This document shows, in pieces, positions 1 to 64,000 of a stretch of DNA of 64,000 bases; the first letter of the stretch is position 1, and every line of letters starts with the position of its first letter. The position numbers and the translations under genes are program-made. Below the pieces are notes generated by a model that made no database searches, had not been told where the DNA came from, and worked only from the letters and a program-made list of their open reading frames with translations. The stretch is from Myxococcales bacterium (GTDB lineage: Bacteria; Myxococcota; Myxococcia; Myxococcales; Anaeromyxobacteraceae). The stretch lies in NCBI GenBank assembly GCA_021806645.1, contig JAJZQX010000010.1:62001-126000 (forward strand), written 5' to 3'.

Positions 1-1727
1 TCGGCCAGCCGGACCTGTCCGGGCGGCACGCTCCAGGCCTGGGCCATGGCGTCCTGGATCCGCCGCTTCACGCCGGCGCAGGCGGCGATGGCGGCGTTGC
101 CGGCCATGAAGGTGATGCGAGACGAATAGGCCCCCAGGTCGACCGGGGTGAGGTCGGTGTCGGCGGTCACCACCCGGATCGAGTCGAGTGCCACGCCGAG
201 CTCCTCGGCCACGATGTAGGCCAGCACCGAATCGCAGCCCTGGCCGATGTCGCTCACCCCGGCGAAGACCGTGACCCGGCCGGAGCGGTCCACCTTGAGC
301 TGCACCGCCGACTGCGGCATCTCGTTGGGGTAGATGGGGTAGTTGGTCCCGGAGATGTAGGTGGAGCCGGCCACCCCGACGCCGCGGCCGAAGGGCAACT
401 GCCGGAACTTCTCCTTCCAGCCGCTGGCCCGCTCCACGCCGGCCAGGCACTCGAGGAAGCCGTTGGAGGTCACCCGGAACTCGTTGACGGTGCGGGTGTC
501 GGCGCCGAGGACGTTGCGCCGGCGCAGCTCGATGGGGTCGAGGGCGACGCGCTCGGCCAGCATGTCGAGGGCGCACTCGAAGGCGAAGCGGGGCTGGACC
601 GATCCGTGGCCACGCTTGGGGCCACAGGAGGGCTTGTTGGTGAAGACGCGCGTCGAGTCGAACTCGTAGGCGGGGAGCCGGTAGGGCGCGCCGAGGAGCT
701 GCCCCGAGTAGTAGGTGGTCACCAGGCCGAAGGAGGAATGGGCGCCGCCGTCGATCAGGATCCGCGCCTTGACCGCGGTGAGCATGCCGTCGCGCCTGGC
801 CCCGACCTGGTAGGTCATCAGCATGGGATGGCGGCCGCGGTGCGCGGCGAAGACCTCCTCACGCGTGTAGAGGATCTTCACGGGCCGGCCGGTGAGGCAG
901 GAGAGCTTGGCCACCGCGAACTCGAGGTCGAAGGGCTCGCTCTTGCCTCCGAAGCCGCCGCCGACCGCCGGCTGGATCACCCGGATGCGGTCAATGGGGA
1001 GCTCGAGGACGCGGCTCAGCTCGCGGTGGAGGTAGTGCGGCACCTGGGTGCTGGAGTGGACGGTGAGGATCCCGTCGGCGCCGAGGTCGCCCACCGCGCA
1101 GTGCGGTTCGATGGCGGCGTGGGTCGAGCCGGCGTGGAACCAGGTGTCCTCCACCACCACCTCGGCCCCGGCCAGCCCGCCCTCGACGTCGCCGAAGGTG
1201 AGGCGGACCTGCTTGGAGACGTTCCCCTTCGCGGAGAAGGTGTTCACCTGGTTCTCGGGGTGGGCCAGCGCGTCCTCCACGGTGAGGACCGCCGGCAGCA
1301 CCTGGTAGTCGATCTCGATGAGCGCGAGCGCCGCCTCGGCGGTCCGCTCGTCGTCGGCGGCCACCGCCGCCACCCCGTCGCCGACGTATAGGACCTTGTC
1401 GATGGCCAGCGGGTACTCGTCGCGGGTCCAGGGGATGATGCCGTAGGCGACCGGCAGGTCGCGCCCGGTGATGACGGCGTGGACGCCGGGGTGGGCCGCC
1501 GCGCGCCGGGTGTCGATGGAGCGGATGCGGGCGTGGGCATGGGGCGAGCGGAGGATCTTGCCGTGGAGGAGCCGCGCCGGCTGCAGGTCGTCGGTGAAGA
1601 TGGACTGGCCGGTGACCTTGCGCCGGCCGTCCACCTTCCTGTTGCGCTTGCCGATCACCGAGAAGGCGGCGCCCTCGCCGCTGCCAGGGCCAGGGCCGGC
1701 CGGCCCGACCGGACGCCGGCCGGTCAC
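1..1727 (-). CDS. hcrA: 4-hydroxybenzoyl-CoA reductase-like molybdopterin subunit (partial, C-terminus beyond window)
   Basis: This is the large, molybdenum-cofactor subunit of a xanthine-oxidase-family enzyme. It most likely removes the phenolic hydroxyl of 4-hydroxybenzoyl-CoA to give benzoyl-CoA. About 575 residues are visible from a GTG start that overlaps the stop of the Fe-S subunit gene. The N-terminal a/b hammerhead domain is followed by cofactor-domain motifs: GGGFGGK near residue 256 and GPKRGHGSVQPRFAFE further on, a block typical of HcrA/HbaC-type proteins. The family is certain. The substrate is inferred from the CoA ligase upstream and the benzoyl-CoA pathway nearby; another aryl-CoA or aldehyde substrate is possible. 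The FAD subunit (HcrB) is not in the window and may lie further left. Confidence 0.85.
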   Translation of the reverse strand, partial: MTGRRPVGPAGPGPGSGEGAAFSVIGKRNRKVDGRRKVTGQSIFTDDLQPARLLHGKILRSPHAHARIRSIDTRRAAAHPGVHAVITGRDLPVAYGIIPWTRDEYPLAIDKVLYVGDGVAAVAADDERTAEAALALIEIDYQVLPAVLTVEDALAHPENQVNTFSAKGNVSKQVRLTFGDVEGGLAGAEVVVEDTWFHAGSTHAAIEPHCAVGDLGADGILTVHSSTQVPHYLHRELSRVLELPIDRIRVIQPAVGGGFGGKSEPFDLEFAVAKLSCLTGRPVKILYTREEVFAAHRGRHPMLMTYQVGARRDGMLTAVKARILIDGGAHSSFGLVTTYYSGQLLGAPYRLPAYEFDSTRVFTNKPSCGPKRGHGSVQPRFAFECALDMLAERVALDPIELRRRNVLGADTRTVNEFRVTSNGFLECLAGVERASGWKEKFRQLPFGRGVGVAGSTYISGTNYPIYPNEMPQSAVQLKVDRSGRVTVFAGVSDIGQGCDSVLAYIVAEELGVALDSIRVVTADTDLTPVDLGAYSSRITFMAGNAAIAACAGVKRRIQDAMAQAWSVPPGQVRLA

Positions 1728-2227
1728 GGCTTGCCTCCACCCTTCGGGGCGGCGCGAGCCTGGTGGACCTCGCCGGCGGCCTTCACCACCGCGTCCAGGA
1801 TCTTGGTGTAGCCGGTGCAGCGGCAGAGGTTGCCGGACAGCGCCTCGCGGACGTCCTGGCGGCTCGGCTGGTCGTTCTCCTCTATGAGCGCGCAGGCGCT
1901 CATGAGCATCCCCGGCGTGCAGAAGCCGCACTGGGCGGCCCCCTGCGTGTCGAAGGCCTCCTGGAGCGGATGGAGCCGGCCTGCCTCGGCCAGCCCCTCG
2001 ACCGTGGTCACCCGACGGCCTTCGACGGAGCGAGCCAGGACCAGGCAGGCCAGGACGGCGCGGCCGTCGAGGAGCACGGTGCAGGCGCCGCAGTCGCCCT
2101 TGTCGCAGCCCTGCTTCGAGCCGGTCAGGCCGAGGTCCTGGCGGAGACACTCGAGGAGCGTGGCGCCGGGCTCGACCAACACCTCGACCGGGTCGCCGTT
2201 GACGACGAAGCGAACGCTCTCCTTCAC
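1724..2227 (-). CDS. hcrC: [2Fe-2S] small subunit of 4-hydroxybenzoyl-CoA reductase-like enzyme
   Basis: This 167-residue iron-sulfur subunit passes electrons to or from the molybdenum site of the neighbouring large subunit. The plant-type [2Fe-2S] cluster has cysteines at 41, 46, 49 and 61. The second, helical cluster has cysteines at 100, 103, 135 and 137 (CGFC and CRC motifs). The length is normal for HcrC/CoxS proteins. It starts with GTG and overlaps the upstream ligase gene and the downstream large-subunit gene by four bases each, so the three are translationally coupled. Family membership is certain; the aromatic substrate is inferred from the operon. Confidence 0.9.
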   Translation of the reverse strand: MKESVRFVVNGDPVEVLVEPGATLLECLRQDLGLTGSKQGCDKGDCGACTVLLDGRAVLACLVLARSVEGRRVTTVEGLAEAGRLHPLQEAFDTQGAAQCGFCTPGMLMSACALIEENDQPSRQDVREALSGNLCRCTGYTKILDAVVKAAGEVHQARAAPKGGGKP

Positions 2228-3852
2228 GCGCCCTCCGAGCCCGGACCTGGCGCTCCGCCAGCCGCCGGCTGCTGCGGGCGACCAGCAGCGCCGGCCGCCC
2301 CCGAGGCGTACCGGTCACGGAGCAGCCGGTGCAGGATCTTGCCGGTGGCGGTCCGGGGCATCTCCTCGGCGGCGATGAAGCGGATCTCCCGCGGGCACTT
2401 GTAGCCGGCCAGCTCGCGGCGAGCCAGCGAGGCCAGCGCCGCAGCGGTGGGCGCGGTCCCCGCTCGCGCCACCACCACCGCGGTGACCGCCTCGCCCCAC
2501 TTGGCGTCTGGCAGCCCGATGACCGCCACGTCGCCGACGTCCGGGTGGCTGGCCAGCACCTTCTCCACCTCGGAGGGGTAGACCTTCTCACCGCCGCTGA
2601 TGATCATGTTGCTCCGGCGATCGACCAGCGTGTAGAAGCCGTCGCCGTCGCGCCGGGCCAGGTCGCCGGCGGAGCAGTACCCGTCGCGCAGCGCGCTGGC
2701 GGTCGCCTCGGGGAGGTTCCAGTAGCCGTCGAAGGCGGTCGGCGTCCGGGCCCAGAGCTCTCCGACCTCGCCCTCGGGCACCTCGACGCCGTGGTCGTCG
2801 AGGAGCCGGACCCGGCCGATGCCCAGGATCTCACGGCCGATGGAACCGAGCTTGTCGAACTGCTGCTCGGGGCGCAGCAGCGTCACCAGCCCGGCCTCGG
2901 TCGAGCCGTAGGCCTCGAAGAGCCGAGACGACGGGAAGCAGGACATGATGGCCAGCTTGGTGTCGCGGCGCGCCGGCGCCGAGGAGATGAGGAGCTTGTC
3001 GACGTGGCCGAGGTCGTTCGCGGTGCGGATGGCCTCGGGGAGGTCGAGCATCATGGTGTAGTGGGTGGGGACCAGCGAGGTGAAGCTGATCCGCTCCTCG
3101 GCCAGCACCCGGAGCAGGTGCTCGGGATCGAAGCTCTTGCGATCGTACACGCAGACCTGGGCTCCCAGGTAGGTGAACGCGAAGCCGTAGAAGACCGAGT
3201 TGACGTGGCAGAGCGGCATGACCGCCAGCCCAACGTCGTGGCGGGTGAAGCCGAACTCGATGGCGTTGAGGAGGTAGAAGAGCGCGTAGCTCCGGTGACT
3301 CCGGACCGCACCCTTCGGCCTCCCGGTCGTCCCCGAGGTGTACATCAGCGTCCAGGGGTCCTCGGGGCGGACGATGGCGGCGGGCCGGCGGTCGGCGCCG
3401 GTGGCCAGCAACTCCTCGTAGGCGCGGTAGCCGGCCTCGAGCCGGGCGCCGCCCAGCTGGATCCAGTTGGCGGCGGGGAGTCCAAGGCTGTCGCGCACCG
3501 GTCCCATGGCCTCGACCAGGTCGGCGCCGACGAAGACGGCGGCGGCGCCGCTGTCCTCCACCAGGTAGCGGACCTCCGGGGTGGCCAGCCGGAAGTTGAC
3601 CGGCACGGCCACCATGCCGGACTTGGCGCAGGCGGCGTATAGCTCGAGCCACTCCAGGCGGTTATGGGCGTAGATGGCCACCCGGTCCCCCTGGCAGAGC
3701 CCGAGTCCGGCCAGGGCGTTGGCCAGCCGGTTGGCGCGGGTCTCGTACTGGGCCCAGGTCAAGGAGCGCGCCAGGTCCCTCACCGCCGGCCCATGGGGCT
3801 GGAGCCCGGCGTTGACGGTGATGATCTCGCCGATGTTGAGGAGCTGGTGCAT
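2224..3852 (-). CDS. AMP-forming acyl-CoA synthetase, probably aromatic acid-CoA ligase
   Basis: This ANL-superfamily ligase of 542 residues activates a carboxylic acid through an acyl-adenylate to its CoA thioester. The ATP-binding loop YTSGTTGRPKG is at residues 171-181, and the C-terminal PRTATGK motif near residue 510 carries the catalytic lysine. The last 25 or so residues are a low-complexity Ala/Gly/Pro tail. It sits 15 bp downstream of an activase gene and overlaps hcrC by four bases. Coupling to hydroxybenzoyl-CoA reductase genes suggests 4-hydroxybenzoate or a related aryl acid as substrate. Sequence alone does not fix this; a 2-hydroxyacid such as aryllactate is also possible given the dehydratase genes upstream. 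Confidence 0.85.
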   Translation of the reverse strand: MHQLLNIGEIITVNAGLQPHGPAVRDLARSLTWAQYETRANRLANALAGLGLCQGDRVAIYAHNRLEWLELYAACAKSGMVAVPVNFRLATPEVRYLVEDSGAAAVFVGADLVEAMGPVRDSLGLPAANWIQLGGARLEAGYRAYEELLATGADRRPAAIVRPEDPWTLMYTSGTTGRPKGAVRSHRSYALFYLLNAIEFGFTRHDVGLAVMPLCHVNSVFYGFAFTYLGAQVCVYDRKSFDPEHLLRVLAEERISFTSLVPTHYTMMLDLPEAIRTANDLGHVDKLLISSAPARRDTKLAIMSCFPSSRLFEAYGSTEAGLVTLLRPEQQFDKLGSIGREILGIGRVRLLDDHGVEVPEGEVGELWARTPTAFDGYWNLPEATASALRDGYCSAGDLARRDGDGFYTLVDRRSNMIISGGEKVYPSEVEKVLASHPDVGDVAVIGLPDAKWGEAVTAVVVARAGTAPTAAALASLARRELAGYKCPREIRFIAAEEMPRTATGKILHRLLRDRYASGAAGAAGRPQQPAAGGAPGPGSEGA

Positions 3853-3867
3853 GCGAGTGGCTCGGGC

Positions 3868-4653
3868 TCAGGCGGCGGCGGCGGCGCGGGCGGCGTAGGC
3901 CACGCCCACGGCGCCGATCTCCTGCGCGTACCGCGGCACGATGACCCGGCTGCCGATGGCCTGCTCCAGCAGCTCGACCACCATGTGGTGATGGGCGACG
4001 ACGCCGCCGGTCGCCACCACCGTCCCCTCGACCCGCTCCATCTCCAGCACCCGCTTGACCACCGAGCGATAGGCGGCCCGGGCCAGGTCGGCTGGCCGCT
4101 TTCCCTGGCGGATGAGCCCGAGCACCTCGGTCCCGGTGAAGACGGTGCAGAAGCTCCCCAGCTCGATCTCCTCGCGCGACGCCTGGGCCAGCGCCGGGAG
4201 CGCCCCGATGGGCACGTCGAGCCTGAGCGCCATCTCCTCGAGGAAGCTCCCCGTCCCGGCCGCGCACTTCCGGTTCATCTTGTGCGAGACTCTCCGGCCC
4301 TCCGCGTCCACGGTGATGATCTTGGCGTCCTGCCCGCCGATGTCGATGACGGTGAGTGGACCGGAGACGTACTGGAGGGCGCCCCGGGCGTGGGCGTCCA
4401 GCTCGGTGCGCGAGCTGGTGGCGTCGAGGATGGCGTGGCGGCCGAAGCCGGTGGTCCAGAGGGCGGTGACCGCGGAGCGATCGACGCCGGCGCGCTCCAG
4501 GAGATCGCGGACCACCTGCTCGGCGGCGGCCCGGACGTCGGCTCCGGTACGGACGATGGCCGTGGCCACCACCCGGCCCGCGGCGTCCACCAGGGCCGCC
4601 TTGGTGTTCCAGGAGCCGGAGTCGACCCCGGCGTAGCAGGGGGCGGCGCTCAT
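3868..4653 (-). CDS. BadF/BadG/HgdC-family activase ATPase (261 aa)
   Basis: This ATP-hydrolysing activase delivers low-potential electrons to a 2-hydroxyacyl-CoA dehydratase or benzoyl-CoA reductase partner. It has an ASKHA fold: GVDSGSWNTK near the N-terminus and DIGGQDAK as the second phosphate loop. The cluster-binding cysteines lie in RKCAAGTG and SFCTVF, which in HgdC-type dimers hold a bridging [4Fe-4S] cluster. At 261 residues it matches HgdC rather than the 440-residue BcrA. The ATG start overlaps the stop of the upstream dehydratase gene by four bases. A divergent second activase at 5936 suggests the two form a heterodimer, as BcrA and BcrD do. The acceptor is unknown. Confidence 0.88.
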   Translation of the reverse strand: MSAAPCYAGVDSGSWNTKAALVDAAGRVVATAIVRTGADVRAAAEQVVRDLLERAGVDRSAVTALWTTGFGRHAILDATSSRTELDAHARGALQYVSGPLTVIDIGGQDAKIITVDAEGRRVSHKMNRKCAAGTGSFLEEMALRLDVPIGALPALAQASREEIELGSFCTVFTGTEVLGLIRQGKRPADLARAAYRSVVKRVLEMERVEGTVVATGGVVAHHHMVVELLEQAIGSRVIVPRYAQEIGAVGVAYAARAAAAA

Positions 4654-5927
4654 CCGTGCCCCCCGCCGGCGGTGGCCGGAACCGCGCCTTCCAGCTGCTC
4701 GACGAAGGCCTCGATGTTGGTCCGGGCCTGCTCGTCGGAGAAGCAGCGCAGGTCGTTCAGGTCGCCGTCCAGCACCAGCACCGGGACGTGGGAGGCGCGG
4801 CGGAGCCGCTGGGCGAGGCCGAAGCGGACGTTGGAGTTGTTGGGGCAGGTCCGGGCGTCGTGGAAGACCAGGCCGTCGACCGAGAACTCGTGGGCCATCC
4901 GCTCCAGGTAGCGCTGCTTGGGTCCCTCGGCCCGTGCGATGAAGAGCTCGAGCGAGGCGCGGGCCATGGATCGGAGCGGGTCGCGAGGGTCGAGGGCGTC
5001 GAAGACCCAGCTGTTGCAGTAGGTCGAGGCCACCACGCTGGTTCCCAGGCTGGCGAAGAGCGTGGACAGGTCGCGGAGCCGGCCCCAGATCGGCATCCCG
5101 TCCCAGTAGAGCCGGAAGCGCTCCCGGTGCGGGGCGCCGGCCCCGGCGGTGACGCGCTCCGAGAGCTCGGCCTTGAGGAGCCGGTAGTAGTCGCAGGCCT
5201 CGGCGGTGCCGCGCAGGACCACCGCCGGCCCCATCTGGATGGTGGCGTCGAAGAAGGAGAGGGGCGCGGGCCGGGAGGCCGAGGAGTTCAGGCAGTCGCG
5301 CCACAGGTCGCTGCACGTCCGCGACCGTTCCACCGCCTGCTCCAATGCCGGCGCGTCGAGCCGCCGCCCGGCCACCGCCTCGAGGGCGGGGATCAGCCCC
5401 TCGAGCTGCCGGGTGATGGCCTCGACGTGGGAGTCCTCCACCTCGCCGAGATCGCGGAAGGAGGTGACCCCCACCACCGGGAGGTTCCACTCCCGCCCGT
5501 AGAACTCGAACCAGTCGCGGACCTCCCGGCACTGGTTGGTGCTGTAGAGGAGGAGGTCCGGGCGCGGGGCGCCGGAGAGGCCGTAGCGCGTCAGCGGGCT
5601 CTTCCGGGCCAGGTAGGCGCCGATGTCGCTGGTGAGATAGGAGCAGATGTCCGGGGAGTAGCCGAGGGCGTGGGCCCGGCCCATGACCTCGCCGGCGACG
5701 CGCGAGGCGCCGAGCAGGGCGCCGTGGTTCTCCGGGAAGAAGACCTGGTAGCCGAGGGCCCGGAGCAGCTCGACCGGTCCGACGCTGGTGCACCAGGCCA
5801 CCGGGGCGGACTTCTCACGGGCGGCGCGGTCCACGCCGGTGAAGTGGGCGGCCATCAGCTCCTTGAGCCGGGCCGAGGAGCGGAAGGTGGCCTCGGCGCT
5901 GCGGGACGGACGGTTGACGGTGGGCAT
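4650..5927 (-). CDS. 2-hydroxyacyl-CoA dehydratase / benzoyl-CoA reductase-like subunit with all cluster cysteines
   Basis: This 425-residue protein belongs to the HgdB/FldC/BcrB-C family. Three positions matching the [4Fe-4S] ligands of known dehydratases are present: Cys46 (AWCTSVGPVEL), Cys95 (DICSYLTSDIG) and Cys361 (ARTCPNNS). Another conserved-looking cysteine is at 133 (NQC). It lies between two activase genes, 8 bp from one and overlapping the other by four bases. Its likely partner subunit is the fused protein encoded at 6735-9014, which resembles it along its whole length. It is clearly different from BcrB and BcrC in this window, so it probably acts on another substrate. Whether it reduces an aromatic ring or dehydrates a 2-hydroxyacyl-CoA cannot be told from sequence. 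Confidence 0.85.
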   Translation of the reverse strand: MPTVNRPSRSAEATFRSSARLKELMAAHFTGVDRAAREKSAPVAWCTSVGPVELLRALGYQVFFPENHGALLGASRVAGEVMGRAHALGYSPDICSYLTSDIGAYLARKSPLTRYGLSGAPRPDLLLYSTNQCREVRDWFEFYGREWNLPVVGVTSFRDLGEVEDSHVEAITRQLEGLIPALEAVAGRRLDAPALEQAVERSRTCSDLWRDCLNSSASRPAPLSFFDATIQMGPAVVLRGTAEACDYYRLLKAELSERVTAGAGAPHRERFRLYWDGMPIWGRLRDLSTLFASLGTSVVASTYCNSWVFDALDPRDPLRSMARASLELFIARAEGPKQRYLERMAHEFSVDGLVFHDARTCPNNSNVRFGLAQRLRRASHVPVLVLDGDLNDLRCFSDEQARTNIEAFVEQLEGAVPATAGGGHG

Positions 5928-5935
5928 GGTCCTCC

Positions 5936-6709
5936 TCAGCCGCGGGCCTGGTCGAGCGCGTAGAGGGCGGCGCCGAAGGCGCCGGCCAGGATCGGCTCGG
6001 GAAGGATCTCGACGGAGAGCGCAGAGCGCTCCGCCAGCGCCTTCACCACGCCCGGGAAGTACTCGCACACGCCGCCGGTGATGTAGATGGGGTTCTCCAG
6101 GTGGTCGATCTCGAGGATCCGGTCGGCGATGGAGATCATGCAGCCGAGCGCGATCTCCCCGGCCGTGGATCCCTGGCGGAGCAGCTCGATGACCTCGACC
6201 TCGGAGAAGACCGAGCAGTAGCTCCCCACCGGGGCCGCCTTGGCCGCCGAGGTGGCCAGGTCCATGAGCCGGGTCGGGTGCACGTCGAGGTGGCGGGAGG
6301 CGAACATCAGGAAGGTGCCGATGCCGACCGCGCACTTGCGGACCGACCGGCTCGCGGTGACGGCGCCCCTGGCGTCGACGTGGATGACCTTGGGGTCACG
6401 GCCGCCGATGTCCACCACGGTCATCTCCTTCTTCACGGTGTGCCAGGCGCCGCGGGCGTGGCAGAGGGTCTCGGAGAGCGCCTGGCTGGCGATGGGGACG
6501 CAGGAGGCGGCGAAGCCGGTGGCGCAGACGGCGGCCAGCTGCGCCGCCGGGACCTTCGCTTCCTGGAGGGCGGTGCCGGTCGCCTCCTGGAAGCAGTCCT
6601 GGAAGTAGCCGCGGGTCGGCACCGTGGCCCGGCCCACGATCTTGCCGTCGCCGTCGACGACCACCGTCTTCACGCACTCGGTTCCGAGGTCCACTCCGGC
6701 CACCACCAT
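5936..6709 (-). CDS. Second BadF/BcrD-like activase ATPase (257 aa)
   Basis: This is an ASKHA-type ATPase of the activase family. The first phosphate loop reads GVDLGTECVK, closer to BcrD (GIDVGTGCVK here) than to BcrA. The second is DIGGRDPK. Cluster cysteines are kept in RKCAVGIG and SYCSVF, although the usual CAAGTG motif is altered. It lies 25 bp downstream of the ketopantoate-reductase/dehydratase fusion gene and 8 bp upstream of the second dehydratase subunit. A heterodimer with the 261-residue activase is the simplest reading. The target enzyme is inferred from the operon. Confidence 0.85.
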   Translation of the reverse strand: MVVAGVDLGTECVKTVVVDGDGKIVGRATVPTRGYFQDCFQEATGTALQEAKVPAAQLAAVCATGFAASCVPIASQALSETLCHARGAWHTVKKEMTVVDIGGRDPKVIHVDARGAVTASRSVRKCAVGIGTFLMFASRHLDVHPTRLMDLATSAAKAAPVGSYCSVFSEVEVIELLRQGSTAGEIALGCMISIADRILEIDHLENPIYITGGVCEYFPGVVKALAERSALSVEILPEPILAGAFGAALYALDQARG

Positions 6710-6734
6710 GTTCGACTCCTCGCCTGAAGTCCCG

Positions 6735-9014
6735 CTAGTGAGCCGCCGCCTCGCGAACCCCGCTGCCGTTGTTGGCGGCCCGCCGCTGCTCCACGAACTC
6801 GCGGAGCTGGGAGCGGATGTGGTCGACCGAGACCAGCCGGAGGTCGTGGGTGTCGGCCTCGATGACGATGGGGGTGACGCCGGTGTCGCGCCGGAGCCGG
6901 ATGTGCAGTCCGGAGCGCGCCGCGCTGTGGTCGGGGGCGGTCCGGGCGTCGTGGAAGATGGCGGCGTCCACGCCGTAGCGCGCGAACTCGCGGGCCAGGT
7001 ACTTGGCCTTGTGCTCGCGGGAGCGGTTCGGGTAGACGGAGGTGTAGGCGGCCGCCATGCTCTCGATGGGGTTCTCGCGCTGCAGCCCCTGGAGCGCGTA
7101 GGACTGCGAGTACCAGGAGCCGACCACCGCGATCCCCTCGTCGAGGAAGAGGCTGGCCAGCGGCCGCAGTGCGCACCAGATGGGCACCCCCTCCCAGAAG
7201 AAGCGGAATCGCTCGCCCGGCACGGCGGCGATCTTCCCGGCGATGCGGTACTTGAGCTCGGCCAGCAGGATCTCGTAGTAGCTGATGGCCTCCTCGGTCC
7301 CCCGCATCAGCAGCATGGGCGCCACGTGGATGATGGTGTCGAAGTAAGTGATGGGGCTGGGGGTGTGGCAGGCCAGATCGAGGATCTCGCCCCAGAGCTT
7401 GGCGGCGCGGGCCGAGCGGTCGACCACCTCGGCCAGCCGATCCTGGTCGAGGGTCCGCGCCGAGACCTTCTCGAGCCGGTCGACCAGCCGGAGCGTCTGC
7501 TGGACCGCGGCGTCGATCTCGATCTTCTCGACCTCGTTCAGGGCCGGCGGGGGGTGGAGGCCGAGCAGCGGGGCGCCGAGCCGGTTGCCGTAGTACTCGA
7601 ACCAGCGGGCCACGTAGGAGCCGATGTTGGTGTTGTAGAGCAGGACCGCCGGGGGAGGGACGCCGTCGAGCCCGTGGAGGCCGACCAGGGGCGACTCCCC
7701 GGCCAGCATGGCGCCCACGTCGCTGGCCATCTCGCTGGAGGCGAAGGGCGAGAAGCCGTCGGCCAGGGCCAGCCGGATGTACTTCCCGGTGAGCCGGCTG
7801 GCGCCGATGAGGGCGGCGTGGTTCTCGGGGAAGTAGGGGACGTAGCCGAGCGCCCGGGCGATCTCGACCGGGCCGTGGGTCGAGCACCAGGCCACGTTGC
7901 GGTCGCCGGCGGCCCGGGCCAGCTCCCGCCAGTAGCCGCTCAGGATCTCCTTGAGCTTCGGCGCGCTCTCCAGGGGCACCCGCCCCTGCGGCATCCCGGC
8001 GAAGGGAACCCGGTCCACCGGCCGTGAGGGCATCCTGGCCTGCGACTCCTTCACCCCGGCCAGCGTCACGGCGCCCCGCTCCTGGCGCCGCTGCTGCTCG
8101 CGCTCCCGTGAGTGGACCAGCTGGACGATGGCCCAGTTGAGCGGCGCCTTCATCCCCAGCCGCTCCGCCTCGGCGACGATGCCGCCGTTCATGGCGTCGA
8201 TCTCGGTGCGGAAGCCGCGCACCAGGTCCTGCCACATGGAGGGGCGGTTGCGCGCCAGGGCCTGCTGGGACCGGACGATGGGCCGGTAGGGATCCTCGGG
8301 ATCCTCGAGCGCGGTGCCCCGGGCCTTCATCACCTCGGCGATCTCCAGGCTGAGGCCGCGCATCAGCGCCTGCATCTCGTCGTCCTCGAGCAGCTCGCTG
8401 CAGCTCATCCCGGTCAGGGCCGAGATGGGGTTGACCACGGCGTTGTGGGCCAGCTTCTGCCAGACCACCGCGTCGACGCTCTCGACCACCTCGGTGGCCA
8501 TCCCGGCGCGGCGGAAGACCTCGCCGATGGCCCGGAGCTCGTCGGTGATCTTCCCGTCCACCGGCGCCATCTGGATGGGCTTGATGCCGGTCCGGTAGCG
8601 CATCCGGTTGGGGCCGGTGTGCTGGATGGAGTGGAAGGTGATCCCGGTGAGGATGCGGTCGCCCCCCACCACCGACCTGATCCGGTCGACGTTCCCGATG
8701 CCGTTCTGGGTGGAGAGGATCCAGGTCTTCTCGCCGATGACCGGGAGCCCGGCGCGGATGGCGCTCTCGGTCTGGTAGCTCTTCACCGCCACGAAGAGCA
8801 GGTCGGCGGGCGGCTGCCCCTCCAGCGTGGTGACCACCTTCAGCTGGACGTGCTGCTCGCCCATGTCCGATTCCGAGAGGAAGAGCCCCTGCTCGGCGAG
8901 GAGCTTGGCGCGGGCCACGTTGACCTCTAGGAAGGTGACGTCCTCTCCCGACGCGCCCAGGCGTGCTCCCATGAGCCCGCCGAGCGCCCCCGCACCGAGA
9001 ATCACGATCCGCAT
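6735..9014 (-). CDS. Fusion: ketopantoate reductase-like domain + 2-hydroxyacyl-CoA dehydratase-like subunit (759 aa)
   Basis: One uninterrupted frame encodes two complete proteins. Residues 1-305 are a PanE/ApbA-type NADP-dependent 2-oxoacid reductase. They include the GAGALGG Rossmann motif, and WQKLAHNAVVNPI with Lys187 and Asn191 at the catalytic positions. Glu271 is in TEIDAMNGG. After a charged linker (306-340), residues 341-759 match the dehydratase subunit at 4650. Two of that paralogue's three cluster cysteines are replaced: Ser426 and Ala693, with only Cys377 kept. An internal ATG at 8033, with an AAGGAG twelve bases upstream, could also start a separate 432-residue subunit. The start at 9014 begins the reductase domain exactly. 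It is the first gene of the left operon. Confidence 0.85.
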   Translation of the reverse strand: MRIVILGAGALGGLMGARLGASGEDVTFLEVNVARAKLLAEQGLFLSESDMGEQHVQLKVVTTLEGQPPADLLFVAVKSYQTESAIRAGLPVIGEKTWILSTQNGIGNVDRIRSVVGGDRILTGITFHSIQHTGPNRMRYRTGIKPIQMAPVDGKITDELRAIGEVFRRAGMATEVVESVDAVVWQKLAHNAVVNPISALTGMSCSELLEDDEMQALMRGLSLEIAEVMKARGTALEDPEDPYRPIVRSQQALARNRPSMWQDLVRGFRTEIDAMNGGIVAEAERLGMKAPLNWAIVQLVHSREREQQRRQERGAVTLAGVKESQARMPSRPVDRVPFAGMPQGRVPLESAPKLKEILSGYWRELARAAGDRNVAWCSTHGPVEIARALGYVPYFPENHAALIGASRLTGKYIRLALADGFSPFASSEMASDVGAMLAGESPLVGLHGLDGVPPPAVLLYNTNIGSYVARWFEYYGNRLGAPLLGLHPPPALNEVEKIEIDAAVQQTLRLVDRLEKVSARTLDQDRLAEVVDRSARAAKLWGEILDLACHTPSPITYFDTIIHVAPMLLMRGTEEAISYYEILLAELKYRIAGKIAAVPGERFRFFWEGVPIWCALRPLASLFLDEGIAVVGSWYSQSYALQGLQRENPIESMAAAYTSVYPNRSREHKAKYLAREFARYGVDAAIFHDARTAPDHSAARSGLHIRLRRDTGVTPIVIEADTHDLRLVSVDHIRSQLREFVEQRRAANNGSGVREAAAH

Positions 9015-9084
9015 GCCCGACACCCTCGTCCCGCGTCTTCCGACCTGGAGAGCCTGGAGCGACTGTGCTGTCCTGTTCAATGAC

Positions 9085-9115
9085 ATTCTGGTACGCTTTT
9101 GCGTATATTGTCCAG
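9085..9115. promoter_or_regulatory. 31-bp conserved promoter/operator element, copy A
   Basis: This element lies in the 168-bp divergent region between the fusion gene (start 9014) and the dehydrogenase/hydratase gene (start 9183). It reads ATTCTGGTACGCTTTT, six variable bases, then ATTGTCCAG. The copy at 33220 is identical outside the six variable bases. Read towards the minus-strand operon it contains TGGACA, about 18 bp, then CAGAAT, which could be a -35/-10 pair. It also has an imperfect inverted repeat, CTGGTAC against GTCCAG, and so could be an operator. For the plus-strand gene, ATGACA (9080) and TATATT (9104) form a possible promoter. Confidence 0.6.
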
Positions 9116-9182
9116 CGCCATCCCCGGAGCGCCCGCCCGGCGCGGCGCATCCAGCGCGCTTCCGCGGCGTCAAGGAGAGTTC

Positions 9183-11147
<1,965 letters not shown>

Positions 11148-11158
11148 GGGAACGGATC

Positions 11159-12451
<1,293 letters not shown>

Positions 12452-12465
12452 GGGCGTCGATCGGG

Positions 12466-12519
12466 CCGCCGGCCCGGCGGTCGATTGCCGCAGCCGATCC
12501 GGCCTGGTTGTGCCGGATC
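12466..12519. promoter_or_regulatory. Hairpin and 24-bp palindrome upstream of the GNAT/Rrf2 pair
   Basis: Two symmetrical sequences fill the gap between thiolase and the GNAT gene. At 12466-12480, CCGCCGG and CCGGCGG form a tight GC hairpin without a T-run, possibly an attenuator or weak terminator. At 12496-12519, GATCCGGC and GCCGGATC form a perfect 8-bp inverted repeat around an 8-base spacer, ending 17 bp before the GNAT start. The second has the size and position of an autoregulatory operator for the downstream Rrf2 regulator. That is inference. Confidence 0.45.
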
Positions 12520-12536
12520 CTGGCGGGGGATATTGA

Positions 12537-13022
12537 ATGGCTATGTCGTACCAGAAGACCAAGTCGCCCCAGCCGGTGCCCGGTGACGTCCGCATCCGCG
12601 CCGCTCGCCCCTCGGACCTGGCCGTGGTGGTGGCCCTCGATGCCGAGGACACCGGCATCTCGAAGCCCGCCTACTGGAAAAGCCGCTTCGAGTGGTACGT
12701 GGGGCGACGCCCGGACCGGTTCTTCCTGGTCGCCGAGCGATCGGAGGGGATGCTCGGCTTCATCGTCGGCGAGGTGAGAGCCTGGGAGTTCGGCTCGCCG
12801 CCGAGCGGCTGGATCTTTGCCATCGGCGTGAGCCAGGAGGCGCGCCTCCACGGCATCGGGAGCATGCTCTTCGACGAGATGTGCGTCCGCTTCCGCAAGG
12901 CGGGGGTGCGGCAGGTCCGCACCATGCTGGCCAAGGACAACCAGCTCATCATGTCCTTCTTCCGAAGCCTGGGGATGATGGCCGGGCCGTTCATCCAGCT
13001 GGAGATGGGGCTCGATCCATGA
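12537..13022 (+). CDS. badL: GNAT acetyltransferase, BadL-like
   Basis: This is a single-domain GNAT N-acetyltransferase of 161 residues. The acetyl-CoA-binding region is GVSQEARLHGIGSML, with beta4 and beta5 elements around it. Its stop overlaps the ATG of an Rrf2-type regulator. In Rhodopseudomonas palustris, BadL is a GNAT that acetylates aminobenzoates, and the products relieve repression by the Rrf2-family repressor BadM at the benzoyl-CoA reductase operon. The same family pair, in the same tight arrangement beside bcr genes, makes BadL the best match. A protein acetyltransferase that inactivates aryl-CoA ligases is an alternative. The family is certain; the BadL assignment rests on context. 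Confidence 0.75.
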   Translation: MAMSYQKTKSPQPVPGDVRIRAARPSDLAVVVALDAEDTGISKPAYWKSRFEWYVGRRPDRFFLVAERSEGMLGFIVGEVRAWEFGSPPSGWIFAIGVSQEARLHGIGSMLFDEMCVRFRKAGVRQVRTMLAKDNQLIMSFFRSLGMMAGPFIQLEMGLDP

Positions 13023-13462
13023 GAGTCCAGGTCGCCACCCGCCTCGCGCTCTTCGCCATCTTCGAGCTGGCCGCCGATCCCCGCCGCCAGCGCGCCGCCG
13101 CCGAGATCGCCCACCGCTATGGGATCTCGGTGAACCACCTCTCCAAGGTCTTGCGGACCCTGGGCCGCGCCGGGCTGGTCGAGGCGCTCCGCGGCGCGGG
13201 CGGGGGCTACCGGTTCAAGGGAAATCCGAGGCGGGTGACGCTCCTCGACGTCATCGAGCTCTTCGAGCCGATCGGCTCCACCAAGGGAGACGAGGAGCCC
13301 GAGGGGCCGTCGGCCGAGGGGCGGGCCTTGCGGAGGGTCTTCGACGAGGTAGACGACATCGCCCGGGCCACGCTCAGCTCAATCTCCCTCGCCACCATGT
13401 TGAAGCTGGTGGACGAGGCGCGGCGGCCACCGCCTCCAGCGCCGAGCCGCAGAGCCGGTTGA
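13019..13462 (+). CDS. badM: Rrf2-family transcriptional regulator, BadM-like
   Basis: This is a 147-residue winged-helix repressor. The Rrf2 pattern is clear from the start: MRVQVATRLALFAI, the helix-turn-helix around AAEIAHRYGISVNHLSKVL, then the wing GAGGGYRF. It has no cysteine at all, so it cannot bind the [2Fe-2S] cluster used by IscR or NsrR and more likely senses a small molecule. It is translationally coupled (ATGA) to the GNAT gene. BadM of Rhodopseudomonas represses the bad genes, and this protein may do the same for the bcr operon and itself. The last 44 bases overlap a thiolase remnant on the other strand, so the Pro-rich C-terminus may be an altered end. Confidence 0.8.
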   Translation: MRVQVATRLALFAIFELAADPRRQRAAAEIAHRYGISVNHLSKVLRTLGRAGLVEALRGAGGGYRFKGNPRRVTLLDVIELFEPIGSTKGDEEPEGPSAEGRALRRVFDEVDDIARATLSSISLATMLKLVDEARRPPPPAPSRRAG

Positions 13463-13604
13463 CGGTGCGGGCGCCGACCTCGATGGGGAAGCCGGCCAGC
13501 AGCGCACGGAGCACCACCGCGCCGGGGTCGTCGGGACGTACGCCGGCCAGGGCGCCGCCGTGGCGCCCCACCGGCGTGCGGACCGCGTCGATGATCCAGG
13601 CTTC
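13419..13604 (-). pseudogene. Thiolase N-terminal remnant with internal deletion
   Basis: Sixty-one open codons on the minus strand read AWIIDAVRTPVGRHGGALAG near their start and RTVNRLCGSALEAVAAA near their end. Both are unmistakable N-terminal blocks of a PcaF/PaaJ-type thiolase, the second with the nucleophilic Cys. Between them the roughly 40-50 residues of an intact thiolase are missing. No good start codon precedes the first block, and similarity ends abruptly inside the end of the Rrf2 gene. This is a decayed fragment left by deletion or rearrangement between the regulator and glutaryl-CoA dehydrogenase genes. Confidence 0.75.
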
Positions 13605-13658
13605 CGCTGTGCGCGCCTCCCAGGACGGCCGGGGTCTCGGCCCCGCGCCGCCGACAGC

Positions 13659-14843
13659 TCAGCTCGTGAAGGCCTGGAGACCGGTCTGGGACCGGCCCAG
13701 GATGAGGGCGTGGATGTCGTGCGTGCCCTCGTAGGTGTTCACCGACTCCAGGTTCATGACGTGCCGGATGACGTGGAACTCGTCGGAGATCCCGTTGGCC
13801 CCGTGCATGTCGCGGGCGACGCGGGCGATGGCCAGGGCCTTGCCGGCGTTGTTGCGCTTGATGAGCGAGACCATCTCCGGCGTCGCCTGGTGCCGGTCCA
13901 TGAGGCGTCCGACGCGGAGGCAGGCCTGCAGGCCGAGGGTGATCTCGGTCTGCATGTCGGCCAGCTTGAGCTGGACCAGCTGCGTGGCGGCCAGCGGCCG
14001 GCCGAACTGCTTGCGGTCGAGCGTGTATGTCCGGGCGGCGTGCCAGCAGAACTCGGCCGCGCCCATGGCGCCCCAGGCGATACCGTAGCGGGCCTTGTTG
14101 AGGCAGCCGAACGGTCCGCTCAGCCCCGAGGCGCCCGGGAGCCGCTGGGCGTCCGGGACCGCCACCTCGTCCATGACGATCTCGCCCGTGGACGAGGCGC
14201 GCAGGCTGAACTTGCCCTCCATCCTGGTGGCCGAGAGCCCCGGCATCCCCTTCTCCAGCAGGAACCCGCGGATCTTCCCCTCGTCGTCCTTGGCCCAGAC
14301 CACCAAGACGTCGGCGATGGGGGCGTTGGTGATCCACATCTTGGTCCCGCTCAGCACCCAGCCGTCCCCGGTCTTGCGGGCCCGGGTCCGCATGCTGCTC
14401 GGGTCGGAACCGGCATCCGGCTCGGTGAGGCCGAAGCAGCCGACCAGGTCGCCGCGGGCCAGGGGCGGGAGGTACTTCTGCCGCTGGGCCTCGCTGCCGT
14501 AGGCGTGGATGGGGTGCATGACCAGGCTCGACTGGACGCTCATGGCCGAGCGGTACCCGGAGTCGACCCGCTCCACCTCCCGGGCCACCAGGCCATACGC
14601 GACGTGGGAGGCGCCGGCGCAGCCGTACCCGTCGATGGTCGGCCCGAGCATGCCGAGCTGGCCCAGCTCGCGCAGGATCTCGCGGTCGAACTGCTCGCGG
14701 CGGTTGGCCTCCAGGATCCGCGGCATGAGCCGCTCCCGGCAGTAGTCGCGGGCGCTGTCGCGCACCATCCGCTCCTCGGCCGTGAGCTCGTCCTCGAGCC
14801 GCAGCGGGTCCTCCCACTGGAACACGGGATCGACGGAACTCAT
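13659..14843 (-). CDS. gcdH: Glutaryl-CoA dehydrogenase (decarboxylating)
   Basis: This FAD-dependent acyl-CoA dehydrogenase of 394 residues oxidises and decarboxylates glutaryl-CoA to crotonyl-CoA. The GcdH signatures are strong: [16 protein letters not shown] with the substrate-binding Arg, [15 protein letters not shown], and the catalytic Glu in [16 protein letters not shown] at the C-terminus. In anaerobic benzoate degradation glutaryl-CoA arises from thiolysis of 3-oxopimelyl-CoA, so this closes the route to central metabolism. It is transcribed divergently from the had-oah-dch-bcr operon. Its upstream region contains a partial copy of the 31-bp element found at 9085 and 33220. Confidence 0.95.
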
Positions 14844-14864
14844 CGGGGGCTCCCTCCGCGTGGT

Positions 14865-14930
14865 CCCGGACGTTCCGGGGACCTGTTGACGACGAACAGT
14901 GGATTCTGGTACTGATTTACCACTTTGACT
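14865..14930. promoter_or_regulatory. Divergent gcdH / had control region with partial conserved element, copy B
   Basis: The 168-bp gap between gcdH and had holds two ordered elements. A perfect inverted repeat, CCCGGA-CGT-TCCGGG, lies at 14865-14879. At 14903-14912 ATTCTGGTAC repeats the left half of the 31-bp element seen at 9085 and 33220; the right half is not conserved. Here TGGTA-CTGATT-TACCA forms its own inverted repeat. Read towards gcdH the shared part is GTACCAGAAT, possibly a -10 region or operator half-site. The had promoter must lie in the same region. Confidence 0.5.
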
Positions 14931-15011
14931 CTGATCCCGTCAATCGGTGACCCGCCCCGGGCCAGTCCGGCGGCGTGCCGAAGCGCGGATCACCTGAGGG
15001 AGGCCGGGGCC

Positions 15012-16070
15012 ATGGCGCATCGCTGGGTGATGAAGCAGCCGGGTGAGCCACTGGTCATGGAGCCCATGGCGCTCGATGCGCCGCCGCCGGGCGGCGTCTG
15101 GATCGAGGTGGCCGGCTGCGGAGTCTGCCACACCGACCTGGGCTTCTTCCACGACGGGGTCCGGACCAACCACGCGCTCCCGCTCGCCCTCGGGCACGAG
15201 ATCAGCGGCCGCGTGGTCGCCGCCGGGCCAGGCGCCGAGTCGTGGCTCGGGCGCGCCGTCATCGTCCCGGCCGTCATCCCATGCGGCGAGTGCGACGCCT
15301 GCCGCCGCGGCAAGGGGACCATCTGCCCCACCCAGCAGATGCCCGGCAACGACATCCACGGCGGCTTCGCGACCCACGTCGCGGTCCCCGCCCGCGGTCT
15401 CTGCCCCGTCGACGAGGCGCGCCTGGCCCGGACCGGGCTGACCCTGGCCGACCTCTCGGTGGTGGCCGACGCGGTGACCACCCCGTACCAGGCGGTGGTC
15501 CAGGCGGGCGTGACCAGGGGAGCGCTGGCCATCGTGATCGGCGTGGGAGGGGTCGGCTCCTATGCGGCGCAGATCGCCAGGGCGCTCGGGGCCACGGTGG
15601 CGGCGGTGGATGTGGACCAGGCCAAGCTCGACCTCCTCGCCGCGCAGGGGGTGGCCACCGGCTTCAACCCCCGCACGCTCGACCAGAAGGCGCTCAAGAA
15701 GGCCATCGCCGAGTACGCCAGGAAGAGCGGGGCCACGGCGCGGGAGTGGATCATCTTCGAGTGCTCCGGCACGGCCGCCGGCCAGCTCACCGCCTGGGGC
15801 CTGCTGGTCCACGGCGCCACGCTGGCGGTGGTCGGGTTCACGCTCGACAAGGTCGAGGTGCGGCTCTCCAACCTGATGGCCTTCCACGCCCGGGCCCTGG
15901 GGAACTGGGGCTGCGCGCCGGAGCTCTACCCGGCCGCCCTCGACCTGGTGCTCGACGGGAAGGTCCAGCTGGCCCCCTTCGTCGAGCGCCGACCGCTGGC
16001 CGAGGTGAACGCCGTGTTCGCCGAGGCCCACCAGAAGAAGCTCTCCCGCCGCGCCATCCTCGTCCCCTAG
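15012..16070 (+). CDS. had: 6-hydroxycyclohex-1-ene-1-carbonyl-CoA dehydrogenase
   Basis: This zinc-type alcohol dehydrogenase of 352 residues oxidises 6-hydroxycyclohex-1-ene-1-carbonyl-CoA to the 6-oxo compound with NAD. Zinc ligands are visible in [10 protein letters not shown] and GHE. Structural-zinc cysteines are in [16 protein letters not shown]. The Rossmann motif is [11 protein letters not shown] choose ATG at 15012, where the MDR domain begins and GAGGGAGG lies upstream; a start at 14925 would add an unlikely leader. It is the first gene of the operon and is followed 19 bp later by oah, the next pathway step. That neighbour makes the assignment specific. Confidence 0.93.
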
Positions 16071-16089
16071 AGCCTGGAGGAGATTCGAC

Positions 16090-17235
16090 ATGTCGAAAAG
16101 GACGGAAGCCGTGACTGGCGCGACGGCGCCAGCTTCGGCCAAGGACCACCAGCTGGCGCCGTTCCCGGGCGCCGTGGGCGTCCGCTTCGAGAAGCGCCCG
16201 GCGCGCCGCCCCGACGGGACCGAGGTCCCGGGGCTCTTCAACGCCTGGATCGTCCTCGACAACCAGGCCCAGTTCAACTCCTACACCACCGACATGGTGA
16301 AGGCGGTCATCCTCGCCTTCGGCGCGGCCTCCAGCGCCCGCGACGTGGTGTCGGTGGTGTTCACCGGCGCCGGGGACAAGGCCTTCTGCACCGGGGGGAA
16401 CACCAAGGAGTACGCCGAGTACTACGCCGGCAATCCGCAGGAGTACCGGCAGTACATGCGGCTCTTCAACGACATGGTGAGCGGCATCCTCGGCTGCGAC
16501 AAGCCGGTGATCTGCCGCGTCAACGGCATGCGCATCGGCGGCGGCCAGGAGATCGGCATGGCCTGCGACTTCACCATCGCCCAGGACCTGGCCCGCTTCG
16601 GGCAGGCCGGTCCCAAGCACGGCTCCGCCCCCATCGGCGGCGCCACCGACTTCCTCCCCGTCCTCCTCGGCGCCGAGCGGGCCATGGAGACGGGCCTGCT
16701 CTGCGAGCCGTGGTCGGCCCACCGCGCCTACCGCGAGGGGATGATCACCGACCTGGTCCCGGCCCTGAAGGTGGACGGCAAGTTCGTCGCCAACCCGTTG
16801 GTCTGGACCGACCGCCTTCTCGACGAGTACGGCCGCTTCCTCCACGGCGAGCCCAAGACCGGGACGGCGCTGGCCGAGGGCAAGGAGCTGCTGAGGCGAG
16901 GGACCGTGGACCTCGGCCGGCTCGACGAGCGGGTCGAGCAGCTCTGCGCCAAGCTCCTCCTCACCTTCCCCGACTGCACCACCAAGACCATCGAGGAGCT
17001 GCGCAAGCCCAAGCTGCGGGCCTGGACCGCCAACAAGGAGAACTCGCGCGCCTGGCTGGCCCTCAACATGATGACCGAAGGCCGCACCGGCTTCCGGGCC
17101 TTCAACGAGGGGACCAAGGACGACCGGGAGGCCGACTTCGTGGCCCTCCGGCAGGCCCTGGCCCGCGCCACCCCCTGGAGCCCGGAGCTGGTCGAGAGCC
17201 TGCTCCCCGCCGCCAAGGCGGACGGAGGCCGGTGA
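16090..17235 (+). CDS. oah: 6-oxocyclohex-1-ene-1-carbonyl-CoA hydrolase (ring-opening)
   Basis: This is the ring-cleaving crotonase of anaerobic aromatic degradation, called Oah in Thauera and BamA in obligate anaerobes. It adds water to 6-oxocyclohex-1-ene-1-carbonyl-CoA and opens the ring to 3-hydroxypimelyl-CoA. The 381-residue length fits the family. Typical blocks are DNQAQFNSYTTDMVKAVILA, AFCTGGNTKEYAEYYAGNP and MRIGGGQEIGMACDF. It starts with ATG at 16090 behind GGAGG and shares bases with dch through a TGATG junction. The family is used as a marker of this metabolism. Confidence 0.96.
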   Translation: MSKRTEAVTGATAPASAKDHQLAPFPGAVGVRFEKRPARRPDGTEVPGLFNAWIVLDNQAQFNSYTTDMVKAVILAFGAASSARDVVSVVFTGAGDKAFCTGGNTKEYAEYYAGNPQEYRQYMRLFNDMVSGILGCDKPVICRVNGMRIGGGQEIGMACDFTIAQDLARFGQAGPKHGSAPIGGATDFLPVLLGAERAMETGLLCEPWSAHRAYREGMITDLVPALKVDGKFVANPLVWTDRLLDEYGRFLHGEPKTGTALAEGKELLRRGTVDLGRLDERVEQLCAKLLLTFPDCTTKTIEELRKPKLRAWTANKENSRAWLALNMMTEGRTGFRAFNEGTKDDREADFVALRQALARATPWSPELVESLLPAAKADGGR

Positions 17236-18017
17236 TGGCCGCCGCCGCTCCGGTGCGCGCCTGGCGCGAACGCGACGGCCGGCTCCTCCGGATCCGGCTC
17301 GACCGGCCCAAGGCCAACGTCCTCGACGCGGCCATGGTCGCGGCCCTCGACGCCGCCTTCGCCGAGGCCGTGGCCGCGGGGAAGGGGCCCGCGCTGCGTG
17401 GGATCCTCCTCGACGCCGAGGGTCCGCACTTCAGCTTCGGCGCCAGCGTCGAGGAACACCTCCCGGCGACCTGCGCCGGCATGCTCCGCGGCTTCCACGC
17501 GCTCCTGCTCCGCATGCTCGAGCTTCCGGTCCCCATCCTGGTGGCGGTGAAGGGGCAGTGCCTCGGGGGCGGGCTGGAGCTGGCCTGCGCTGGACACCTG
17601 GTCTTCGCCGCCCCGGACGCCAAGCTGGGCCAGCCGGAGATCATCCTCGGGGTCTTCGCCCCGGCCGCCTCCTGCCTGCTCCCGGAGCGGATCGGCCCGG
17701 GCGCGGCCGACGACCTGCTCCTCTCCGGCCGCTCCATCGACGGCGTCGAGGCGCACCGGCTGGGGCTGGCCTGCGCAGTGGCCGCCGATCCCGAGGCCGC
17801 CGCGCTGGCCTGGTTCGACGCCCACCTGGCCGGCCGCTCCGCCGTCTCGCTCGGCTTCGCCGCCCGCGCCGCCCGCCTCGGACTCGCCGAGCGGGTCCGC
17901 CCAAGGCTGGCGGCCCTGGAGGCCATCTACCTCGACGACCTCATGAAGCGCCGCGACCCGGTCGAGGGGCTCACCGCCTTCCTGGAGAAGCGTCCGGCCC
18001 GCTGGGAGGACCGCTGA
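17235..18017 (+). CDS. dch: Cyclohexa-1,5-diene-1-carbonyl-CoA hydratase
   Basis: This crotonase-fold protein of 260 residues hydrates cyclohexa-1,5-diene-1-carbonyl-CoA, the product of benzoyl-CoA reductase, to the 6-hydroxy compound. Diagnostic stretches are LDRPKANVLDAAM, SFGASVEEHLP and GQCLGGGLELA. The start codon ATG at 17235 overlaps the oah stop. The following bcrC begins 2 bp after its stop. The order had-oah-dch-bcr matches the chemistry run in reverse and resembles the gene content of Thauera and Rhodopseudomonas clusters. Confidence 0.92.
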   Translation: MAAAAPVRAWRERDGRLLRIRLDRPKANVLDAAMVAALDAAFAEAVAAGKGPALRGILLDAEGPHFSFGASVEEHLPATCAGMLRGFHALLLRMLELPVPILVAVKGQCLGGGLELACAGHLVFAAPDAKLGQPEIILGVFAPAASCLLPERIGPGAADDLLLSGRSIDGVEAHRLGLACAVAADPEAAALAWFDAHLAGRSAVSLGFAARAARLGLAERVRPRLAALEAIYLDDLMKRRDPVEGLTAFLEKRPARWEDR

Positions 18018-18019
18018 CC

Positions 18020-19195
18020 ATGGCGACCATCACCACCGCCGCCCTGGTGGCGCGATGCCAGGCGCTCTTCGACGACATCTCCTTTGGCGCGGCGCGCCAG
18101 TGGAAGGCGGCCGCTCCGGGGCGGAAGGTCGTCGCCTACATGCCCATCTACGTGCCCCGCGAGATCATCCACGCGGCCGGGATGCTGCCGCTCGGGATCC
18201 TCGGGGCCGGCGAGAGCCTCGAGGTCATCCATGGCGACGCCTACTACCAGAGCTACATCTGCCGCATCCCACGCTCCACCCTCGACCTCGGGATCACCGG
18301 CCGCCTCGACTTCGTGGACGGGTTCCTCTTCCCCTCCATCTGCGACGTCATCCGCAACCTCTCGGGCATCTGGAAGATCCTCTTCCCCGAGGTCTACGTC
18401 CGCTACTTCGACGTGCCGCAGAACTTCGACCCGGAGGTGGGCGGGACGTTCTACCGGCACGAGCTCCAGGAGCTCCGTGAGGGCCTGGCGCGACTGGCCG
18501 GGAGCCCCATCAGCGACGACGCGCTGCGGGCCTCCTTTGCCCTCTACAACCGGAACCGGCGGCTGGTCCGCGAGCTCTACGCCTTCCGGGCCGAGGCCCC
18601 CTGGCGGGTGCCGGCCTCGGAGCTGTACCTGGTGCAGCGGGCCGGGATGGTGCTCCCGGTCGAGGAGCACAACCAGCTGCTGGCCGACTACCTGGCCGCG
18701 GCCCGGGCCGAGGAGCGGCCGCGACGCGACAACTGCCGCGTCGTGCTCAACGGCGTCTTCTGCGAGCAGCCTCCACTCAGCCTCATCAAGGCCATCGAGA
18801 TGTCGGGCTGTTACGTGGTCGACGACGACTTCATGCTGGTGAACCGGTGGCTGCTCGAGGACCTCCCCGTGAGCGGTGACCCCATCGCCGCCCTGGCGAC
18901 CGCCTTCCTCGGCGGCTCGACCGAGACCGGGGCCAAGTACCAGCCGCGCCGGGAGCTCAAGGGGCGCTACATCCTCGACGCGGTTCGGGCCAGCGCCGCC
19001 GAGGGCGTCATCTTCGCCGCCCCCAGCTTCTGCGATCCGGCGCTGCTGGAGCGGCCCATGCTCGAGGCGGTCCTGGATCGCGTCGACGTCCCGCACATCG
19101 GCTTCAAGTACGCGGAGAACTCCGCCCAGATGCAGCCGGTGCGGGAGCAGGCCGGCACCTTCGCCGACTCGATCAAGCTCTGGAGCGCGCCATGA
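18020..19195 (+). CDS. bcrC: Benzoyl-CoA reductase subunit C
   Basis: This is one of the two substrate-binding subunits of class I, ATP-dependent benzoyl-CoA reductase (391 residues, HgdB/BcrBC family). With BcrB it carries the active site, where the ring is reduced by two electrons to the cyclic diene. Characteristic blocks are [20 protein letters not shown], the cysteine in [25 protein letters not shown], and a late cysteine in [11 protein letters not shown]. The next gene, bcrB, starts four bases before its stop. The bcrC-B-A-D order is that of Thauera aromatica and of badDEFG. Confidence 0.94.
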
Positions 19196-20511
19196 CCGCG
19201 AGTGCCCCGTCCCATCGCTCGCCGGTCCCGGTCCGGGAGGTCGTGAAGGAAGCGTCGATGGTGAAGCAGAAGGAGATGATCGCGCGCAACTACGATCTCC
19301 TCACCAGCACCGCCGAGCATGGCCGCAAGGTCGCCTCCACCTTCGTCCCGGGCAACCTGAACGAGCTGATCATGTGCTTCGACATGCTCAACAACCTCCC
19401 CGAGATCAACGCCATCCAGAACGGGATGCGCAAGCTCTCCGGCGACTACATCGCCGAGGCGGAGAAGCGCGGCCACTCCGAGGACGTCTGCACCTACGTG
19501 AAGGCCGACCTGGGGATGATCGCCAAGGGCAACGTCTCGCCCAATGGCAAGCCGCTGCCGCGCCCCGACCTGCTGCTGCTCTCCTACACCGGCTGCTTCA
19601 CCTTCATGAAGTGGTTCGAGCTCCTCCGCGAGGAGTACAAGTGCCCCACCGTCATGCTCCACGTGCCCTACCAGGGGGACGGGGAGACGACCAAGAACAT
19701 GCGGGACTACATCGTGAAGCAGCTGCGCCAGGAGGTCATCCCCGCCCTGGAGCGGGTCTCCGGCGTGAAGTTCGACATCGACCGGCTGCGTGGGTACCTG
19801 CGGGAGTCGGCGCGCGCCGAGGACGACCTGGTCTGGGTCCTGGAGAGCGCCAAGAACAAGCCGGCGCCCATCGACGCCTACTTCGGCGGCGTCTACTACA
19901 TCGGCCCCATCTTCACGGCCTTCCGCGGCACGCCCGACGCGACCGAATACTACCGGCTGCTCCGGTCGGAGATCACCGAGCGGATCCGGCTGGGGCTGGG
20001 GCCCATCACGCCGGAAGGCGACATGAAGAGCCAGAAGTACCGGCTGGTGGTGGAGGGGCCGCCCAACTGGACCAGCTTCCGCGAGTTCTGGAAGATGTTC
20101 TACGACGACGGGGCGGTGGTGGTGGCCTCGAGCTACACCAAGGTCGGCGGCACCTACGACCTCGGCTTCCGCCACGACCCCGACCACCCCCTCGAGTCGC
20201 TGGCCGACTACTGCATGGGGGTCTACACCAACCGCAACCTGCCTCAGCGGATCGACCTGCTCGAGAAGTACATGGACGAGTACCAGGCCGACGGGCTCCT
20301 CATCAACTCCATCAAGAGCTGCAACAGCTTCTCGGCCGGCCAGCTCATGATCATGCGCGAGGTCGAGAAGCGCACCGGGAAGCCGGCCGCCTTCATCGAG
20401 ACCGACCTGGTCGATCCCCGCTACTTCTCCGCCGCCAACGTGAAGAACCGGCTGGAGAGCTACTTCCAGATGATCGACCAGAAGCGCGGCAGCGCCCCGT
20501 CCGCGGCCTGA
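19192..20511 (+). CDS. bcrB: Benzoyl-CoA reductase subunit B
   Basis: This is the second substrate-binding subunit of class I benzoyl-CoA reductase (439 residues). Family features include the cysteine in [29 protein letters not shown] and the late [14 protein letters not shown], which provide the expected cluster ligands. The first 22 residues are a weakly structured leader and Met23 could be an alternative start. The ATG at 19192 overlaps the bcrC stop in the ATGA arrangement used through this operon. It acts with BcrC and receives electrons from the BcrA-BcrD activase. Confidence 0.94.
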
Positions 20512-20531
20512 CCGGAGCGGGGAGGACGTCC

Positions 20532-21863
20532 ATGAAGTGCTACATCGGCATCGACCTCGGCTCGACCACCACCAAGTCGGTGATCGTCGACGAGCAGGCC
20601 AAGGTGCTGGGGCGCGGCATCACCAACTCCCGCTCCAACTACGACACCGCCGCGGCGGTCTCCAAGCAGGAGGCCTTGGTGGCCGCCCGCTTCACGCTCT
20701 TCCGGCGCGCCCTCTCCGCGACCCCGGCCCTGGCGGGCCGCGTCGACGGGCTCCTCGTCGACCTCGAGCGCCACTTCCGCCTGGTGCAGTTCCGGGCCCA
20801 GCTCGAGGATCTCGAGGAGACCTGCCTGCGCCACAGCGGAGGCCTGCGCTTCGCCGGGCAGGAGCGGGCCCTGGCCGAGGCGCTGGGCGCGGTCTTCCGC
20901 GAACTCCGCGAGGAGGCGATCGCGCTCTTCGCGCCCGGGGCGCGCCGCCGCTCCGACTTCTTCCGGGACCTGGCCGGATCAGGCTTCATGACGGCCGCGG
21001 AGCCGGTCTGCAAGGCGTCGGGCCTCTCCTTCGACCTCATGCTCAACGTCTACGACAAGTCGATCATCGAGGTGGAGAACCGGAAGGGCGAGGCCGGGAT
21101 GGACGGGAAGTTCCTCGAGGCGCTCGACAGCGTGCTCCGCACTCGCGCCGCCGGCGGGGCGGCGGCGGGACCGCCGCTGGTCGCCGACGAGGTGGTCCGG
21201 CCGGTGCGGGCCGCGCTGCAGATCCCGCTCGAGGAGGTCTACGTGGTCGGGACAGGTTACGGGCGGGTCCGCCTCCCCTTCCCCAAGGAGCACATCCGCT
21301 CCGAGATCCTCTGCCACGGGCTCGGCGCCCACCTCATGCACGAGGGGACGCGAACCGTCCTCGACATCGGCGGCCAGGACACCAAGGCGATCCAGGTGGA
21401 CGAGAACGGCATCGTCGAGAACTTCCAGATGAACGACCGCTGCGCGGCCGGCACCGGGCGCTACCTGGGCTACGTCGCCGACGAGATGCAGATGGGGCTC
21501 CACGAACTCGGGCCCATGGCGCTCCAGGCCACCAAGACGCTGCGCATCAACTCGACCTGCACGGTCTTCGCCGGCGCCGAGCTCCGCGACCGGCTGGCGC
21601 TGGGCGACAAGCGCGAGGACATCCTGGCCGGCCTGCACCGCGCCATCATCCTGCGCGCCATGTCGATCATCTCCCGCTCCGGCGGGATCCGGGACCAGTT
21701 CACCTTCACCGGCGGCGTCGCCAAGAACGAGGCGGCGGTCAGGGAGCTCCGCAATCTCGTGAAGGAGAACTACGGCGACGTCACCATCAACATCAACCCG
21801 GACTCGATCTACACCGGCGCGCTCGGGGCGGCGGCATTCGCCCGGCGCGGCGCGGCGGCCTGA
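20532..21863 (+). CDS. bcrA: Benzoyl-CoA reductase subunit A (activase, large)
   Basis: This is the larger ATP-binding, electron-activating subunit (443 residues). The ASKHA loops are [10 protein letters not shown] at the N-terminus and DIGGQDTK around residue 280. Cluster cysteines lie in DRCAAGTG and NSTCTVF. The insertion of about 180 residues between the two loops distinguishes BcrA/BadF from the short BcrD and HgdC proteins. It follows bcrB by 20 bp with GGGGAGGA upstream. Hydrolysis of ATP by BcrA and BcrD drives electrons from ferredoxin to BcrB-BcrC. Confidence 0.95.
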
Positions 21864-21880
21864 CCGGACCAGGAGGCGTG

Positions 21881-22723
21881 ATGACCATCACCGCGGGAAT
21901 CGACGTCGGCACCGGGTGCGTCAAGGTCGCGCTCTTCGAGACCGGCGGCGGTGCGCCGCGCTGGCTGGGGCGGCGCGTCGAGCGGATCCGCCAGCGCAAT
22001 CCCTACGCGCTCGCCGGCGACGCCTTCGACGCCCTCCTGGAGGAGGCCGGGCTCCGCCGCGGCGATGTCGCCTACATCGCCACCACCGGCGACGGCGAGA
22101 GCATATCCTTCGCCACCGGCCACTTCTACTCGATGACCACGCACGCCCGCGGGGCCATCCACCTCGACCCCTCGACCCGGCTGGTCCTCGACGTCGGGGC
22201 GCTCCACGGTCGGGCCATCCGCACCGACGCCCGCGGCAAGGTGCTCTCCTACAAGATGACCAGCCAGTGCGCCTCGGGCTCCGGCCAGTTCCTCGAGAAC
22301 ATCGCGCGCTACCTCGGCATCGCCCAGGACGAGATCGGCACCCTCTCGCTCCAGGGGACCGCCCCGGAGAAGGTCTCCTCCATCTGCGCGGTGCTGGCCG
22401 AGACCGACGTCATCAACATGGTCTCGCGCGGCATCTCGGCCGCCAACATCTTGAAGGGCATCCACGTCTCCATGGCGCAGCGGCTGGCCGCGCTGGTCAG
22501 GGGGATCGGCGTGCTGGAGGGGACGGTCCTGGTCACCGGCGGCCTCGGGCTCGACCGCGGGCTGGTCGCCGCCATCCAGGAGGCGAGCGCCGAGGCCCAG
22601 CTGCCGGTCCAGGTGAGGAGCCACCCCGACGCCATCTACGCCGGGGCCATCGGCGCGGCGCTGTGGGGTGCCTTCCGTCACGAGAAGCTCTCCGCGCGGC
22701 CCCCCGGCGCGCTCGCCTCGTAG
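21881..22723 (+). CDS. bcrD: Benzoyl-CoA reductase subunit D (activase, small)
   Basis: This is the smaller activase subunit of class I benzoyl-CoA reductase (280 residues). It begins GIDVGTGCVK, has the second loop DVGALHGR and holds cluster cysteines in SQCASGSG and SSICAVL. AGGAGG sits four bases before the ATG at 21881. With BcrA it should form the heterodimer that binds ATP and one [4Fe-4S] cluster. No ferredoxin gene follows, unlike the clusters of Thauera and Rhodopseudomonas, so the electron donor is encoded elsewhere or is one of several cellular ferredoxins. Confidence 0.94.
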   Translation: MTITAGIDVGTGCVKVALFETGGGAPRWLGRRVERIRQRNPYALAGDAFDALLEEAGLRRGDVAYIATTGDGESISFATGHFYSMTTHARGAIHLDPSTRLVLDVGALHGRAIRTDARGKVLSYKMTSQCASGSGQFLENIARYLGIAQDEIGTLSLQGTAPEKVSSICAVLAETDVINMVSRGISAANILKGIHVSMAQRLAALVRGIGVLEGTVLVTGGLGLDRGLVAAIQEASAEAQLPVQVRSHPDAIYAGAIGAALWGAFRHEKLSARPPGALAS

Positions 22724-22742
22724 TGCCCCCGAGGACCGCCCA

Positions 22743-23684
22743 ATGACCGAGCGCCTCACCACCCGCCCCCTCGGCACCCCCGACCTCGACGTGGTGGTGG
22801 CCATCGACCGCGAGCGCTGCGGGCGCGCCCGGCGCGAGTTCTATGCCCGGCGGATGGCGGGGCTCGCGGAGGAGCCGGGGGGCGGCGTGGCGGTGGTGGC
22901 GGAGCGGAGCGGTCGGGTGGCGGGCTTCGCCTTCGCGCGGGTCCTCGACGGCGAGTTCGGCGGGAAGGCGCCCGTGGGTGTCATCGATGCCATCGGGGTG
23001 CACACCAAGGCACTCCACCAGGGCGTGGCCACCGGGGTGCTGCAGGCCCTGGAGCACGAGCTGGCGGGCCGCGGCGCACGGGAGCTCCGGACCCAGGTGG
23101 AGTGGACCGACCTGGGGCTGGCCGCCTTCTTTGCCCGGGCCGGCTTCCGCCTGGCGCCGCGGCTGGTGCTGGAGCGAACCCTGGAGCGGCTCCCCGCCGA
23201 CGACGAGACGGCTGGAGACGAGCTCCCGGTCAGGTCGATGACGGAGCGGGACCTGAAGGCCATCGTGCGGCTCGACCGCAAGGTGACCCGCCGCGATCGC
23301 TCGGCCTACTACGCCCGGAAGCTGGCCGAGGCGCTTCGCGGCTCGGCCATCCGCATGGCGCTGGTGGCGGAACAGGGCGGCCGCCTGACCGGGTTCCTCA
23401 TGGCGAGGGTCGAGCTCGGTGAGTTCGGCCGCACCGACCCGACGGCCGTCCTCGACACCATCGCGGTGGATCCGGACGATCGTGGAGAGGGGATCGGCCG
23501 GGCCCTGCTCGAGCAGCTCCTCCTCAACCTCGAGGGGCTGCGGGCCGAGCGGGTGGTCACCGAGGCCGACTGGCGGGAGATCCCGCTGCTCGCCTTCCTG
23601 GCGCGCACCGGCTTCAGCAACTCGCAGCGGCTCGCCTTCGTCCGGCCCATCGCCGGCGTGGCCGGCCAGAGGCCAGGCCCATGA
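22743..23684 (+). CDS. Tandem double-GNAT acetyltransferase (313 aa)
   Basis: Two GNAT domains lie head to tail. The first is about residues 1-150 (IGVHTKALHQGVATGVL in the CoA-binding region) and the second about 155-305 (IAVDPDDRGEGIGRALL). The second has the canonical R-x-x-G-x-G loop and the first a degenerate one. Both halves share an opening of the type DLDVVVAIDRERCGR / DLKAIVRLDRKVTRR, so the gene arose by duplication. It follows bcrD by 19 bp and overlaps the SDR gene by four bases, so it is part of the bcr operon. A BadL-like role in making an inducer, or acetylation control of aryl-CoA ligases, are possible jobs; the substrate is unknown. Confidence 0.8.
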   Translation: MTERLTTRPLGTPDLDVVVAIDRERCGRARREFYARRMAGLAEEPGGGVAVVAERSGRVAGFAFARVLDGEFGGKAPVGVIDAIGVHTKALHQGVATGVLQALEHELAGRGARELRTQVEWTDLGLAAFFARAGFRLAPRLVLERTLERLPADDETAGDELPVRSMTERDLKAIVRLDRKVTRRDRSAYYARKLAEALRGSAIRMALVAEQGGRLTGFLMARVELGEFGRTDPTAVLDTIAVDPDDRGEGIGRALLEQLLLNLEGLRAERVVTEADWREIPLLAFLARTGFSNSQRLAFVRPIAGVAGQRPGP

Positions 23685-24409
23685 CCGCTTCCACCACCTC
23701 CAGCGCGGGTCGGTTCGACGGCCGCTGCGCCCTCGTCACGGGTGGCGCTCGCGGCATCGGCCGTGGCATCGCCGAGCGGCTGGCCCGGCTCGGCGCCGAG
23801 GTCCACGTCCTCGACCGGGAGCCGGGGGCCGGCGGCGACGGGATCCGGCAGCACGGGGTCGACATCACCGACGGCCGGGCGGTGGCGGCGGCCGTCGGCG
23901 CGCTGCCGCGCCCGCCCCTGCTCCTGGTCAACAACGCCGGGATCACCCGGGACCGCAGCCTCCTCAAGATGAGCGACGAGGAGTGGAACTCGGTGATCGA
24001 CGTGAACCTCACCGGCGCCTTCCACGTCCTGCGGGCGGTGGCTCCGGGCATGGTGGCGGCGGGCTACGGTCGCATCGTCAACGTGGTCTCCATCAACGGG
24101 CTCCGGGGCAAGTTCGGGCAGGCCAACTACAGCGCCTCCAAGGCCGGGCTGGTCGGGCTCACCAAGACCGCCGCCCGGGAGCTGGGACCGAAGGGGATCA
24201 CCGTGAACGCGGTGGCGCCCGGGATGGTCCTCACCGAGATGACCCTGGCCCTGGCCGAGGAGCACCGGCGCAGGGCGCTGGAGGAGACCCTGCTGAAGCG
24301 GCTCCCGGAGGTGGATGACGTGGCCGCCGTGGTCCTCTTCCTGCTCTCCGACGACGCCCGCATGGTCACCGGCGAGGTGATCCGGGTGGATTCCGGGCAG
24401 TACATCTAG
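23681..24409 (+). CDS. Short-chain dehydrogenase/reductase, FabG-like
   Basis: This 242-residue classical SDR has TGGARGIGRG for nucleotide binding, NNAG, catalytic Ser in VVSINGLRGK, and YSASK with the catalytic Tyr and Lys. It overlaps the double-GNAT gene by four bases and ends the bcr operon, 13 bp from a convergent ligase gene. It resembles 3-oxoacyl reductases. In this operon it could oxidise or reduce a cyclic or acyclic hydroxyacyl-CoA, like the SDR-type 2-hydroxycyclohexanecarboxyl-CoA dehydrogenase BadH. The exact substrate cannot be read from sequence. Confidence 0.85.
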   Translation: MTASTTSSAGRFDGRCALVTGGARGIGRGIAERLARLGAEVHVLDREPGAGGDGIRQHGVDITDGRAVAAAVGALPRPPLLLVNNAGITRDRSLLKMSDEEWNSVIDVNLTGAFHVLRAVAPGMVAAGYGRIVNVVSINGLRGKFGQANYSASKAGLVGLTKTAARELGPKGITVNAVAPGMVLTEMTLALAEEHRRRALEETLLKRLPEVDDVAAVVLFLLSDDARMVTGEVIRVDSGQYI

Positions 24410-24422
24410 GCCCCGGCCCCGC

Positions 24423-25738
24423 TCACCGCTTCCGCAGGTCGACCACCTTCCCCTTGGCGGCCACGCTGTCCATGGTGCTCTTCTCCACCAGCTTGACGTC
24501 GAAGGTGACGCCGAGGTCCGACGCCAGCCGGTGCCGGAGGAGATCGCGGTACCCGGCTTGCCGCCGCATCTCGTCGAAGAAGACCGACTGGGACACCTCG
24601 ACCAGCACCGTCGCCACGTCGAGGGCATCACGTCGCTCGATGACCAGCTGGTAGCGGGGCGCGGTCTGGTCCACCTCGGCGAGCACCGCCTCGACCTGGG
24701 CGGGGAAGACGTTCACGCCCTTGATGATGAGCATGTCGTCGGTGCGCGCCCGCATCCGCCTGATCCGCGCCGAGGTCCGGCCACACGGGCAGGGCCCGGT
24801 GTCGAGGGTGGTGAGATCGCGGGTGCGGAAGCGGATGAGCGGGAAGGCCTCCTTGGTGAGTGAGGTGAGCACCAGCTCCCCCTCGGCGCCGGGCGGCAGG
24901 GGGGCCAGGGTCACCGGGTCGACGATCTCCGGGATGAAGTGGTCCTCGTTGAGGTGGAGGCCGTTGCGCTCCAGGCACTCCCCGGCCACGCCGGGCCCGA
25001 GCAGCTCGCTCACCGCGTAGTTGTCGGTGACGGTGACGCCGAGGGCCTCCTGGATCTGCCGCCGGGACTCCTCCCGGAAGGGCTCGCCCCCCACCAGGAC
25101 GCGCCGCAGCGACAGCGCGTTCATGTTGAGGTTGGCGGCTCGCATCGCCTCGATGAGGTGGAGCGCGTAGCTGGGCGTCGAGACCAGGGCGGTGGTCTTG
25201 TAGTCCACCATGATCTTGATCTGCCGCTTGGTGTTGCCGCTGGAGATGGGGATCACCGACGCGCCCAGCCGCTCGGCGGCGAAGTGGACGCCGAAGGCGC
25301 CCGTGAAGAGCCCATAGTCGAAGGTGATCTGGAGGACGTCGTCCTTGGTCACCCCTTCGGCCACCAGCATCCGGGCCATGAGATTGGCCCAGGTCTTGAT
25401 GTCGTTGCGGGTGTACCCCATGACGATGCCGGAGCCGCCCGAGCCGCCGGTGCCGTGGAGGCGGACCACCTCCCGCAGCGGCACCGCCAGGAAGCCGTAC
25501 GGGTAGGCGTCGGCCAGGTCGCCCTTGGTGGTGAAGGGGAGGCGCCGCAGGTCGTCGAGCGACCGCAGGTCGTCGGGGTCGAAGCGGATGGCGTCGAAGG
25601 CGGCCCGGTAGAAGGGGACGCTGCGCGCCACCCGGCTCAGCGTGGCCTGGAGCCGTTCCAGCTGGAGCTGCGCCAGCTCCTCCCGGTGCATGCACTCTTC
25701 GTCCGGCTGCCAGAAGGCGGCCGGCGACAAGGTGGCGG

Positions 25739-25742
<4 letters not shown>
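24423..25742 (-). CDS. Phenylacetate-CoA ligase-like protein with altered ATP loop
   Basis: This is a PaaK-family AMP-forming ligase of 439 residues. It keeps the family architecture: PYGFLAVPLREVVRLHG, FDYGLFTGAFG, SGNTKRQI, NYAVSEL, the CPCGRTS motif and LIIKGVNVFP. The ATP phosphate loop is unusual: where the paralogue at 29683 has ASSGTTGRP this protein has GTGGSGGSG. It overlaps livF by four bases at the end of the operon that begins with iorA. It probably makes a CoA thioester of an aryl or branched acid, but the changed loop makes activity less certain than for the paralogue. Confidence 0.85.
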
Positions 25743-27242
<1,500 letters not shown>

Positions 27243-27246
<4 letters not shown>

Positions 27247-28355
27247 CGAGGCTCCTCGCCGTCTTCGCGCCGCCGCAGCCGGAGCCGTAGCGCGGCCAGG
27301 GCGCGGCGCGGCTGGAGGGCCAGCAGGCCCTCCGGCGCGAAGAGCATCATGCCGACCAGGATCAGGCCGAACACCACGTCGTCGTAGGCGCCGAAGTAGC
27401 CGCGGAGCGAGAGGAAGTTGAGGGCCAGGCTCATCCCCAGGGTGCCCCAGAGGCTGCCCATTCCGCCGACGGCGACGATGGCCATGTACTTCACCGACTT
27501 CATGACCGAGGCCTCGGAGGGACCGATGCCGCCGTTGTAGTGGGTGAGGAAGACGCCGGCCAGCGCGGCCAGGGCGGCGCTCAGCACGAAGGTCTTCAGC
27601 TTGAGGCTGGCGGTGTCGACGCCCATGGCGGCGGCGGCGTCCTCGGCGCCGTGGATGGCGCGAAGGGCGCGACCCACCCTGGCCTGGACCAGGTTGAGCA
27701 GCAGCAGCATGGCCGCTCCGAGCAGCGCCACCGCGACGTAGTAGTTGACCACCCGGCCCCCGGCCGGGCCGCCCACGCTGGCGCCGAAGGGGAGCGGGAA
27801 GGGGGGGACGGATGAGATGCCGTCGGCGGCGCCCAGCCACTGGGTGCCGAGCGCGAGGCTGTAGACGATGGTCCCGACACCGAGCGTGGCCATCGCCAGG
27901 TAGTGCCCCTTGAGCTTGAGCACCGGGATCCCGACCACGAAGGCGAGCAGGGTGGCCAGCGCCACGGCGAGGATGCAGGCGACCAGCGGCTGGACCACCA
28001 GCAGCTCTCCCCCGTAGAGGTCGGGACGGGCCAGCAAGAGGCCGAGCCCCTGCGAGGCGGCGACGAGCGGCTGGGCCCGATACGGTGTGAGGTCGAGCGT
28101 GGTGAGCACCGCCGAGGTGTAGCCGCCCACCGCGACGAAGCCGGCGTGGCCAAGGGAGATCTGTCCCGCGTAGCCCATGAGCAGCGAGATCCCCAGCACC
28201 GCCAGCGTGTAGTAGGCCGACATGGTCATCTGGGTGAGGAGGAAGCCCCTCCCCGCCGCCACCGCGGCCAGCTGCAGCCCCGCGGCGCTGGCCATGAAGA
28301 TCCCGACCTGCCCGTACCGGTTGAGGTGCACGTGGGCCCTATGGCCGGTAGGCAA
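27243..28355 (-). CDS. livM: Branched-chain amino acid-type ABC permease LivM
   Basis: This inner-membrane permease of 370 residues has about ten hydrophobic segments. The family block YTLAVLGISLLMGYAGQISL lies near residue 55 and the cytoplasmic coupling region GRALRAIHGAEDAAAAMGVD near residue 235. The end is positively charged and cytoplasmic. It overlaps livH by 17 bp and livG by four bases. LivM and LivH together form the translocation channel. Confidence 0.93.
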
Positions 28356-29217
28356 CCCGGGCCGCGAAGAGGCCGGTGGGCCGAAGGAAGAGGATGGCGA
28401 GCAGGAGGGTGATGGAGACGGCGTCCTTGTAGGCGGAGGGCATCACCGAGACCGCGAAGGCCTCGAGGACCCCGAGCACCAACCCGGCGGCCACGGCGGC
28501 CAGGCTGCTGCCCAGGCCACCGAGGATGGCGACGGTGAAGCCCTTCATGGCGAGGCCGGTGCCGATGTTGTACTGCGTGTAGGTGATGGGCGAGACCACG
28601 CAGCCGGCCAGGGCGCCCATCCCCGCGCTGAGGATGAAGGAGGCGGTGACGAGGTTGCGGGTCGGCAGCCCGCAGAGCGAGGCGGCCACCCGGTTCGAGG
28701 CGCAGGCCCGCATCTGCTTCCCGGTGCTGCTCCAGCGGAAGAAGGCGGTGGTGAGCGCCACCAGGGCCGAGCAGGCCCCCAGCGTCCAGAGGACCTGGGG
28801 CGACATGCGGGCACCGCCGATGGACAGCGACGTGATCTCCGAGCCGGTGAAGTAGGGGAGCGCCCGGACGTTCTGGCCCCAGATCAGCAGGGCCGCCTCG
28901 CGGATGAGGATGGAGATGCCGACGGTGATGATGATCATCCGCAGCACCGAGGGGCTGGAGAGCCAGCGGATGAAGACGAGCTCGACCAGGGCCCCGACCA
29001 CCATGGTGGCGAGGACCGCCAGGAGGATGGCGAGCGGGAGCGGCAGGATCTTGACGAGGGAGACGGCGATCATCCCGCCCAGCATCACGAACTCGCCCTG
29101 GGCGAAGTTGATGACGCCGGTGGCGTTGTAGATGATGTTGAAGCCCATCCCCACCACGGCGTAGATCATCCCGTAGGTGAGGCCGGCCATCAGGTACTGG
29201 AAGAAGAGCGCGGACAC
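28339..29217 (-). CDS. livH: Branched-chain amino acid-type ABC permease LivH
   Basis: This 292-residue inner-membrane permease has the family block GMGFNIIYNATGVINFAQGE near residue 25 and seven to eight membrane segments. The start is GTG at 29217; the ribosome-binding site there is weak and an ATG nine codons later is an alternative. It follows the ACT-domain gene by 24 bp. With LivM it forms the channel. Confidence 0.92.
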   Translation of the reverse strand: MSALFFQYLMAGLTYGMIYAVVGMGFNIIYNATGVINFAQGEFVMLGGMIAVSLVKILPLPLAILLAVLATMVVGALVELVFIRWLSSPSVLRMIIITVGISILIREAALLIWGQNVRALPYFTGSEITSLSIGGARMSPQVLWTLGACSALVALTTAFFRWSSTGKQMRACASNRVAASLCGLPTRNLVTASFILSAGMGALAGCVVSPITYTQYNIGTGLAMKGFTVAILGGLGSSLAAVAAGLVLGVLEAFAVSVMPSAYKDAVSITLLLAILFLRPTGLFAARVAYRP

Positions 29218-29241
29218 CGGGGGGTCGGGCTGCCGCGATCG

Positions 29242-29667
29242 CTAGAGCGGATCGAAGCGGTCGAGCACGGTGACGCCGGCGCCGTGGAGGGCGTCCAGGG
29301 CGCGGCCGATCTCGTCGAAGCGGAAGATGATGATGGCGCTCTCTCCCTTGCGCCGCGCCGCCGAGTACATGTACTCGACGTTGATGCCGTTGCGGCGGAG
29401 CGCGTGGAGCGTCTCGCCGAGCCCGCCCGGCCGGTCCGGGACCTCCACGGCCACCACCCGCGTCTTGTCCACCGTGAACCCGGCCTCCTTGAGGATGACT
29501 CGGGTCCGCTCCGGGTCGTCGACGATGAGCCGCAGGATGCCGAAGTCGGCCATGTCGGCGAGGGAGAGCGCCTTCATGTCGATGGCGTTCCTGGCCAGCA
29601 CGTCCACGACCTCGACGAGCCCGCCGGACCGGTTCTCCAGGAATACCGAGACCTGCGCGACTTCCAT
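29242..29667 (-). CDS. Tandem ACT-domain protein
   Basis: This 141-residue protein is made of two ACT domains, about residues 3-68 and 72-137, and has no enzyme domain. ACT domains usually bind amino acids. The second begins VVAVEVPDRPGGLGETLHAL, the typical ligand-loop region. It lies between a phenylacetate-CoA ligase gene and livH, 15 and 24 bp away. Such proteins commonly accompany PaaK and indolepyruvate oxidoreductase genes in anaerobes. A sensory role for aromatic or branched-chain amino acids is likely, but its target is unknown. Confidence 0.85.
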   Translation of the reverse strand: MEVAQVSVFLENRSGGLVEVVDVLARNAIDMKALSLADMADFGILRLIVDDPERTRVILKEAGFTVDKTRVVAVEVPDRPGGLGETLHALRRNGINVEYMYSAARRKGESAIIIFRFDEIGRALDALHGAGVTVLDRFDPL

Positions 29668-29682
29668 GTGCCCTCCTCCCGC

Positions 29683-31005
29683 CTAGATCTTCCGCTTGTC
29701 GATGACCCGCTTGGCCTTGCCCTCGCTCCGGGCCAGGGTCCGAGGCTCGACCAGGGTCACCGTGGCCCGGATCCCCAGCACCCGCTCGAGCTCCTGGCCG
29801 AGGTTGCGGTGGAGCGTCTCCAAGGCCCGCATCTTGTCCGAAAAGACCTCGGCGGTCACCTCGACCTGGACCTCCATGTCGTCGAGCCCCTTCTCCCTGG
29901 TCAGGACGATGGCGTAGTGGGGCAGCGTCCCATCCACCCTGAGGAGCGCCGTCTCCACCTGGGAGGGGAAGACGTTGACGCCGCGGATGATGAACATGTC
30001 GTCGGAGCGCCGCTCGATGCGCTTGATGCGCCGGAGCGTGCGGCCGCAGGCGCACGGCTCGGCGATGAGCGTGGTCACGTCGCGGGTCCGGTAGCGGATC
30101 ATGGGCATGGCCCGCTTCGAGAGGGTGGTGAGCACCAGCTCGCCCTCGCTCCCGTCGGGGAGGACCGCGCCGCTGGCCGGATCGATGATCTCCGGGAAGA
30201 AGTGGTCCTCGTAGAGGTGGAGCCCGACCTGGTGGACGCACTCGGCGCCCACGCCCGGGCCGATGATCTCGGAGAGCCCGTAGATGTCGTAGCCGCGGAC
30301 GCCGGTGTCATCCTGGATGCGCTGGCGCATGGCCTCGCTCCACGGCTCGGCGCCGAAGACGCCCACGCGCATGCGGGAGAAGTCGATCTTCTCCTCCACG
30401 GCGCGCTCGACCAGGTGCAGGAAGTAGGAGGGCGTGCAGCAGATGACGGTGGCGCCGAAGTCCTGCATCACCATGATCTGCCGCTCGGTGTTGCCGCCGC
30501 TGATGGGGATGACCGTGGCGCCGAGCGCCTCGGCGCCGTAGTGGGCGCCCAGCCCGCCGGTGAAGAGGCCGTAGCCGTAGGCGTTCTGGATGATGTCGCC
30601 GCGGTGGACGCCGAAGGAGGCGAAGGCCCGGACCATGACCTCCTTCCAGACCTCGATGTCGGCCTGGGTGTAGGCGACCACGATGGGCCGGCCGGTGGTC
30701 CCCGAGGAGGCGTGGAGCCGCACCACCTCCTCCATGGGGCAGGCCAGGAGGCCGAAGGGGTAGGTGTCGCGCAGGTCGGCCTTGACCGTGAAGGGCAGCC
30801 GGGCCAGGTCGGCCGGGGTCTGGACGTCCTTGGGCGTGAGGCCACGCTCGTCCATCCGGCTCCGGAAGTGCTCGACCCGCGCGTAGGCGAGGGCCACCGT
30901 GGAGCGGAGGCGCTGGAGCTGGACCTCCTCGAGCCTGGCGCGCGGCAGGTAGTCGGCGGCGCTGAGGGGGTGAAAGCCGTTGGCCGGATCGTTCCAGGTG
31001 CTCAC
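29683..31005 (-). CDS. paaK: Phenylacetate-CoA ligase
   Basis: This AMP-forming ligase of 440 residues makes phenylacetyl-CoA (or a substituted arylacetyl-CoA) from the acid, ATP and CoA. It has the intact PaaK loop ASSGTTGRPIVVAYT, YGYGLFTGGLG, GLSEIIGPG, the CACGRT motif and MFIIRGVNVFPSQVE. The start is GTG at 31005, where GGGAGG precedes by six bases; the longer reading frame to 31092 lacks family similarity. It lies downstream of iorB. In combination, arylpyruvate would be oxidised by IorAB to an arylacetyl-CoA, while free arylacetates are activated by this ligase. Confidence 0.92.
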   Translation of the reverse strand: MSTWNDPANGFHPLSAADYLPRARLEEVQLQRLRSTVALAYARVEHFRSRMDERGLTPKDVQTPADLARLPFTVKADLRDTYPFGLLACPMEEVVRLHASSGTTGRPIVVAYTQADIEVWKEVMVRAFASFGVHRGDIIQNAYGYGLFTGGLGAHYGAEALGATVIPISGGNTERQIMVMQDFGATVICCTPSYFLHLVERAVEEKIDFSRMRVGVFGAEPWSEAMRQRIQDDTGVRGYDIYGLSEIIGPGVGAECVHQVGLHLYEDHFFPEIIDPASGAVLPDGSEGELVLTTLSKRAMPMIRYRTRDVTTLIAEPCACGRTLRRIKRIERRSDDMFIIRGVNVFPSQVETALLRVDGTLPHYAIVLTREKGLDDMEVQVEVTAEVFSDKMRALETLHRNLGQELERVLGIRATVTLVEPRTLARSEGKAKRVIDKRKI

Positions 31006-31042
31006 CGTCGACCTCCCGGGGCGGGGGCGCCCCTCGTCGAGT

Positions 31043-31555
31043 TCACTGTCGCTTGCCGAGTGCCGCCGCGCCGGACGTGGCGGCGCGGGCACGTCCCTGC
31101 TGGAAGGCCTGCTCGTTCGCGGCGTGGAGGCGCTCCGCCAGCGCGGCCCGAACCGCGTCGAGGAAGATCCGCTCCGGGATGTCGAGGTAGGCGGAGAGCG
31201 CGCCCAGCAGGGCCACGTTGAGGCTGCGCTTGTTGATGAGTTCCCCCTCGGGGACGAAGTCGGGTGCGAGGAGCACGCCGCCGGGGCGCAGCAGCGGGCG
31301 GGTGACCTCGACCTCGGAGGGGGCCAGCACCACCAGGAAGTCGGCCTCGCCCCGGGGGATCATGGGCGAGAGCACCTTCACGCCGAAGCGGATGTCCGAG
31401 GTGACCGAGCCGCCGCGCTGGCTCATGCCGTGGACCTCGGCCTTCTTGACGTCGAAACCGGCGCGAACGGCGGCGTCGGCGAGGATGTCGGAGGCCTTGA
31501 TGACCCCCTGGCCTCCCAGCCCGGCCAGGATCACGTTGGTGACGGTGTGGCTCAT
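31043..31555 (-). CDS. iorB: Indolepyruvate:ferredoxin oxidoreductase beta subunit
   Basis: This 170-residue subunit corresponds to the gamma domain of 2-oxoacid:ferredoxin oxidoreductases. The opening NVILAGLGGQGVI and EVHGMSQRGGSV are diagnostic. The ATG at 31555 overlaps the iorA stop by four bases, which decides the start; the longer frame adds eight residues with no similarity. With IorA it converts arylpyruvates (indolepyruvate, phenylpyruvate) and CoA to arylacetyl-CoA, CO2 and reduced ferredoxin. Confidence 0.94.
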   Translation of the reverse strand: MSHTVTNVILAGLGGQGVIKASDILADAAVRAGFDVKKAEVHGMSQRGGSVTSDIRFGVKVLSPMIPRGEADFLVVLAPSEVEVTRPLLRPGGVLLAPDFVPEGELINKRSLNVALLGALSAYLDIPERIFLDAVRAALAERLHAANEQAFQQGRARAATSGAAALGKRQ

Positions 31556-33189
31556 GCGTCCTCCGGCACCGCGCCGCACGCCGCGCCGGCGCAGGCCTGC
31601 GCCGCACGGGTCGCTTCGGCCGCCTTCTCCCAGCCGCGGATGTCGGCCGCCGCCAGCACGCAGGGGCGCCGGGCCACGATGAGGGAGAGGAGGGGAGCGG
31701 CCAGCTTCTCCGCCAGCAGCGTCGCGAACCCGGCCGGGTTCGCGAAGGGATCGATGATGGTGGTGTCGATTCCCATGGCGCGGGCCAGGCCCTCGATGGA
31801 GATCTTGCCGGTGGCCTCGTGCTCGAGGGTGCGGCCGGTCCCGGGGTGCTCCTGCTGCCCGGTCATGGCGGTGATGCCGTTGTCGAGGACGATGATCACG
31901 TGGCCCAGCTTGGGTGGGTTGTAGACCATCTCCATGAGCCCGGAGACGCCGGAGTGGATGAAGGTGGAGTCCCCGATGATGGAGACCACCCGCCTGGCCT
32001 GATCGGCGGGGAGGACGTGGCGCAACCCGAGGCCGACGCCGATGGAGGCGCCCATGGCCACGCAGGTGTCCAGGGCCCGGTAGGGCTCCATGACGCCCAG
32101 CGTGTAACAGCCGATGTCGCCGGCCACGATGCAGTCGAGCTTGCGCAGCGCCGCGAAGACCGGGTGGTAGGGACAGGCGGCGCAGAGCTCTGGCGGCTTC
32201 CCCTTGGGGAGCGGCGGCTCGGTGGAGAGATCCCGGGCCAGGATGCGGCGGACCCGGCCCACGTCGAGCTCGCCGAAGCGGAACATCTCCGGCTTCGACT
32301 CGACGGCGATGCCGGCGGCGCGCAGGGCGTCGGCGATGACGGGGTCGCCCTCCTCGATGACCTGGCAGCGCTTCACGCCGGCGGCGAAGGTGCGGAGCCG
32401 CTCGATGGGGAGCGGGTGGACCAGGCCGATCTTGAAGAAGCTGGCGCCCGGGGAGGCCTCGGCGGCGTGCAGGGCGCAGACGCCGTCGGTGACGATCCCC
32501 AGGTCCCTGCTGCCCTCGGTGACGGTGTGGAGGTCGCTGGTCTCGCCGAAGGCGGCCATGTCGGCCAGCTTGGCCCGCAGCTTGCGGTGGGCTGGGCGGG
32601 CGAAGGCCGGGACCATGACCCGGCCCGGGATGTCGCGCACGAAGCTGGGGGCGCGCGGTGTCATCGGCGTGGCCCGCGAGGTGACCAGGGCCTTGGAGTG
32701 GCAGACCCGGGTGGTCATCCGGAACAGGACCGGAAGCGACCAGCGCTCGGAGAGCTCGACCGCCCGGAAGAAGTAGTCGTAGGCTTCTTGCGGATCGGCG
32801 GGAGAGAGCATGGGCAGGCCGGCGGCGATGGCGTAGCGCCGGTTGTCCTGCTCGTTCTGCGAGGAGGCCATGCCGGGGTCGTCGGCCGTGACCACCACCA
32901 GGGCGCCGGTGACGCCGGTATAGGCCGCGGTGAAGAGTGGATCCGCGGCGACGTTGAGGCCGACGTGCTTCATGGTCACCAGGGCCCTACCACCGCCGAA
33001 GGCGGCTCCCAGCCCCACCTCGAGCGCCACCTTCTCGTTGGGCGCCCACTGGGCGCTGCCGCCGAGGGCGCCGAAGGCCTCCAGGATCTCGGTGGAGGGG
33101 GTGCCGGGGTACCCGGTCCCGAGGGCGATGCCCGTGTCTCGCGCGGCGAGGGCGACGGCTTCGTCGCCCGACAGCAGCCTCTTCTCCAT
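31552..33189 (-). CDS. iorA: Indolepyruvate:ferredoxin oxidoreductase alpha subunit lacking the C-terminal ferredoxin domain
   Basis: This thiamine-diphosphate-dependent subunit has 545 residues. The N-terminal domain carries GYPGTPSTEI and TADDPGMASSQNEQDNR. The TPP-binding region is visible in GDIGCYTLGV and GDSTFIHSGV...NGITAMTGQQ. Usual IorA proteins continue after the RRPC motif with about 70-80 residues holding eight cysteines for two [4Fe-4S] clusters. Here the protein ends 39 residues after RRPC, with only a CAGAAC remnant. The start ATG at 33189 lies about 30 bp from the conserved 31-bp element. It heads the operon that ends at 24423. An external ferredoxin must take electrons directly, or another subunit substitutes. 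Confidence 0.92.
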   Translation of the reverse strand: MEKRLLSGDEAVALAARDTGIALGTGYPGTPSTEILEAFGALGGSAQWAPNEKVALEVGLGAAFGGGRALVTMKHVGLNVAADPLFTAAYTGVTGALVVVTADDPGMASSQNEQDNRRYAIAAGLPMLSPADPQEAYDYFFRAVELSERWSLPVLFRMTTRVCHSKALVTSRATPMTPRAPSFVRDIPGRVMVPAFARPAHRKLRAKLADMAAFGETSDLHTVTEGSRDLGIVTDGVCALHAAEASPGASFFKIGLVHPLPIERLRTFAAGVKRCQVIEEGDPVIADALRAAGIAVESKPEMFRFGELDVGRVRRILARDLSTEPPLPKGKPPELCAACPYHPVFAALRKLDCIVAGDIGCYTLGVMEPYRALDTCVAMGASIGVGLGLRHVLPADQARRVVSIIGDSTFIHSGVSGLMEMVYNPPKLGHVIIVLDNGITAMTGQQEHPGTGRTLEHEATGKISIEGLARAMGIDTTIIDPFANPAGFATLLAEKLAAPLLSLIVARRPCVLAAADIRGWEKAAEATRAAQACAGAACGAVPEDA

Positions 33190-33219
33190 CACGTCAGCTC
33201 CGGCATGGGGATAGCACGC

Positions 33220-33250
33220 ATTCTGGTACGCTTTTACTGGAATTGTCCAG
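33220..33250. promoter_or_regulatory. 31-bp conserved promoter/operator element, copy C
   Basis: The element lies between iorA (start 33189) and a divergent envelope-protein gene (start 33399). It is identical to the copy at 9085 in 25 of 31 positions, all differences being in the central six bases, and keeps the same length. Read towards iorA it offers TGGACA and CAGAAT about 18 bp apart, placing transcription start close to the iorA start codon. It may be a promoter, an operator of a common regulator, or both. Confidence 0.65.
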
Positions 33251-33398
33251 AGACTCCTGGCGAACCGGGGTGGAGGTTGGTTGGCGCCGGCCGGGGAGAC
33301 GCCCGACTCCTGGCGGGCCCCGGGGGGGCCCGACGCGAGGCCTCTTCGCTTGCGGTCATGGAACGGTTCTGGTCTCCTGAAAGTCAAGGGGGTTCCAC

Positions 33399-34322
33399 AT
33401 GCACCGCACGCTCGCTGCCCTGGCCTGCCTGGCCCTCGCCACCCCGGTGACTCGCGCCCAGGAGGCGGCCCCGCCGCCGCCCGCGGCCGCTCCCGCCCCC
33501 TCGCCCGCGGCCCCGCGGCCCGGCCAGGAGGTGGTGGTGGTCCTGAAGGACGGCCAGAAGCTGAAGGGGACGCTGGTGAGCCAGGACCAGGGCGGCGTCA
33601 CCATCGAGTCCTCGGGGGGGCGGATGCAACTCCCCGCCGGCTCGATCCAGGCCGTGGCGGTACCCGGCAGCGTCGCCGCCGAGGGGCCGTGGCCGCGCGA
33701 TCCGAACCGGACCCGCTACCTCTACTCCCCGAGCGGCTTCATGCTGAAGCAGGGCGAGGGCTACCTCTCGCAGACCGAGCTGCTCGTCACCTCGGTCGGC
33801 TTCGGCCTCACCGACTGGCTCACGCTCCAGGCCGGCACCATCCTGCCCTGGGCCATCTACCAGCCGAGCACCATGCCCTTCATCGTGGCGGTGAAGGCGG
33901 GCGGTTCCCCCTCACGGTACGTCCATCTGGCCGGTGGCTTCCAGACGCTGGTCATCCCCGGGGTCAGCGAGATGCCGGCGGTCGGGTTCCTCTTCGGCAC
34001 GATCACGCTCGGCACCGAGGACCTGCACCTCGGCGTCTCGGGCGGCCCGCCCTTCGCCTTCAACAAGGGCACCAGCAAGCTGGGGAGCGCCTTCTTCTCG
34101 GTCTCCGGAAACTGGCGCGTCTCCCGCTCCATCGCGCTGGTGAGCGAGAACTGGTTCGTACCGGTGGACAACTCCACCAGCGTGATCGGCAGCGCCGCGG
34201 TCCGCTTCATCGGCGAGCAGCTTGGCGTGGATCTCGGGTTCCTCTTCCCGCAGGGCTCGCCGATCCCGGTCCCCTGGCTCGACTTCACCTGGCACTGGAA
34301 CGGGCCGGGCCCGGCGCGGTAG
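33399..34322 (+). CDS. Putative secreted/outer-membrane protein of unknown function
   Basis: I do not recognise a named family. The 307-residue protein starts with a signal peptide ending near TPVTRAQE, then an Ala/Pro-rich linker. A short beta-rich segment (VVVVLKDGQKLKGTLVSQDQ, about residues 45-90) resembles small barrel domains of secreted myxobacterial proteins. The remaining 200 residues alternate polar and hydrophobic residues and end with Trp/Phe, as expected for an outer-membrane beta-barrel. AAGGGGG precedes the ATG. It is divergent from iorA and shares the control region with element C, so a link with uptake of aromatic acids is conceivable but unproven. Confidence 0.65.
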   Translation: MHRTLAALACLALATPVTRAQEAAPPPPAAAPAPSPAAPRPGQEVVVVLKDGQKLKGTLVSQDQGGVTIESSGGRMQLPAGSIQAVAVPGSVAAEGPWPRDPNRTRYLYSPSGFMLKQGEGYLSQTELLVTSVGFGLTDWLTLQAGTILPWAIYQPSTMPFIVAVKAGGSPSRYVHLAGGFQTLVIPGVSEMPAVGFLFGTITLGTEDLHLGVSGGPPFAFNKGTSKLGSAFFSVSGNWRVSRSIALVSENWFVPVDNSTSVIGSAAVRFIGEQLGVDLGFLFPQGSPIPVPWLDFTWHWNGPGPAR

Positions 34323-34325
34323 TCC

Positions 34326-34340
34326 GCCCCGGGTCGGGGC
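34326..34340. terminator. Bidirectional hairpin between convergent genes
   Basis: GCCCCG-GGT-CGGGGC forms a six-base-pair stem with a three-base loop in the 19-bp gap between the envelope-protein gene and the convergent trpB gene. There is no T-run, so intrinsic strength is uncertain, but the position between two stop codons fits a shared terminator. Confidence 0.45.
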
Positions 34341-34341
34341 A

Positions 34342-35697
34342 CTAGTACGCCACCTTGGGCAGGTGACCGAGCGACTCCTTCACCTTCTCGGCCGGGTACT
34401 CGAAGTCCTCCAGCTTGCCGGCGAAGTAGGCGTCGTAAGCGCCCATGTCCACGTGGCCGTGGCCCGAGAGGTTGAAGAGGATGGTGCGCGGCTTTCCCTC
34501 CGCCTTGGCGGCCAGCGCCTCGTCGATGGCGCCGCGGATGGCGTGAGACGACTCGGGCGCCGGGATGATCGCCTCGGCGCGGGCGAAGGTGACCGCCGCC
34601 TCGAAGCAGGCCATCTGGCCGACGGCGCGGGCCTCCACCAGCCCGTGGTGCACCACCTGCGAGACCAGCGGCGAGGCGCCGTGGTAGCGCAGGCCGCCGG
34701 CGTGGATGCCGGGCGGCATGAAGTCGTGGCCCAGCGTGTACATCTTGGCCACCGGCGCCATCTTGGCGGTGTCGCCGTAGTCGAAGGCGTAGACGCCCTT
34801 GGTGAGGGTGGGACAGGAGCTCGGCTCCATGGCCAGCAACCGCACCTTCTTGCCCGCCGCCTTGTCGGCCAGGAACGGGAAGGCGATGCCGGCGAAGTTG
34901 GAGCCGCCGCCGTGGCAGCCGATGACGACGTCGGGGTAGTCGCCGGCGTCCTTCAGTTGCTCCTTGGCCTCCAGCCCGATGACGGTCTGGTGCAGGCAGA
35001 CGTGGTTGAGCACCGAGCCGAGCGCGTAGCGGGTGTCGTCGTGCGTGGCCGCGTCCTCTACCGCCTCGGAGATGGCGATGCCGAGCGAGCCCGGGTTCTC
35101 GGGATCCCTGGCCAGGATGGCGCGCCCGGCGCTGGTGCGCGGGCTGGGGGAGGCCAGCACCTCGGCGCCCCAGAGCTCCATCATCGACTTCCGGTAGGGC
35201 TTCTGGCCGTGGGAGATCTTCACCATGTAGATGGTGCACTCCAGGCCGAACATCTGGCAGGCCAGCGCGATCGAGGAGCCCCACTGGCCGGCGCCGGTCT
35301 CGGAGGCGATGCGCCTGGTGCCGGCCAGCTTGTTGTAGTAGGCCTGCGGCACCGCGGTGTTGGGCTTGTGCGACCCGGCCGGCGAGACCCCCTCGTACTT
35401 GAAGTAGATCTTGGCCGGGGTCCCCAGCAGCTTCTCGAGCCGGTGGGCGCGGATCAGCGGGGTGGGGCGCCAGAGCTTGTAGATCTCGCGGACCTCGTCC
35501 GGGATCTTGATCCAGCGCTCCGCCGACATCTCCTGCTCGAGCAGGCCGGGCGGGAAGAGCGGCAGCATGTCGGCCGGCGTCACCGGCTGCAGGGTGCCCG
35601 GGTGGAGCACCGGCGCGGGCGGCGCCGGGAGGTCGGCGATCAGGTTGTACCAGTGGGTGGGGATCTGGTTCTCGCCGAGCAGGAACTTGGTCCGCAT
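34342..35697 (-). CDS. trpB: Tryptophan synthase beta-like PLP enzyme (TrpB2 type)
   Basis: This 451-residue PLP enzyme condenses indole with serine to tryptophan. The long N-terminus ([19 protein letters not shown]) marks the TrpB2 branch, which lacks the tight TrpA partnership. The PLP lysine is in [11 protein letters not shown] and the phosphate-binding loop is [11 protein letters not shown]. No trpA or other trp gene is nearby, so it is a stand-alone gene. The ATG start at 35697 is followed by the conserved leader. It may salvage indole, which would fit a genome that handles indolepyruvate, although that link is inference. Confidence 0.92.
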
Positions 35698-35940
35698 GGG
35701 GCTCCTTGCGAAAAAGGGAAGCGAGGATTAGGCAGGGCCAGGCCTTCCACGTCAAGCCGGGAGTACCCGGCGCCGCGGGGAAGGAGGTGGCCGCGCCGTC
35801 GCCCGCCCGTCCGACCGGGCGGGAACGGTCGAAAGTTGCGGGGGGAAAATACAACCCACCGTGGCCGTGGGCTAGGATGTGGGCGTGTCACTCGCTTCCC
35901 GGGTGACACGAGTCAGCCGGGGGACTCAACAGGAGTCGAG

Positions 35941-36795
35941 ATGTCCAGGGAGCGCCGCGCCTGTCCCCGATTTCCACTCGTCCTCACCGTCAAGTACCTC
36001 GACGCCGACTCCGTGCTCGACTACACGGAGAACCTCTCCGCCTCGGGCCTCTTCGTCCGCACCGAACGCCAGTTCTCGCCCGGTGAACGGACCAGCCTGA
36101 TCCTCTCGTTCCCGCAGCTGCTCGAGCCGGTCGAGGTGACGGTCGAGGTGGTCCGCGCCCAGCCGAGCCAGGGCGATCAGCCTGGTGGCGTGGCGGTGCG
36201 GGTGCCCGACGACCTGCCCGATCACCGGGCCCGCCTGGCCGAGGTGACCCGCTTCGTCGCCAACACCTCCCGTGGGCCGGCGCCGAGCTGCCGCATCCTC
36301 CTCTGCGAGGACAACGGGCTGGTGGCCAACATGTACGCGGCCGCGCTGCGGCGGATGGCCGAGACCGACAAGTTCGACGGGCTGGGGGTGGAGGTGGTCA
36401 ACGACGGCGCCGCCGCCTGGGACCGGGTGCTCCGGAAGCCGCCCATCGACGTGCTCATCACCGACGTCTTCATGCCGGCGACCAGCGGCATCGAGCTGGT
36501 CGAGCGGATCCGCTCGGAGCCCTCCCTGGCCCAGATGCCGGTGGTGGTCATCACCTCGGGCGGCGAGAGGGAGCGGGACGAGCTGGCCGCGCTCGGCGTC
36601 ACGCTCTTCCTGCACAAGCCCATCAAGTACCTCGACCTCGCCGACACGGTGCGCTTCCTCCTCAAGGCGCGGCTGGGACTGGTCACCACCCCGCCGCGCG
36701 CCGCCGTGATGTCGCCGGTCGAGCCGAACCCGAAGGCGCTGGTGGACTCGGCGCCGAGCCCCGCGCCACCCGCCGGGCCCAAGCCCACGGCGTAG
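35941..36795 (+). CDS. PilZ domain - response regulator receiver fusion
   Basis: The 284-residue protein combines a PilZ domain (about residues 3-100) with a CheY-like receiver (about 115-240) and a Pro/Ala-rich tail. The PilZ part keeps the RxxxR-like RRACPR and NLSASGLFV motifs needed for cyclic di-GMP binding. The receiver has acidic residues in LLCEDNG, the phospho-acceptor Asp in VLITDVFMP and the conserved Lys in FLHKPIK. This PilZ type, with a GLFV motif, is common in myxobacteria. It may integrate cyclic di-GMP with phosphorelay signals in motility. The ATG at 35941 starts the PilZ domain exactly. Confidence 0.88.
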   Translation: MSRERRACPRFPLVLTVKYLDADSVLDYTENLSASGLFVRTERQFSPGERTSLILSFPQLLEPVEVTVEVVRAQPSQGDQPGGVAVRVPDDLPDHRARLAEVTRFVANTSRGPAPSCRILLCEDNGLVANMYAAALRRMAETDKFDGLGVEVVNDGAAAWDRVLRKPPIDVLITDVFMPATSGIELVERIRSEPSLAQMPVVVITSGGERERDELAALGVTLFLHKPIKYLDLADTVRFLLKARLGLVTTPPRAAVMSPVEPNPKALVDSAPSPAPPAGPKPTA

Positions 36796-36888
36796 GGCCC
36801 CGAGGTGCGCTGGCGCGACGTGGTGGTGGCCAGCCGCCCGCGGGGAGGCTAGCCTGACCGGACCCGACGCACCACCCAGGAGATCAAG

Positions 36889-36975
36889 ATGGCCGAGAAG
36901 GTCGCAGCCCACATCACCGGGACCGTGGTTCGAAGCGAGAAGGCGAAGGGCGAACTCCTCGTCGTGCTGGGATGA
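36889..36975 (+). pseudogene. Truncated biotin/lipoyl carrier protein remnant (28 codons)
   Basis: A short frame MAEKVAAHITGTVV... ends with ELLVVLG and a stop. This is the first half of a small biotin carboxyl-carrier domain, whose usual continuation would be VILESMKMEMP with the biotinylated Lys. The lysine-containing hairpin is missing, so it cannot carry biotin. Its stop overlaps the start of the enoyl-CoA hydratase gene (ATGA). Carrier genes often sit beside acyl-CoA carboxylase or hydratase genes, so this looks like a decayed member of such an operon that now may only serve as a leader for translation. Confidence 0.6.
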
Positions 36976-37763
36976 GCCAGGCGCCGCGGGTCCGGGTCGA
37001 GGACCGCGGTCCGGTCCGGGTCCTGGTCCTCGACAACCCCGCGAAGCGGAACGCGCTCGACTTCCGCGCGCTCGACGAGCTCGAGGCGGCCTGCGCCACG
37101 GCGGTGCGCGACGGTGCGCGCTGCCTCCTGCTGCGCGGCGCCGGCGACGAGGCCTTCTCCTCCGGTTTCGACCTGGCCGAGATGGGGCGGTTGAACGGGC
37201 GCGGCGAACGGCCGGACGAGGCCGTGGAGCGGGCTGCCGAGGCGCTCGAGGCGGTGGCCTGCCCGACGGTGGCCTTCCTGAACGGGCCGGCTTACGGGGG
37301 CGGCTTCGAGCTGGCGGCCACCTGCGACCTGCGAGTGGCGCGCGAGGGGATCCTGCTCGGGCTGCCGCCGGCCAAGCTGGGCGTCGTCTACCCGGAGGGT
37401 GGCCTGCGACGCTTCATGCAACTGGTCGGTGGCGCGCGCACCCGCGAGCTCTTCTTCTCAGGCCGGCCCATCGACGCCCACGTCGCCCACGCCTGGGGGC
37501 TGGTGAACCGGCTGGTTCCGGCCGAGGGGGCGGAAGGAGCGGCGCTGGCCCTGGCCGAGGAGATCGCGCGCAACGCGCCGCTGGCCGTGCAGGGGATGAA
37601 GCGGATCCTGCGCCTGCTGGAGATGTCGCACGAGCGAGGCCTCTCTGCGGCGGAGCGGAGCGAGATCGCCGAGCTGCGGCTGCGCGCCTTCGAGAGCGAG
37701 GACATCCAGGAAGGGCGGCGGGCCTTCGCCGAGCGGCGGCCGCCGAGGTTCCAGGGGAAGTAG
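36972..37763 (+). CDS. Enoyl-CoA hydratase/isomerase family protein
   Basis: This 263-residue crotonase has the oxyanion-hole motifs FSSGFDLAEMG and NGPAYGGGFELAATCD, and the glutamate-containing LGVVYPEGGL. The C-terminal GRRAFAERRPPRFQGK is typical of enoyl-CoA hydratases. It overlaps the biotin-carrier remnant upstream. It is separated from the aromatic island, and it could serve general beta-oxidation or amino-acid breakdown; the exact substrate is not determined. Confidence 0.88.
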   Translation: MSQAPRVRVEDRGPVRVLVLDNPAKRNALDFRALDELEAACATAVRDGARCLLLRGAGDEAFSSGFDLAEMGRLNGRGERPDEAVERAAEALEAVACPTVAFLNGPAYGGGFELAATCDLRVAREGILLGLPPAKLGVVYPEGGLRRFMQLVGGARTRELFFSGRPIDAHVAHAWGLVNRLVPAEGAEGAALALAEEIARNAPLAVQGMKRILRLLEMSHERGLSAAERSEIAELRLRAFESEDIQEGRRAFAERRPPRFQGK

Positions 37764-37809
37764 GCCCCGCTCCGGCCAGGACCGGACCGGTGTCGAGGTG
37801 GTGGTCGAA

Positions 37810-37828
37810 CCGGCGGCGTGGCCGCCGG
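37810..37828. terminator. Strong hairpin between convergent genes
   Basis: CCGGCGGC-GTG-GCCGCCGG is a perfect eight-base-pair stem with a three-base loop, located between the enoyl-CoA hydratase stop and the convergent cheB stop. It lacks a T-tract, as is usual in very GC-rich genomes. Confidence 0.5.
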
Positions 37829-37848
37829 CGGGCGGAGCGGTCCTCCTC

Positions 37849-38850
37849 TCACTCGCGCCCCAGCACCTCGGCCAGCAGCTCGGGGACGGCCAGCTCGGCG
37901 CCGGGGCAGCGGCGCAGGGCGCTCTCCGGCATCGAGGGGACGACGGCGCTCCCCGGCGCCTGGCAGACGCTGCGGCCGCCGCGGCGCGCCACCTCGGCCA
38001 GCCCCTCGGCGCCGTCCGCGCCCATCCCGGAGAGCACGGCGGCTCGCGCCCGCCGGCCGTGAGACGCGGCCACGGTCTGGAAGAGCCGGTCGGCGCATGG
38101 CACGTACCGCGACAGGGCGGGCACCGCCGCCACACGGTCAGCCGCGGCCACCAGGTCCCGGCCACCCGAGGCCAGGTAGAGCCGCCCCGCCTCCAGCGGG
38201 ACCACGTCCTTCACCAGCACGGTCACCCATGGCGTGGTGGAGGCCAGCCAGTCGGCGAAGAACGCCACGAACCCGGTATCCATGTGCTGCGCCAGCAGCA
38301 CCGCCGTGTCATGCCGCGGCCGGTAGGCCTGGAGGAGCCCGGAGAGCACCCAGACCCCGCCGGTCGAGCTGGCGATGGCTAGAACCCGCTCCGGTCTTCC
38401 GCCCGCGACGGCAGGCGGAGCGGACGGAACCGGCGCCCCCGGAGCCCTGGGCATCGCGGAGGGCGCCGCGCGACGGCCGCAGGCCGAGACGATGGGGACG
38501 CGCGACATCAACATCACGCGCTCGGCCGCCCCGCGCGTCCCGGCCGGGATGAGGTCCACCACGCCCGGGCCGCGCAGCTCCGGCAGCGACGCCGCGGCCC
38601 GCGGCAGGGCGGCGACCACCGGCGCCGAGAGCGTGGCGGTGGCGGTCTCCAGCCGCGCCCGCAGCGAGGGGATGTCCCTCCCGCCGAGCACCGCCACGCC
38701 CCGGCAATCGGGCCATCGGCGCAGCATGCCGGGGCTGGGCAGCCGCTCGAAGCAGCGCAACACCGCCACCCCGGCCTGCGCCAGGTCGCGCTCGAGCCCG
38801 GGCAGGACCGCCAGCGCGTAGTCGTCCACGACGGCCGCGAGCCTGGTCAC
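37849..38850 (-). CDS. cheB: CheB-type protein-glutamate methylesterase with degenerate receiver
   Basis: The C-terminal 190 residues are a CheB methylesterase: catalytic Ser in ASSTGG, His in AQHMDTGF and Asp in SGMGADGAEG. It removes methyl groups from receptor glutamates. The N-terminal 130 residues have the hydrophobic pattern of a receiver, but GVAVLGGRD stands where the phospho-acceptor Asp should be, so control by phosphorylation is unlikely. GTG start overlaps the cheA stop. It is the last gene of the chemosensory operon. Confidence 0.88.
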   Translation of the reverse strand: MTRLAAVVDDYALAVLPGLERDLAQAGVAVLRCFERLPSPGMLRRWPDCRGVAVLGGRDIPSLRARLETATATLSAPVVAALPRAAASLPELRGPGVVDLIPAGTRGAAERVMLMSRVPIVSACGRRAAPSAMPRAPGAPVPSAPPAVAGGRPERVLAIASSTGGVWVLSGLLQAYRPRHDTAVLLAQHMDTGFVAFFADWLASTTPWVTVLVKDVVPLEAGRLYLASGGRDLVAAADRVAAVPALSRYVPCADRLFQTVAASHGRRARAAVLSGMGADGAEGLAEVARRGGRSVCQAPGSAVVPSMPESALRRCPGAELAVPELLAEVLGRE

Positions 38851-40991
38851 GCCGGCTGGCCCGCCTCGGAGCCCGAGGCCGGTCCCACGCCGATGCGCGC
38901 CAGCGTGGTGGCCAGCACGGCGGCGCCGAAGCGGGACTTGACCAGGTAGGCGTCCGCTCCGGCCGAGGCACCCGCGGTCCGGGAAGACTGGTCGTCCTGG
39001 GAGGTGAGCAGGATCACCGGCAGCCTGGCCATGGCCGGGTCGGCCCGGATGGCGCGGGTGAGCGACAGGCCGTCCCGGCGCGGCATGTTCACGTCGGTGA
39101 CCACCACGTCCGGCAGCCGCTCCCTGATCCGCGCCAGCGCCTCCTCACCGTCGGCGGCGAGCCGGACCACGAAGCCCTGCTCCTCGAGGAGCACGCGCAG
39201 CACCTCGCGGGTCGCCAGCGAGTCCTCGGCCAGCACCACGTCTCGCCGGGCCCGACCCGGGGCCTGCTCCGGGCGCATGACGGCGGCGTCGGCCGGTTGA
39301 ACCGGCGCCGGCTGCTGGCCATGAGGACGGGGCCGGCGGGCGGCGGCGCGCGCCGCGACGACGAGCCCGCGGGGATCGAGCACCTGCAGGGTGGTCCCGT
39401 CGGCCAGCCTGGCGAGCCCCGCGACCAGCGCGCCAGCGCCGGCGGCCCCCGGCACCGGCGACGGGACCACCGCCATCACCGCGCCGATGTCGGCGACGGC
39501 GAGCGCCACCGCGCCCTCGGCACCGTGAAGCACCAGGGCGAACCGCTCGCCGCCCGGGTCGGCCTCCAGCCCGAGGGTCTCGGCGAGGCCGATGAGCGGG
39601 ACGATGCTCTCGCCGGCGGCGAGGGTGCGACCGGTCGGGCCGCTCACCGCCTGGTCCCGGGCGTGCAGGAGCACGGTCCGCTCCAGCGCCTGGACCGGGA
39701 TCCCGAGCGTCCGCTCCCCCGCCCAGACCACCAGCGCCTCGACCGAGTAGACGTCGAGCGGCAGCGCGAAGGTGACCGCGCTGCCGTGGCCGGGTTCGCT
39801 GCGGACCGAGAAGGTCCCGCCGGCGTTTCGCGCCATGGCCGCCACGGCCGACAGGCCGAGTCCGCGCCCGGAGACCTCGGTGACCTGCCGGCGGGTCGAG
39901 CCCCCCTCGGCCGCGAAGCGCGCCAGCACCTCCGCCTCGGGCATGGCCAGGATGCGGGCCGCGTCGTCGCCGCTCCGGACCAGCGCCTCCCGCGCCGCCG
40001 CCACGTCGAATCCGGCGCCGTCGTCGGCCACCGTGACCTGCAGCGCCCCCTCGGCGCTGCTCACCCGCAGCGAGAGGATCCCGGCCGGCGGCTTGCCGGC
40101 GGCGCGCCGGGCCGCCGGGGTCTCGATGCCGTGATCGACCGAGTTGCGGACCAGGTGCCGCAAGGTCCCGCGGGCCGCCTGGAGCGTGCGTCGATCGGCC
40201 CGCACCTCCCGCCCCTCCACCGACAGCACGACCTGCTTGCCCAGGGCGCTCGCCAGCGCCTCGACCTCTTCCCGCAGGCCGGTGAGGGCCACCTCGGCGG
40301 GCAGGAGCCGCAAGCCGGCGATGATGGACTCGAGCCGTTCCGCCCGCGCCGCCAGCCCCTGCGTCGCGCCCGCCAGGGGTCCGTCCACGCCGGCCAGCGA
40401 ACCTTGCAGCTGGGCGACCGCGCGCGCCAGCGAGGCGGCGAGCCGCAGGGCCTCGTCCACGTCAATCGCCGGGACGCTGAGCCGCTCCGCGGCGCCCTCG
40501 GGGACCGGAGCGGGAACCGGGGCCGGGGCCTCCGCAGGGCCGGGCGTGGTCCCAGCCGGCCTCGAACCAGCCACGGTCCCCTCGGCGGCGCCGGCCTCGT
40601 CGCCGCCCTCCAGCGCCCTGGCGATGGCCTCGGTGACGCCGGCGGGAAACGACGACAGACCGGCCACCGCCATGTGGGCCACGCCCTGGTCCAGCAGCTC
40701 CAGCGCGAGAGCGAGCCGGCCGTGCCGCTCCTCCCGCGCGGGACCCTGCGAGCTGGCGAGCCCGAGCGACACCTCCTCCAGCCGGTGGATGACGTGCGCC
40801 AGGGGGCGGAAGCCGAGCGCGGCGGCCGCGCCCTTGAGGCCGTGGGCGGTGCGCCCGAACACCCGGAGATCCTCGCCCACGGAGCCGTCGGCCAGCCGCC
40901 GGTGGGTGGCGCCGAGCTCCCGGAGCGCCTCCTCCGCCTCGGCGACGAACAGGCCCACCAGGCGAGACCGGGTGGCGGCGTCCACGCTCAC
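38847..40991 (-). CDS. cheA: CheA histidine kinase fused to a CheY receiver (FrzE-like)
   Basis: The 714-residue hybrid kinase has an Hpt domain at the N-terminus (phospho-acceptor His in RTAHGLKGAAAALGF near residue 40) and a Pro/Ala linker. A HATPase domain (NSVDHGIE, DDGAGFD, GRGLGLSAV), a CheW-like regulatory domain, and a C-terminal receiver (Asp in VVVTDVNMPRRDG, Lys in YLVKSRF) follow. The CheA-receiver fusion is like FrzE of Myxococcus. The GTG at 40991 overlaps the cheW stop (GTGA); the longer frame to 41537 reads through cheW in another frame and is not coding. It should phosphorylate its own receiver and the CheY at 44870. Confidence 0.9.
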   Translation of the reverse strand: MSVDAATRSRLVGLFVAEAEEALRELGATHRRLADGSVGEDLRVFGRTAHGLKGAAAALGFRPLAHVIHRLEEVSLGLASSQGPAREERHGRLALALELLDQGVAHMAVAGLSSFPAGVTEAIARALEGGDEAGAAEGTVAGSRPAGTTPGPAEAPAPVPAPVPEGAAERLSVPAIDVDEALRLAASLARAVAQLQGSLAGVDGPLAGATQGLAARAERLESIIAGLRLLPAEVALTGLREEVEALASALGKQVVLSVEGREVRADRRTLQAARGTLRHLVRNSVDHGIETPAARRAAGKPPAGILSLRVSSAEGALQVTVADDGAGFDVAAAREALVRSGDDAARILAMPEAEVLARFAAEGGSTRRQVTEVSGRGLGLSAVAAMARNAGGTFSVRSEPGHGSAVTFALPLDVYSVEALVVWAGERTLGIPVQALERTVLLHARDQAVSGPTGRTLAAGESIVPLIGLAETLGLEADPGGERFALVLHGAEGAVALAVADIGAVMAVVPSPVPGAAGAGALVAGLARLADGTTLQVLDPRGLVVAARAAARRPRPHGQQPAPVQPADAAVMRPEQAPGRARRDVVLAEDSLATREVLRVLLEEQGFVVRLAADGEEALARIRERLPDVVVTDVNMPRRDGLSLTRAIRADPAMARLPVILLTSQDDQSSRTAGASAGADAYLVKSRFGAAVLATTLARIGVGPASGSEAGQPA

Positions 40992-41524
40992 GGAGCTGGC
41001 CCCCCCCCCGCGCAGGCCGCCAGCCAGGACGCGGCCAGCAGCGCCGCGCCGCCTTCCAACCGTCCGGCCAGGCGCACGCCGGGGAGGCCTTCGAGCGCCT
41101 GGCCCGCCACCAGTTCCAGCCGGTCCTCGGCGAGCTCGATCGGGCCCTCGACCGCCACCGCCGCGGTACCGGCAGGCGTCGCCAGCAGGAGCGCCGGCGC
41201 CCGCGCCAGCGCGGCGGCCGAGCGGGGAGGCAGGCCCGCCAGCGCGGCGAGGTCGGTCACCGCGACCGGCTGCTCGTCCACCCATGCGATCAGCCGCGCG
41301 ACGCCGCTGGCCTGCGGCACGGAGGCCGTGGGCCCGAGGCGGGCCACGGCACGCTCCACCGCGCTCGCCTCCACGGCGCAGGCGCGGCCGCCGAGCGTGA
41401 GGGTCACCACCGCGACGGTGACGCGCTCCTCGGCCAGCGCCACTGCCCCGCGGGCCACGGCCCGGGCCTGGCTGGTCAGCCGGGCCTCGTCGCCGGGCTC
41501 GACGAACAGGCGTGGCGGCCTCAC
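40988..41524 (-). CDS. cheW: CheW-like coupling protein
   Basis: This 178-residue protein has the CheW-type double barrel pattern: VAVVTLTLGGRACAVEASAVERAV near residue 45, ARLIAWVDEQPVAVTDLAALAG, then ALLLATPAGTAAVAVEGPIEL. It links receptor to kinase. GTG at 41524 overlaps the cheR stop and its own stop overlaps the cheA start. A run of ten C (41000-41009) lies in its last codons, but the frame is consistent with both neighbours. This copy is divergent compared with the one at 45268. Confidence 0.8.
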   Translation of the reverse strand: MRPPRLFVEPGDEARLTSQARAVARGAVALAEERVTVAVVTLTLGGRACAVEASAVERAVARLGPTASVPQASGVARLIAWVDEQPVAVTDLAALAGLPPRSAAALARAPALLLATPAGTAAVAVEGPIELAEDRLELVAGQALEGLPGVRLAGRLEGGAALLAASWLAACAGGGPAP

Positions 41525-42756
41525 CGGTGATCCCCACGCCTCATGAGCAGCTGGGCCGCCGCGGAGACCTGGCTGACCGAGAGGCCTGGAGCGTGCGGGA
41601 CCGAGGCCTCGGCCGGGAGCGCGTACGTCAACTCGACCAGCTCGGCCAGGACGGCGCGCCCGCGGCAGCGGTCCACCCGCAGGAGCTCGCGTCCCAGCAC
41701 CAGCATGGAGAGGAGGTGCCGGGGATCGTGGTAGCAGGCGGCGCGCGCCTCCCGGAGGGCCTCGGCCGATCGCCCCGCGGAGGTGTGCTCCAGGGCCGCC
41801 TGGGCGTGGCGCGACATCGGCTCGGCGAGGCGGAGCCTCGCCGGGGGGCGCGGTGACCGCCGGCCACGGACCGGCGTGATGGACGCCGCCGCCGCCGGCC
41901 GCGCACGCTCCGGAACCCCCGGCGCGACGCGGCGAAAGGCCCCGACGGCTCCGGGAGCCCCGACCGGCTCCAGGCCGGGCAGGTCGGTCGCGAAGACCGC
42001 CTCCGCCGGCGAGAGGATCAGGGTGGCGCCCGGGTCGAGCGCCTCGGCGAGTCTCGCCACCAGGGCGGCCGCGTCGTCGGGACGGAAGTAGATGAGGACG
42101 TGGCGGCACAGGACCAGGTCCACGCCGCGCAGCGCCTCGCTCCCGGGCCGGGCCACCTCGAGGAGGTTGCCCACCTCGAACCGGCACATGGCGCGGACGT
42201 CCTCGTCGATCTGCCACCGCCCCGCGGCGGCGTCCACCAGCCGGACCCGTTCGCCCAGCCACCTGGAGGGGCAGCGCTGCACCGACCAGGCGCTGGCCTG
42301 CCCGCTGGCCGCCAGCGACACCCTCGCCGGCGAGGCGTCGAGGCCGAGGACCTGGGCGCAGGCCGCCACGCCGCTGGCCGGGATCCTGGCCGCCTCCAGC
42401 AACCCCATCAGGAGGATGGCGAGGCTGTGGGCCTCCTGGCCCCCGGCGCACCCGAGCGAGACGGCGTTCAGCCGCCGGCCCGCCGAGATGGCGCCGACGA
42501 CCAGGTCGGGCAGCACGTCCTCCTGGAGCCAGGCCCAGATGGACTCGTCGCGGAACATCCAGCTCTCGTCGATGGGCAGGCGGTCGACGACCGCCGCCAG
42601 CGCCTCGACCCGGGACGGCGCGTCCTGGTTCTCCCCCGGCGGGCCGGCGGCGGCCAGCACCTGCTCGTCCGAGAGCCCTTCCAGCCCCAGCCCGAAGGCG
42701 GCGCGGAGGGCCTGGCGCACCGAAGCGGCTCGCCCGGCCGGACCGGCGCCGGTCAC
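41521..42756 (-). CDS. cheR: CheR-type receptor methyltransferase with C-terminal extension
   Basis: This 411-residue protein methylates glutamates on chemoreceptors using S-adenosylmethionine. Motifs are DESWMFRDESIW, SLGCAGGQEAHSLAI for cofactor binding and LVLCRHVLIYF. The first 260 residues cover CheR. The rest is a Pro/Arg-rich linker followed by an Ala-rich helical region (ALEHTSAGRSAEALREARAA) that resembles a TPR-like repeat, common in myxobacterial CheR proteins. GTG start at 42756 overlaps the mcp stop. Confidence 0.88.
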   Translation of the reverse strand: MTGAGPAGRAASVRQALRAAFGLGLEGLSDEQVLAAAGPPGENQDAPSRVEALAAVVDRLPIDESWMFRDESIWAWLQEDVLPDLVVGAISAGRRLNAVSLGCAGGQEAHSLAILLMGLLEAARIPASGVAACAQVLGLDASPARVSLAASGQASAWSVQRCPSRWLGERVRLVDAAAGRWQIDEDVRAMCRFEVGNLLEVARPGSEALRGVDLVLCRHVLIYFRPDDAAALVARLAEALDPGATLILSPAEAVFATDLPGLEPVGAPGAVGAFRRVAPGVPERARPAAAASITPVRGRRSPRPPARLRLAEPMSRHAQAALEHTSAGRSAEALREARAACYHDPRHLLSMLVLGRELLRVDRCRGRAVLAELVELTYALPAEASVPHAPGLSVSQVSAAAQLLMRRGDHR

Positions 42757-44873
42757 GCTTCACCCTGGGGCAGGGTGTAGGCGCCGGCGGTGCGCTGCAG
42801 CGCGCCGGCCAGGCCGTGGGCGCTGCCCGAGAGGTCTCCGAGCAGCCGCGCGCCGTCGCGGATCGACTCGGAGGCCTTCTGCATGTTGCCCAGCGCCTGG
42901 GACACCTGGGACACGCCGGCCTGGTGCTGGCGGGCCGATCCCTCCACCTGCCGCATCAGCCCGACCGCGTCGTGGAGCGTGGCGCCCAGCCGCTCGATGG
43001 CCTGCCCGAGCTCCTCGACCTGCCGCTGCCCCTCCTGCACGGTGCGGCCCCCGGTGGTCACCGCGCCGTCCATCTGCCCGGTGCGCACGCCGATCTCCCC
43101 CAGCAGCTCCCGGATCTGCCGGGCCGCCTTCCGCGAGTCGCCGGAGAGCCCGCGGATCTCGCGGGCCACCACCGCGAATCCCTTGCCCGCCTCGCCGGCC
43201 CTGCTGGCCTCGATGGCCGCGTTGATGGCGAGCGTCGAGGACTGGTCCGCCAGGAAGCCCACCGTCTCGACGATGTCGTCGATGCGCTTGACCCGCTCGG
43301 CCAGCGAGGCGGAGGAGGAGGCGACGTGGCCGAGCGACTCGGCGATGGCGGACATGGCCCGCGCGGCCTGGCCCGCGGTGTGGCCACCGTCCTCGACGAC
43401 GGACGCCGCCGACTCGCCACGCCGGATGAGCTCCAGGGCACGATCCGCCGACGCCGCCGAGGTCTGCGCCATCTCGGTCATGGTGTTGGCGGTCTCGGTG
43501 ACCGCCGCCACCTGCTCGGTGGTGGCGGTGGAGAGCTGGCTGGCGGCCGACTGCAGGCTCACCACGATCTGGCCCAGGTTGCCCGAGGCCTGCTGCGTCT
43601 GTCCCACCATGCTGCGCAGGTTGCCGGTCATGCGCTGGACGGCCTGGCCGAGCGCCCCGGGAATCTCCACGTCGCGGCGGAGGTCTCCGGCCGCGATGGT
43701 GGTGGCCTGCTCGACTATGGCGCGGAAGGCGCGCTGCAGCTCGTCGAAGCGCGCCCCGAGATCGCCGGCCACCCGGGCCTGGTCGCCCACCTCGCCGCGA
43801 GAGAGCTCGGACATGCGCCGTCCCAGCGCCACCATGGCGGCCTGCGACTCGCGGAAGGCCTGGACCAGGCCGCTGTCTCCCACCAGAGAGCGCCCCAGGT
43901 CGCCGGCGGCCATGGCCCGGAGCTGGGCGAAGACCCGTGCCATCTCGACGGAGATGCGGGCCGCGGCGTGGGCCAGGTCGCCCGTCTCGTCGGTGGCGAT
44001 CCAGCGCGGGCTCTCCGGCGTGCCGGCAGCCAGGGACCGCAGCGACGCCTCCACCGCCTCGGCGGCCCTCGCCTGGCGCCGCGCCAGCATGCCACCGGTG
44101 ATGAGGAAGGCGACCAGCAGGATGAGGGCGATGATGGTCACCGGCACGCCCGCCGAGACCAGCAGGCGGTCGAGCTCGACGCGCACCAGCGAGCTCGCCT
44201 GGCCGAAGCCGCTGGCCTCGACGGTGGCGAGCAGCTGGTCGGAGGCCTGCCTCCAGCGTGTCACCACCACGATCCCGCTGAAGACCAGCAGCGACACCAG
44301 GGCCACCGCGAAGGCGTAGGGCAGGTACCATTTCTGCCTCGGCCAGAAGAGGCCTCGGCCACCGAGGGGCACGGTGGGGTCGCGCGCCAGCTCGGCCAGG
44401 GCCAGGGGTCGCAGGTCGTCCTCGACCAGCATGGTGAGGATGAGCCCCGGGAACAGGGAGGAGAACAGGCCGATCACCACCCCGATCGCGATCATGGAGA
44501 ACTCGCGGTCGAAGAGGACGCAGGTGGCGGCCGCGAAGCCGATGGCCCCCAGCAGCCAGGCCGCCACGTTGGAGTAGATCTCGACCTTGCGCGGCAGCTC
44601 CAGGATGCGGGTGAGCCGCGCGCCCGGGGCGTCGCCGGGCCGCTCCTCCAGCGCCCGGCGAACCAGCATCGAGGTCACGGCGAACTGCTGCCCGGCCGTG
44701 AGGAACAGGATGGGCGTGAGGACCCAGCCGATGGCGCGCAGCAGGGCTCCTCCGGTCAGCCCCATCATGAGGCCGAAGACGTAGGCGCCCACCACGGCGC
44801 TGGGGATGGCGGTGGCGAGGATGCGGCGGAAGATCCGGCCGCGGACGGCGGCGAACTCGGGTGGCGTGGTCAT
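42753..44873 (-). CDS. mcp: Methyl-accepting chemotaxis protein with six-helix membrane region
   Basis: This 706-residue receptor has about six hydrophobic segments in the first 265 residues (roughly 14-40, 45-72, 97-120, 124-150, 185-210, 240-265) and little periplasmic sequence. It therefore probably senses in or at the membrane. A HAMP-like region and a long helical signalling domain follow. The hairpin tip contains NAAIEASRAGEAGKGFAVVA. It ends without the NWETF pentapeptide that tethers CheR and CheB. ATG at 44873 overlaps the cheY stop. Confidence 0.9.
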   Translation of the reverse strand: MTTPPEFAAVRGRIFRRILATAIPSAVVGAYVFGLMMGLTGGALLRAIGWVLTPILFLTAGQQFAVTSMLVRRALEERPGDAPGARLTRILELPRKVEIYSNVAAWLLGAIGFAAATCVLFDREFSMIAIGVVIGLFSSLFPGLILTMLVEDDLRPLALAELARDPTVPLGGRGLFWPRQKWYLPYAFAVALVSLLVFSGIVVVTRWRQASDQLLATVEASGFGQASSLVRVELDRLLVSAGVPVTIIALILLVAFLITGGMLARRQARAAEAVEASLRSLAAGTPESPRWIATDETGDLAHAAARISVEMARVFAQLRAMAAGDLGRSLVGDSGLVQAFRESQAAMVALGRRMSELSRGEVGDQARVAGDLGARFDELQRAFRAIVEQATTIAAGDLRRDVEIPGALGQAVQRMTGNLRSMVGQTQQASGNLGQIVVSLQSAASQLSTATTEQVAAVTETANTMTEMAQTSAASADRALELIRRGESAASVVEDGGHTAGQAARAMSAIAESLGHVASSSASLAERVKRIDDIVETVGFLADQSSTLAINAAIEASRAGEAGKGFAVVAREIRGLSGDSRKAARQIRELLGEIGVRTGQMDGAVTTGGRTVQEGQRQVEELGQAIERLGATLHDAVGLMRQVEGSARQHQAGVSQVSQALGNMQKASESIRDGARLLGDLSGSAHGLAGALQRTAGAYTLPQGEA

Positions 44874-45271
44874 GGTCTGGTGGTCTGCATGGAGGCCAGG
44901 CCGACGGCGATGCCGGCGTGGCGCTGGACCGCGTCGTGGAGGATGTGCGGCCCGATGGGCTTGAGGAGGACGTCACGCGCGCCGGCCTCCCGGCACAGGC
45001 GCAGCGACTCGTCGTCGCGGTTGCTGGTGAGGATGATGACCGGGATGTCGCGGAGCGCCGGCTCGGCCTCGAGCGCGCGGCACAGCCCGGGGCCGTCGAG
45101 GCGGGGCATGCGAAGGTCGCACAGGATCAGGTCGGGCCGCTCCGCGCGGGCGATCTCGAGCGCCTCGATCCCGTCACGGGCGTCGAGCACGCGCACGTCC
45201 TTGACGATCAGGTAGACCTTGAGCAGCTCCCGGGTCACCTTGCTGTCGTCCACCAGGAGGATGGTCTTCAC
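44870..45271 (-). CDS. cheY: CheY-like single-domain response regulator
   Basis: This 133-residue receiver has acidic residues in LLVDDSK, phospho-acceptor Asp in LILCDLRMP, Thr/Ser in ILTSNRD and Lys in VLLKPIG. It has no output domain. The last 15 residues form a tail beyond the usual CheY end. GTG start at 45271 overlaps the cheW stop, and its own stop overlaps the mcp ATG. It is the likely diffusible output of the CheA encoded downstream. Confidence 0.9.
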   Translation of the reverse strand: MKTILLVDDSKVTRELLKVYLIVKDVRVLDARDGIEALEIARAERPDLILCDLRMPRLDGPGLCRALEAEPALRDIPVIILTSNRDDESLRLCREAGARDVLLKPIGPHILHDAVQRHAGIAVGLASMQTTRP

Positions 45272-45762
45272 GTGGCCTCCCCGGTCCCGGTGGCCAGGGT
45301 CAGGTCGAGGGCGCGGGCCACGTCGAGTACGGCCAGCGGCCCGTCGGCGTCGGAGAAGCCGGCCACCAGGCCGGGGCGGTGGTCCGCCGGGGCCGCCAGC
45401 GGCTCGCAGCCCACCACCTCCTCGACCGCGCTCACCCAGAGCAGCGCCTGGCGAGCCCCGTCCCTGAGCTGCAGCAGCTGGTCCCCGGCGCGGAGCCGGG
45501 CCTCGTCGGCGCCCAGCAGCGCCTCGGCGAAGAGGACGGGCAGGAGCGTCCCCCCGACGGAGACCACGGGGTGGGCCGGGCCCGCCGTGTCGGGCCGCGC
45601 GGTGGGGAGCGCCGCCGGCAGGACGCGCTCGACGAACTCGAGCGGCACCAGGAGCCGGAAGGCGCCGCTCCGCGCCAGCACCAGCGGATCACCGCGAAGC
45701 GGCAGCGCCGCGCCACGGCTCACGCCGGCCCGGACCTGGACCTGGACCTCAGCGAGCGTCAT
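45268..45762 (-). CDS. cheW: CheW-like coupling protein, first gene of the che set
   Basis: This 164-residue CheW-type protein reads FRLLVPLEFVERVLPAALP, VVSVGGTLLPVLFAEALLG, then a late segment VSAVEEVVGCEPLA and GFSDADGPLAVLDVARAL. I take ATG at 45762, where CheW similarity begins. It overlaps the last 14 bases of the secreted-protein gene upstream and the cheY start downstream by four bases. It would bridge the receptor at 42753 to CheA. Confidence 0.83.
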   Translation of the reverse strand: MTLAEVQVQVRAGVSRGAALPLRGDPLVLARSGAFRLLVPLEFVERVLPAALPTARPDTAGPAHPVVSVGGTLLPVLFAEALLGADEARLRAGDQLLQLRDGARQALLWVSAVEEVVGCEPLAAPADHRPGLVAGFSDADGPLAVLDVARALDLTLATGTGEAT

Positions 45763-46285
45763 GGATGCGCAGCGTCCAGATCGAGCCGGTGTCGACGCCG
45801 GCCAGGCCAAAGGGGTTGAAGACGCTGGCGCTGGTGGCGCTGCCACCCAGGACGCCGGCCGGAGCCGAGACGATCTTCAAGCCGCAGGAGACGAGGAGGA
45901 ACCCCGGGACCGGAACCTGGTTGCTGGTGATGGTGCAGGTCCCGACGGCGGTGTAGCTGCCGTCGCGCAGGTTGAACCGGACCAGGAACGGCTGGGGCAC
46001 GAACGGGGCGGCGGTCGTCATCTGGGCGCAGCCGGTGACGGTGCCGGCGAAGCGGACGTCGCCGTTGACCAGCGCGCCGTCACGGGCCTTCGTCTCGACG
46101 GTCCAGACGCTGGCACCCAGGTGGACGTTGACGGGCTGGAACGGCGCGCCGGCGCAGACCTCGGCGCTGGCGGGGTAGCGTGGGTCCTCCTGGGTGCGCA
46201 GGACCAGGATGCGCTCCCCGGCCAGGGCGAGAAGGGGGGCTAGCAGGAAGGAGAGCGCGGCAACTCGGCGGATGAGGAGGGTCAT
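45749..46285 (-). CDS. Secreted protein of unknown function
   Basis: I do not recognise the family. The 178-residue protein starts with a clear signal peptide (MTLLIRRVAALSFLLAPLLALA) cut near ALAGE. The mature part is beta-rich with four cysteines (in AEVCAGAPF, VTGCAQM, VGTCTIT and LVSCGLK), which can form two disulfides in the periplasm or outside. The ATG at 46285 was chosen for the signal peptide; the longer frame is out of character. It overlaps cheW by 14 bp and so may be cotranscribed with the che genes, although no functional link is evident. Confidence 0.7.
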   Translation of the reverse strand: MTLLIRRVAALSFLLAPLLALAGERILVLRTQEDPRYPASAEVCAGAPFQPVNVHLGASVWTVETKARDGALVNGDVRFAGTVTGCAQMTTAAPFVPQPFLVRFNLRDGSYTAVGTCTITSNQVPVPGFLLVSCGLKIVSAPAGVLGGSATSASVFNPFGLAGVDTGSIWTLRIHDAR

Positions 46286-46328
46286 GGCTGGCGGCTCCGG
46301 TGTCGGGGGACGACGGGCTGTGCTGAGG

Positions 46329-47411
46329 CTAGAGGCGGACCAGATGGGCGCCGTAATGCACGCCGGCGCCGACGGCGGCGAAGAGGACCAGCTCACCGCC
46401 GCCGAGCTTGACCACCCCCTGCTCGAGATCCTCCGCGAAGAGGATGAGCGTGCTGGCGGCGGAGGTGTTGCCGTAGCGGTTCACGTGGACCGGCACCCGC
46501 TCGGCCGGGATCCCGGCGCTGGCGACGAACCGGTCCAGCACCAGCTTGTTGGCCTGGTGGAGGTAGTAGCGGGAAACGGGCTCGGTCGAGGCGGGCCGGA
46601 TGGCGGCCAGCTCGTCCACCGCCTTCTGCATGAAGAACGGGTAGGCCTCGGCCACGGCGGGACCGTCGATGTAGAAGGCGTGATCCGCCACGGTGGCGCG
46701 GGTGTGGGACGGCAGGTTGGCCCCGCCCCCGCGGTGGACCACCAGCTCCTGGTGGCCGGTGCCGGAGGTCGAGGCCAGGAAGCCCAGCCCGGGCCGGTCG
46801 TCACCGCGCAGGATGAGCGCGCCGGCCCCGTCGCCGAACATGTACATGGAGAGGAAGGCGTTGATCCGCTGGTTCTCCGGCATGGCGCAGGTGAAGATCT
46901 CGCGGTCCACGTAGGCCGAGGCGAAGGTGGAGGCGACCACCGCGATGGTGCGTGCGGCGTCGGCCAGGATCATCCGCCTCGCCATGTCGACCACGTAGAG
47001 GGCGCCGCCGCACCCCGAATCGACCACCAGCGCGTGGGTGTCGGACCGGCAACCGAGCCGCCGGTGGAGCTGGACCGCGTCGTGACAGAAGTTGACCTGG
47101 TCGGGCGTGGTGGTGACCAGGTAGATGGCGTCGAGCGAGGAGGCGTCCAGCCCGGACATCTCCAGGGCCCGGCGCAACGCCACCTCGCCCATGTCCACGT
47201 TGGAGCGCGGCACGCCGCTGGCGTCTGGCGGCGGCGGCAGCGCGCGCCCCGACTCGGCGTCGAAATCCCAGAGGTAACGCCGCTCCTGGATGCCGGTGCG
47301 ACTTGCGATGCGCTCGGCCGACCAGCCCGGTATGGCCTGGACGAGGCGCTCGTTGCTTATCACTCTCCGTGGAAGAAACGCCCCCGACCCCACCAACCGA
47401 ACGCTGTTCAT
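46329..47411 (-). CDS. 3-oxoacyl-ACP synthase III family protein
   Basis: This 360-residue KAS III-type condensing enzyme has the nucleophilic Cys in VDSGCGGALYV, His in YYLHQANKLV and Asn in VNRYGNTSAAS, so the catalytic triad is complete. It differs from housekeeping FabH in the insert between residues 45 and 75 and is a stand-alone gene. It may start a specialised fatty-acid or lipid pathway such as branched-chain or secondary metabolite priming. The substrate is unknown. It lies 43 bp upstream of the secreted-protein gene. Confidence 0.85.
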   Translation of the reverse strand: MNSVRLVGSGAFLPRRVISNERLVQAIPGWSAERIASRTGIQERRYLWDFDAESGRALPPPPDASGVPRSNVDMGEVALRRALEMSGLDASSLDAIYLVTTTPDQVNFCHDAVQLHRRLGCRSDTHALVVDSGCGGALYVVDMARRMILADAARTIAVVASTFASAYVDREIFTCAMPENQRINAFLSMYMFGDGAGALILRGDDRPGLGFLASTSGTGHQELVVHRGGGANLPSHTRATVADHAFYIDGPAVAEAYPFFMQKAVDELAAIRPASTEPVSRYYLHQANKLVLDRFVASAGIPAERVPVHVNRYGNTSAASTLILFAEDLEQGVVKLGGGELVLFAAVGAGVHYGAHLVRL

Positions 47412-47552
47412 ATGCCTCTCGTCCCCCGCCCGACGAGGGTGGACGCTTCGGATGGCCGGATGTGACGGCGGCGCCGCGCGCTCGCCGATGCGGTGGCGCG
47501 CCTACACTGGCGACGAGGTAGGCGCCCGGACGCACGGCGCGAGCGGAAGACT

Positions 47553-47951
47553 TCACACTTCCCGGTTGCAGAAGCGGCAGACCCGGGCCGTCAGCTTGAT
47601 GGTCTCGGCGCAGAACGGGCAGGCCCGGCTGGGGCCGGCCTCGGTGGCGGCGGGCAGGTGCGCCGTCTGCGCCGCCGTCACCAGGTCCCGGATCCGCACG
47701 GCGTCGGCCTTGTGGTGGCCGTGGCTGGTGATGGGATCGCTGCCGCCCGTGCTCTCGATGATCAGGTCCGACCAGATGAGCCCGGTCTCGATGCGCACCG
47801 AGGCGATGCGCTGGAGGTGGATGCTCTCCTCGCTGCGGCTGAACAGGGTGCGCCGCCGCCGGATCACCGCGGAGTCGGTGACCTCCACGACGGTGGGGAA
47901 GAGTCGGTTTCCGGAGGTCAACCGGCTGGCGACGAAGCTCTCGCTGGGCAT
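47553..47951 (-). CDS. PH-like domain protein with C-terminal zinc ribbon
   Basis: This 132-residue protein has no assigned function that I can name. Residues 10-90 have the beta-strand pattern of a bacterial PH-like domain (TVVEVTDSAVIRRRRTLF...LQRIASVRIETGLIWSDLII). A histidine-rich GHHKAD follows. The last 25 residues hold CPFCAETIKLTARVCRFC, two CxxC pairs of a zinc ribbon. The combination is common in small regulatory or membrane-associated proteins. It stands alone between 141-bp and 127-bp gaps. Confidence 0.75.
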   Translation of the reverse strand: MPSESFVASRLTSGNRLFPTVVEVTDSAVIRRRRTLFSRSEESIHLQRIASVRIETGLIWSDLIIESTGGSDPITSHGHHKADAVRIRDLVTAAQTAHLPAATEAGPSRACPFCAETIKLTARVCRFCNREV

Positions 47952-48078
47952 GGAGCATCCTACGGTTCCGGCTGGCAGGCTGGCGAGCCTCCGAAGGTCG
48001 GACGAACGCGAACCAGGTCCGTGCTCGCCGCCGACCTGACCGACCTGCTGCTCCGGGCTGGACGTCCAGCCCGGGGCA

Positions 48079-48693
48079 CTAGCGCTTGCCGAAGCGGGCC
48101 TTGGCGTCGTTGACGCAGACGTCCTTGGCCGCGCCGGCCAGGACGTCGCACTTCTCCCTGGCCACGGCGTAGTCGGCGTCGCGCTTGTCTTCGGCGGCGT
48201 CCCGGCGGGCCTCGGTGCCGGTCGCCTTGGCCTTGGCGTTCGCGTCGGCCGAGGTCGCCTTCGCCGCCGCGTTGGCCTTGGCGGTCTCCATCCAGGCCTT
48301 GGCGTCGGCGACGGCGCGGACCCTGGCGGCCTTCGCCTCCTTCACGCAGACGTCCTTGTCGTTGCCGGCCTTGTCGTCGCAGCGCTTCGAGGCGACCGAG
48401 TAGTCCGCGTCGGCCCGGGCGACGCGCGCGTCATGGCTGGCCTTGAGGGAGGGCTTGTACCGGGCCAGCAGCTCGGCCTTGGCGACGCTCTCCTTGCCCT
48501 TGGCCTCGGCGACGCAGATGCTCTTGGTGTTCCCCGCCAGCGAGTCGCAGCCCGCCCGGGCGGCCTTGTAGTCGGCCTCCAGGCCCTTCTCCGCCGCCTG
48601 GTACCCGGTCTTCGACATGCCGTCGGCCAGGGCCACCGCGCAGAACGCCAGGCCGGCGGCAAACACCATCGTGTGGATCTTGAGGTTCGTCAT
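48079..48693 (-). CDS. Secreted three-repeat cysteine protein
   Basis: This 204-residue protein has a signal peptide (ending about ALADG) and three copies of a repeat of the form Y-x2-A-x3-CD-x-LAG-x2-KDVCV-x-EAKA: YKAARAGCDSLAGNTKSICV, YSVASKRCDDKAGNDKDVCV and YAVAREKCDVLAGAAKDVCV. Each repeat has one Cys pair 11 residues apart, which suggests a disulfide per helical hairpin. Between repeats two and three lies an Ala/Lys-rich helical stretch. It is 131 bp upstream of the CsbD end on the same strand order, so both may respond to envelope stress. Its function is not known to me. Confidence 0.75.
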   Translation of the reverse strand: MTNLKIHTMVFAAGLAFCAVALADGMSKTGYQAAEKGLEADYKAARAGCDSLAGNTKSICVAEAKGKESVAKAELLARYKPSLKASHDARVARADADYSVASKRCDDKAGNDKDVCVKEAKAARVRAVADAKAWMETAKANAAAKATSADANAKAKATGTEARRDAAEDKRDADYAVAREKCDVLAGAAKDVCVNDAKARFGKR

Positions 48694-48725
48694 CAGTGAC
48701 TCCCGTGGAACGAGGTTTGGCGACG

Positions 48726-48947
48726 TCAGTGCGTGGGGGTGCCCGCGTCCTTCTGCTGCTTCTGCCAGTCGTAGAGCTGCTTGCCCGCCTCGTCCTTGGA
48801 GACGCCGTAGGTCTCCTGGATTTGCCGAGCCAGGTGTTCGCGCTTCCCGGCGATCACCTGCAGCTGCTCGTCGGTCAGCTTGTCCCACTGCTGCTTGACG
48901 CTCCCCTTGAAGTGATCCCAGTGACCTTCGATTCGATCCCAGTTCAA
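48726..48947 (-). CDS. CsbD-family stress protein
   Basis: This 73-residue CsbD-like protein reads NWDRIEGHWDHFKGSVKQQW, then KLTDEQL and GKREHLARQIQETYG, the family pattern. I choose a TTG start at 48947, which gives the normal family start one residue before NWDRIEG and has GGGAG five bases upstream; an ATG at 49004 would add 19 unrelated residues. CsbD proteins are small, hydrophilic and induced under stress in many bacteria, with no settled molecular function. It lies just upstream of the repeat-protein gene on the same strand, with a 32-bp gap. Confidence 0.85.
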   Translation of the reverse strand: MNWDRIEGHWDHFKGSVKQQWDKLTDEQLQVIAGKREHLARQIQETYGVSKDEAGKQLYDWQKQQKDAGTPTH

Positions 48948-49306
48948 TGGCGCTCCCTGCCGTCGGCGGAATTGCGATGATCGGCGTCCGTGAGGAGCCG
49001 ACATTCCGTAGGAGCCGATGCACGCGCCGTACCCGGGTCGCGGCCGTGCAGCGGCCTGCCATCAGGTGGCGATTCCAGTCGGGGGGGCGCCGGTCGAACA
49101 GCCGCGAGCGTGCGGCGAACGTTCGGAAGCGCCCCGGCCAGAAAGGGTCACCCCCGTGGTGAGCCGGCCGACGCGGCCCGATGGCCGAGCCCACACCAGG
49201 ACCTCCGCTGGTGTCACCGGCCAGAGCATTCTCTCCCCGCCGAGCGACCCGGCGAGCCGCCGGGACGGACCGTGCCGTCCGCGCTCCCCAGCGCCGGAGC
49301 GGACCG
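48948..49306. other. 359-bp stretch without a convincing gene
   Basis: Open frames here are short and have the composition of random GC-rich sequence. The promoter of the CsbD gene must lie at its left end. A short direct repeat (GAGGAGCCGA and TAGGAGCCGA, near 48992 and 49011) is visible. I see no RNA gene, hairpin terminator or mobile-element trace. Confidence 0.6.
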
Positions 49307-49933
49307 TCACACCGCTCGTGGCTCGGCGCGCGCGATCTTGACGATCTGCCTGGCGATCTCCTCGGGTGACAGGACGAAGTCGATGCACCCGCTGGCGATG
49401 GCACTCCCGGGCATGTCGGGTTGTGCCGCGGTGTCGAGCTTCTGCGCGATGGTGATGCCCCCGACCTCCTTGATCCCGCAGAGCGCCGCGGCCCCATCAC
49501 CGTCATAGCCCGAGACGATGACGGCGATGAGCTTGCCGTCCCAGTGCGCCGTCAGCGAGCGGAGGAAGACGGTGATCACGTCGGGCCAGCCCCGGGGCTT
49601 CGAGATCGGCTCGAGGCGAAACTCCCCGTCGAGGACGTGCAGGTCCCGCTGCTCGGGGATGATGAACACGTGGTTGGGCTCGACGAGCAGCCGCTCGGTG
49701 ATCAGCTCGACCGGCATGGCGCTGTATCTCGGGAGGACCTCGTGGAGCAGGGTGGCCGTCGTCCGCACGTGATTGACTATGACGACCGCAGCGCCCATGT
49801 CGGCCGGCAGGTGACGGAGGAGGCGGATGTAGGCGTCGAGGCCGCCGGCCGAGCCGCCCACGCAGACGATCGGAAAGTCCCTCCCTGCACGCGCGGCAAT
49901 CATGCCCACTCCCACCTGCAAGGCCTCGGCCAT
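49307..49933 (-). CDS. Stand-alone CheB-type methylesterase domain protein
   Basis: This 208-residue protein is a CheB methylesterase domain without a receiver. The catalytic Ser lies in VGGSAGGLDAY, the His in VIVNHVRTT and the Asp in SGYDGDGAAALCG. It follows the antiporter gene by 33 bp in an operon that begins with a Ser/Thr kinase, far from the che operon. Such orphan CheB-like proteins may deamidate or demethylate unknown targets. The function is not established. Confidence 0.85.
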   Translation of the reverse strand: MAEALQVGVGMIAARAGRDFPIVCVGGSAGGLDAYIRLLRHLPADMGAAVVIVNHVRTTATLLHEVLPRYSAMPVELITERLLVEPNHVFIIPEQRDLHVLDGEFRLEPISKPRGWPDVITVFLRSLTAHWDGKLIAVIVSGYDGDGAAALCGIKEVGGITIAQKLDTAAQPDMPGSAIASGCIDFVLSPEEIARQIVKIARAEPRAV

Positions 49934-49966
49934 GGCCGGACTCCCGCCAACGGGTCCCTCGGCGCT

Positions 49967-51376
49967 TCAGGGCAGCAGCCAGAATGCGCCCGCCATCACC
50001 ACCGTGGGAAGGAGCGCGCCGGCGAGCAGGCCGGCCGGCGCCACGCCCTCGGGGAAGTACCTGGCGAGCGCCGACTGGCCAGCCGGGTTCGGGGCGTTGG
50101 CGATCACCGTGAGGCCGCCGCCCACCACGGCGCCGGCCACCACCGCGTAGCGCAGCGAGGGGCCCAGCCCGGGGACCAGCGAGGCGAGGTAGGTGATGGC
50201 GGCGTTGTCGTTGAAGGAGGTGAGCCCGATGGCGCCGAGGAAGAGCGGCAGGTCGGCGAGCCGAGAGAGGACCGGAGCGATCCACCACTGCTGGCCGGCG
50301 CCGTGGATGACCAGCCCGGCCAGGAAGAAGCCGACCAGCATGGGCGGACGCAGATCGAGCTCCTGCTGGTGCGGGGCGGTGGCCTGCTGGAAGGCGAGGA
50401 AGAAGAGGAAGGCGCCGATGAAGACCGCCGGGGTGTGCGCGGAGTAGACCGCCAACCCGAGGAAGAGCAGGTGCACGCCGACGATCCAGGGCGGGACCGG
50501 GCTCTCCGGGTCTGGCTGGAGTCCCCGCGCCGCGGCCTTGGCGTGGCCGTCCAGCGCGGCGAACTCCTTCCGGAAGGCCAGGGCGTAGGCGGCGTTGGCG
50601 ACCACGATGCCGACCACCGCCTTCCAGCCGAAGTTGGACATCATGAAGCCGGCGTCCCAGCCGAACGTGCCGGCCACCATGAGCACCGGCGGCGCCGCGA
50701 AGTTGGTGAGCGTGCCGCCCACCGAGACGTCGACGAAGAGCAGGCCGAGCGTGGCGTAGCGGAAGGTGGCGCCGGGCTCGAGGTCGAAGACCCGCTTCCC
50801 CAGCAGCATGGCGCAGATGACCATGGCGGCCGGCTCGGTGATGAAGGAGCCGAGCAGCGGACCGAGGGTCAGCACCGAGAGCCACCACGCCAGCGGCGTG
50901 CCGCCGCCGAGGCGGGCCACCAGGCCCAGCAGCTGCTCGGTGGCGGCCAGCACCGGGCGCGTGGACGCCATGGCCATGATCACCACCACGAAGAGCGGCT
51001 CGGTGAACTGGACGCCGCCGAGAAACTGCTCGGCGGCGCGGGCGCCGCGAATGGCGGCGAGGATCACCAGCAAGGGGATGACCCAGACGCCGAAGACGGC
51101 CTCGACCTCGCCGAGGAAATGGAGCAGCTCGACCGCGAAGCTGTGCCCCTCGCCGCCGCGGGCGAGGTCGAGCCTGGACCTCAGCCGGTGCGACGCGGCC
51201 GTCAGGCTGGGGGCGGCGAAGGAGTGGAGGATGGCCAGCACGAAGATCACGGTGGCCGCCAGGTTGAGCGGATCCGCGGTGGCGCGGGAGGTGAGCACGG
51301 CGGTGAGCCCGAGCCCCTCCTCGCCGGTGTACCGGTCGAGGGAGAGCGGAAAGCCGTCGATCGGGCCGGGCGTCAC
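49967..51376 (-). CDS. Putative Na+/H+ antiporter family membrane protein
   Basis: This 469-residue inner-membrane protein has ten to twelve hydrophobic segments. It resembles the putative Na+/H+ antiporter family: conserved polar-in-membrane stretches include GSFITEPAAMVICAMLL, VSVGGTLTNFAAPPVLMVAG and LTSFNDNAAITYLAS, and it ends IANAPNPAGQS...PTVVMAGAFW. GTG start at 51376 overlaps the FHA gene stop. Cotranscription with a kinase and an FHA protein suggests control by phosphorylation. Ion specificity is inferred from family name only. Confidence 0.85.
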   Translation of the reverse strand: MTPGPIDGFPLSLDRYTGEEGLGLTAVLTSRATADPLNLAATVIFVLAILHSFAAPSLTAASHRLRSRLDLARGGEGHSFAVELLHFLGEVEAVFGVWVIPLLVILAAIRGARAAEQFLGGVQFTEPLFVVVIMAMASTRPVLAATEQLLGLVARLGGGTPLAWWLSVLTLGPLLGSFITEPAAMVICAMLLGKRVFDLEPGATFRYATLGLLFVDVSVGGTLTNFAAPPVLMVAGTFGWDAGFMMSNFGWKAVVGIVVANAAYALAFRKEFAALDGHAKAAARGLQPDPESPVPPWIVGVHLLFLGLAVYSAHTPAVFIGAFLFFLAFQQATAPHQQELDLRPPMLVGFFLAGLVIHGAGQQWWIAPVLSRLADLPLFLGAIGLTSFNDNAAITYLASLVPGLGPSLRYAVVAGAVVGGGLTVIANAPNPAGQSALARYFPEGVAPAGLLAGALLPTVVMAGAFWLLP

Positions 51377-51942
51377 GTCAGCAGCCGCCGAAAGAGGAAG
51401 CCAAGCAGCACGCCGCCCGCCAGGGCGGCGACGCCAAGGCGCAGCAGCAGCGCCAGGCGCGCCGAGCCCGGCCCGGTCACCGCGCCCGCCAGGCCGGAGG
51501 CCACGCCTCCGCCCGCCGGGGCGACGCCGGCGACCGTGGCCGAACCGGCGCTGGCCGGGGCTGGCGTGGCCGGCGGTTCGACCACCGGCATGGGGTCCGG
51601 CCGGGTGCTGGCCGGCAGCGGCGGCGGCGCGCCCGGTCCGGCCACGGCCATGTCCTCCGGCAGCACCACCAGGTCGAAGGCGCCGATCTCGACCAGGTCG
51701 CCCGGGCGAACCCGCCGCCGCGAGTCGACCCGCTCTCCGTTGAGCCAGGTGCCGTTGAGGCTGCCGAGATCCTCGACGAAGACGGTGCCGCTGGCGTGGG
51801 TGAACCGGGCGTGGCGGCGCGAGACGTCCCGATCCGGGAGCCGCCAGGCGACGCCGTCGCTGGCGCGACCGACCACGATCTCGTCGGAGGAGAACGGGAC
51901 CACCGTCCGCGTGCCCGCCTCGTCTTCGATCACGAGCCGCAT
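51373..51942 (-). CDS. FHA domain protein with C-terminal membrane helix
   Basis: This 189-residue protein starts with a forkhead-associated domain (residues 5-90) that binds phosphothreonine: VVGRASDG, RDVSRRHARF and GSLNGTWLNGERV are the classical motifs. An Ala/Pro linker of about 65 residues leads to one hydrophobic helix at the C-terminus (LALLLRLGVAALAGGVLLGF). It sits 9 bp downstream of a Ser/Thr kinase gene and overlaps the antiporter gene, so it may recruit the phosphorylated kinase to the membrane or to the antiporter. Confidence 0.9.
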   Translation of the reverse strand: MRLVIEDEAGTRTVVPFSSDEIVVGRASDGVAWRLPDRDVSRRHARFTHASGTVFVEDLGSLNGTWLNGERVDSRRRVRPGDLVEIGAFDLVVLPEDMAVAGPGAPPPLPASTRPDPMPVVEPPATPAPASAGSATVAGVAPAGGGVASGLAGAVTGPGSARLALLLRLGVAALAGGVLLGFLFRRLLT

Positions 51943-51951
51943 CGACGTCCC

Positions 51952-53700
51952 CTAGCGGCCCTTGGCGCGGCCGGGCGCGACCGGGGTGAGCTTTCGCTTG
52001 AAGTGGGTGCCGTCCCTCTCCGGCAGGACCACCACCTGGTCGATCTCGTAGCCGCCCAGCTTCAGGTCGAGGCGGTGGCGCTGGTCGAGGCGCACGTCAC
52101 CGATCGTGACCGGGGTCAGGCCGACCACCTGGCCGTCGAACCGCACCTCGGCGCCCGCGGGGTCGCTGGCCACCTTGACGGCACCGACCGCCGAACCGAG
52201 CTGGGTGTGGGCCCGCAGCGTCAACCGCCCCGGCTCCGGCGTCACCGCCACCGAGGTGGGGCGGAGTCTCGGTCCGCTGAGGGTCACCTCGTGGGGCCGC
52301 TGCACCTCGACGTCCTCGATCACCGCCGGCGTCCGCTGGCCGGTCGGCGAGCCGTCGAGGGAGATCTCGGCGCCGCTCGGCTCGCTGGTCACCACCAGCG
52401 CGCCCCGCCGCAGATAGGGCATTCCGAACCAGATCCCGCCGGCGCCGCCGGTGGCCGAGAGGAGCGCCACCAGGAACACGGCCGACCAGGGCACCCCGCG
52501 GCGCACCACCACGGGACGGCGGGCCGGGCGCCGCCTCGAGGGGGTGTGGGCTTCGAAGTGATCCTCGCCGTTGACGGCCAGCGGCTCCAGCTCCGGGTGG
52601 TCCTCATCCGCCGCGGCGACGGCGCCGGGCCCCGGTGCCACCGCCTGGTCCACCTCGAACCGCTGGGTCTGGTTCGGCCGCTCCGCCAGGTTGGCGAGCA
52701 CCTTCATGATCAGCGCGTCGTGGGCCCGGGCCTGCCGCTGCTTGGCGATCCGTTCGGCGAAGACCTGGTGCAGTTGCTTGTCGAGGTGGTCCGAGATGGC
52801 CGAGTGGGGCGTGGGAAAGAGCACGTCCACCAGCGCCTCGGCGAACGCGCGTGCGTCGGCGAAGCGCCTGGCGGGATCGTAGGCCAGGGCCTTGGCCAGG
52901 ATCTGGTCGAGCTCCTTGGGCAAGCGGGGATCGATGGTGGTGACCGGCACCACCCTGGCCTTGCGGGAGATCACCAGCGAGTCGACGTCGGTGGCCTTGG
53001 GGAAGGGCTTCTGCCTGGTGAGCAGCTCGTAGAGGACGATGCCGGCCGCGAAGATGTCGACGCGGTGATCCCAGCGGGTCTCCAGCGTGGCCTGCTCGGG
53101 GGCCACGTAGCCGAGCTTCCCCATCAGCATCCCCTCCTTGTAGTTGGAGAGGCCGGTGGCGGCCCGGGCGATGCCGAAGTCGAGCAGCTTCAGCTCGCCG
53201 TCGAACGAGATCAGGCAGTTGTCGGGCGAGACGTCGCAGTGGACGATCTGCAGCGGGTTCCCCAGCCCGTCGGTCCTGCGGTGCGCGTAGTCGAGGCCGT
53301 GGAGCAGCTGCACCACCATGAAGATGGCCTGCTCCGGCGAGAGGGTGGCGCCGGCGCGCGCGAAGGCCTGCATCACCTCCTTCATGGAGACGCCGGTCAC
53401 CAGCTCCATGGAGATGAAGTAGGTGTCGTCGATGATGCCGCACTCGTAGATCTGGGCGATGTTGCTGTGGGTGAGCTGGACCGTGAGCTTGGCCTCGTTC
53501 ACCAGCATGGAGATGAAGCCCTGGTCGCGGGAGCGGCTGGGCAGGATCCGCTTGACCACCAGTTCCTTCTCGAAGCCGGCGGCGCCCACCACGCGCGCCC
53601 GGAAGATCTCCGCCATGCCGCCGACGGCGAGCCGCTGGAGGAGGAAGAACTTGCCGAAGGCGTGGGGCTTGAACTCGGAGCTGGCCGGGGCGTCTGCCAC
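51952..53700 (-). CDS. Ser/Thr protein kinase with PEGA domains
   Basis: This is a eukaryotic-type kinase of 582 residues. The kinase domain covers about 15-290, with VVKRILP for the Lys, HCDVSPDNCL as the catalytic loop (HCD in place of HRD, usual in myxobacterial kinases) and DFGIARA. A linker, one membrane helix (about 400-425) and two extracytoplasmic PEGA domains follow (VTSEPSGAEISLDG and VASDPAGAEVRFDG). The topology puts PEGA outside the cytoplasm as a sensor. The start is GTG at 53700. The downstream FHA, antiporter and CheB genes form its operon. Confidence 0.92.
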   Translation of the reverse strand: MADAPASSEFKPHAFGKFFLLQRLAVGGMAEIFRARVVGAAGFEKELVVKRILPSRSRDQGFISMLVNEAKLTVQLTHSNIAQIYECGIIDDTYFISMELVTGVSMKEVMQAFARAGATLSPEQAIFMVVQLLHGLDYAHRRTDGLGNPLQIVHCDVSPDNCLISFDGELKLLDFGIARAATGLSNYKEGMLMGKLGYVAPEQATLETRWDHRVDIFAAGIVLYELLTRQKPFPKATDVDSLVISRKARVVPVTTIDPRLPKELDQILAKALAYDPARRFADARAFAEALVDVLFPTPHSAISDHLDKQLHQVFAERIAKQRQARAHDALIMKVLANLAERPNQTQRFEVDQAVAPGPGAVAAADEDHPELEPLAVNGEDHFEAHTPSRRRPARRPVVVRRGVPWSAVFLVALLSATGGAGGIWFGMPYLRRGALVVTSEPSGAEISLDGSPTGQRTPAVIEDVEVQRPHEVTLSGPRLRPTSVAVTPEPGRLTLRAHTQLGSAVGAVKVASDPAGAEVRFDGQVVGLTPVTIGDVRLDQRHRLDLKLGGYEIDQVVVLPERDGTHFKRKLTPVAPGRAKGR

Positions 53701-53919
53701 GATGGGTTGATGTTACCGTGAAGCGACCGCATAGACCACGTGCCATGTCGCGGGTACACGGGATCGGCGTGACGCTCGACTCGGACGGCCTCCTCGAGCC
53801 GGCCCCCGGTGAAGCCGCTGGCGGAGCGCCGGCTCCAGGCTAAGGAGCCACTGGAAGCTGGAGCTGGAGACGACGAGATCGAAGCGCCCGGCGTCTCGTG
53901 GTGCAGGACCGGTGGGTGG

Positions 53920-55512
53920 TCACGTTCGAGGAGGGGTTGACGAGTGGCCAATGGGCTCGGGGACCCATCCGCCGCCGCCGGCCCAGGCCCGGCGCAGCCA
54001 GTCGCCGGCCGCCGGCGAACGCCACCAGGGCCGGTCGCCGGCCAGGGCCGCCAGGGAAGCGGAGAGCTGGCGCGCCAGCAGGTGAGCGCGAAGCGTGTCG
54101 GCGGCGCGCAGGAGCGGATCCGGGTCCAGGCGCCACGGGGGAGGGTCACGGCGGTCGATGGGATGGCCGAGCGCGCGCGGTCCCAGCTCGGACCAGCGAG
54201 CCGCCGCGCTGGCCGGGTGCTGGGCCCGGGCCAGCTCGATCAGCACCGTGGCCGCCGCGGCGCGGGTGGCGTGGACCCGGCGGCCGGCGTCCAGGTCCGC
54301 CTCGCGCTGCGCCGCCTCGGGTGAGACGCCGCGCGCCCGGAGCCAGTCCGGGCTAGAGGCGATCTCCTCGAAGAGGAGGCCCCAGGCCTGGGTGTGCCAC
54401 GCCGGCGGGAGCCGCCGGTCCTCGAAGGGCGCGGTCGGCGCCACGTGGGCGAGCGAGAGCCCGACGCCGACCGCGTGGAGGAGAGCCCGCACGGCGTCGA
54501 GGCCTGCCAGCGGCGTCAGCGAGAGGCGAACCTGGCCCGGCACCTCCACCGGCACCACCAGCGGGCGCGGGATCTTGCCCGGGCGCGGCGCCGCGTCGAC
54601 GGTGAGCCGACCACTCGCAGAGAGGTCGAGGCCGAGACCGGCGAGGAGCTCGGTGACGCCGGCGACCAGCCGGTCGGCGGGGAAGGCCCCCGGGGCGGCG
54701 CTGGTGCGGAAGAGGCGAGGCAGATCGTACTCGCGAAGCCGTGAGCCGCTGGAGCCCAGCTCGCGGCGGGCCAGGGCGTCGAGCGTCGCCGGCCAGGTGG
54801 CGTCGCCCGCGGCCAGCGCCGCCTCGGCGACGGCCCCCAGGTGTTCGGGTTCATCGAGCCGGAGCGCACCTGCCAGCGCCAAGGAGCCGCCAAGGCCGCG
54901 CTCGGCGCCGGCGCGGAGCAGGGCCGCGTCGTGCGCCGCGGTGCGCTTCTCGAGCTTGAGGAGGGACGCCTGCCAGGCCTCGGCGGCGGCCTTCCGGCGC
55001 GGGCCCTCCGGCTCGCCGGCCAGCAGCGCGTGGAGCTGGCGGAGCGGGACGGTCCGCTTCTCCCAGGCGAAGCTCGCGGCGGAACGGGCGGCGGCCAGCG
55101 CCTGCGTCGGCCCGGCGGTGGCGCGGGCCAGCTGCTCCCCCAGCAGGAAGGCGCGGAGCCGCTCCAGCCGGGCGCGCGCTGGTGCCGGCGCGGCCACGAT
55201 GGCCTCGGCGAGCTGCGCCAGCACGGCCGGATCGAGCAGCGCCTCCCGGCCCTTCCAGATGGCGGCGTGATCGGTCGGCTCGCCGCTGGTCCAGCCGCGC
55301 CAGGCCGCCTCGGCCTGCGCCGCGAGGAGCGTCTCGGCGGCGGCGCGAACCGGCGTGAAGCGGTCGGGACCCTGCGCCTCGGACCAAGGGCTCGATGGGG
55401 TCGTCGTGTCCGCCGGGGTCGTCGGCGCAGGCGGGGAGGGTTCCGGCCCGGACGCCACGGGGGCGTGGGCGCAGGCGGCGAGCAGCAGGAGGCAGGCGGC
55501 GGGAGTTCTCAC
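53920..55512 (-). CDS. Lipoprotein, degenerate M3-like peptidase relative
   Basis: This 530-residue protein starts VRTPAACLLLLAACA, a lipoprotein signal with the lipobox LLAAC, so it should be anchored in the outer or inner membrane. The body is helical, Ala/Leu/Arg-rich and without repeats. Near residue 335 it reads LLHAVGVGLSLAHV, where M2/M3-type zinc peptidases have HEFGHALH. The surrounding DAVRALLHAVGVGL and AWGLLFEEIASSPDWL pattern is also M3-like. The zinc site is therefore missing and activity is unlikely. The relation is inference from pattern, not alignment. It is divergent from epmA. Confidence 0.6.
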   Translation of the reverse strand: MRTPAACLLLLAACAHAPVASGPEPSPPAPTTPADTTTPSSPWSEAQGPDRFTPVRAAAETLLAAQAEAAWRGWTSGEPTDHAAIWKGREALLDPAVLAQLAEAIVAAPAPARARLERLRAFLLGEQLARATAGPTQALAAARSAASFAWEKRTVPLRQLHALLAGEPEGPRRKAAAEAWQASLLKLEKRTAAHDAALLRAGAERGLGGSLALAGALRLDEPEHLGAVAEAALAAGDATWPATLDALARRELGSSGSRLREYDLPRLFRTSAAPGAFPADRLVAGVTELLAGLGLDLSASGRLTVDAAPRPGKIPRPLVVPVEVPGQVRLSLTPLAGLDAVRALLHAVGVGLSLAHVAPTAPFEDRRLPPAWHTQAWGLLFEEIASSPDWLRARGVSPEAAQREADLDAGRRVHATRAAAATVLIELARAQHPASAAARWSELGPRALGHPIDRRDPPPWRLDPDPLLRAADTLRAHLLARQLSASLAALAGDRPWWRSPAAGDWLRRAWAGGGGWVPEPIGHSSTPPRT

Positions 55513-55590
55513 GGGGTGGCCATGGTACACCGCCGTGCCCGACCGGGCCCGGGTGGTCGGGGAGGTCGCCGGCCGGTTACACTCCGCCCC

Positions 55591-56616
55591 GTGACCGCGC
55601 AGAACCGCCGCGAGATGGCCCGCGCCCGTGTCCGGCTGGCCGCCGAGATCCGCCGCGTGCTCGGCGCGATCGGCTACGAGGAAGTCGAGACCCCGACGCT
55701 GGTGCCCGCGCCCGGCATGGAGCCTCACCTCGCTCCCTTCGAGACGCCGTTCCGCCCCGAGGGCGGCGGCGCGCCGCGCCCGCTCTGGCTCATAACCAGC
55801 CCGGAGTACGCCATGAAGCGGCTCCTCGCCGACGGGTTCGAGCGCGTCTTCCAGTTCTCCCGCGTCTTCAGGAACGGCGAGCTGTCGGCCACGCACAACC
55901 CGGAGTTCACCATGCTCGAGTTCTACCGGGCCGGGACCGACTACCGCGGGATCATGGACGACCTGGAGCGGCTCATCGGATCCGCGGCGCGGACGATGAG
56001 CCCCAGCGGCGGGACCTCGGTGGAGCGGAGCGGACGCCGCATCGAGCTGACGGCCCCCTTCGAGCGACTCACGGTGCAGGAAGCCTTCCAGCGCCACGCC
56101 GGTGTCGATCTGGCGGCCTGCGGTGGAAGCGGCCAGCGGCTCCGCGCCGCCGGCCGCGCCGCCGGGCATGAGGCCGGCCCGGACGGCGAGCCCTTCGAGG
56201 ATGCCTTCTTCCGGCTCATGCTCGACGCCGTGGAGCCACGGCTGGGCCGGGAGCGCCCGACCTTCCTCGTCGACTGGCCCGCCTCCATGGCGGCGCTCTC
56301 CAAGGTGAAGGCCGGCGACCCGCGCTGGGCCGAGCGGTTCGAACTCTACGCCGGTGGGCTGGAGCTGGCCAACGGCTTCACCGAGCTGAACGACCCGGTG
56401 GAGCAGCGGGCCCGGCTGCTCGAGGAGCAGGCGCTGCGCCGCCGCCTGGGGCGGCCCGTGTTGCCAGTCGACGAGCCGTTCCTCGCGGCGCTGGCGCGGA
56501 TGCCCGACGCCGGCGGCGTCGCGGTCGGCGTCGACCGGCTGCTGATGCTCCTCACGGGCGCCGGCGCGATCGCCGACGTACTGCTCTTCCCTGCGGCCGA
56601 GTTCCTCGGGCCTTGA
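55591..56616 (+). CDS. epmA: EF-P beta-lysylation protein EpmA (lysyl-tRNA synthetase-like)
   Basis: This 341-residue class II aminoacyl-tRNA synthetase-like catalytic domain lacks the anticodon-binding domain, as EpmA (PoxA/GenX) does. Motif 2 is FQFSRVFRNGELSATHNPEF and motif 3 GVAVGVDRLLMLL. EpmA attaches beta-lysine to elongation factor P. No epmB or efp gene is in this window. The start is GTG at 55591, in agreement with the normal N-terminus; the long upstream frame is not coding. Specificity for EF-P is inferred from architecture. Confidence 0.9.
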   Translation: MTAQNRREMARARVRLAAEIRRVLGAIGYEEVETPTLVPAPGMEPHLAPFETPFRPEGGGAPRPLWLITSPEYAMKRLLADGFERVFQFSRVFRNGELSATHNPEFTMLEFYRAGTDYRGIMDDLERLIGSAARTMSPSGGTSVERSGRRIELTAPFERLTVQEAFQRHAGVDLAACGGSGQRLRAAGRAAGHEAGPDGEPFEDAFFRLMLDAVEPRLGRERPTFLVDWPASMAALSKVKAGDPRWAERFELYAGGLELANGFTELNDPVEQRARLLEEQALRRRLGRPVLPVDEPFLAALARMPDAGGVAVGVDRLLMLLTGAGAIADVLLFPAAEFLGP

Positions 56617-56631
56617 CCCGCTCGGGCGGGT
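56616..56631. terminator. Hairpin between convergent epmA and sensor kinase genes
   Basis: ACCCGC-TCGG-GCGGGT forms a perfect six-base-pair stem with a tetraloop. It starts at the last base of the epmA stop codon and ends just before the stop of the convergent kinase gene. It is a likely shared terminator without a T-tract. Confidence 0.45.
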
Positions 56632-56632
56632 G

Positions 56633-58291
56633 CTACCGCTTCGCCGGCGCCGGCGCCGGCACCGGCACCGGCACGACCGGCTGGCGCGGAAGCTCGACGA
56701 TGAAGGCGGCCCCCGCGCCCGGCACGCTCTCGACCCGGATCGTCCCGCCGTGCGCCTCGACGATCCGCTTCACGATGTAGAGCCCCAGCCCCAGCCCGCC
56801 GTAGTTCTGGCTCGACACCGCCCGCTCGAACCGCTCGAAGATGTGGCGCTGGTCGGCCTCGGCGACGCCGATGCCATGGTCCCGCACCTGGAGGAAGGTG
56901 CGGTCTTCGTGCCCTCCGTAGCGGATCTCGATCGGCCTCCCGGCGCCGTACTTGGCCGCGTTGGCCAGCAGGTTGATCACCACCTGGCCCAGCCGCAGCG
57001 GGTCCCACCGCCCCGTGACCGGCTCGCCCCGGATGTCGAGCAGGCAGCCAGCCTGGGCCAGCTCGTCGGACAGCTCGTCGGCTCCCTCGGCCACCACCGC
57101 CCCGAGCTCCACCTCGGCGATGTCCAGCTCGAGCCGGCCCATGTGGATGCGCGACACGTCGAGGAGCGCCTCCACCAGCTTCTCCAGCCGCTGGCCAGCG
57201 CGCGCGGAGGCGGTCAGTACCCGGTCGATGGAGCTTCCCGGTCCCCCGCTCAACCCGTCGCGGCCGGCCACCCGTCGCAGGTTCTCCAGCGCCAGCCGGA
57301 GCGAGGTGAGCGGCGTGCGCAGCTCGTGCGAGGCGATGGAGAGGAACTCGTCGCGCGCCACCACCGCCGCCTGCGCCTGCCCGTAGAGCCGTGCGTTCTC
57401 GATGGCCTGGGCGGCGCGGTGGGCCAGATCCTCGAGCAGCGTCTCGTCCTCCCGGGTGTACCCCGGGCCACCCAGGTCCCGGGTCAGCGTGAGGTGGCCG
57501 AAGACCTGCCCTCGCCTGGCCAGCGGGGCGATGAGCATCGAGGTGGCGCCGTCGAGGTAGGACCAGTATTCCGGCTTCATGTTGGCGTGGACGAACCCGG
57601 GGGTCAGCTCGGTGATGCGCAGCGTCTCGCCGGTGGCCAGCACCCTGGCCGTGATCCCCTCGTCGACACGCTGCGGCGCCGACTGGATCACCTCACGGCG
57701 GAGCGCCTCCCGGACCGGGTCCGGGTGGTGGACCGCCGCCGGGACCAGCCAGGCGCCGTCGGGCGAGACCAGCCGGATGAGCACGCCGTCGCCGATCAGC
57801 TCGGAGAGCCGCTGCGCCACCGTCTCCAGGGTGGCGCGCTCGTCGAGGCCGCTGGCGAAGGCGCGCGACGCCTCGGCCTGCGCCTCCAGCCGGAAGGCCT
57901 GCCGCCGCAGCCGCTCCTCGGCCTCGTGCAGTTCGGTGATGTCCGACGCCAGCCCGACGATCTCGAGCAGCCTTCCCCGCTCGTCGCGGACCGGCGCGAA
58001 GCGGCCCTCGTAGAACCGATCGCCGAGCGGCCCGCGGGCCGTGCCGGTGCGCCCGCTGATGGCGCGCTGGACGGCCTCCTTCGCCCAGGCGGCATCCGGG
58101 AAGAGGTCGTCGATGGTGCGACCCACGCCCGGCGCGGCTCGGCGCCCCAGCGCCCGCAGGAGACGCCCTTCCGCCATCACCACCCGCCCGTCGAGGTCGA
58201 TCACGAAGAAGATGCTGGGAGCCTGCCCCACCAGCGCCCGCAGCCGCCGCTCGGTGGCGCCCTCGCCGGCGCGTTTTCGGAAGAGGCGCAT
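56633..58291 (-). CDS. PAS-GAF sensor histidine kinase
   Basis: This soluble-looking kinase has 552 residues. A PAS domain is at about residues 20-135, a GAF domain at about 150-310, HisKA with the phospho-accepting His in SIASHELRTPLTSLRLA near 330, and HATPase with NLLANAAKYG, DHGIGV and GGLGLGLYIV. It has no membrane segment, so it senses a cytoplasmic signal, perhaps through the GAF domain. The C-terminus ends in a VPVPVPAPAPA repeat made by short tandem GCCGGC/GACCGG-type codons. No response regulator gene is adjacent. The start at 58291 has a weak ribosome site. Confidence 0.88.
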   Translation of the reverse strand: MRLFRKRAGEGATERRLRALVGQAPSIFFVIDLDGRVVMAEGRLLRALGRRAAPGVGRTIDDLFPDAAWAKEAVQRAISGRTGTARGPLGDRFYEGRFAPVRDERGRLLEIVGLASDITELHEAEERLRRQAFRLEAQAEASRAFASGLDERATLETVAQRLSELIGDGVLIRLVSPDGAWLVPAAVHHPDPVREALRREVIQSAPQRVDEGITARVLATGETLRITELTPGFVHANMKPEYWSYLDGATSMLIAPLARRGQVFGHLTLTRDLGGPGYTREDETLLEDLAHRAAQAIENARLYGQAQAAVVARDEFLSIASHELRTPLTSLRLALENLRRVAGRDGLSGGPGSSIDRVLTASARAGQRLEKLVEALLDVSRIHMGRLELDIAEVELGAVVAEGADELSDELAQAGCLLDIRGEPVTGRWDPLRLGQVVINLLANAAKYGAGRPIEIRYGGHEDRTFLQVRDHGIGVAEADQRHIFERFERAVSSQNYGGLGLGLYIVKRIVEAHGGTIRVESVPGAGAAFIVELPRQPVVPVPVPAPAPAKR

Positions 58292-58624
58292 GGACTGGCT
58301 CAGTGCTCGAAGCCGCCGCCGGGGGGGTCCCGCGGCGGCGACGTGGGAGGCACGTGGTCCCGCGGCACCTCCAGCGGGCCGCGCTCGGCCGGCTCCAGCC
58401 GAGAGAGGAGCGGCGCGGCGCCGGGCGCCGCCCGCTGCCGGGCATCGAGATCGCCCCTGCAGATCGACATCGCCGTCACGCTCGCAGGCAGGAAGAGGGA
58501 GGCATCGTACCGCCGCACGGCGCGGCCGCAAGGCCGCGCAACCCGCCAGGGGCAGCCGGCGCCCCGGCCGGCCCGCCCACCGGGGGCTCGACCCGGCGCC
58601 GGCCGGGGAGGTGGCCAGCTCCCC
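58292..58624. other. 333-bp stretch without a convincing gene
   Basis: This gap separates the sensor kinase start from the end of the methyltransferase gene on the same strand. It must hold the kinase promoter. Short frames in it have no recognisable similarity. It contains several GC hairpins but none with clear terminator form. Confidence 0.6.
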
Positions 58625-59791
58625 TCAGATCACCCTGAGGAAGAGCACCTTAAGGTACCGGGTCTCCGGGACGCCCAGCAGCACCGGGTGGTCACGGCCG
58701 GCGCCGCGCCGCTCCAGCACCTGCACGTCGCGCCCGGCGTCGCGCGCCGCCTCCAGCACCAGCTCCTCCAGCAGCGCCTCGGACATGTGGTAGCTGCAGG
58801 AGGCGGTCACCAGCACGCCGCCGGGCTTCAGCACCTGGAAGGCCCGCAGGTTGATCTCCTTGTAGCCGCGGCGCGCGCCCGGCAACGACTCCTTGTTCTT
58901 CGCGAAGGCGGGCGGATCGAGGACCACGGTGTCGAAGGCGGGAGGCTCCTCGGCGCGATCCCGCAGGTAGTCGAAGGCGTTGAGCTCCACCAGCTCGAGG
59001 TTGGTGGTGCCGTTCAGCTCGGCGTTGGCGCGCAGCAGCGCGGACGCGGTGGGCTGCATCTCCACCGCCGTGACCTGCTCGCCGCGCCTCGCCAGCTGCA
59101 GCGCGAAGCCGCCGGCGTAGCTGAAGCAGTCGAGGCAGCGGCCGCGGGCATACTCGCCGGCGCGGAGGTGGTTCTCGCGCTGGTCGAGGAAGGCGCCGGT
59201 CTTCTGGCCGCCGAGGACGTCGATGCGCAGCCGCACCTCGCCCTCCCGGTACTCGATCGGCGCCGGCTCCGGGCCGCGCAGCACCCCCTTCACCTGCGCC
59301 AGCCCCTCCAGCTCGCGCACCCGCACGTCGTTCCTCTCCACCACCGTGACGGCGCCGGTGGCCGACGCCACCAGCTCCGCCAGCAGCTCCTTGCGCCGCT
59401 CGGTGGCCGGCACCAGCGTCTGCATCACCGCCACCTCGCCGTACCGGTCCACCACCAGCCCAGGGAGCAGGTCGGCCTCGCCGTGAACCAGCCGCCAGGC
59501 GGTCTGGCCCGGGAAGGTCCGCTGGCGCAGCTCCAGCGCCGAGGCGATCCGGCCCGCCAGGAACGGCTCGTCCACCGGCTCCTCGTCGCGCGTCACCACC
59601 CGCAGCGCGATCTGCGACTTCTCCGACCACCAGGCCTTGGCCAGGAAGCGTCGCCGGCCGTCCACCACCGCCACCACGTCGCCGGCCGTCGCCCCGGGGG
59701 CCTTGGAGACGTCGCCGCGGTAGATCCAGAGGTGGCCCTTCTGCAACCGCTCGGCGCCGCGCCGCGTGACCTCGACGATGGGCTCGTTCAC
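58625..59791 (-). CDS. rlmI: Class I 23S rRNA (cytosine-C5) methyltransferase, RlmI-like
   Basis: This 388-residue protein has an N-terminal PUA-like domain (GHLWIYRGDVSK) and a Rossmann-fold methyltransferase domain. Motifs include GQKTGAFLDQRENH, CLDCFSYAGGFAL for SAM binding, VVLDPPAFAKNKESL and ASCSYHM. This set is typical of RlmI/YccW enzymes that methylate C1962 of 23S rRNA. GTG start at 59791 overlaps the stop of the metallopeptidase gene by four bases. The target base is inferred from the family. Confidence 0.88.
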   Translation of the reverse strand: MNEPIVEVTRRGAERLQKGHLWIYRGDVSKAPGATAGDVVAVVDGRRRFLAKAWWSEKSQIALRVVTRDEEPVDEPFLAGRIASALELRQRTFPGQTAWRLVHGEADLLPGLVVDRYGEVAVMQTLVPATERRKELLAELVASATGAVTVVERNDVRVRELEGLAQVKGVLRGPEPAPIEYREGEVRLRIDVLGGQKTGAFLDQRENHLRAGEYARGRCLDCFSYAGGFALQLARRGEQVTAVEMQPTASALLRANAELNGTTNLELVELNAFDYLRDRAEEPPAFDTVVLDPPAFAKNKESLPGARRGYKEINLRAFQVLKPGGVLVTASCSYHMSEALLEELVLEAARDAGRDVQVLERRGAGRDHPVLLGVPETRYLKVLFLRVI

Positions 59792-61869
59792 CTGGCGCCT
59801 CCGGGCTGGGCGGCCAGGGCCGCGGCGGCGGCGTCGAGGAGCGGCTGGGCCGAGACGGGCTGGCCGACCGCGTTCTTCATCCAGAGGTCGGGCACCACCG
59901 CGCCGAACCGGGTGATGCGCTCCACCTCGGCGCCCAGGGCCCCGGGCGGCAGCGCGGCCATGTGGGCCTCCAGCTGCGCGGCGATGAGGTGGCCGAGCGG
60001 GTAGTCCGGCAGGTAGAGGAATGAGCTGATCATGTGGGAGTAGACGGCCAGCAGGGTGACGTCGCGGTGACCCAGCACCGGCGCGTACCACCGGTTCCAG
60101 AGGTCGCGGGCCAGCCGGAGCGTGGCCTCGCGCAGCTCGGCGGGCGTGGCCTTGGGGTGCTGGTACATCCAGCGCCAGACGCCCAGGTCGAGCAGCGCCA
60201 CGCCGGAGATCTCCCAGGTCATCCAGAGGTCGTTGAGCGCCAGGAGCCGCCGCGCCTCGGCGTCGGCGGCCGGCAGTCCCAGCACCTCGAGATCGCGGGC
60301 CTGGAAGACGAAGGCCACCGCCTCGGTGAAGGCGGTGTTGGGCACGCCCTGCAGCAGGGTCGAGTCGACCTCCTGGAGCGAGAAGGTCTGCTCGACGTTG
60401 TGCCCCAGCTCGTGGACCGCGATGTTGAAGCCCTTGTAGTCCATGCCACCCGGGCCGACGCGGGTGCGCAGGTGGGCCTTGTCGCCCCGCCGTCCGGCGC
60501 CGAGCGCGTGGCCCGAGCCGCGGGCCGGGTCGACCTCGATGCGGTCCGCCAGCCAGGCGGCCTTCCCAGGCGTGAAGCCGAGCGCGCCGAGGATGCGCGG
60601 CAGGTCGGCGGCGAAGGCGGCCGGCGAGGGATACCGGGCCCGGGTCCGGGCGTCGAGGTCGGCCTCGGTGTAGCGGGTGCGCGGGCGGAAGCCGTCGTAC
60701 CAGATGTCGAAGGGCTCGAGCGGGCGGCCCAGCCGACGCTGGATGAGGGCCGCCAGCTGCTTCACCTCGGGGGCGCCCAGCACCTGGGTGAGGAGCGCCT
60801 CCACTCGCGCCTCGGGCAGCTCGCGCTCGAGCTCGAACTTGCGGGCGATGTGGGTCGGCGCCAGCGGCGAGTACGGATCGGCCCCCCTCACGGCGAGGAA
60901 GGTCTCGAGCAACCGCGCGTAGCGGGTGTCGGGCTCGCGCGCACCATCCACCGTGGCGCGCGGCGTGCCGCGCTCCAGCTCGGCGGCGGGGGACGGCTGC
61001 ACGGCATTGCTCCAGGGGTTCCAGTCGACCGACGGGTCGTCGATGACCGCACCGGGGATGGTCTGGTCGACGATCCGGCTCATCACCTGCTGGAGCGCGC
61101 GCTGGCGGGCCAGCCCACCGGGCTGCGCGTACTGGGCCTTGATCTCGTCGCGCAGGTTCCAGTGTGACAGGAGCCGCGAGCCCTTCTCGAAGAGCCGCCG
61201 TCCCCGGGCGTCGAGCAGGTGGTGGGCGTAGATGTTGTAGCCGGCGATGTAGAGTTCGGCTCGCGACGTGGCGGCGGCGATCCTCTGGTTCACCTCGGCG
61301 GGGACGCGCCGGGCGAAGCGGCCGGCCAGGCGCGCCTCGGCCCACTGTCTCCTGGTCCAGTTGGTCCCCGGACCGAGCCGCTCCTCCAGCGTTGTGAGCG
61401 GGAAGTTGAGCAGCGCCACGAAGGCGATCTGCCCGGCGAAGAGGTCATCGACCAGGTGCGCGCTGGCGTCGAAAGCGGAGAGCAGCGGGTCGACCGGCTG
61501 CATCGGCCCGAGGTCGAGCACCGCCCCGCGCGACAGCTCACGGTTCACCTCCACGGCGTGGCCGTCGAGCTGCTCCAGCGCCGCCTCCAGCCGGGCGAAG
61601 AGGGCGTCGAGCGGGGCGCCGGACGGCGCGAACTGCGCGAGGCAGAGGGTCTCGAGCGCGGCGGCGTCGCCGTCGGAGGGGCGCCAGGCGGCGGCCACCT
61701 GCCGGACCCCGCGCTCGATCCGGGTCCGCTCCGGCTCGCCGTGGCGCTGCACCAGCGCCTGTACGGCGCGGTCGATGCTCGCCGGTGTCGCCGCGGGCGG
61801 AGCCGGGAGCGGGGCGGAGACGGCGAGGGTCAGCAGGAGCGCGGTGGCGGCGAACATGGCGCGCACCAT
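59788..61869 (-). CDS. Secreted zinc metallopeptidase (HExxH, gluzincin-like)
   Basis: This protein of about 693 residues has a signal peptide (MFAATALLLTLAVSA region) and a helical body. The zinc site is HELGH near residue 485 in the stretch NIAVHELGHNVEQTF, with a Glu about 29 residues later in FTEAVAF as probable third ligand, as in M3-like peptidases. I take the ATG at 61869; a start at 61857 is an alternative. It should act in the periplasm or outside. The downstream rRNA methyltransferase gene overlaps by four bases, probably without functional meaning. I cannot assign a substrate. Confidence 0.82.
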   Translation of the reverse strand: MVRAMFAATALLLTLAVSAPLPAPPAATPASIDRAVQALVQRHGEPERTRIERGVRQVAAAWRPSDGDAAALETLCLAQFAPSGAPLDALFARLEAALEQLDGHAVEVNRELSRGAVLDLGPMQPVDPLLSAFDASAHLVDDLFAGQIAFVALLNFPLTTLEERLGPGTNWTRRQWAEARLAGRFARRVPAEVNQRIAAATSRAELYIAGYNIYAHHLLDARGRRLFEKGSRLLSHWNLRDEIKAQYAQPGGLARQRALQQVMSRIVDQTIPGAVIDDPSVDWNPWSNAVQPSPAAELERGTPRATVDGAREPDTRYARLLETFLAVRGADPYSPLAPTHIARKFELERELPEARVEALLTQVLGAPEVKQLAALIQRRLGRPLEPFDIWYDGFRPRTRYTEADLDARTRARYPSPAAFAADLPRILGALGFTPGKAAWLADRIEVDPARGSGHALGAGRRGDKAHLRTRVGPGGMDYKGFNIAVHELGHNVEQTFSLQEVDSTLLQGVPNTAFTEAVAFVFQARDLEVLGLPAADAEARRLLALNDLWMTWEISGVALLDLGVWRWMYQHPKATPAELREATLRLARDLWNRWYAPVLGHRDVTLLAVYSHMISSFLYLPDYPLGHLIAAQLEAHMAALPPGALGAEVERITRFGAVVPDLWMKNAVGQPVSAQPLLDAAAAALAAQPGGAR

Positions 61870-61959
61870 AACCCGGCGGGCGGCCCGAGGCGCGGGGGCG
61901 CGGCCCACCGGCAGGCCCGCTCCGGGAGCCGTCGCGCCGGGCACACCGCCGGCCGGGGC

Positions 61960-62226
61960 GCTCGTCGCGCCTTCGGCGCGCCCTCTCGCCAGCGGCCTGT
62001 CCGAACCAGCGACCGCTCCTGGGGCTGCGAGGCTCGCGCCCGTCCGGCGGCGTCCCGTCGCTCGGCTGCCCGCTGCCGATCAGCCCCGGGAGGAGGGGCT
62101 CGGCGCAAGGTGGGTGGCCCGCAGCGCAGGGGCGCGCTCACCCCGGCGGGCGAGCCTCGCAGCCCAAACCCCGCCCGCCCGAGCGGAATCGCTCTGGCGA
62201 GAGGGCGCGCCGCAGGCGCGACGAGC
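61960..62226. repeat. Long imperfect inverted repeat in a 428-bp gene-free gap
   Basis: The gap 61870-62297 contains no convincing gene. It holds two arms in inverted orientation. Block 1 (61960-61992 and 62194-62226) is 33 bp with a single mismatch between arms. Block 2 (62022-62037 and 62150-62165) is 16 bp and perfect. The distance between blocks is 29 and 28 bp, so the arms are about 78 bp each around a 112-bp centre. Block 1 is itself a small palindrome (CGCGCC and GGCGCG around three bases). It resembles paired REP-type intergenic elements; no transposase gene is present. Confidence 0.7.
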
Positions 62227-62297
62227 CCGCGGGGGGAACGCGCCCCGGAGCGACCGGCCACGACCGGTTCCCGGCGCGACCTCCCTCGTGCGCGCCT

Positions 62298-63470
62298 TCA
62301 GCGGGCCACGGCGCGAGCGGCCGCGAAGCCCCGCTCGAGGTCCGCGCGCAGGTCGTCGACGTGCTCGATGCCGACCGAGACCCGGATGAAGCCGTCGGAG
62401 ATGCCGAGCGCGGCCCTCGCCTCGGGCGGCACGCTGGCGTGGGTCATGATGGCCGGGTGCTCGATGAGGCTCTCCACGCCGCCCAGCGACTCGGCGCAGG
62501 CGAAGACCGTCATCGCCTTCAGGAAGGCGCTCGCCGCCGGGAGGCCGCCGCGGATGGTGAAGGCCAGCATGCCGCCGAACCCGCGCATCTGCCGCGCCGC
62601 CAGCGCGTGCTGCGGGTGGCTGGGGAGCCCCGGGTAGATCACCTTCTCCACCTGCGCGTGCCCCTCCAGGAAGCGGGCCAGCGCCATGGCGTTCTCGGCG
62701 TGGCGGGCCATGCGCACGTGGAGCGTCTTCAGGCCGCGCAGCACCAGGAAGGAGTCGAGCGGCGACGGCACGCCGCCCACCGCGTTCTGCAGGAACTTGA
62801 GCCGGTCGTGGAGCGCGGCGTCGCTCAGCATGACCGCCCCGCCGATCACGTCGGAGTGGCCGTTCAGGTACTTGGTGGTGGAGTGGGCGACCACGTCCAC
62901 GCCCAGCTCGAGCGGTTGCTGGAAGTAGGGCGTGGCGAAGGTGTTGTCCACCACGCTCAGGGCCCCGTGGCGCCTGGCCAGCGCCGCCACCGCGGCCAGG
63001 TCCACGATCTTGAGCATGGGGTTGGTCGGGCTCTCGATCCAGACCAGCCGGGTGTTCTCGCGGAGGCCCCGCTCCACGTTGGCGGCGTCGGTCATGTCCA
63101 CGTAGCTGAACTCGAGCCCGTGGCGCCGGTAGACCTTGTCGAACAGCCGGAAGGTGCCGCCGTAGACGTCGTCGCTCGCCAGGACGTGGTCGCCGGCGGA
63201 GAGCAGGTGGAGGATGGCGTCGGTGGCCGCCAGGCCGGAGGCGAAGGCCAGGCCGAAGCGGGCCCCTTCGAGCGCCGCCAGGCAGTCCTGGAGCGCGTGG
63301 CGGGTGGGGTTCTGCGTCCGGCTGTACTCGTACCCCTTGTGGTGGCCCGGCCCGTCCTGGACGTAGGTCGAGGTCAGGTAGACCGGGGTCATCACCGCGC
63401 CGGTGGTCGGATCGGGCTGCTGCCCGGCGTGGATCGCCAGCGTGTCGAAGCGGCTCTTCGGGTCGGCCAT
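62298..63470 (-). CDS. Cystathionine gamma-lyase / gamma-synthase family PLP enzyme
   Basis: This 390-residue Cys/Met metabolism PLP enzyme has the PLP Lys in AHSTTKYLNGHSD, plus YSRTQNPTRHAL, SGLAATDAILHLL and ESPTNPMLKIVD. It is preceded on the same strand by a cystathionine beta-synthase gene. That pairing points to reverse transsulfuration (homocysteine to cysteine), in which this enzyme would be cystathionine gamma-lyase. Gamma-synthase activity cannot be excluded from sequence. Confidence 0.92.
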   Translation of the reverse strand: MADPKSRFDTLAIHAGQQPDPTTGAVMTPVYLTSTYVQDGPGHHKGYEYSRTQNPTRHALQDCLAALEGARFGLAFASGLAATDAILHLLSAGDHVLASDDVYGGTFRLFDKVYRRHGLEFSYVDMTDAANVERGLRENTRLVWIESPTNPMLKIVDLAAVAALARRHGALSVVDNTFATPYFQQPLELGVDVVAHSTTKYLNGHSDVIGGAVMLSDAALHDRLKFLQNAVGGVPSPLDSFLVLRGLKTLHVRMARHAENAMALARFLEGHAQVEKVIYPGLPSHPQHALAARQMRGFGGMLAFTIRGGLPAASAFLKAMTVFACAESLGGVESLIEHPAIMTHASVPPEARAALGISDGFIRVSVGIEHVDDLRADLERGFAAARAVAR

Positions 63471-63498
63471 GGCGTCCTCTCGCGGCGGTCGGCCGCGG

Positions 63499-64000
63499 CT
63501 ACTTCATCCGCTGCCCGAGGAAGTCGATGAGGTCGATCTTGGTGAGGATGCCGGTCACCGAGTCGCCCTCGCGGACCACCGCGACGTTGTCGTCGTTGAA
63601 GATCTCCCGCAGCTTGGCCACCGGCGTGTCGGGGCCGACCGTGCCCTGCAGCGGCTGCACCAGCGGCTCGACCACCTCGGAGAGCCGGTGCTTCCCCTCG
63701 ATGAGGAAATTGAGCAGGTCGTACTCGTGGATCATGCCGATGACGCGCCCGGCGTCGTCCACCACCGGCATCTGCGAGATGTCGTGCTCCTTGAGCTTCT
63801 TGACCACCACCTCGACCTTGTCGGTCTTCCGCGCGGTGATGACGGCGCCGCGGCGGGAGCCGAGCACGTCCTTCACGGTGGCGGCGGAGAGCGACGGGCC
63901 GCCGTCGGAGAGGGGGAAGCCGTTGTCGCGCATCCACTCGTCGGAGAAGAACTTGGAGATGTAGCTGCGCCCGCCGTCGGGGAGCGGGACCACCACGGTC
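63499..64000 (-). CDS. Cystathionine beta-synthase, C-terminal part with CBS domain pair (partial)
   Basis: Only the last 167 residues are in the window; the N-terminal PLP domain lies beyond the right edge. The visible part begins with VVVPLPDGGRSYISKFFSDE, the end of the catalytic domain of cystathionine beta-synthases. Two CBS motifs follow (VKDVLGSRRGAVIT...DISQMPVVDDAGRVIGMIHE and TPVAKLREIFNDDNVAVVREG...VTGILTKIDLIDFL), which typically bind adenosyl ligands for regulation. The gene ends 28 bp before the cystathionine lyase gene, so the two likely form an operon. Confidence 0.88.
   Translation of the reverse strand, partial: TVVVPLPDGGRSYISKFFSDEWMRDNGFPLSDGGPSLSAATVKDVLGSRRGAVITARKTDKVEVVVKKLKEHDISQMPVVDDAGRVIGMIHEYDLLNFLIEGKHRLSEVVEPLVQPLQGTVGPDTPVAKLREIFNDDNVAVVREGDSVTGILTKIDLIDFLGQRMK

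Follow-up and report, generated by a model that had tools for sequence, protein, structure and literature searches.

The gene studied here raises the question of what a ketopantoate reductase (PanE/ApbA, hereafter KPR) might do when it forms one polypeptide with a 2-hydroxyacyl-CoA dehydratase/benzoyl-CoA reductase-like (HGD-D) subunit. It lies in a 64,000-nucleotide stretch of DNA from a Myxococcales bacterium, called here the window. The joining of both domains in a single frame, put forward in a preliminary description of the locus, is borne out by Pfam, where ApbA (residues 3-152, 119 bits), ApbA_C (residues 181-303, 101 bits) and HGD-D (residues 380-743, 147 bits) all exceed their gathering cut-offs. 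No stop or frameshift is present near 8030-8060, where one would have divided the product. A search of genomes for the same domain pair, recommended at that stage, recovered unbroken single-frame homologues (49-87% identity) on 33 distinct contigs; their hosts span at least five phyla, among them the Myxococcota, Acidobacteria, Krumholzibacteriota, Eisenbacteria and Gemmatimonadota. This recurrence rules out a sequencing or frameshift artefact. Our literature search found no paper combining ketopantoate reductase with 2-hydroxyglutaryl-CoA dehydratase, and none joining ketopantoate reductase, 2-hydroxyacyl-CoA dehydratase and benzoyl-CoA reductase; the earlier remark that no described enzyme of such architecture is known therefore holds.

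Features of the window around the KPR-HGD fusion gene (positions are those of the window).
Feature	Position	Strand	Remarks
HcrA-like molybdenum subunit	1..1727	minus	cut by window edge; whole gene 788 aa, TIGR03194 855 bits
HcrC-like [2Fe-2S] subunit, 4-hydroxybenzoyl-CoA-reductase-like enzyme	1724..2227	minus	
AMP-forming acyl-CoA ligase, 542 aa	2224..3852	minus	
ACT2, second activase, 261 aa	3868..4653	minus	Cys130 and Cys169 invariant, 24/24
HGD2, separate HGD-D subunit, 425 aa	4650..5927	minus	three cluster Cys kept; nearest fold HadB
ACT1, BcrAD/BadFG-type ATP-dependent activase, 257 aa	5936..6709	minus	Cys126 and Cys165 invariant, 32/32
KPR-HGD fusion gene, 759 aa	6735..9014	minus	ATG at 9014, stop ending at 6735; one frame, kept in 33 distinct contigs
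HGD-D half, B-type	6738..8009	minus	residues 336-759; cluster ligands lost
Inter-domain linker	8010..8084	minus	residues 311-335; low-confidence stretch 317-328 in AlphaFold model
KPR (PanE/ApbA) half	8085..9014	minus	residues 1-310
Divergent intergenic region, fusion to HAD-ECH gene	9015..9182	.	conserved element GGACAAT...GTACCAGA
3-Hydroxyacyl-CoA dehydrogenase/enoyl-CoA hydratase fusion (HAD-ECH), 654 aa	9183..11147	plus	
Thiolase, 430 aa	11159..12451	plus	
Had, Oah, Dch (benzoyl-CoA pathway ring hydration and ring cleavage)	15012..18017	plus	all above NCBIfam cut-offs
BcrC, BcrB, BcrA, BcrD, genuine class I benzoyl-CoA reductase	18020..22723	plus	NCBIfam cut-offs exceeded by C, B and A; D assigned from its position and length
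PaaK-like phenylacetate-CoA ligase, IorB, IorA (arylpyruvate:ferredoxin oxidoreductase)	29683..33189	minus	

The placement of the two domains relative to each other is uncertain in the AlphaFold model (pTM 0.57). A conserved methionine, M341 (G340-M341), stands at the start of the HGD domain. Translation could in principle begin there to give an HGD protein of its own, but the window shows no clear ribosome-binding site ahead of this Met.

The KPR half carries the GxGxxG motif and the catalytic Lys, Asn and Glu of the PanE/ApbA family, and the fusion scores 243 bits against TIGR00745 (cut-off 141). Retention of Lys187, Asn191 and Glu271, reported earlier, was confirmed; N104, S259 and K78 are kept too, and the catalytic residues are invariant or nearly so across all fusions. 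The fold, the motif and the Lys/Asn/Glu/Ser/Asn active site are common to PanE and to the D-mandelate dehydrogenases of the KPR family (3wfi, 5x20, 8wl1), whereas the fusion to HGD-D sets this protein apart, as does an identity of only 23-29% to the characterised relatives compared. It also differs from E. coli PanE at the end of β2, where Glu30 replaces the Arg that binds the 2′-phosphate of NADPH (Arg31 of the E. coli enzyme). The fusions have Glu at this position in 29 of 31 cases and Asp in one. Such an acidic end of β2, as in NADH-dependent D-mandelate dehydrogenases, makes NADH a more likely cofactor than NADPH, and the assay with NADPH suggested in the preliminary description could thus miss the activity. 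The genome encodes a second, separate KPR homologue (C6:28305-29204).

The fused HGD half has retained its fold, with HadB as its best match (TM 0.93 over HadB), and in the tree the fused clade is sister to HGD2. Taking HadB and BzdO as reference for the three [4Fe-4S]-binding cysteines, the ligand positions are occupied by S427 (codon 7734-7736), G465 (7620-7622) and A693 (6936-6938). The first and second Cys are replaced in all 33 fusions, by S/T and G/A/S respectively; the third is replaced by A/T/S/N in 26 of the 31 fusions that reach it and is Cys in the other five. The earlier view of a complete HgdB/BcrB-type subunit is therefore right as to length only: the cluster ligands are gone, and the half is of the B type (HadB/BcrB), not of the HgdB/HadC (C) type. 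Lacking these ligands, it cannot by itself be the catalytic subunit of a dehydratase or reductase. The catalytic site must then be that of HGD2, which has a gene of its own. We infer that the fused half arose from a duplicate resembling HGD2 and pairs with HGD2 as a partner without a cluster. The loss of the ligands would also suit a fusion of convenience, with both halves inert or merely structural and the KPR fold acting as a dimerisation or regulatory module. We give this hardly any credence, as all catalytic and nucleotide-binding residues of KPR are kept across phyla in fusions of 49-87% identity. The same residues are present in the standalone KPR relatives of these clusters.

HGD2 has the three cluster cysteines and the fold of HadB: C95, C133 and C361 are invariant (19/19), and HadB of 2-hydroxyisocaproyl-CoA dehydratase is the best structural match (TM 0.86-0.87), ahead of MbdO/BzdO. 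The substrate-pocket motif TSVGPxEL is like that of HadB (TSVFPQEL) and unlike that of BcrB/MbdO. In our alignment the His131 position is His in BzdO, Phe in BcrB and MbdO, and Val in HGD2 and HadB; as a marker it failed to separate HAD from BCR. Dehydration needs a β-hydrogen, absent from a mandelate-type substrate, which was ruled out for HGD2 on this ground. Both Cys of the activase bridging cluster are kept in ACT1 and in ACT2. Where the known heterodimer pairs HadB (B-type) with HadC (C-type), the operon codes for two B-types. No C-type (double-cubane) subunit was found in the fusion operon; the C-type genes of the genome are those of bcr and of the C5 locus.

Two different activases are also found in class I benzoyl-CoA reductase (BcrCBAD, BzdNOPQ, MbdONQP; BcrA/BcrD for the activases), which shares with the fusion system the family of its HGD and activase parts and the same pathway neighbourhood. 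As the genes are also tightly linked to those for Dch-like ECH, Had and Oah-like hydrolases, the system might be a second, specialised aryl-CoA reductase, in which HGD2, the fused half and ACT1/ACT2 reduce a substituted ring (e.g. 3-hydroxy- or methyl-benzoyl-CoA) and KPR oxidises or reduces the ring hydroxyl or oxo group of the product. However, HGD2 and the fused half, at 141 and 112 bits, stay far under the BcrB/BzdO equivalog cut-off of 486.6, and in the tree they fall among HadB and other B-types, apart from BcrB (support 91/86, on long branches). The fused half has no cluster, a double-cubane C-type is missing from the operon, and KPR retains the carboxylate-binding residues of a 2-oxoacid enzyme. 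Moreover, the genuine BcrCBAD is encoded separately, 9 kb away, and most genomes already possess Bcr, or BamB where Bcr is missing. A specialised aryl-CoA reductase is thus unlikely.

The distribution of benzoyl-CoA reductases points the same way. BcrB scores above cut-off in 29 of 38 genomes, and G205 and G222, which do not have it, have BamB; a few genomes, among them G199 and G212, are possible exceptions. Among 193 relatives, all seven fusion genomes carry BcrB, which is present in only 26 of the 193 overall. Since most hosts own a class I or II benzoyl-CoA reductase, the fusion system is not that reductase, and a role as the general benzoyl-CoA reductase of its hosts was rejected; it is a companion of the benzoyl-CoA pathway. 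The same fact weakens the alternative, raised initially, of an aryl-CoA reductase with a cofactor-binding or structural KPR domain.

The gene context suggests what this companion may do. The operon runs in the order fusion, activase, HGD2, activase, CoA ligase, 4-hydroxybenzoyl-CoA reductase; the acyl-CoA ligase noted earlier is indeed present and of the AMP-forming kind, and an HcrB-like subunit with a Cys-rich insertion follows the HcrA-like gene outside the window. Genes found repeatedly near the fusion encode SDR, ECH, thiolase (with or without an OB-fold/DUF35 partner) and an enzyme of the XDH family whose closest match is 4-hydroxybenzoyl-CoA reductase; a CoA ligase, of three unrelated kinds, usually lies beside the HGD2-ACT2 pairs. 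Enzymes of arylpyruvate and arylacetate metabolism (IorAB and PaaK) are encoded 20 kb from the fusion. Upstream of the fusion, a palindrome (TACGC-N4-GCGTA at 9092) was dismissed for lack of conservation among relatives.

The model that best fits this context keeps the sequence 2-oxoacid, 2-hydroxyacid, enoyl-CoA of the preliminary description, though with the fused HGD half non-catalytic and NADPH the less likely reductant. The fusion would be a subunit of an ATP-activated 2-hydroxyacyl-CoA dehydratase system feeding aromatic 2-oxoacids into the anaerobic benzoyl-CoA pathway; its substrates, use of NADH, dimer composition and order of steps are what we infer, whereas the domains, the intact KPR active site, the cluster ligands lost or kept, the operon partners and the co-occurrence are read directly from sequence. 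KPR with NADH would convert phenylpyruvate or 4-hydroxyphenylpyruvate, from Phe or Tyr, to (R)-aryllactate, and the operon ligase would make aryllactyl-CoA. Driven by ATP hydrolysis, ACT1 and ACT2 would pass an electron to the [4Fe-4S] cluster of HGD2, and HGD2 would dehydrate the ester via a ketyl radical to cinnamoyl- or p-coumaroyl-CoA. The fused half would replace the usual C-type partner, complete the dimer with HGD2 and anchor the oxoacid reductase there. Enoyl-CoA hydratase, 3-hydroxyacyl-CoA dehydrogenase and thiolase would then yield acetyl-CoA and (4-hydroxy)benzoyl-CoA, and the 4-hydroxybenzoyl-CoA reductase-like enzyme, Bcr/Bam, Dch, Had and Oah would finish the ring. As the NADH spent in the first step would be regained during this oxidation, the carbonyl would be shifted from C2 to C3 with no net redox change. 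Such a new route from Phe/Tyr through arylpyruvate, aryllactate, its CoA ester and arylacrylyl-CoA to (4-hydroxy)benzoyl-CoA lies, in our judgement, just on the probable side. Because a ligase would have to act after the reductase and before the dehydratase, direct channelling by the fusion is less obvious. The HAD-ECH gene and thiolase of the window may, by analogy with the L091 lineage, where both lie inside the bcr operon, be meant for 3-hydroxypimelyl-CoA and not for cinnamoyl-CoA.

A 2-hydroxyglutaryl-CoA system, run one way or the other, would use the classic chemistry of the dehydratase family: 2-oxoglutarate to 2-hydroxyglutarate (KPR), its CoA ester (ligase) and glutaconyl-CoA (HGD2). 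It would connect the TCA cycle with benzoate degradation at the level of glutaryl-CoA. A glutaryl-CoA dehydrogenase-like gene lies nearby (13659-14843), and some genomes have a reversible ADP-forming ligase alongside HGD2-ACT2. Yet the recurrent SDR, thiolase/DUF35, ECH and 4-hydroxybenzoyl-CoA-reductase-like genes would be left unexplained, and we hold this system to be highly improbable.

Unfused KPR genes bear on the role of the reductase. They recur next to HGD2-type clusters, and in genomes without the fusion standalone KPR genes occur in the same ECH/Had/Oah clusters, with catalytic and nucleotide-binding residues kept; this occurrence speaks for the aryllactate route. Three genomes with a 57%-identical standalone KPR have neither a fused HGD nor ACT1, which are therefore not essential to the route. 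At L068, L070, L071 and L072 KPR seems to stand alone, but contig ends truncate these loci, which were not counted as evidence of splitting. Genuine standalone KPR genes lie between a Dch-like ECH and Had in L012/L069, L013 and L014, and beside Oah, Had, ECH and a BamB-like gene in L111. These positions count against the aryllactate route, since KPR could have a role in the ring pathway itself: it might be a central ring-cleavage dehydrogenase (3-hydroxyacyl-CoA- or cyclic-alcohol-type oxidation), with the cluster-less HGD half only docking it to the HGD2/activase complex. But each of those steps already has its enzyme, as 28 of 30 genomes encode a single Had above cut-off and HAD-ECH fusions are present besides, and HGD2 would be left without a substrate, which makes a ring-cleavage role distinctly unlikely.

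The aryllactate route has its closest counterparts in two known systems, the (R)-2-hydroxyisocaproyl-CoA dehydratase system of Clostridioides difficile (HadBC and HadI with LdhA) and the phenyllactyl-CoA dehydratase system of Clostridium sporogenes (FldABC and FldI with FldH). The common logic leads from a 2-oxoacid to the (R)-2-hydroxyacid, its CoA ester and the enoyl-CoA, with an ATP-dependent activase. In the Had and Fld systems the reductase is separate and of the D-LDH type, a CoA-transferase (the class III enzyme FldA in Fld) forms the ester, B and C subunits work with one activase, and the product enters Stickland reduction. Here, in contrast, the reductase has the KPR fold and is fused, CoA ligases take the place of the transferase, two B-types, one of them cluster-less, occur with two activases and no C-type, and the product is predicted to enter benzoyl-CoA oxidation.

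Radical reactions of the BCR/HAD family rank among the most demanding known. Here one subunit of this family has given up the entire cluster site and is fused to an NAD(P)H-type 2-oxoacid reductase. Evolution in this family has been described as a stepwise loss of cluster parts that creates new functions, and laboratory mutants of the cluster ligands were unstable (PMC11971306); the fusion would be a natural case of separation of function. In 2026 a path from phenylpyruvate through cinnamoyl-CoA to benzoyl-CoA was postulated for anaerobic benzene degraders with its dehydratase unassigned (PMC13416013), and the system described here is a candidate for this missing phenyllactyl-CoA dehydratase. 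More tentatively, and short of what we would call probable, it may represent an undescribed anaerobic route from Phe/Tyr to benzoyl-CoA spread over several phyla, in which a cluster-less dehydratase subunit carrying the oxoacid reductase brings both reactions of the redox-neutral C2 to C3 shift into one complex. Myxococcota, Gemmatimonadota and Krumholzibacteriota might possibly degrade aromatic amino acids mainly in this way.

The fusion reads through without interruption on the minus strand, and its ApbA, ApbA_C and HGD-D domains each lie far over their Pfam cut-offs. The genes that follow it, up to the HcrC-like and HcrA-like subunits, are closely spaced or overlapping (see the table), which suggests a single operon. 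The HcrA-like subunit scores 855 bits against TIGR03194 (cut-off 995), and the HcrB-like subunit, encoded beyond the window as a further presumed member of that operon, scores 251 bits against TIGR03195 (cut-off 405). The latter has a Cys-rich insertion, which is the [4Fe-4S] signature of 4-hydroxybenzoyl-CoA reductase.

Features of the fusion region and of compared loci
Feature	Position	Strand	Details
KPR:HGD-D fusion	6735-9014	minus	ATG at 9014, stop ends 6735; 759 aa
Activase ACT1	5936-6709	minus	boundary 6709/6735
Separate HGD-D subunit HGD2	4650-5927	minus	boundary 5927/5936
Activase ACT2	3868-4653	minus	overlap 4650/4653
Acyl-CoA ligase		minus	boundary 3852/3868
HcrC-like		minus	overlap 2224/2227
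HcrA-like		minus	overlap 1724/1727
HcrB-like	outside window	minus
Intergenic, fusion/HAD-ECH	9015-9182		divergent promoter region
HAD-ECH (3-hydroxyacyl-CoA dehydrogenase/enoyl-CoA hydratase) fusion gene, then thiolase			divergent from fusion operon
Rrf2-family regulator	13019-13462		near the operons
LIV-type ABC transporter, two PaaK-like ligases, IorAB	24-33 kb
IorAB with PaaK-like ligase and LIV transporter	29242-33189
C-type + B-type HGD pair, then activase	L090 7075-10291		same genome, contig C5
4-hydroxybenzoyl-CoA-reductase-like enzyme	L047 2392-6107		also in similar loci

Downstream of the thiolase lie Had, Oah, Dch, BcrC, BcrB and BcrA, all over their NCBIfam cut-offs; BcrD is assigned from position and length. 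The window is therefore a region for anaerobic benzoyl-CoA metabolism that already has a complete class I reductase; the fusion system comes on top of it. An element in the intergenic region, GGACAAT-(about 14)-GTACCAGAAT, is kept in three other loci (L035, L036, L039) and is a possible shared operator or promoter. The Rrf2-family regulator could provide iron-sulphur-linked control. The IorAB segment is predicted to form a second, arylacetyl-CoA-forming exit for arylpyruvates.

The preliminary description had reported a reductase and an HGD subunit joined in one frame, and proposed a search for the same domain pair. Whole-genome and contig searches, in which the relatives were metagenome-assembled or other public genome contigs, confirmed the observation: 33 distinct stop-free fused ORFs, 49-87% identical and some cut by contig ends, occur under five phylum labels (Myxococcota/Deltaproteobacteria, Acidobacteria, Krumholzibacteriota, Eisenbacteria and Gemmatimonadota). 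Since the fused HGD domains form a single clade (100/100) on a long stem, sister to HGD2 (100/99), the tree indicates that they arose once, from a duplicated B-type subunit resembling HGD2. A standalone KPR, 57-58% identical, is found in three genomes (G158/G227, G179, G170) in the order ECH-KPR-Had, and fusion genomes have ECH-[KPR:HGD']-ACT1-Had in the same place. In the simplest history, a duplicated HGD'-ACT1 pair would have been inserted behind KPR and then merged with it.

In the KPR half, GxGxxG, Lys78, Asn104, Lys187, Asn191 and Glu271 are invariant among the fusions and Ser259 nearly so. The residues of E. coli PanE that match these six are Lys72, Asn98, Lys176, Asn180, Glu256 and Ser244, respectively. 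However, Arg31, which holds the NADPH phosphate in E. coli PanE, is replaced by Glu in 29 of 31 fusions and by Asp in one. The D-mandelate dehydrogenases of the KPR family likewise have an acidic residue (Asp) here, and some were crystallised with NADH (3wfj, 5x20). Because the catalytic residues are kept and this position is acidic, this half most probably works as a 2-oxoacid reductase that would prefer NAD(H), possibly with aromatic substrates.

The catalytic [4Fe-4S] cluster of BzdO is held by Cys95, Cys128 and Cys380, and that of HadB likewise (PMC11971306). All three are kept in HGD2 (19/19 sequences), whereas the fused half has S/T, G/A/S and A/T/S/N, with Cys in five sequences at the third position only. 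Both proteins are B-type, with HadB as the best fold match for each. Unlike HadBC/BzdNO-type enzymes, the fusion operon has no C-type partner (HadC, BzdN) among its genes. ACT1 and ACT2 both keep their two cluster Cys. HGD2 is thus likely to be the catalytic subunit and the fused half its cluster-less partner. Their placement with dehydratases rather than reductases has moderate support (91/86), HadB being a long branch. The separate canonical HGD pair of this genome, unlinked to the fusion and conserved in many Myxococcota, lies nearest HadB in the tree.

BcrB was over cut-off in 29 of 38 genomes with the fusion or its KPR; two without it (G205, G222) carry BamB (1068 and 814 bits to 4z3w). 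Among 193 relatives, BcrB occurs in all seven fusion genomes, against 26/193 overall (about 4e-7 by chance, by hand calculation, with six of the seven from one family); inside that family the figures are 6/6 and 7/24. Exactly one Had is present in 28/30 genomes, often inside the fusion operon, and among the genomes searched Dch over cut-off was not found outside the Anaeromyxobacter group. Gemmatimonadota have the full set in one unbroken run of BcrCBAD, XDH-type subunits, TetR, thiolase, BadI/Oah-like hydrolase, SDR, ECH, fusion, ACT1, HGD2, ACT2, ligase and Had; in their loci (L058, L080, L061 and others), Bcr + Had genomes without canonical Oah have this hydrolase in the fusion operon. Krumholzibacteriota-type loci read SDR, thiolase, OB-fold/DUF35, ECH, fusion, ACT1, Had, and HGD2-ACT2-ADP-forming ligase lies a few kb away where loci are long enough (L046, L047). 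In the 4-hydroxybenzoyl-CoA-reductase-like enzyme of L047, the Mo subunit (946 aa) includes the [2Fe-2S] domain as a fusion, and the FAD subunit, at 292 aa, is shorter than HcrB; the enzyme perhaps uses a different electron path.

Four other Myxococcota genomes encode a Pfam-confirmed KPR-family protein, 22-25% identical, with the same catalytic residues. These unfused genes (L106, L109, L111, L112) adjoin Had/Oah/ECH, Bcr, a BamB-like gene or HGD2-ACT2; the link between KPR and the benzoyl-CoA pathway is therefore independent of the fusion. We know of no described role for such proteins in this pathway. In L111 the gene's immediate neighbours are a Dch-like ECH on one side and a BamB-like gene on the other. 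Adjacency of KPR to Dch-like ECH, Had or BamB-like genes leaves room for a function in ring cleavage.

Beyond the ring pathway, the fusion is recurrently accompanied by the HGD/activase system, three unrelated types of CoA ligase, ECH, SDR, thiolase, which may or may not have its DUF35 partner, and the 4-hydroxybenzoyl-CoA-reductase-like enzyme. We propose a route from arylpyruvate to (4-hydroxy)benzoyl-CoA because all these parts, KPR included, would find use in it, and it is the one route found that employs every one. Arylpyruvate would be reduced to aryllactate, activated to aryllactyl-CoA and dehydrated to arylacrylyl-CoA, which would pass through 3-hydroxy- and 3-oxo-arylpropionyl-CoA to (4-hydroxy)benzoyl-CoA; the NADH used by KPR would be regained at the 3-hydroxyacyl-CoA dehydrogenase. 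We infer the substrates, cofactor, oligomer and direction; anatomy, conservation, co-occurrence and operon structure are observed. The same reaction sequence was proposed for a benzene degrader, with the dehydratase stated to be unassigned (PMC13416013). The oxoacid-to-enoyl-CoA route put forward earlier thus stands in part, as the best use of the recurrent parts, with NAD(H) as the likelier cofactor and HGD2 as the catalytic subunit. A KPR joined in one protein to an HGD subunit that lacks the cluster is a new form within the HAD/BCR family and a widespread companion of the benzoyl-CoA pathway.
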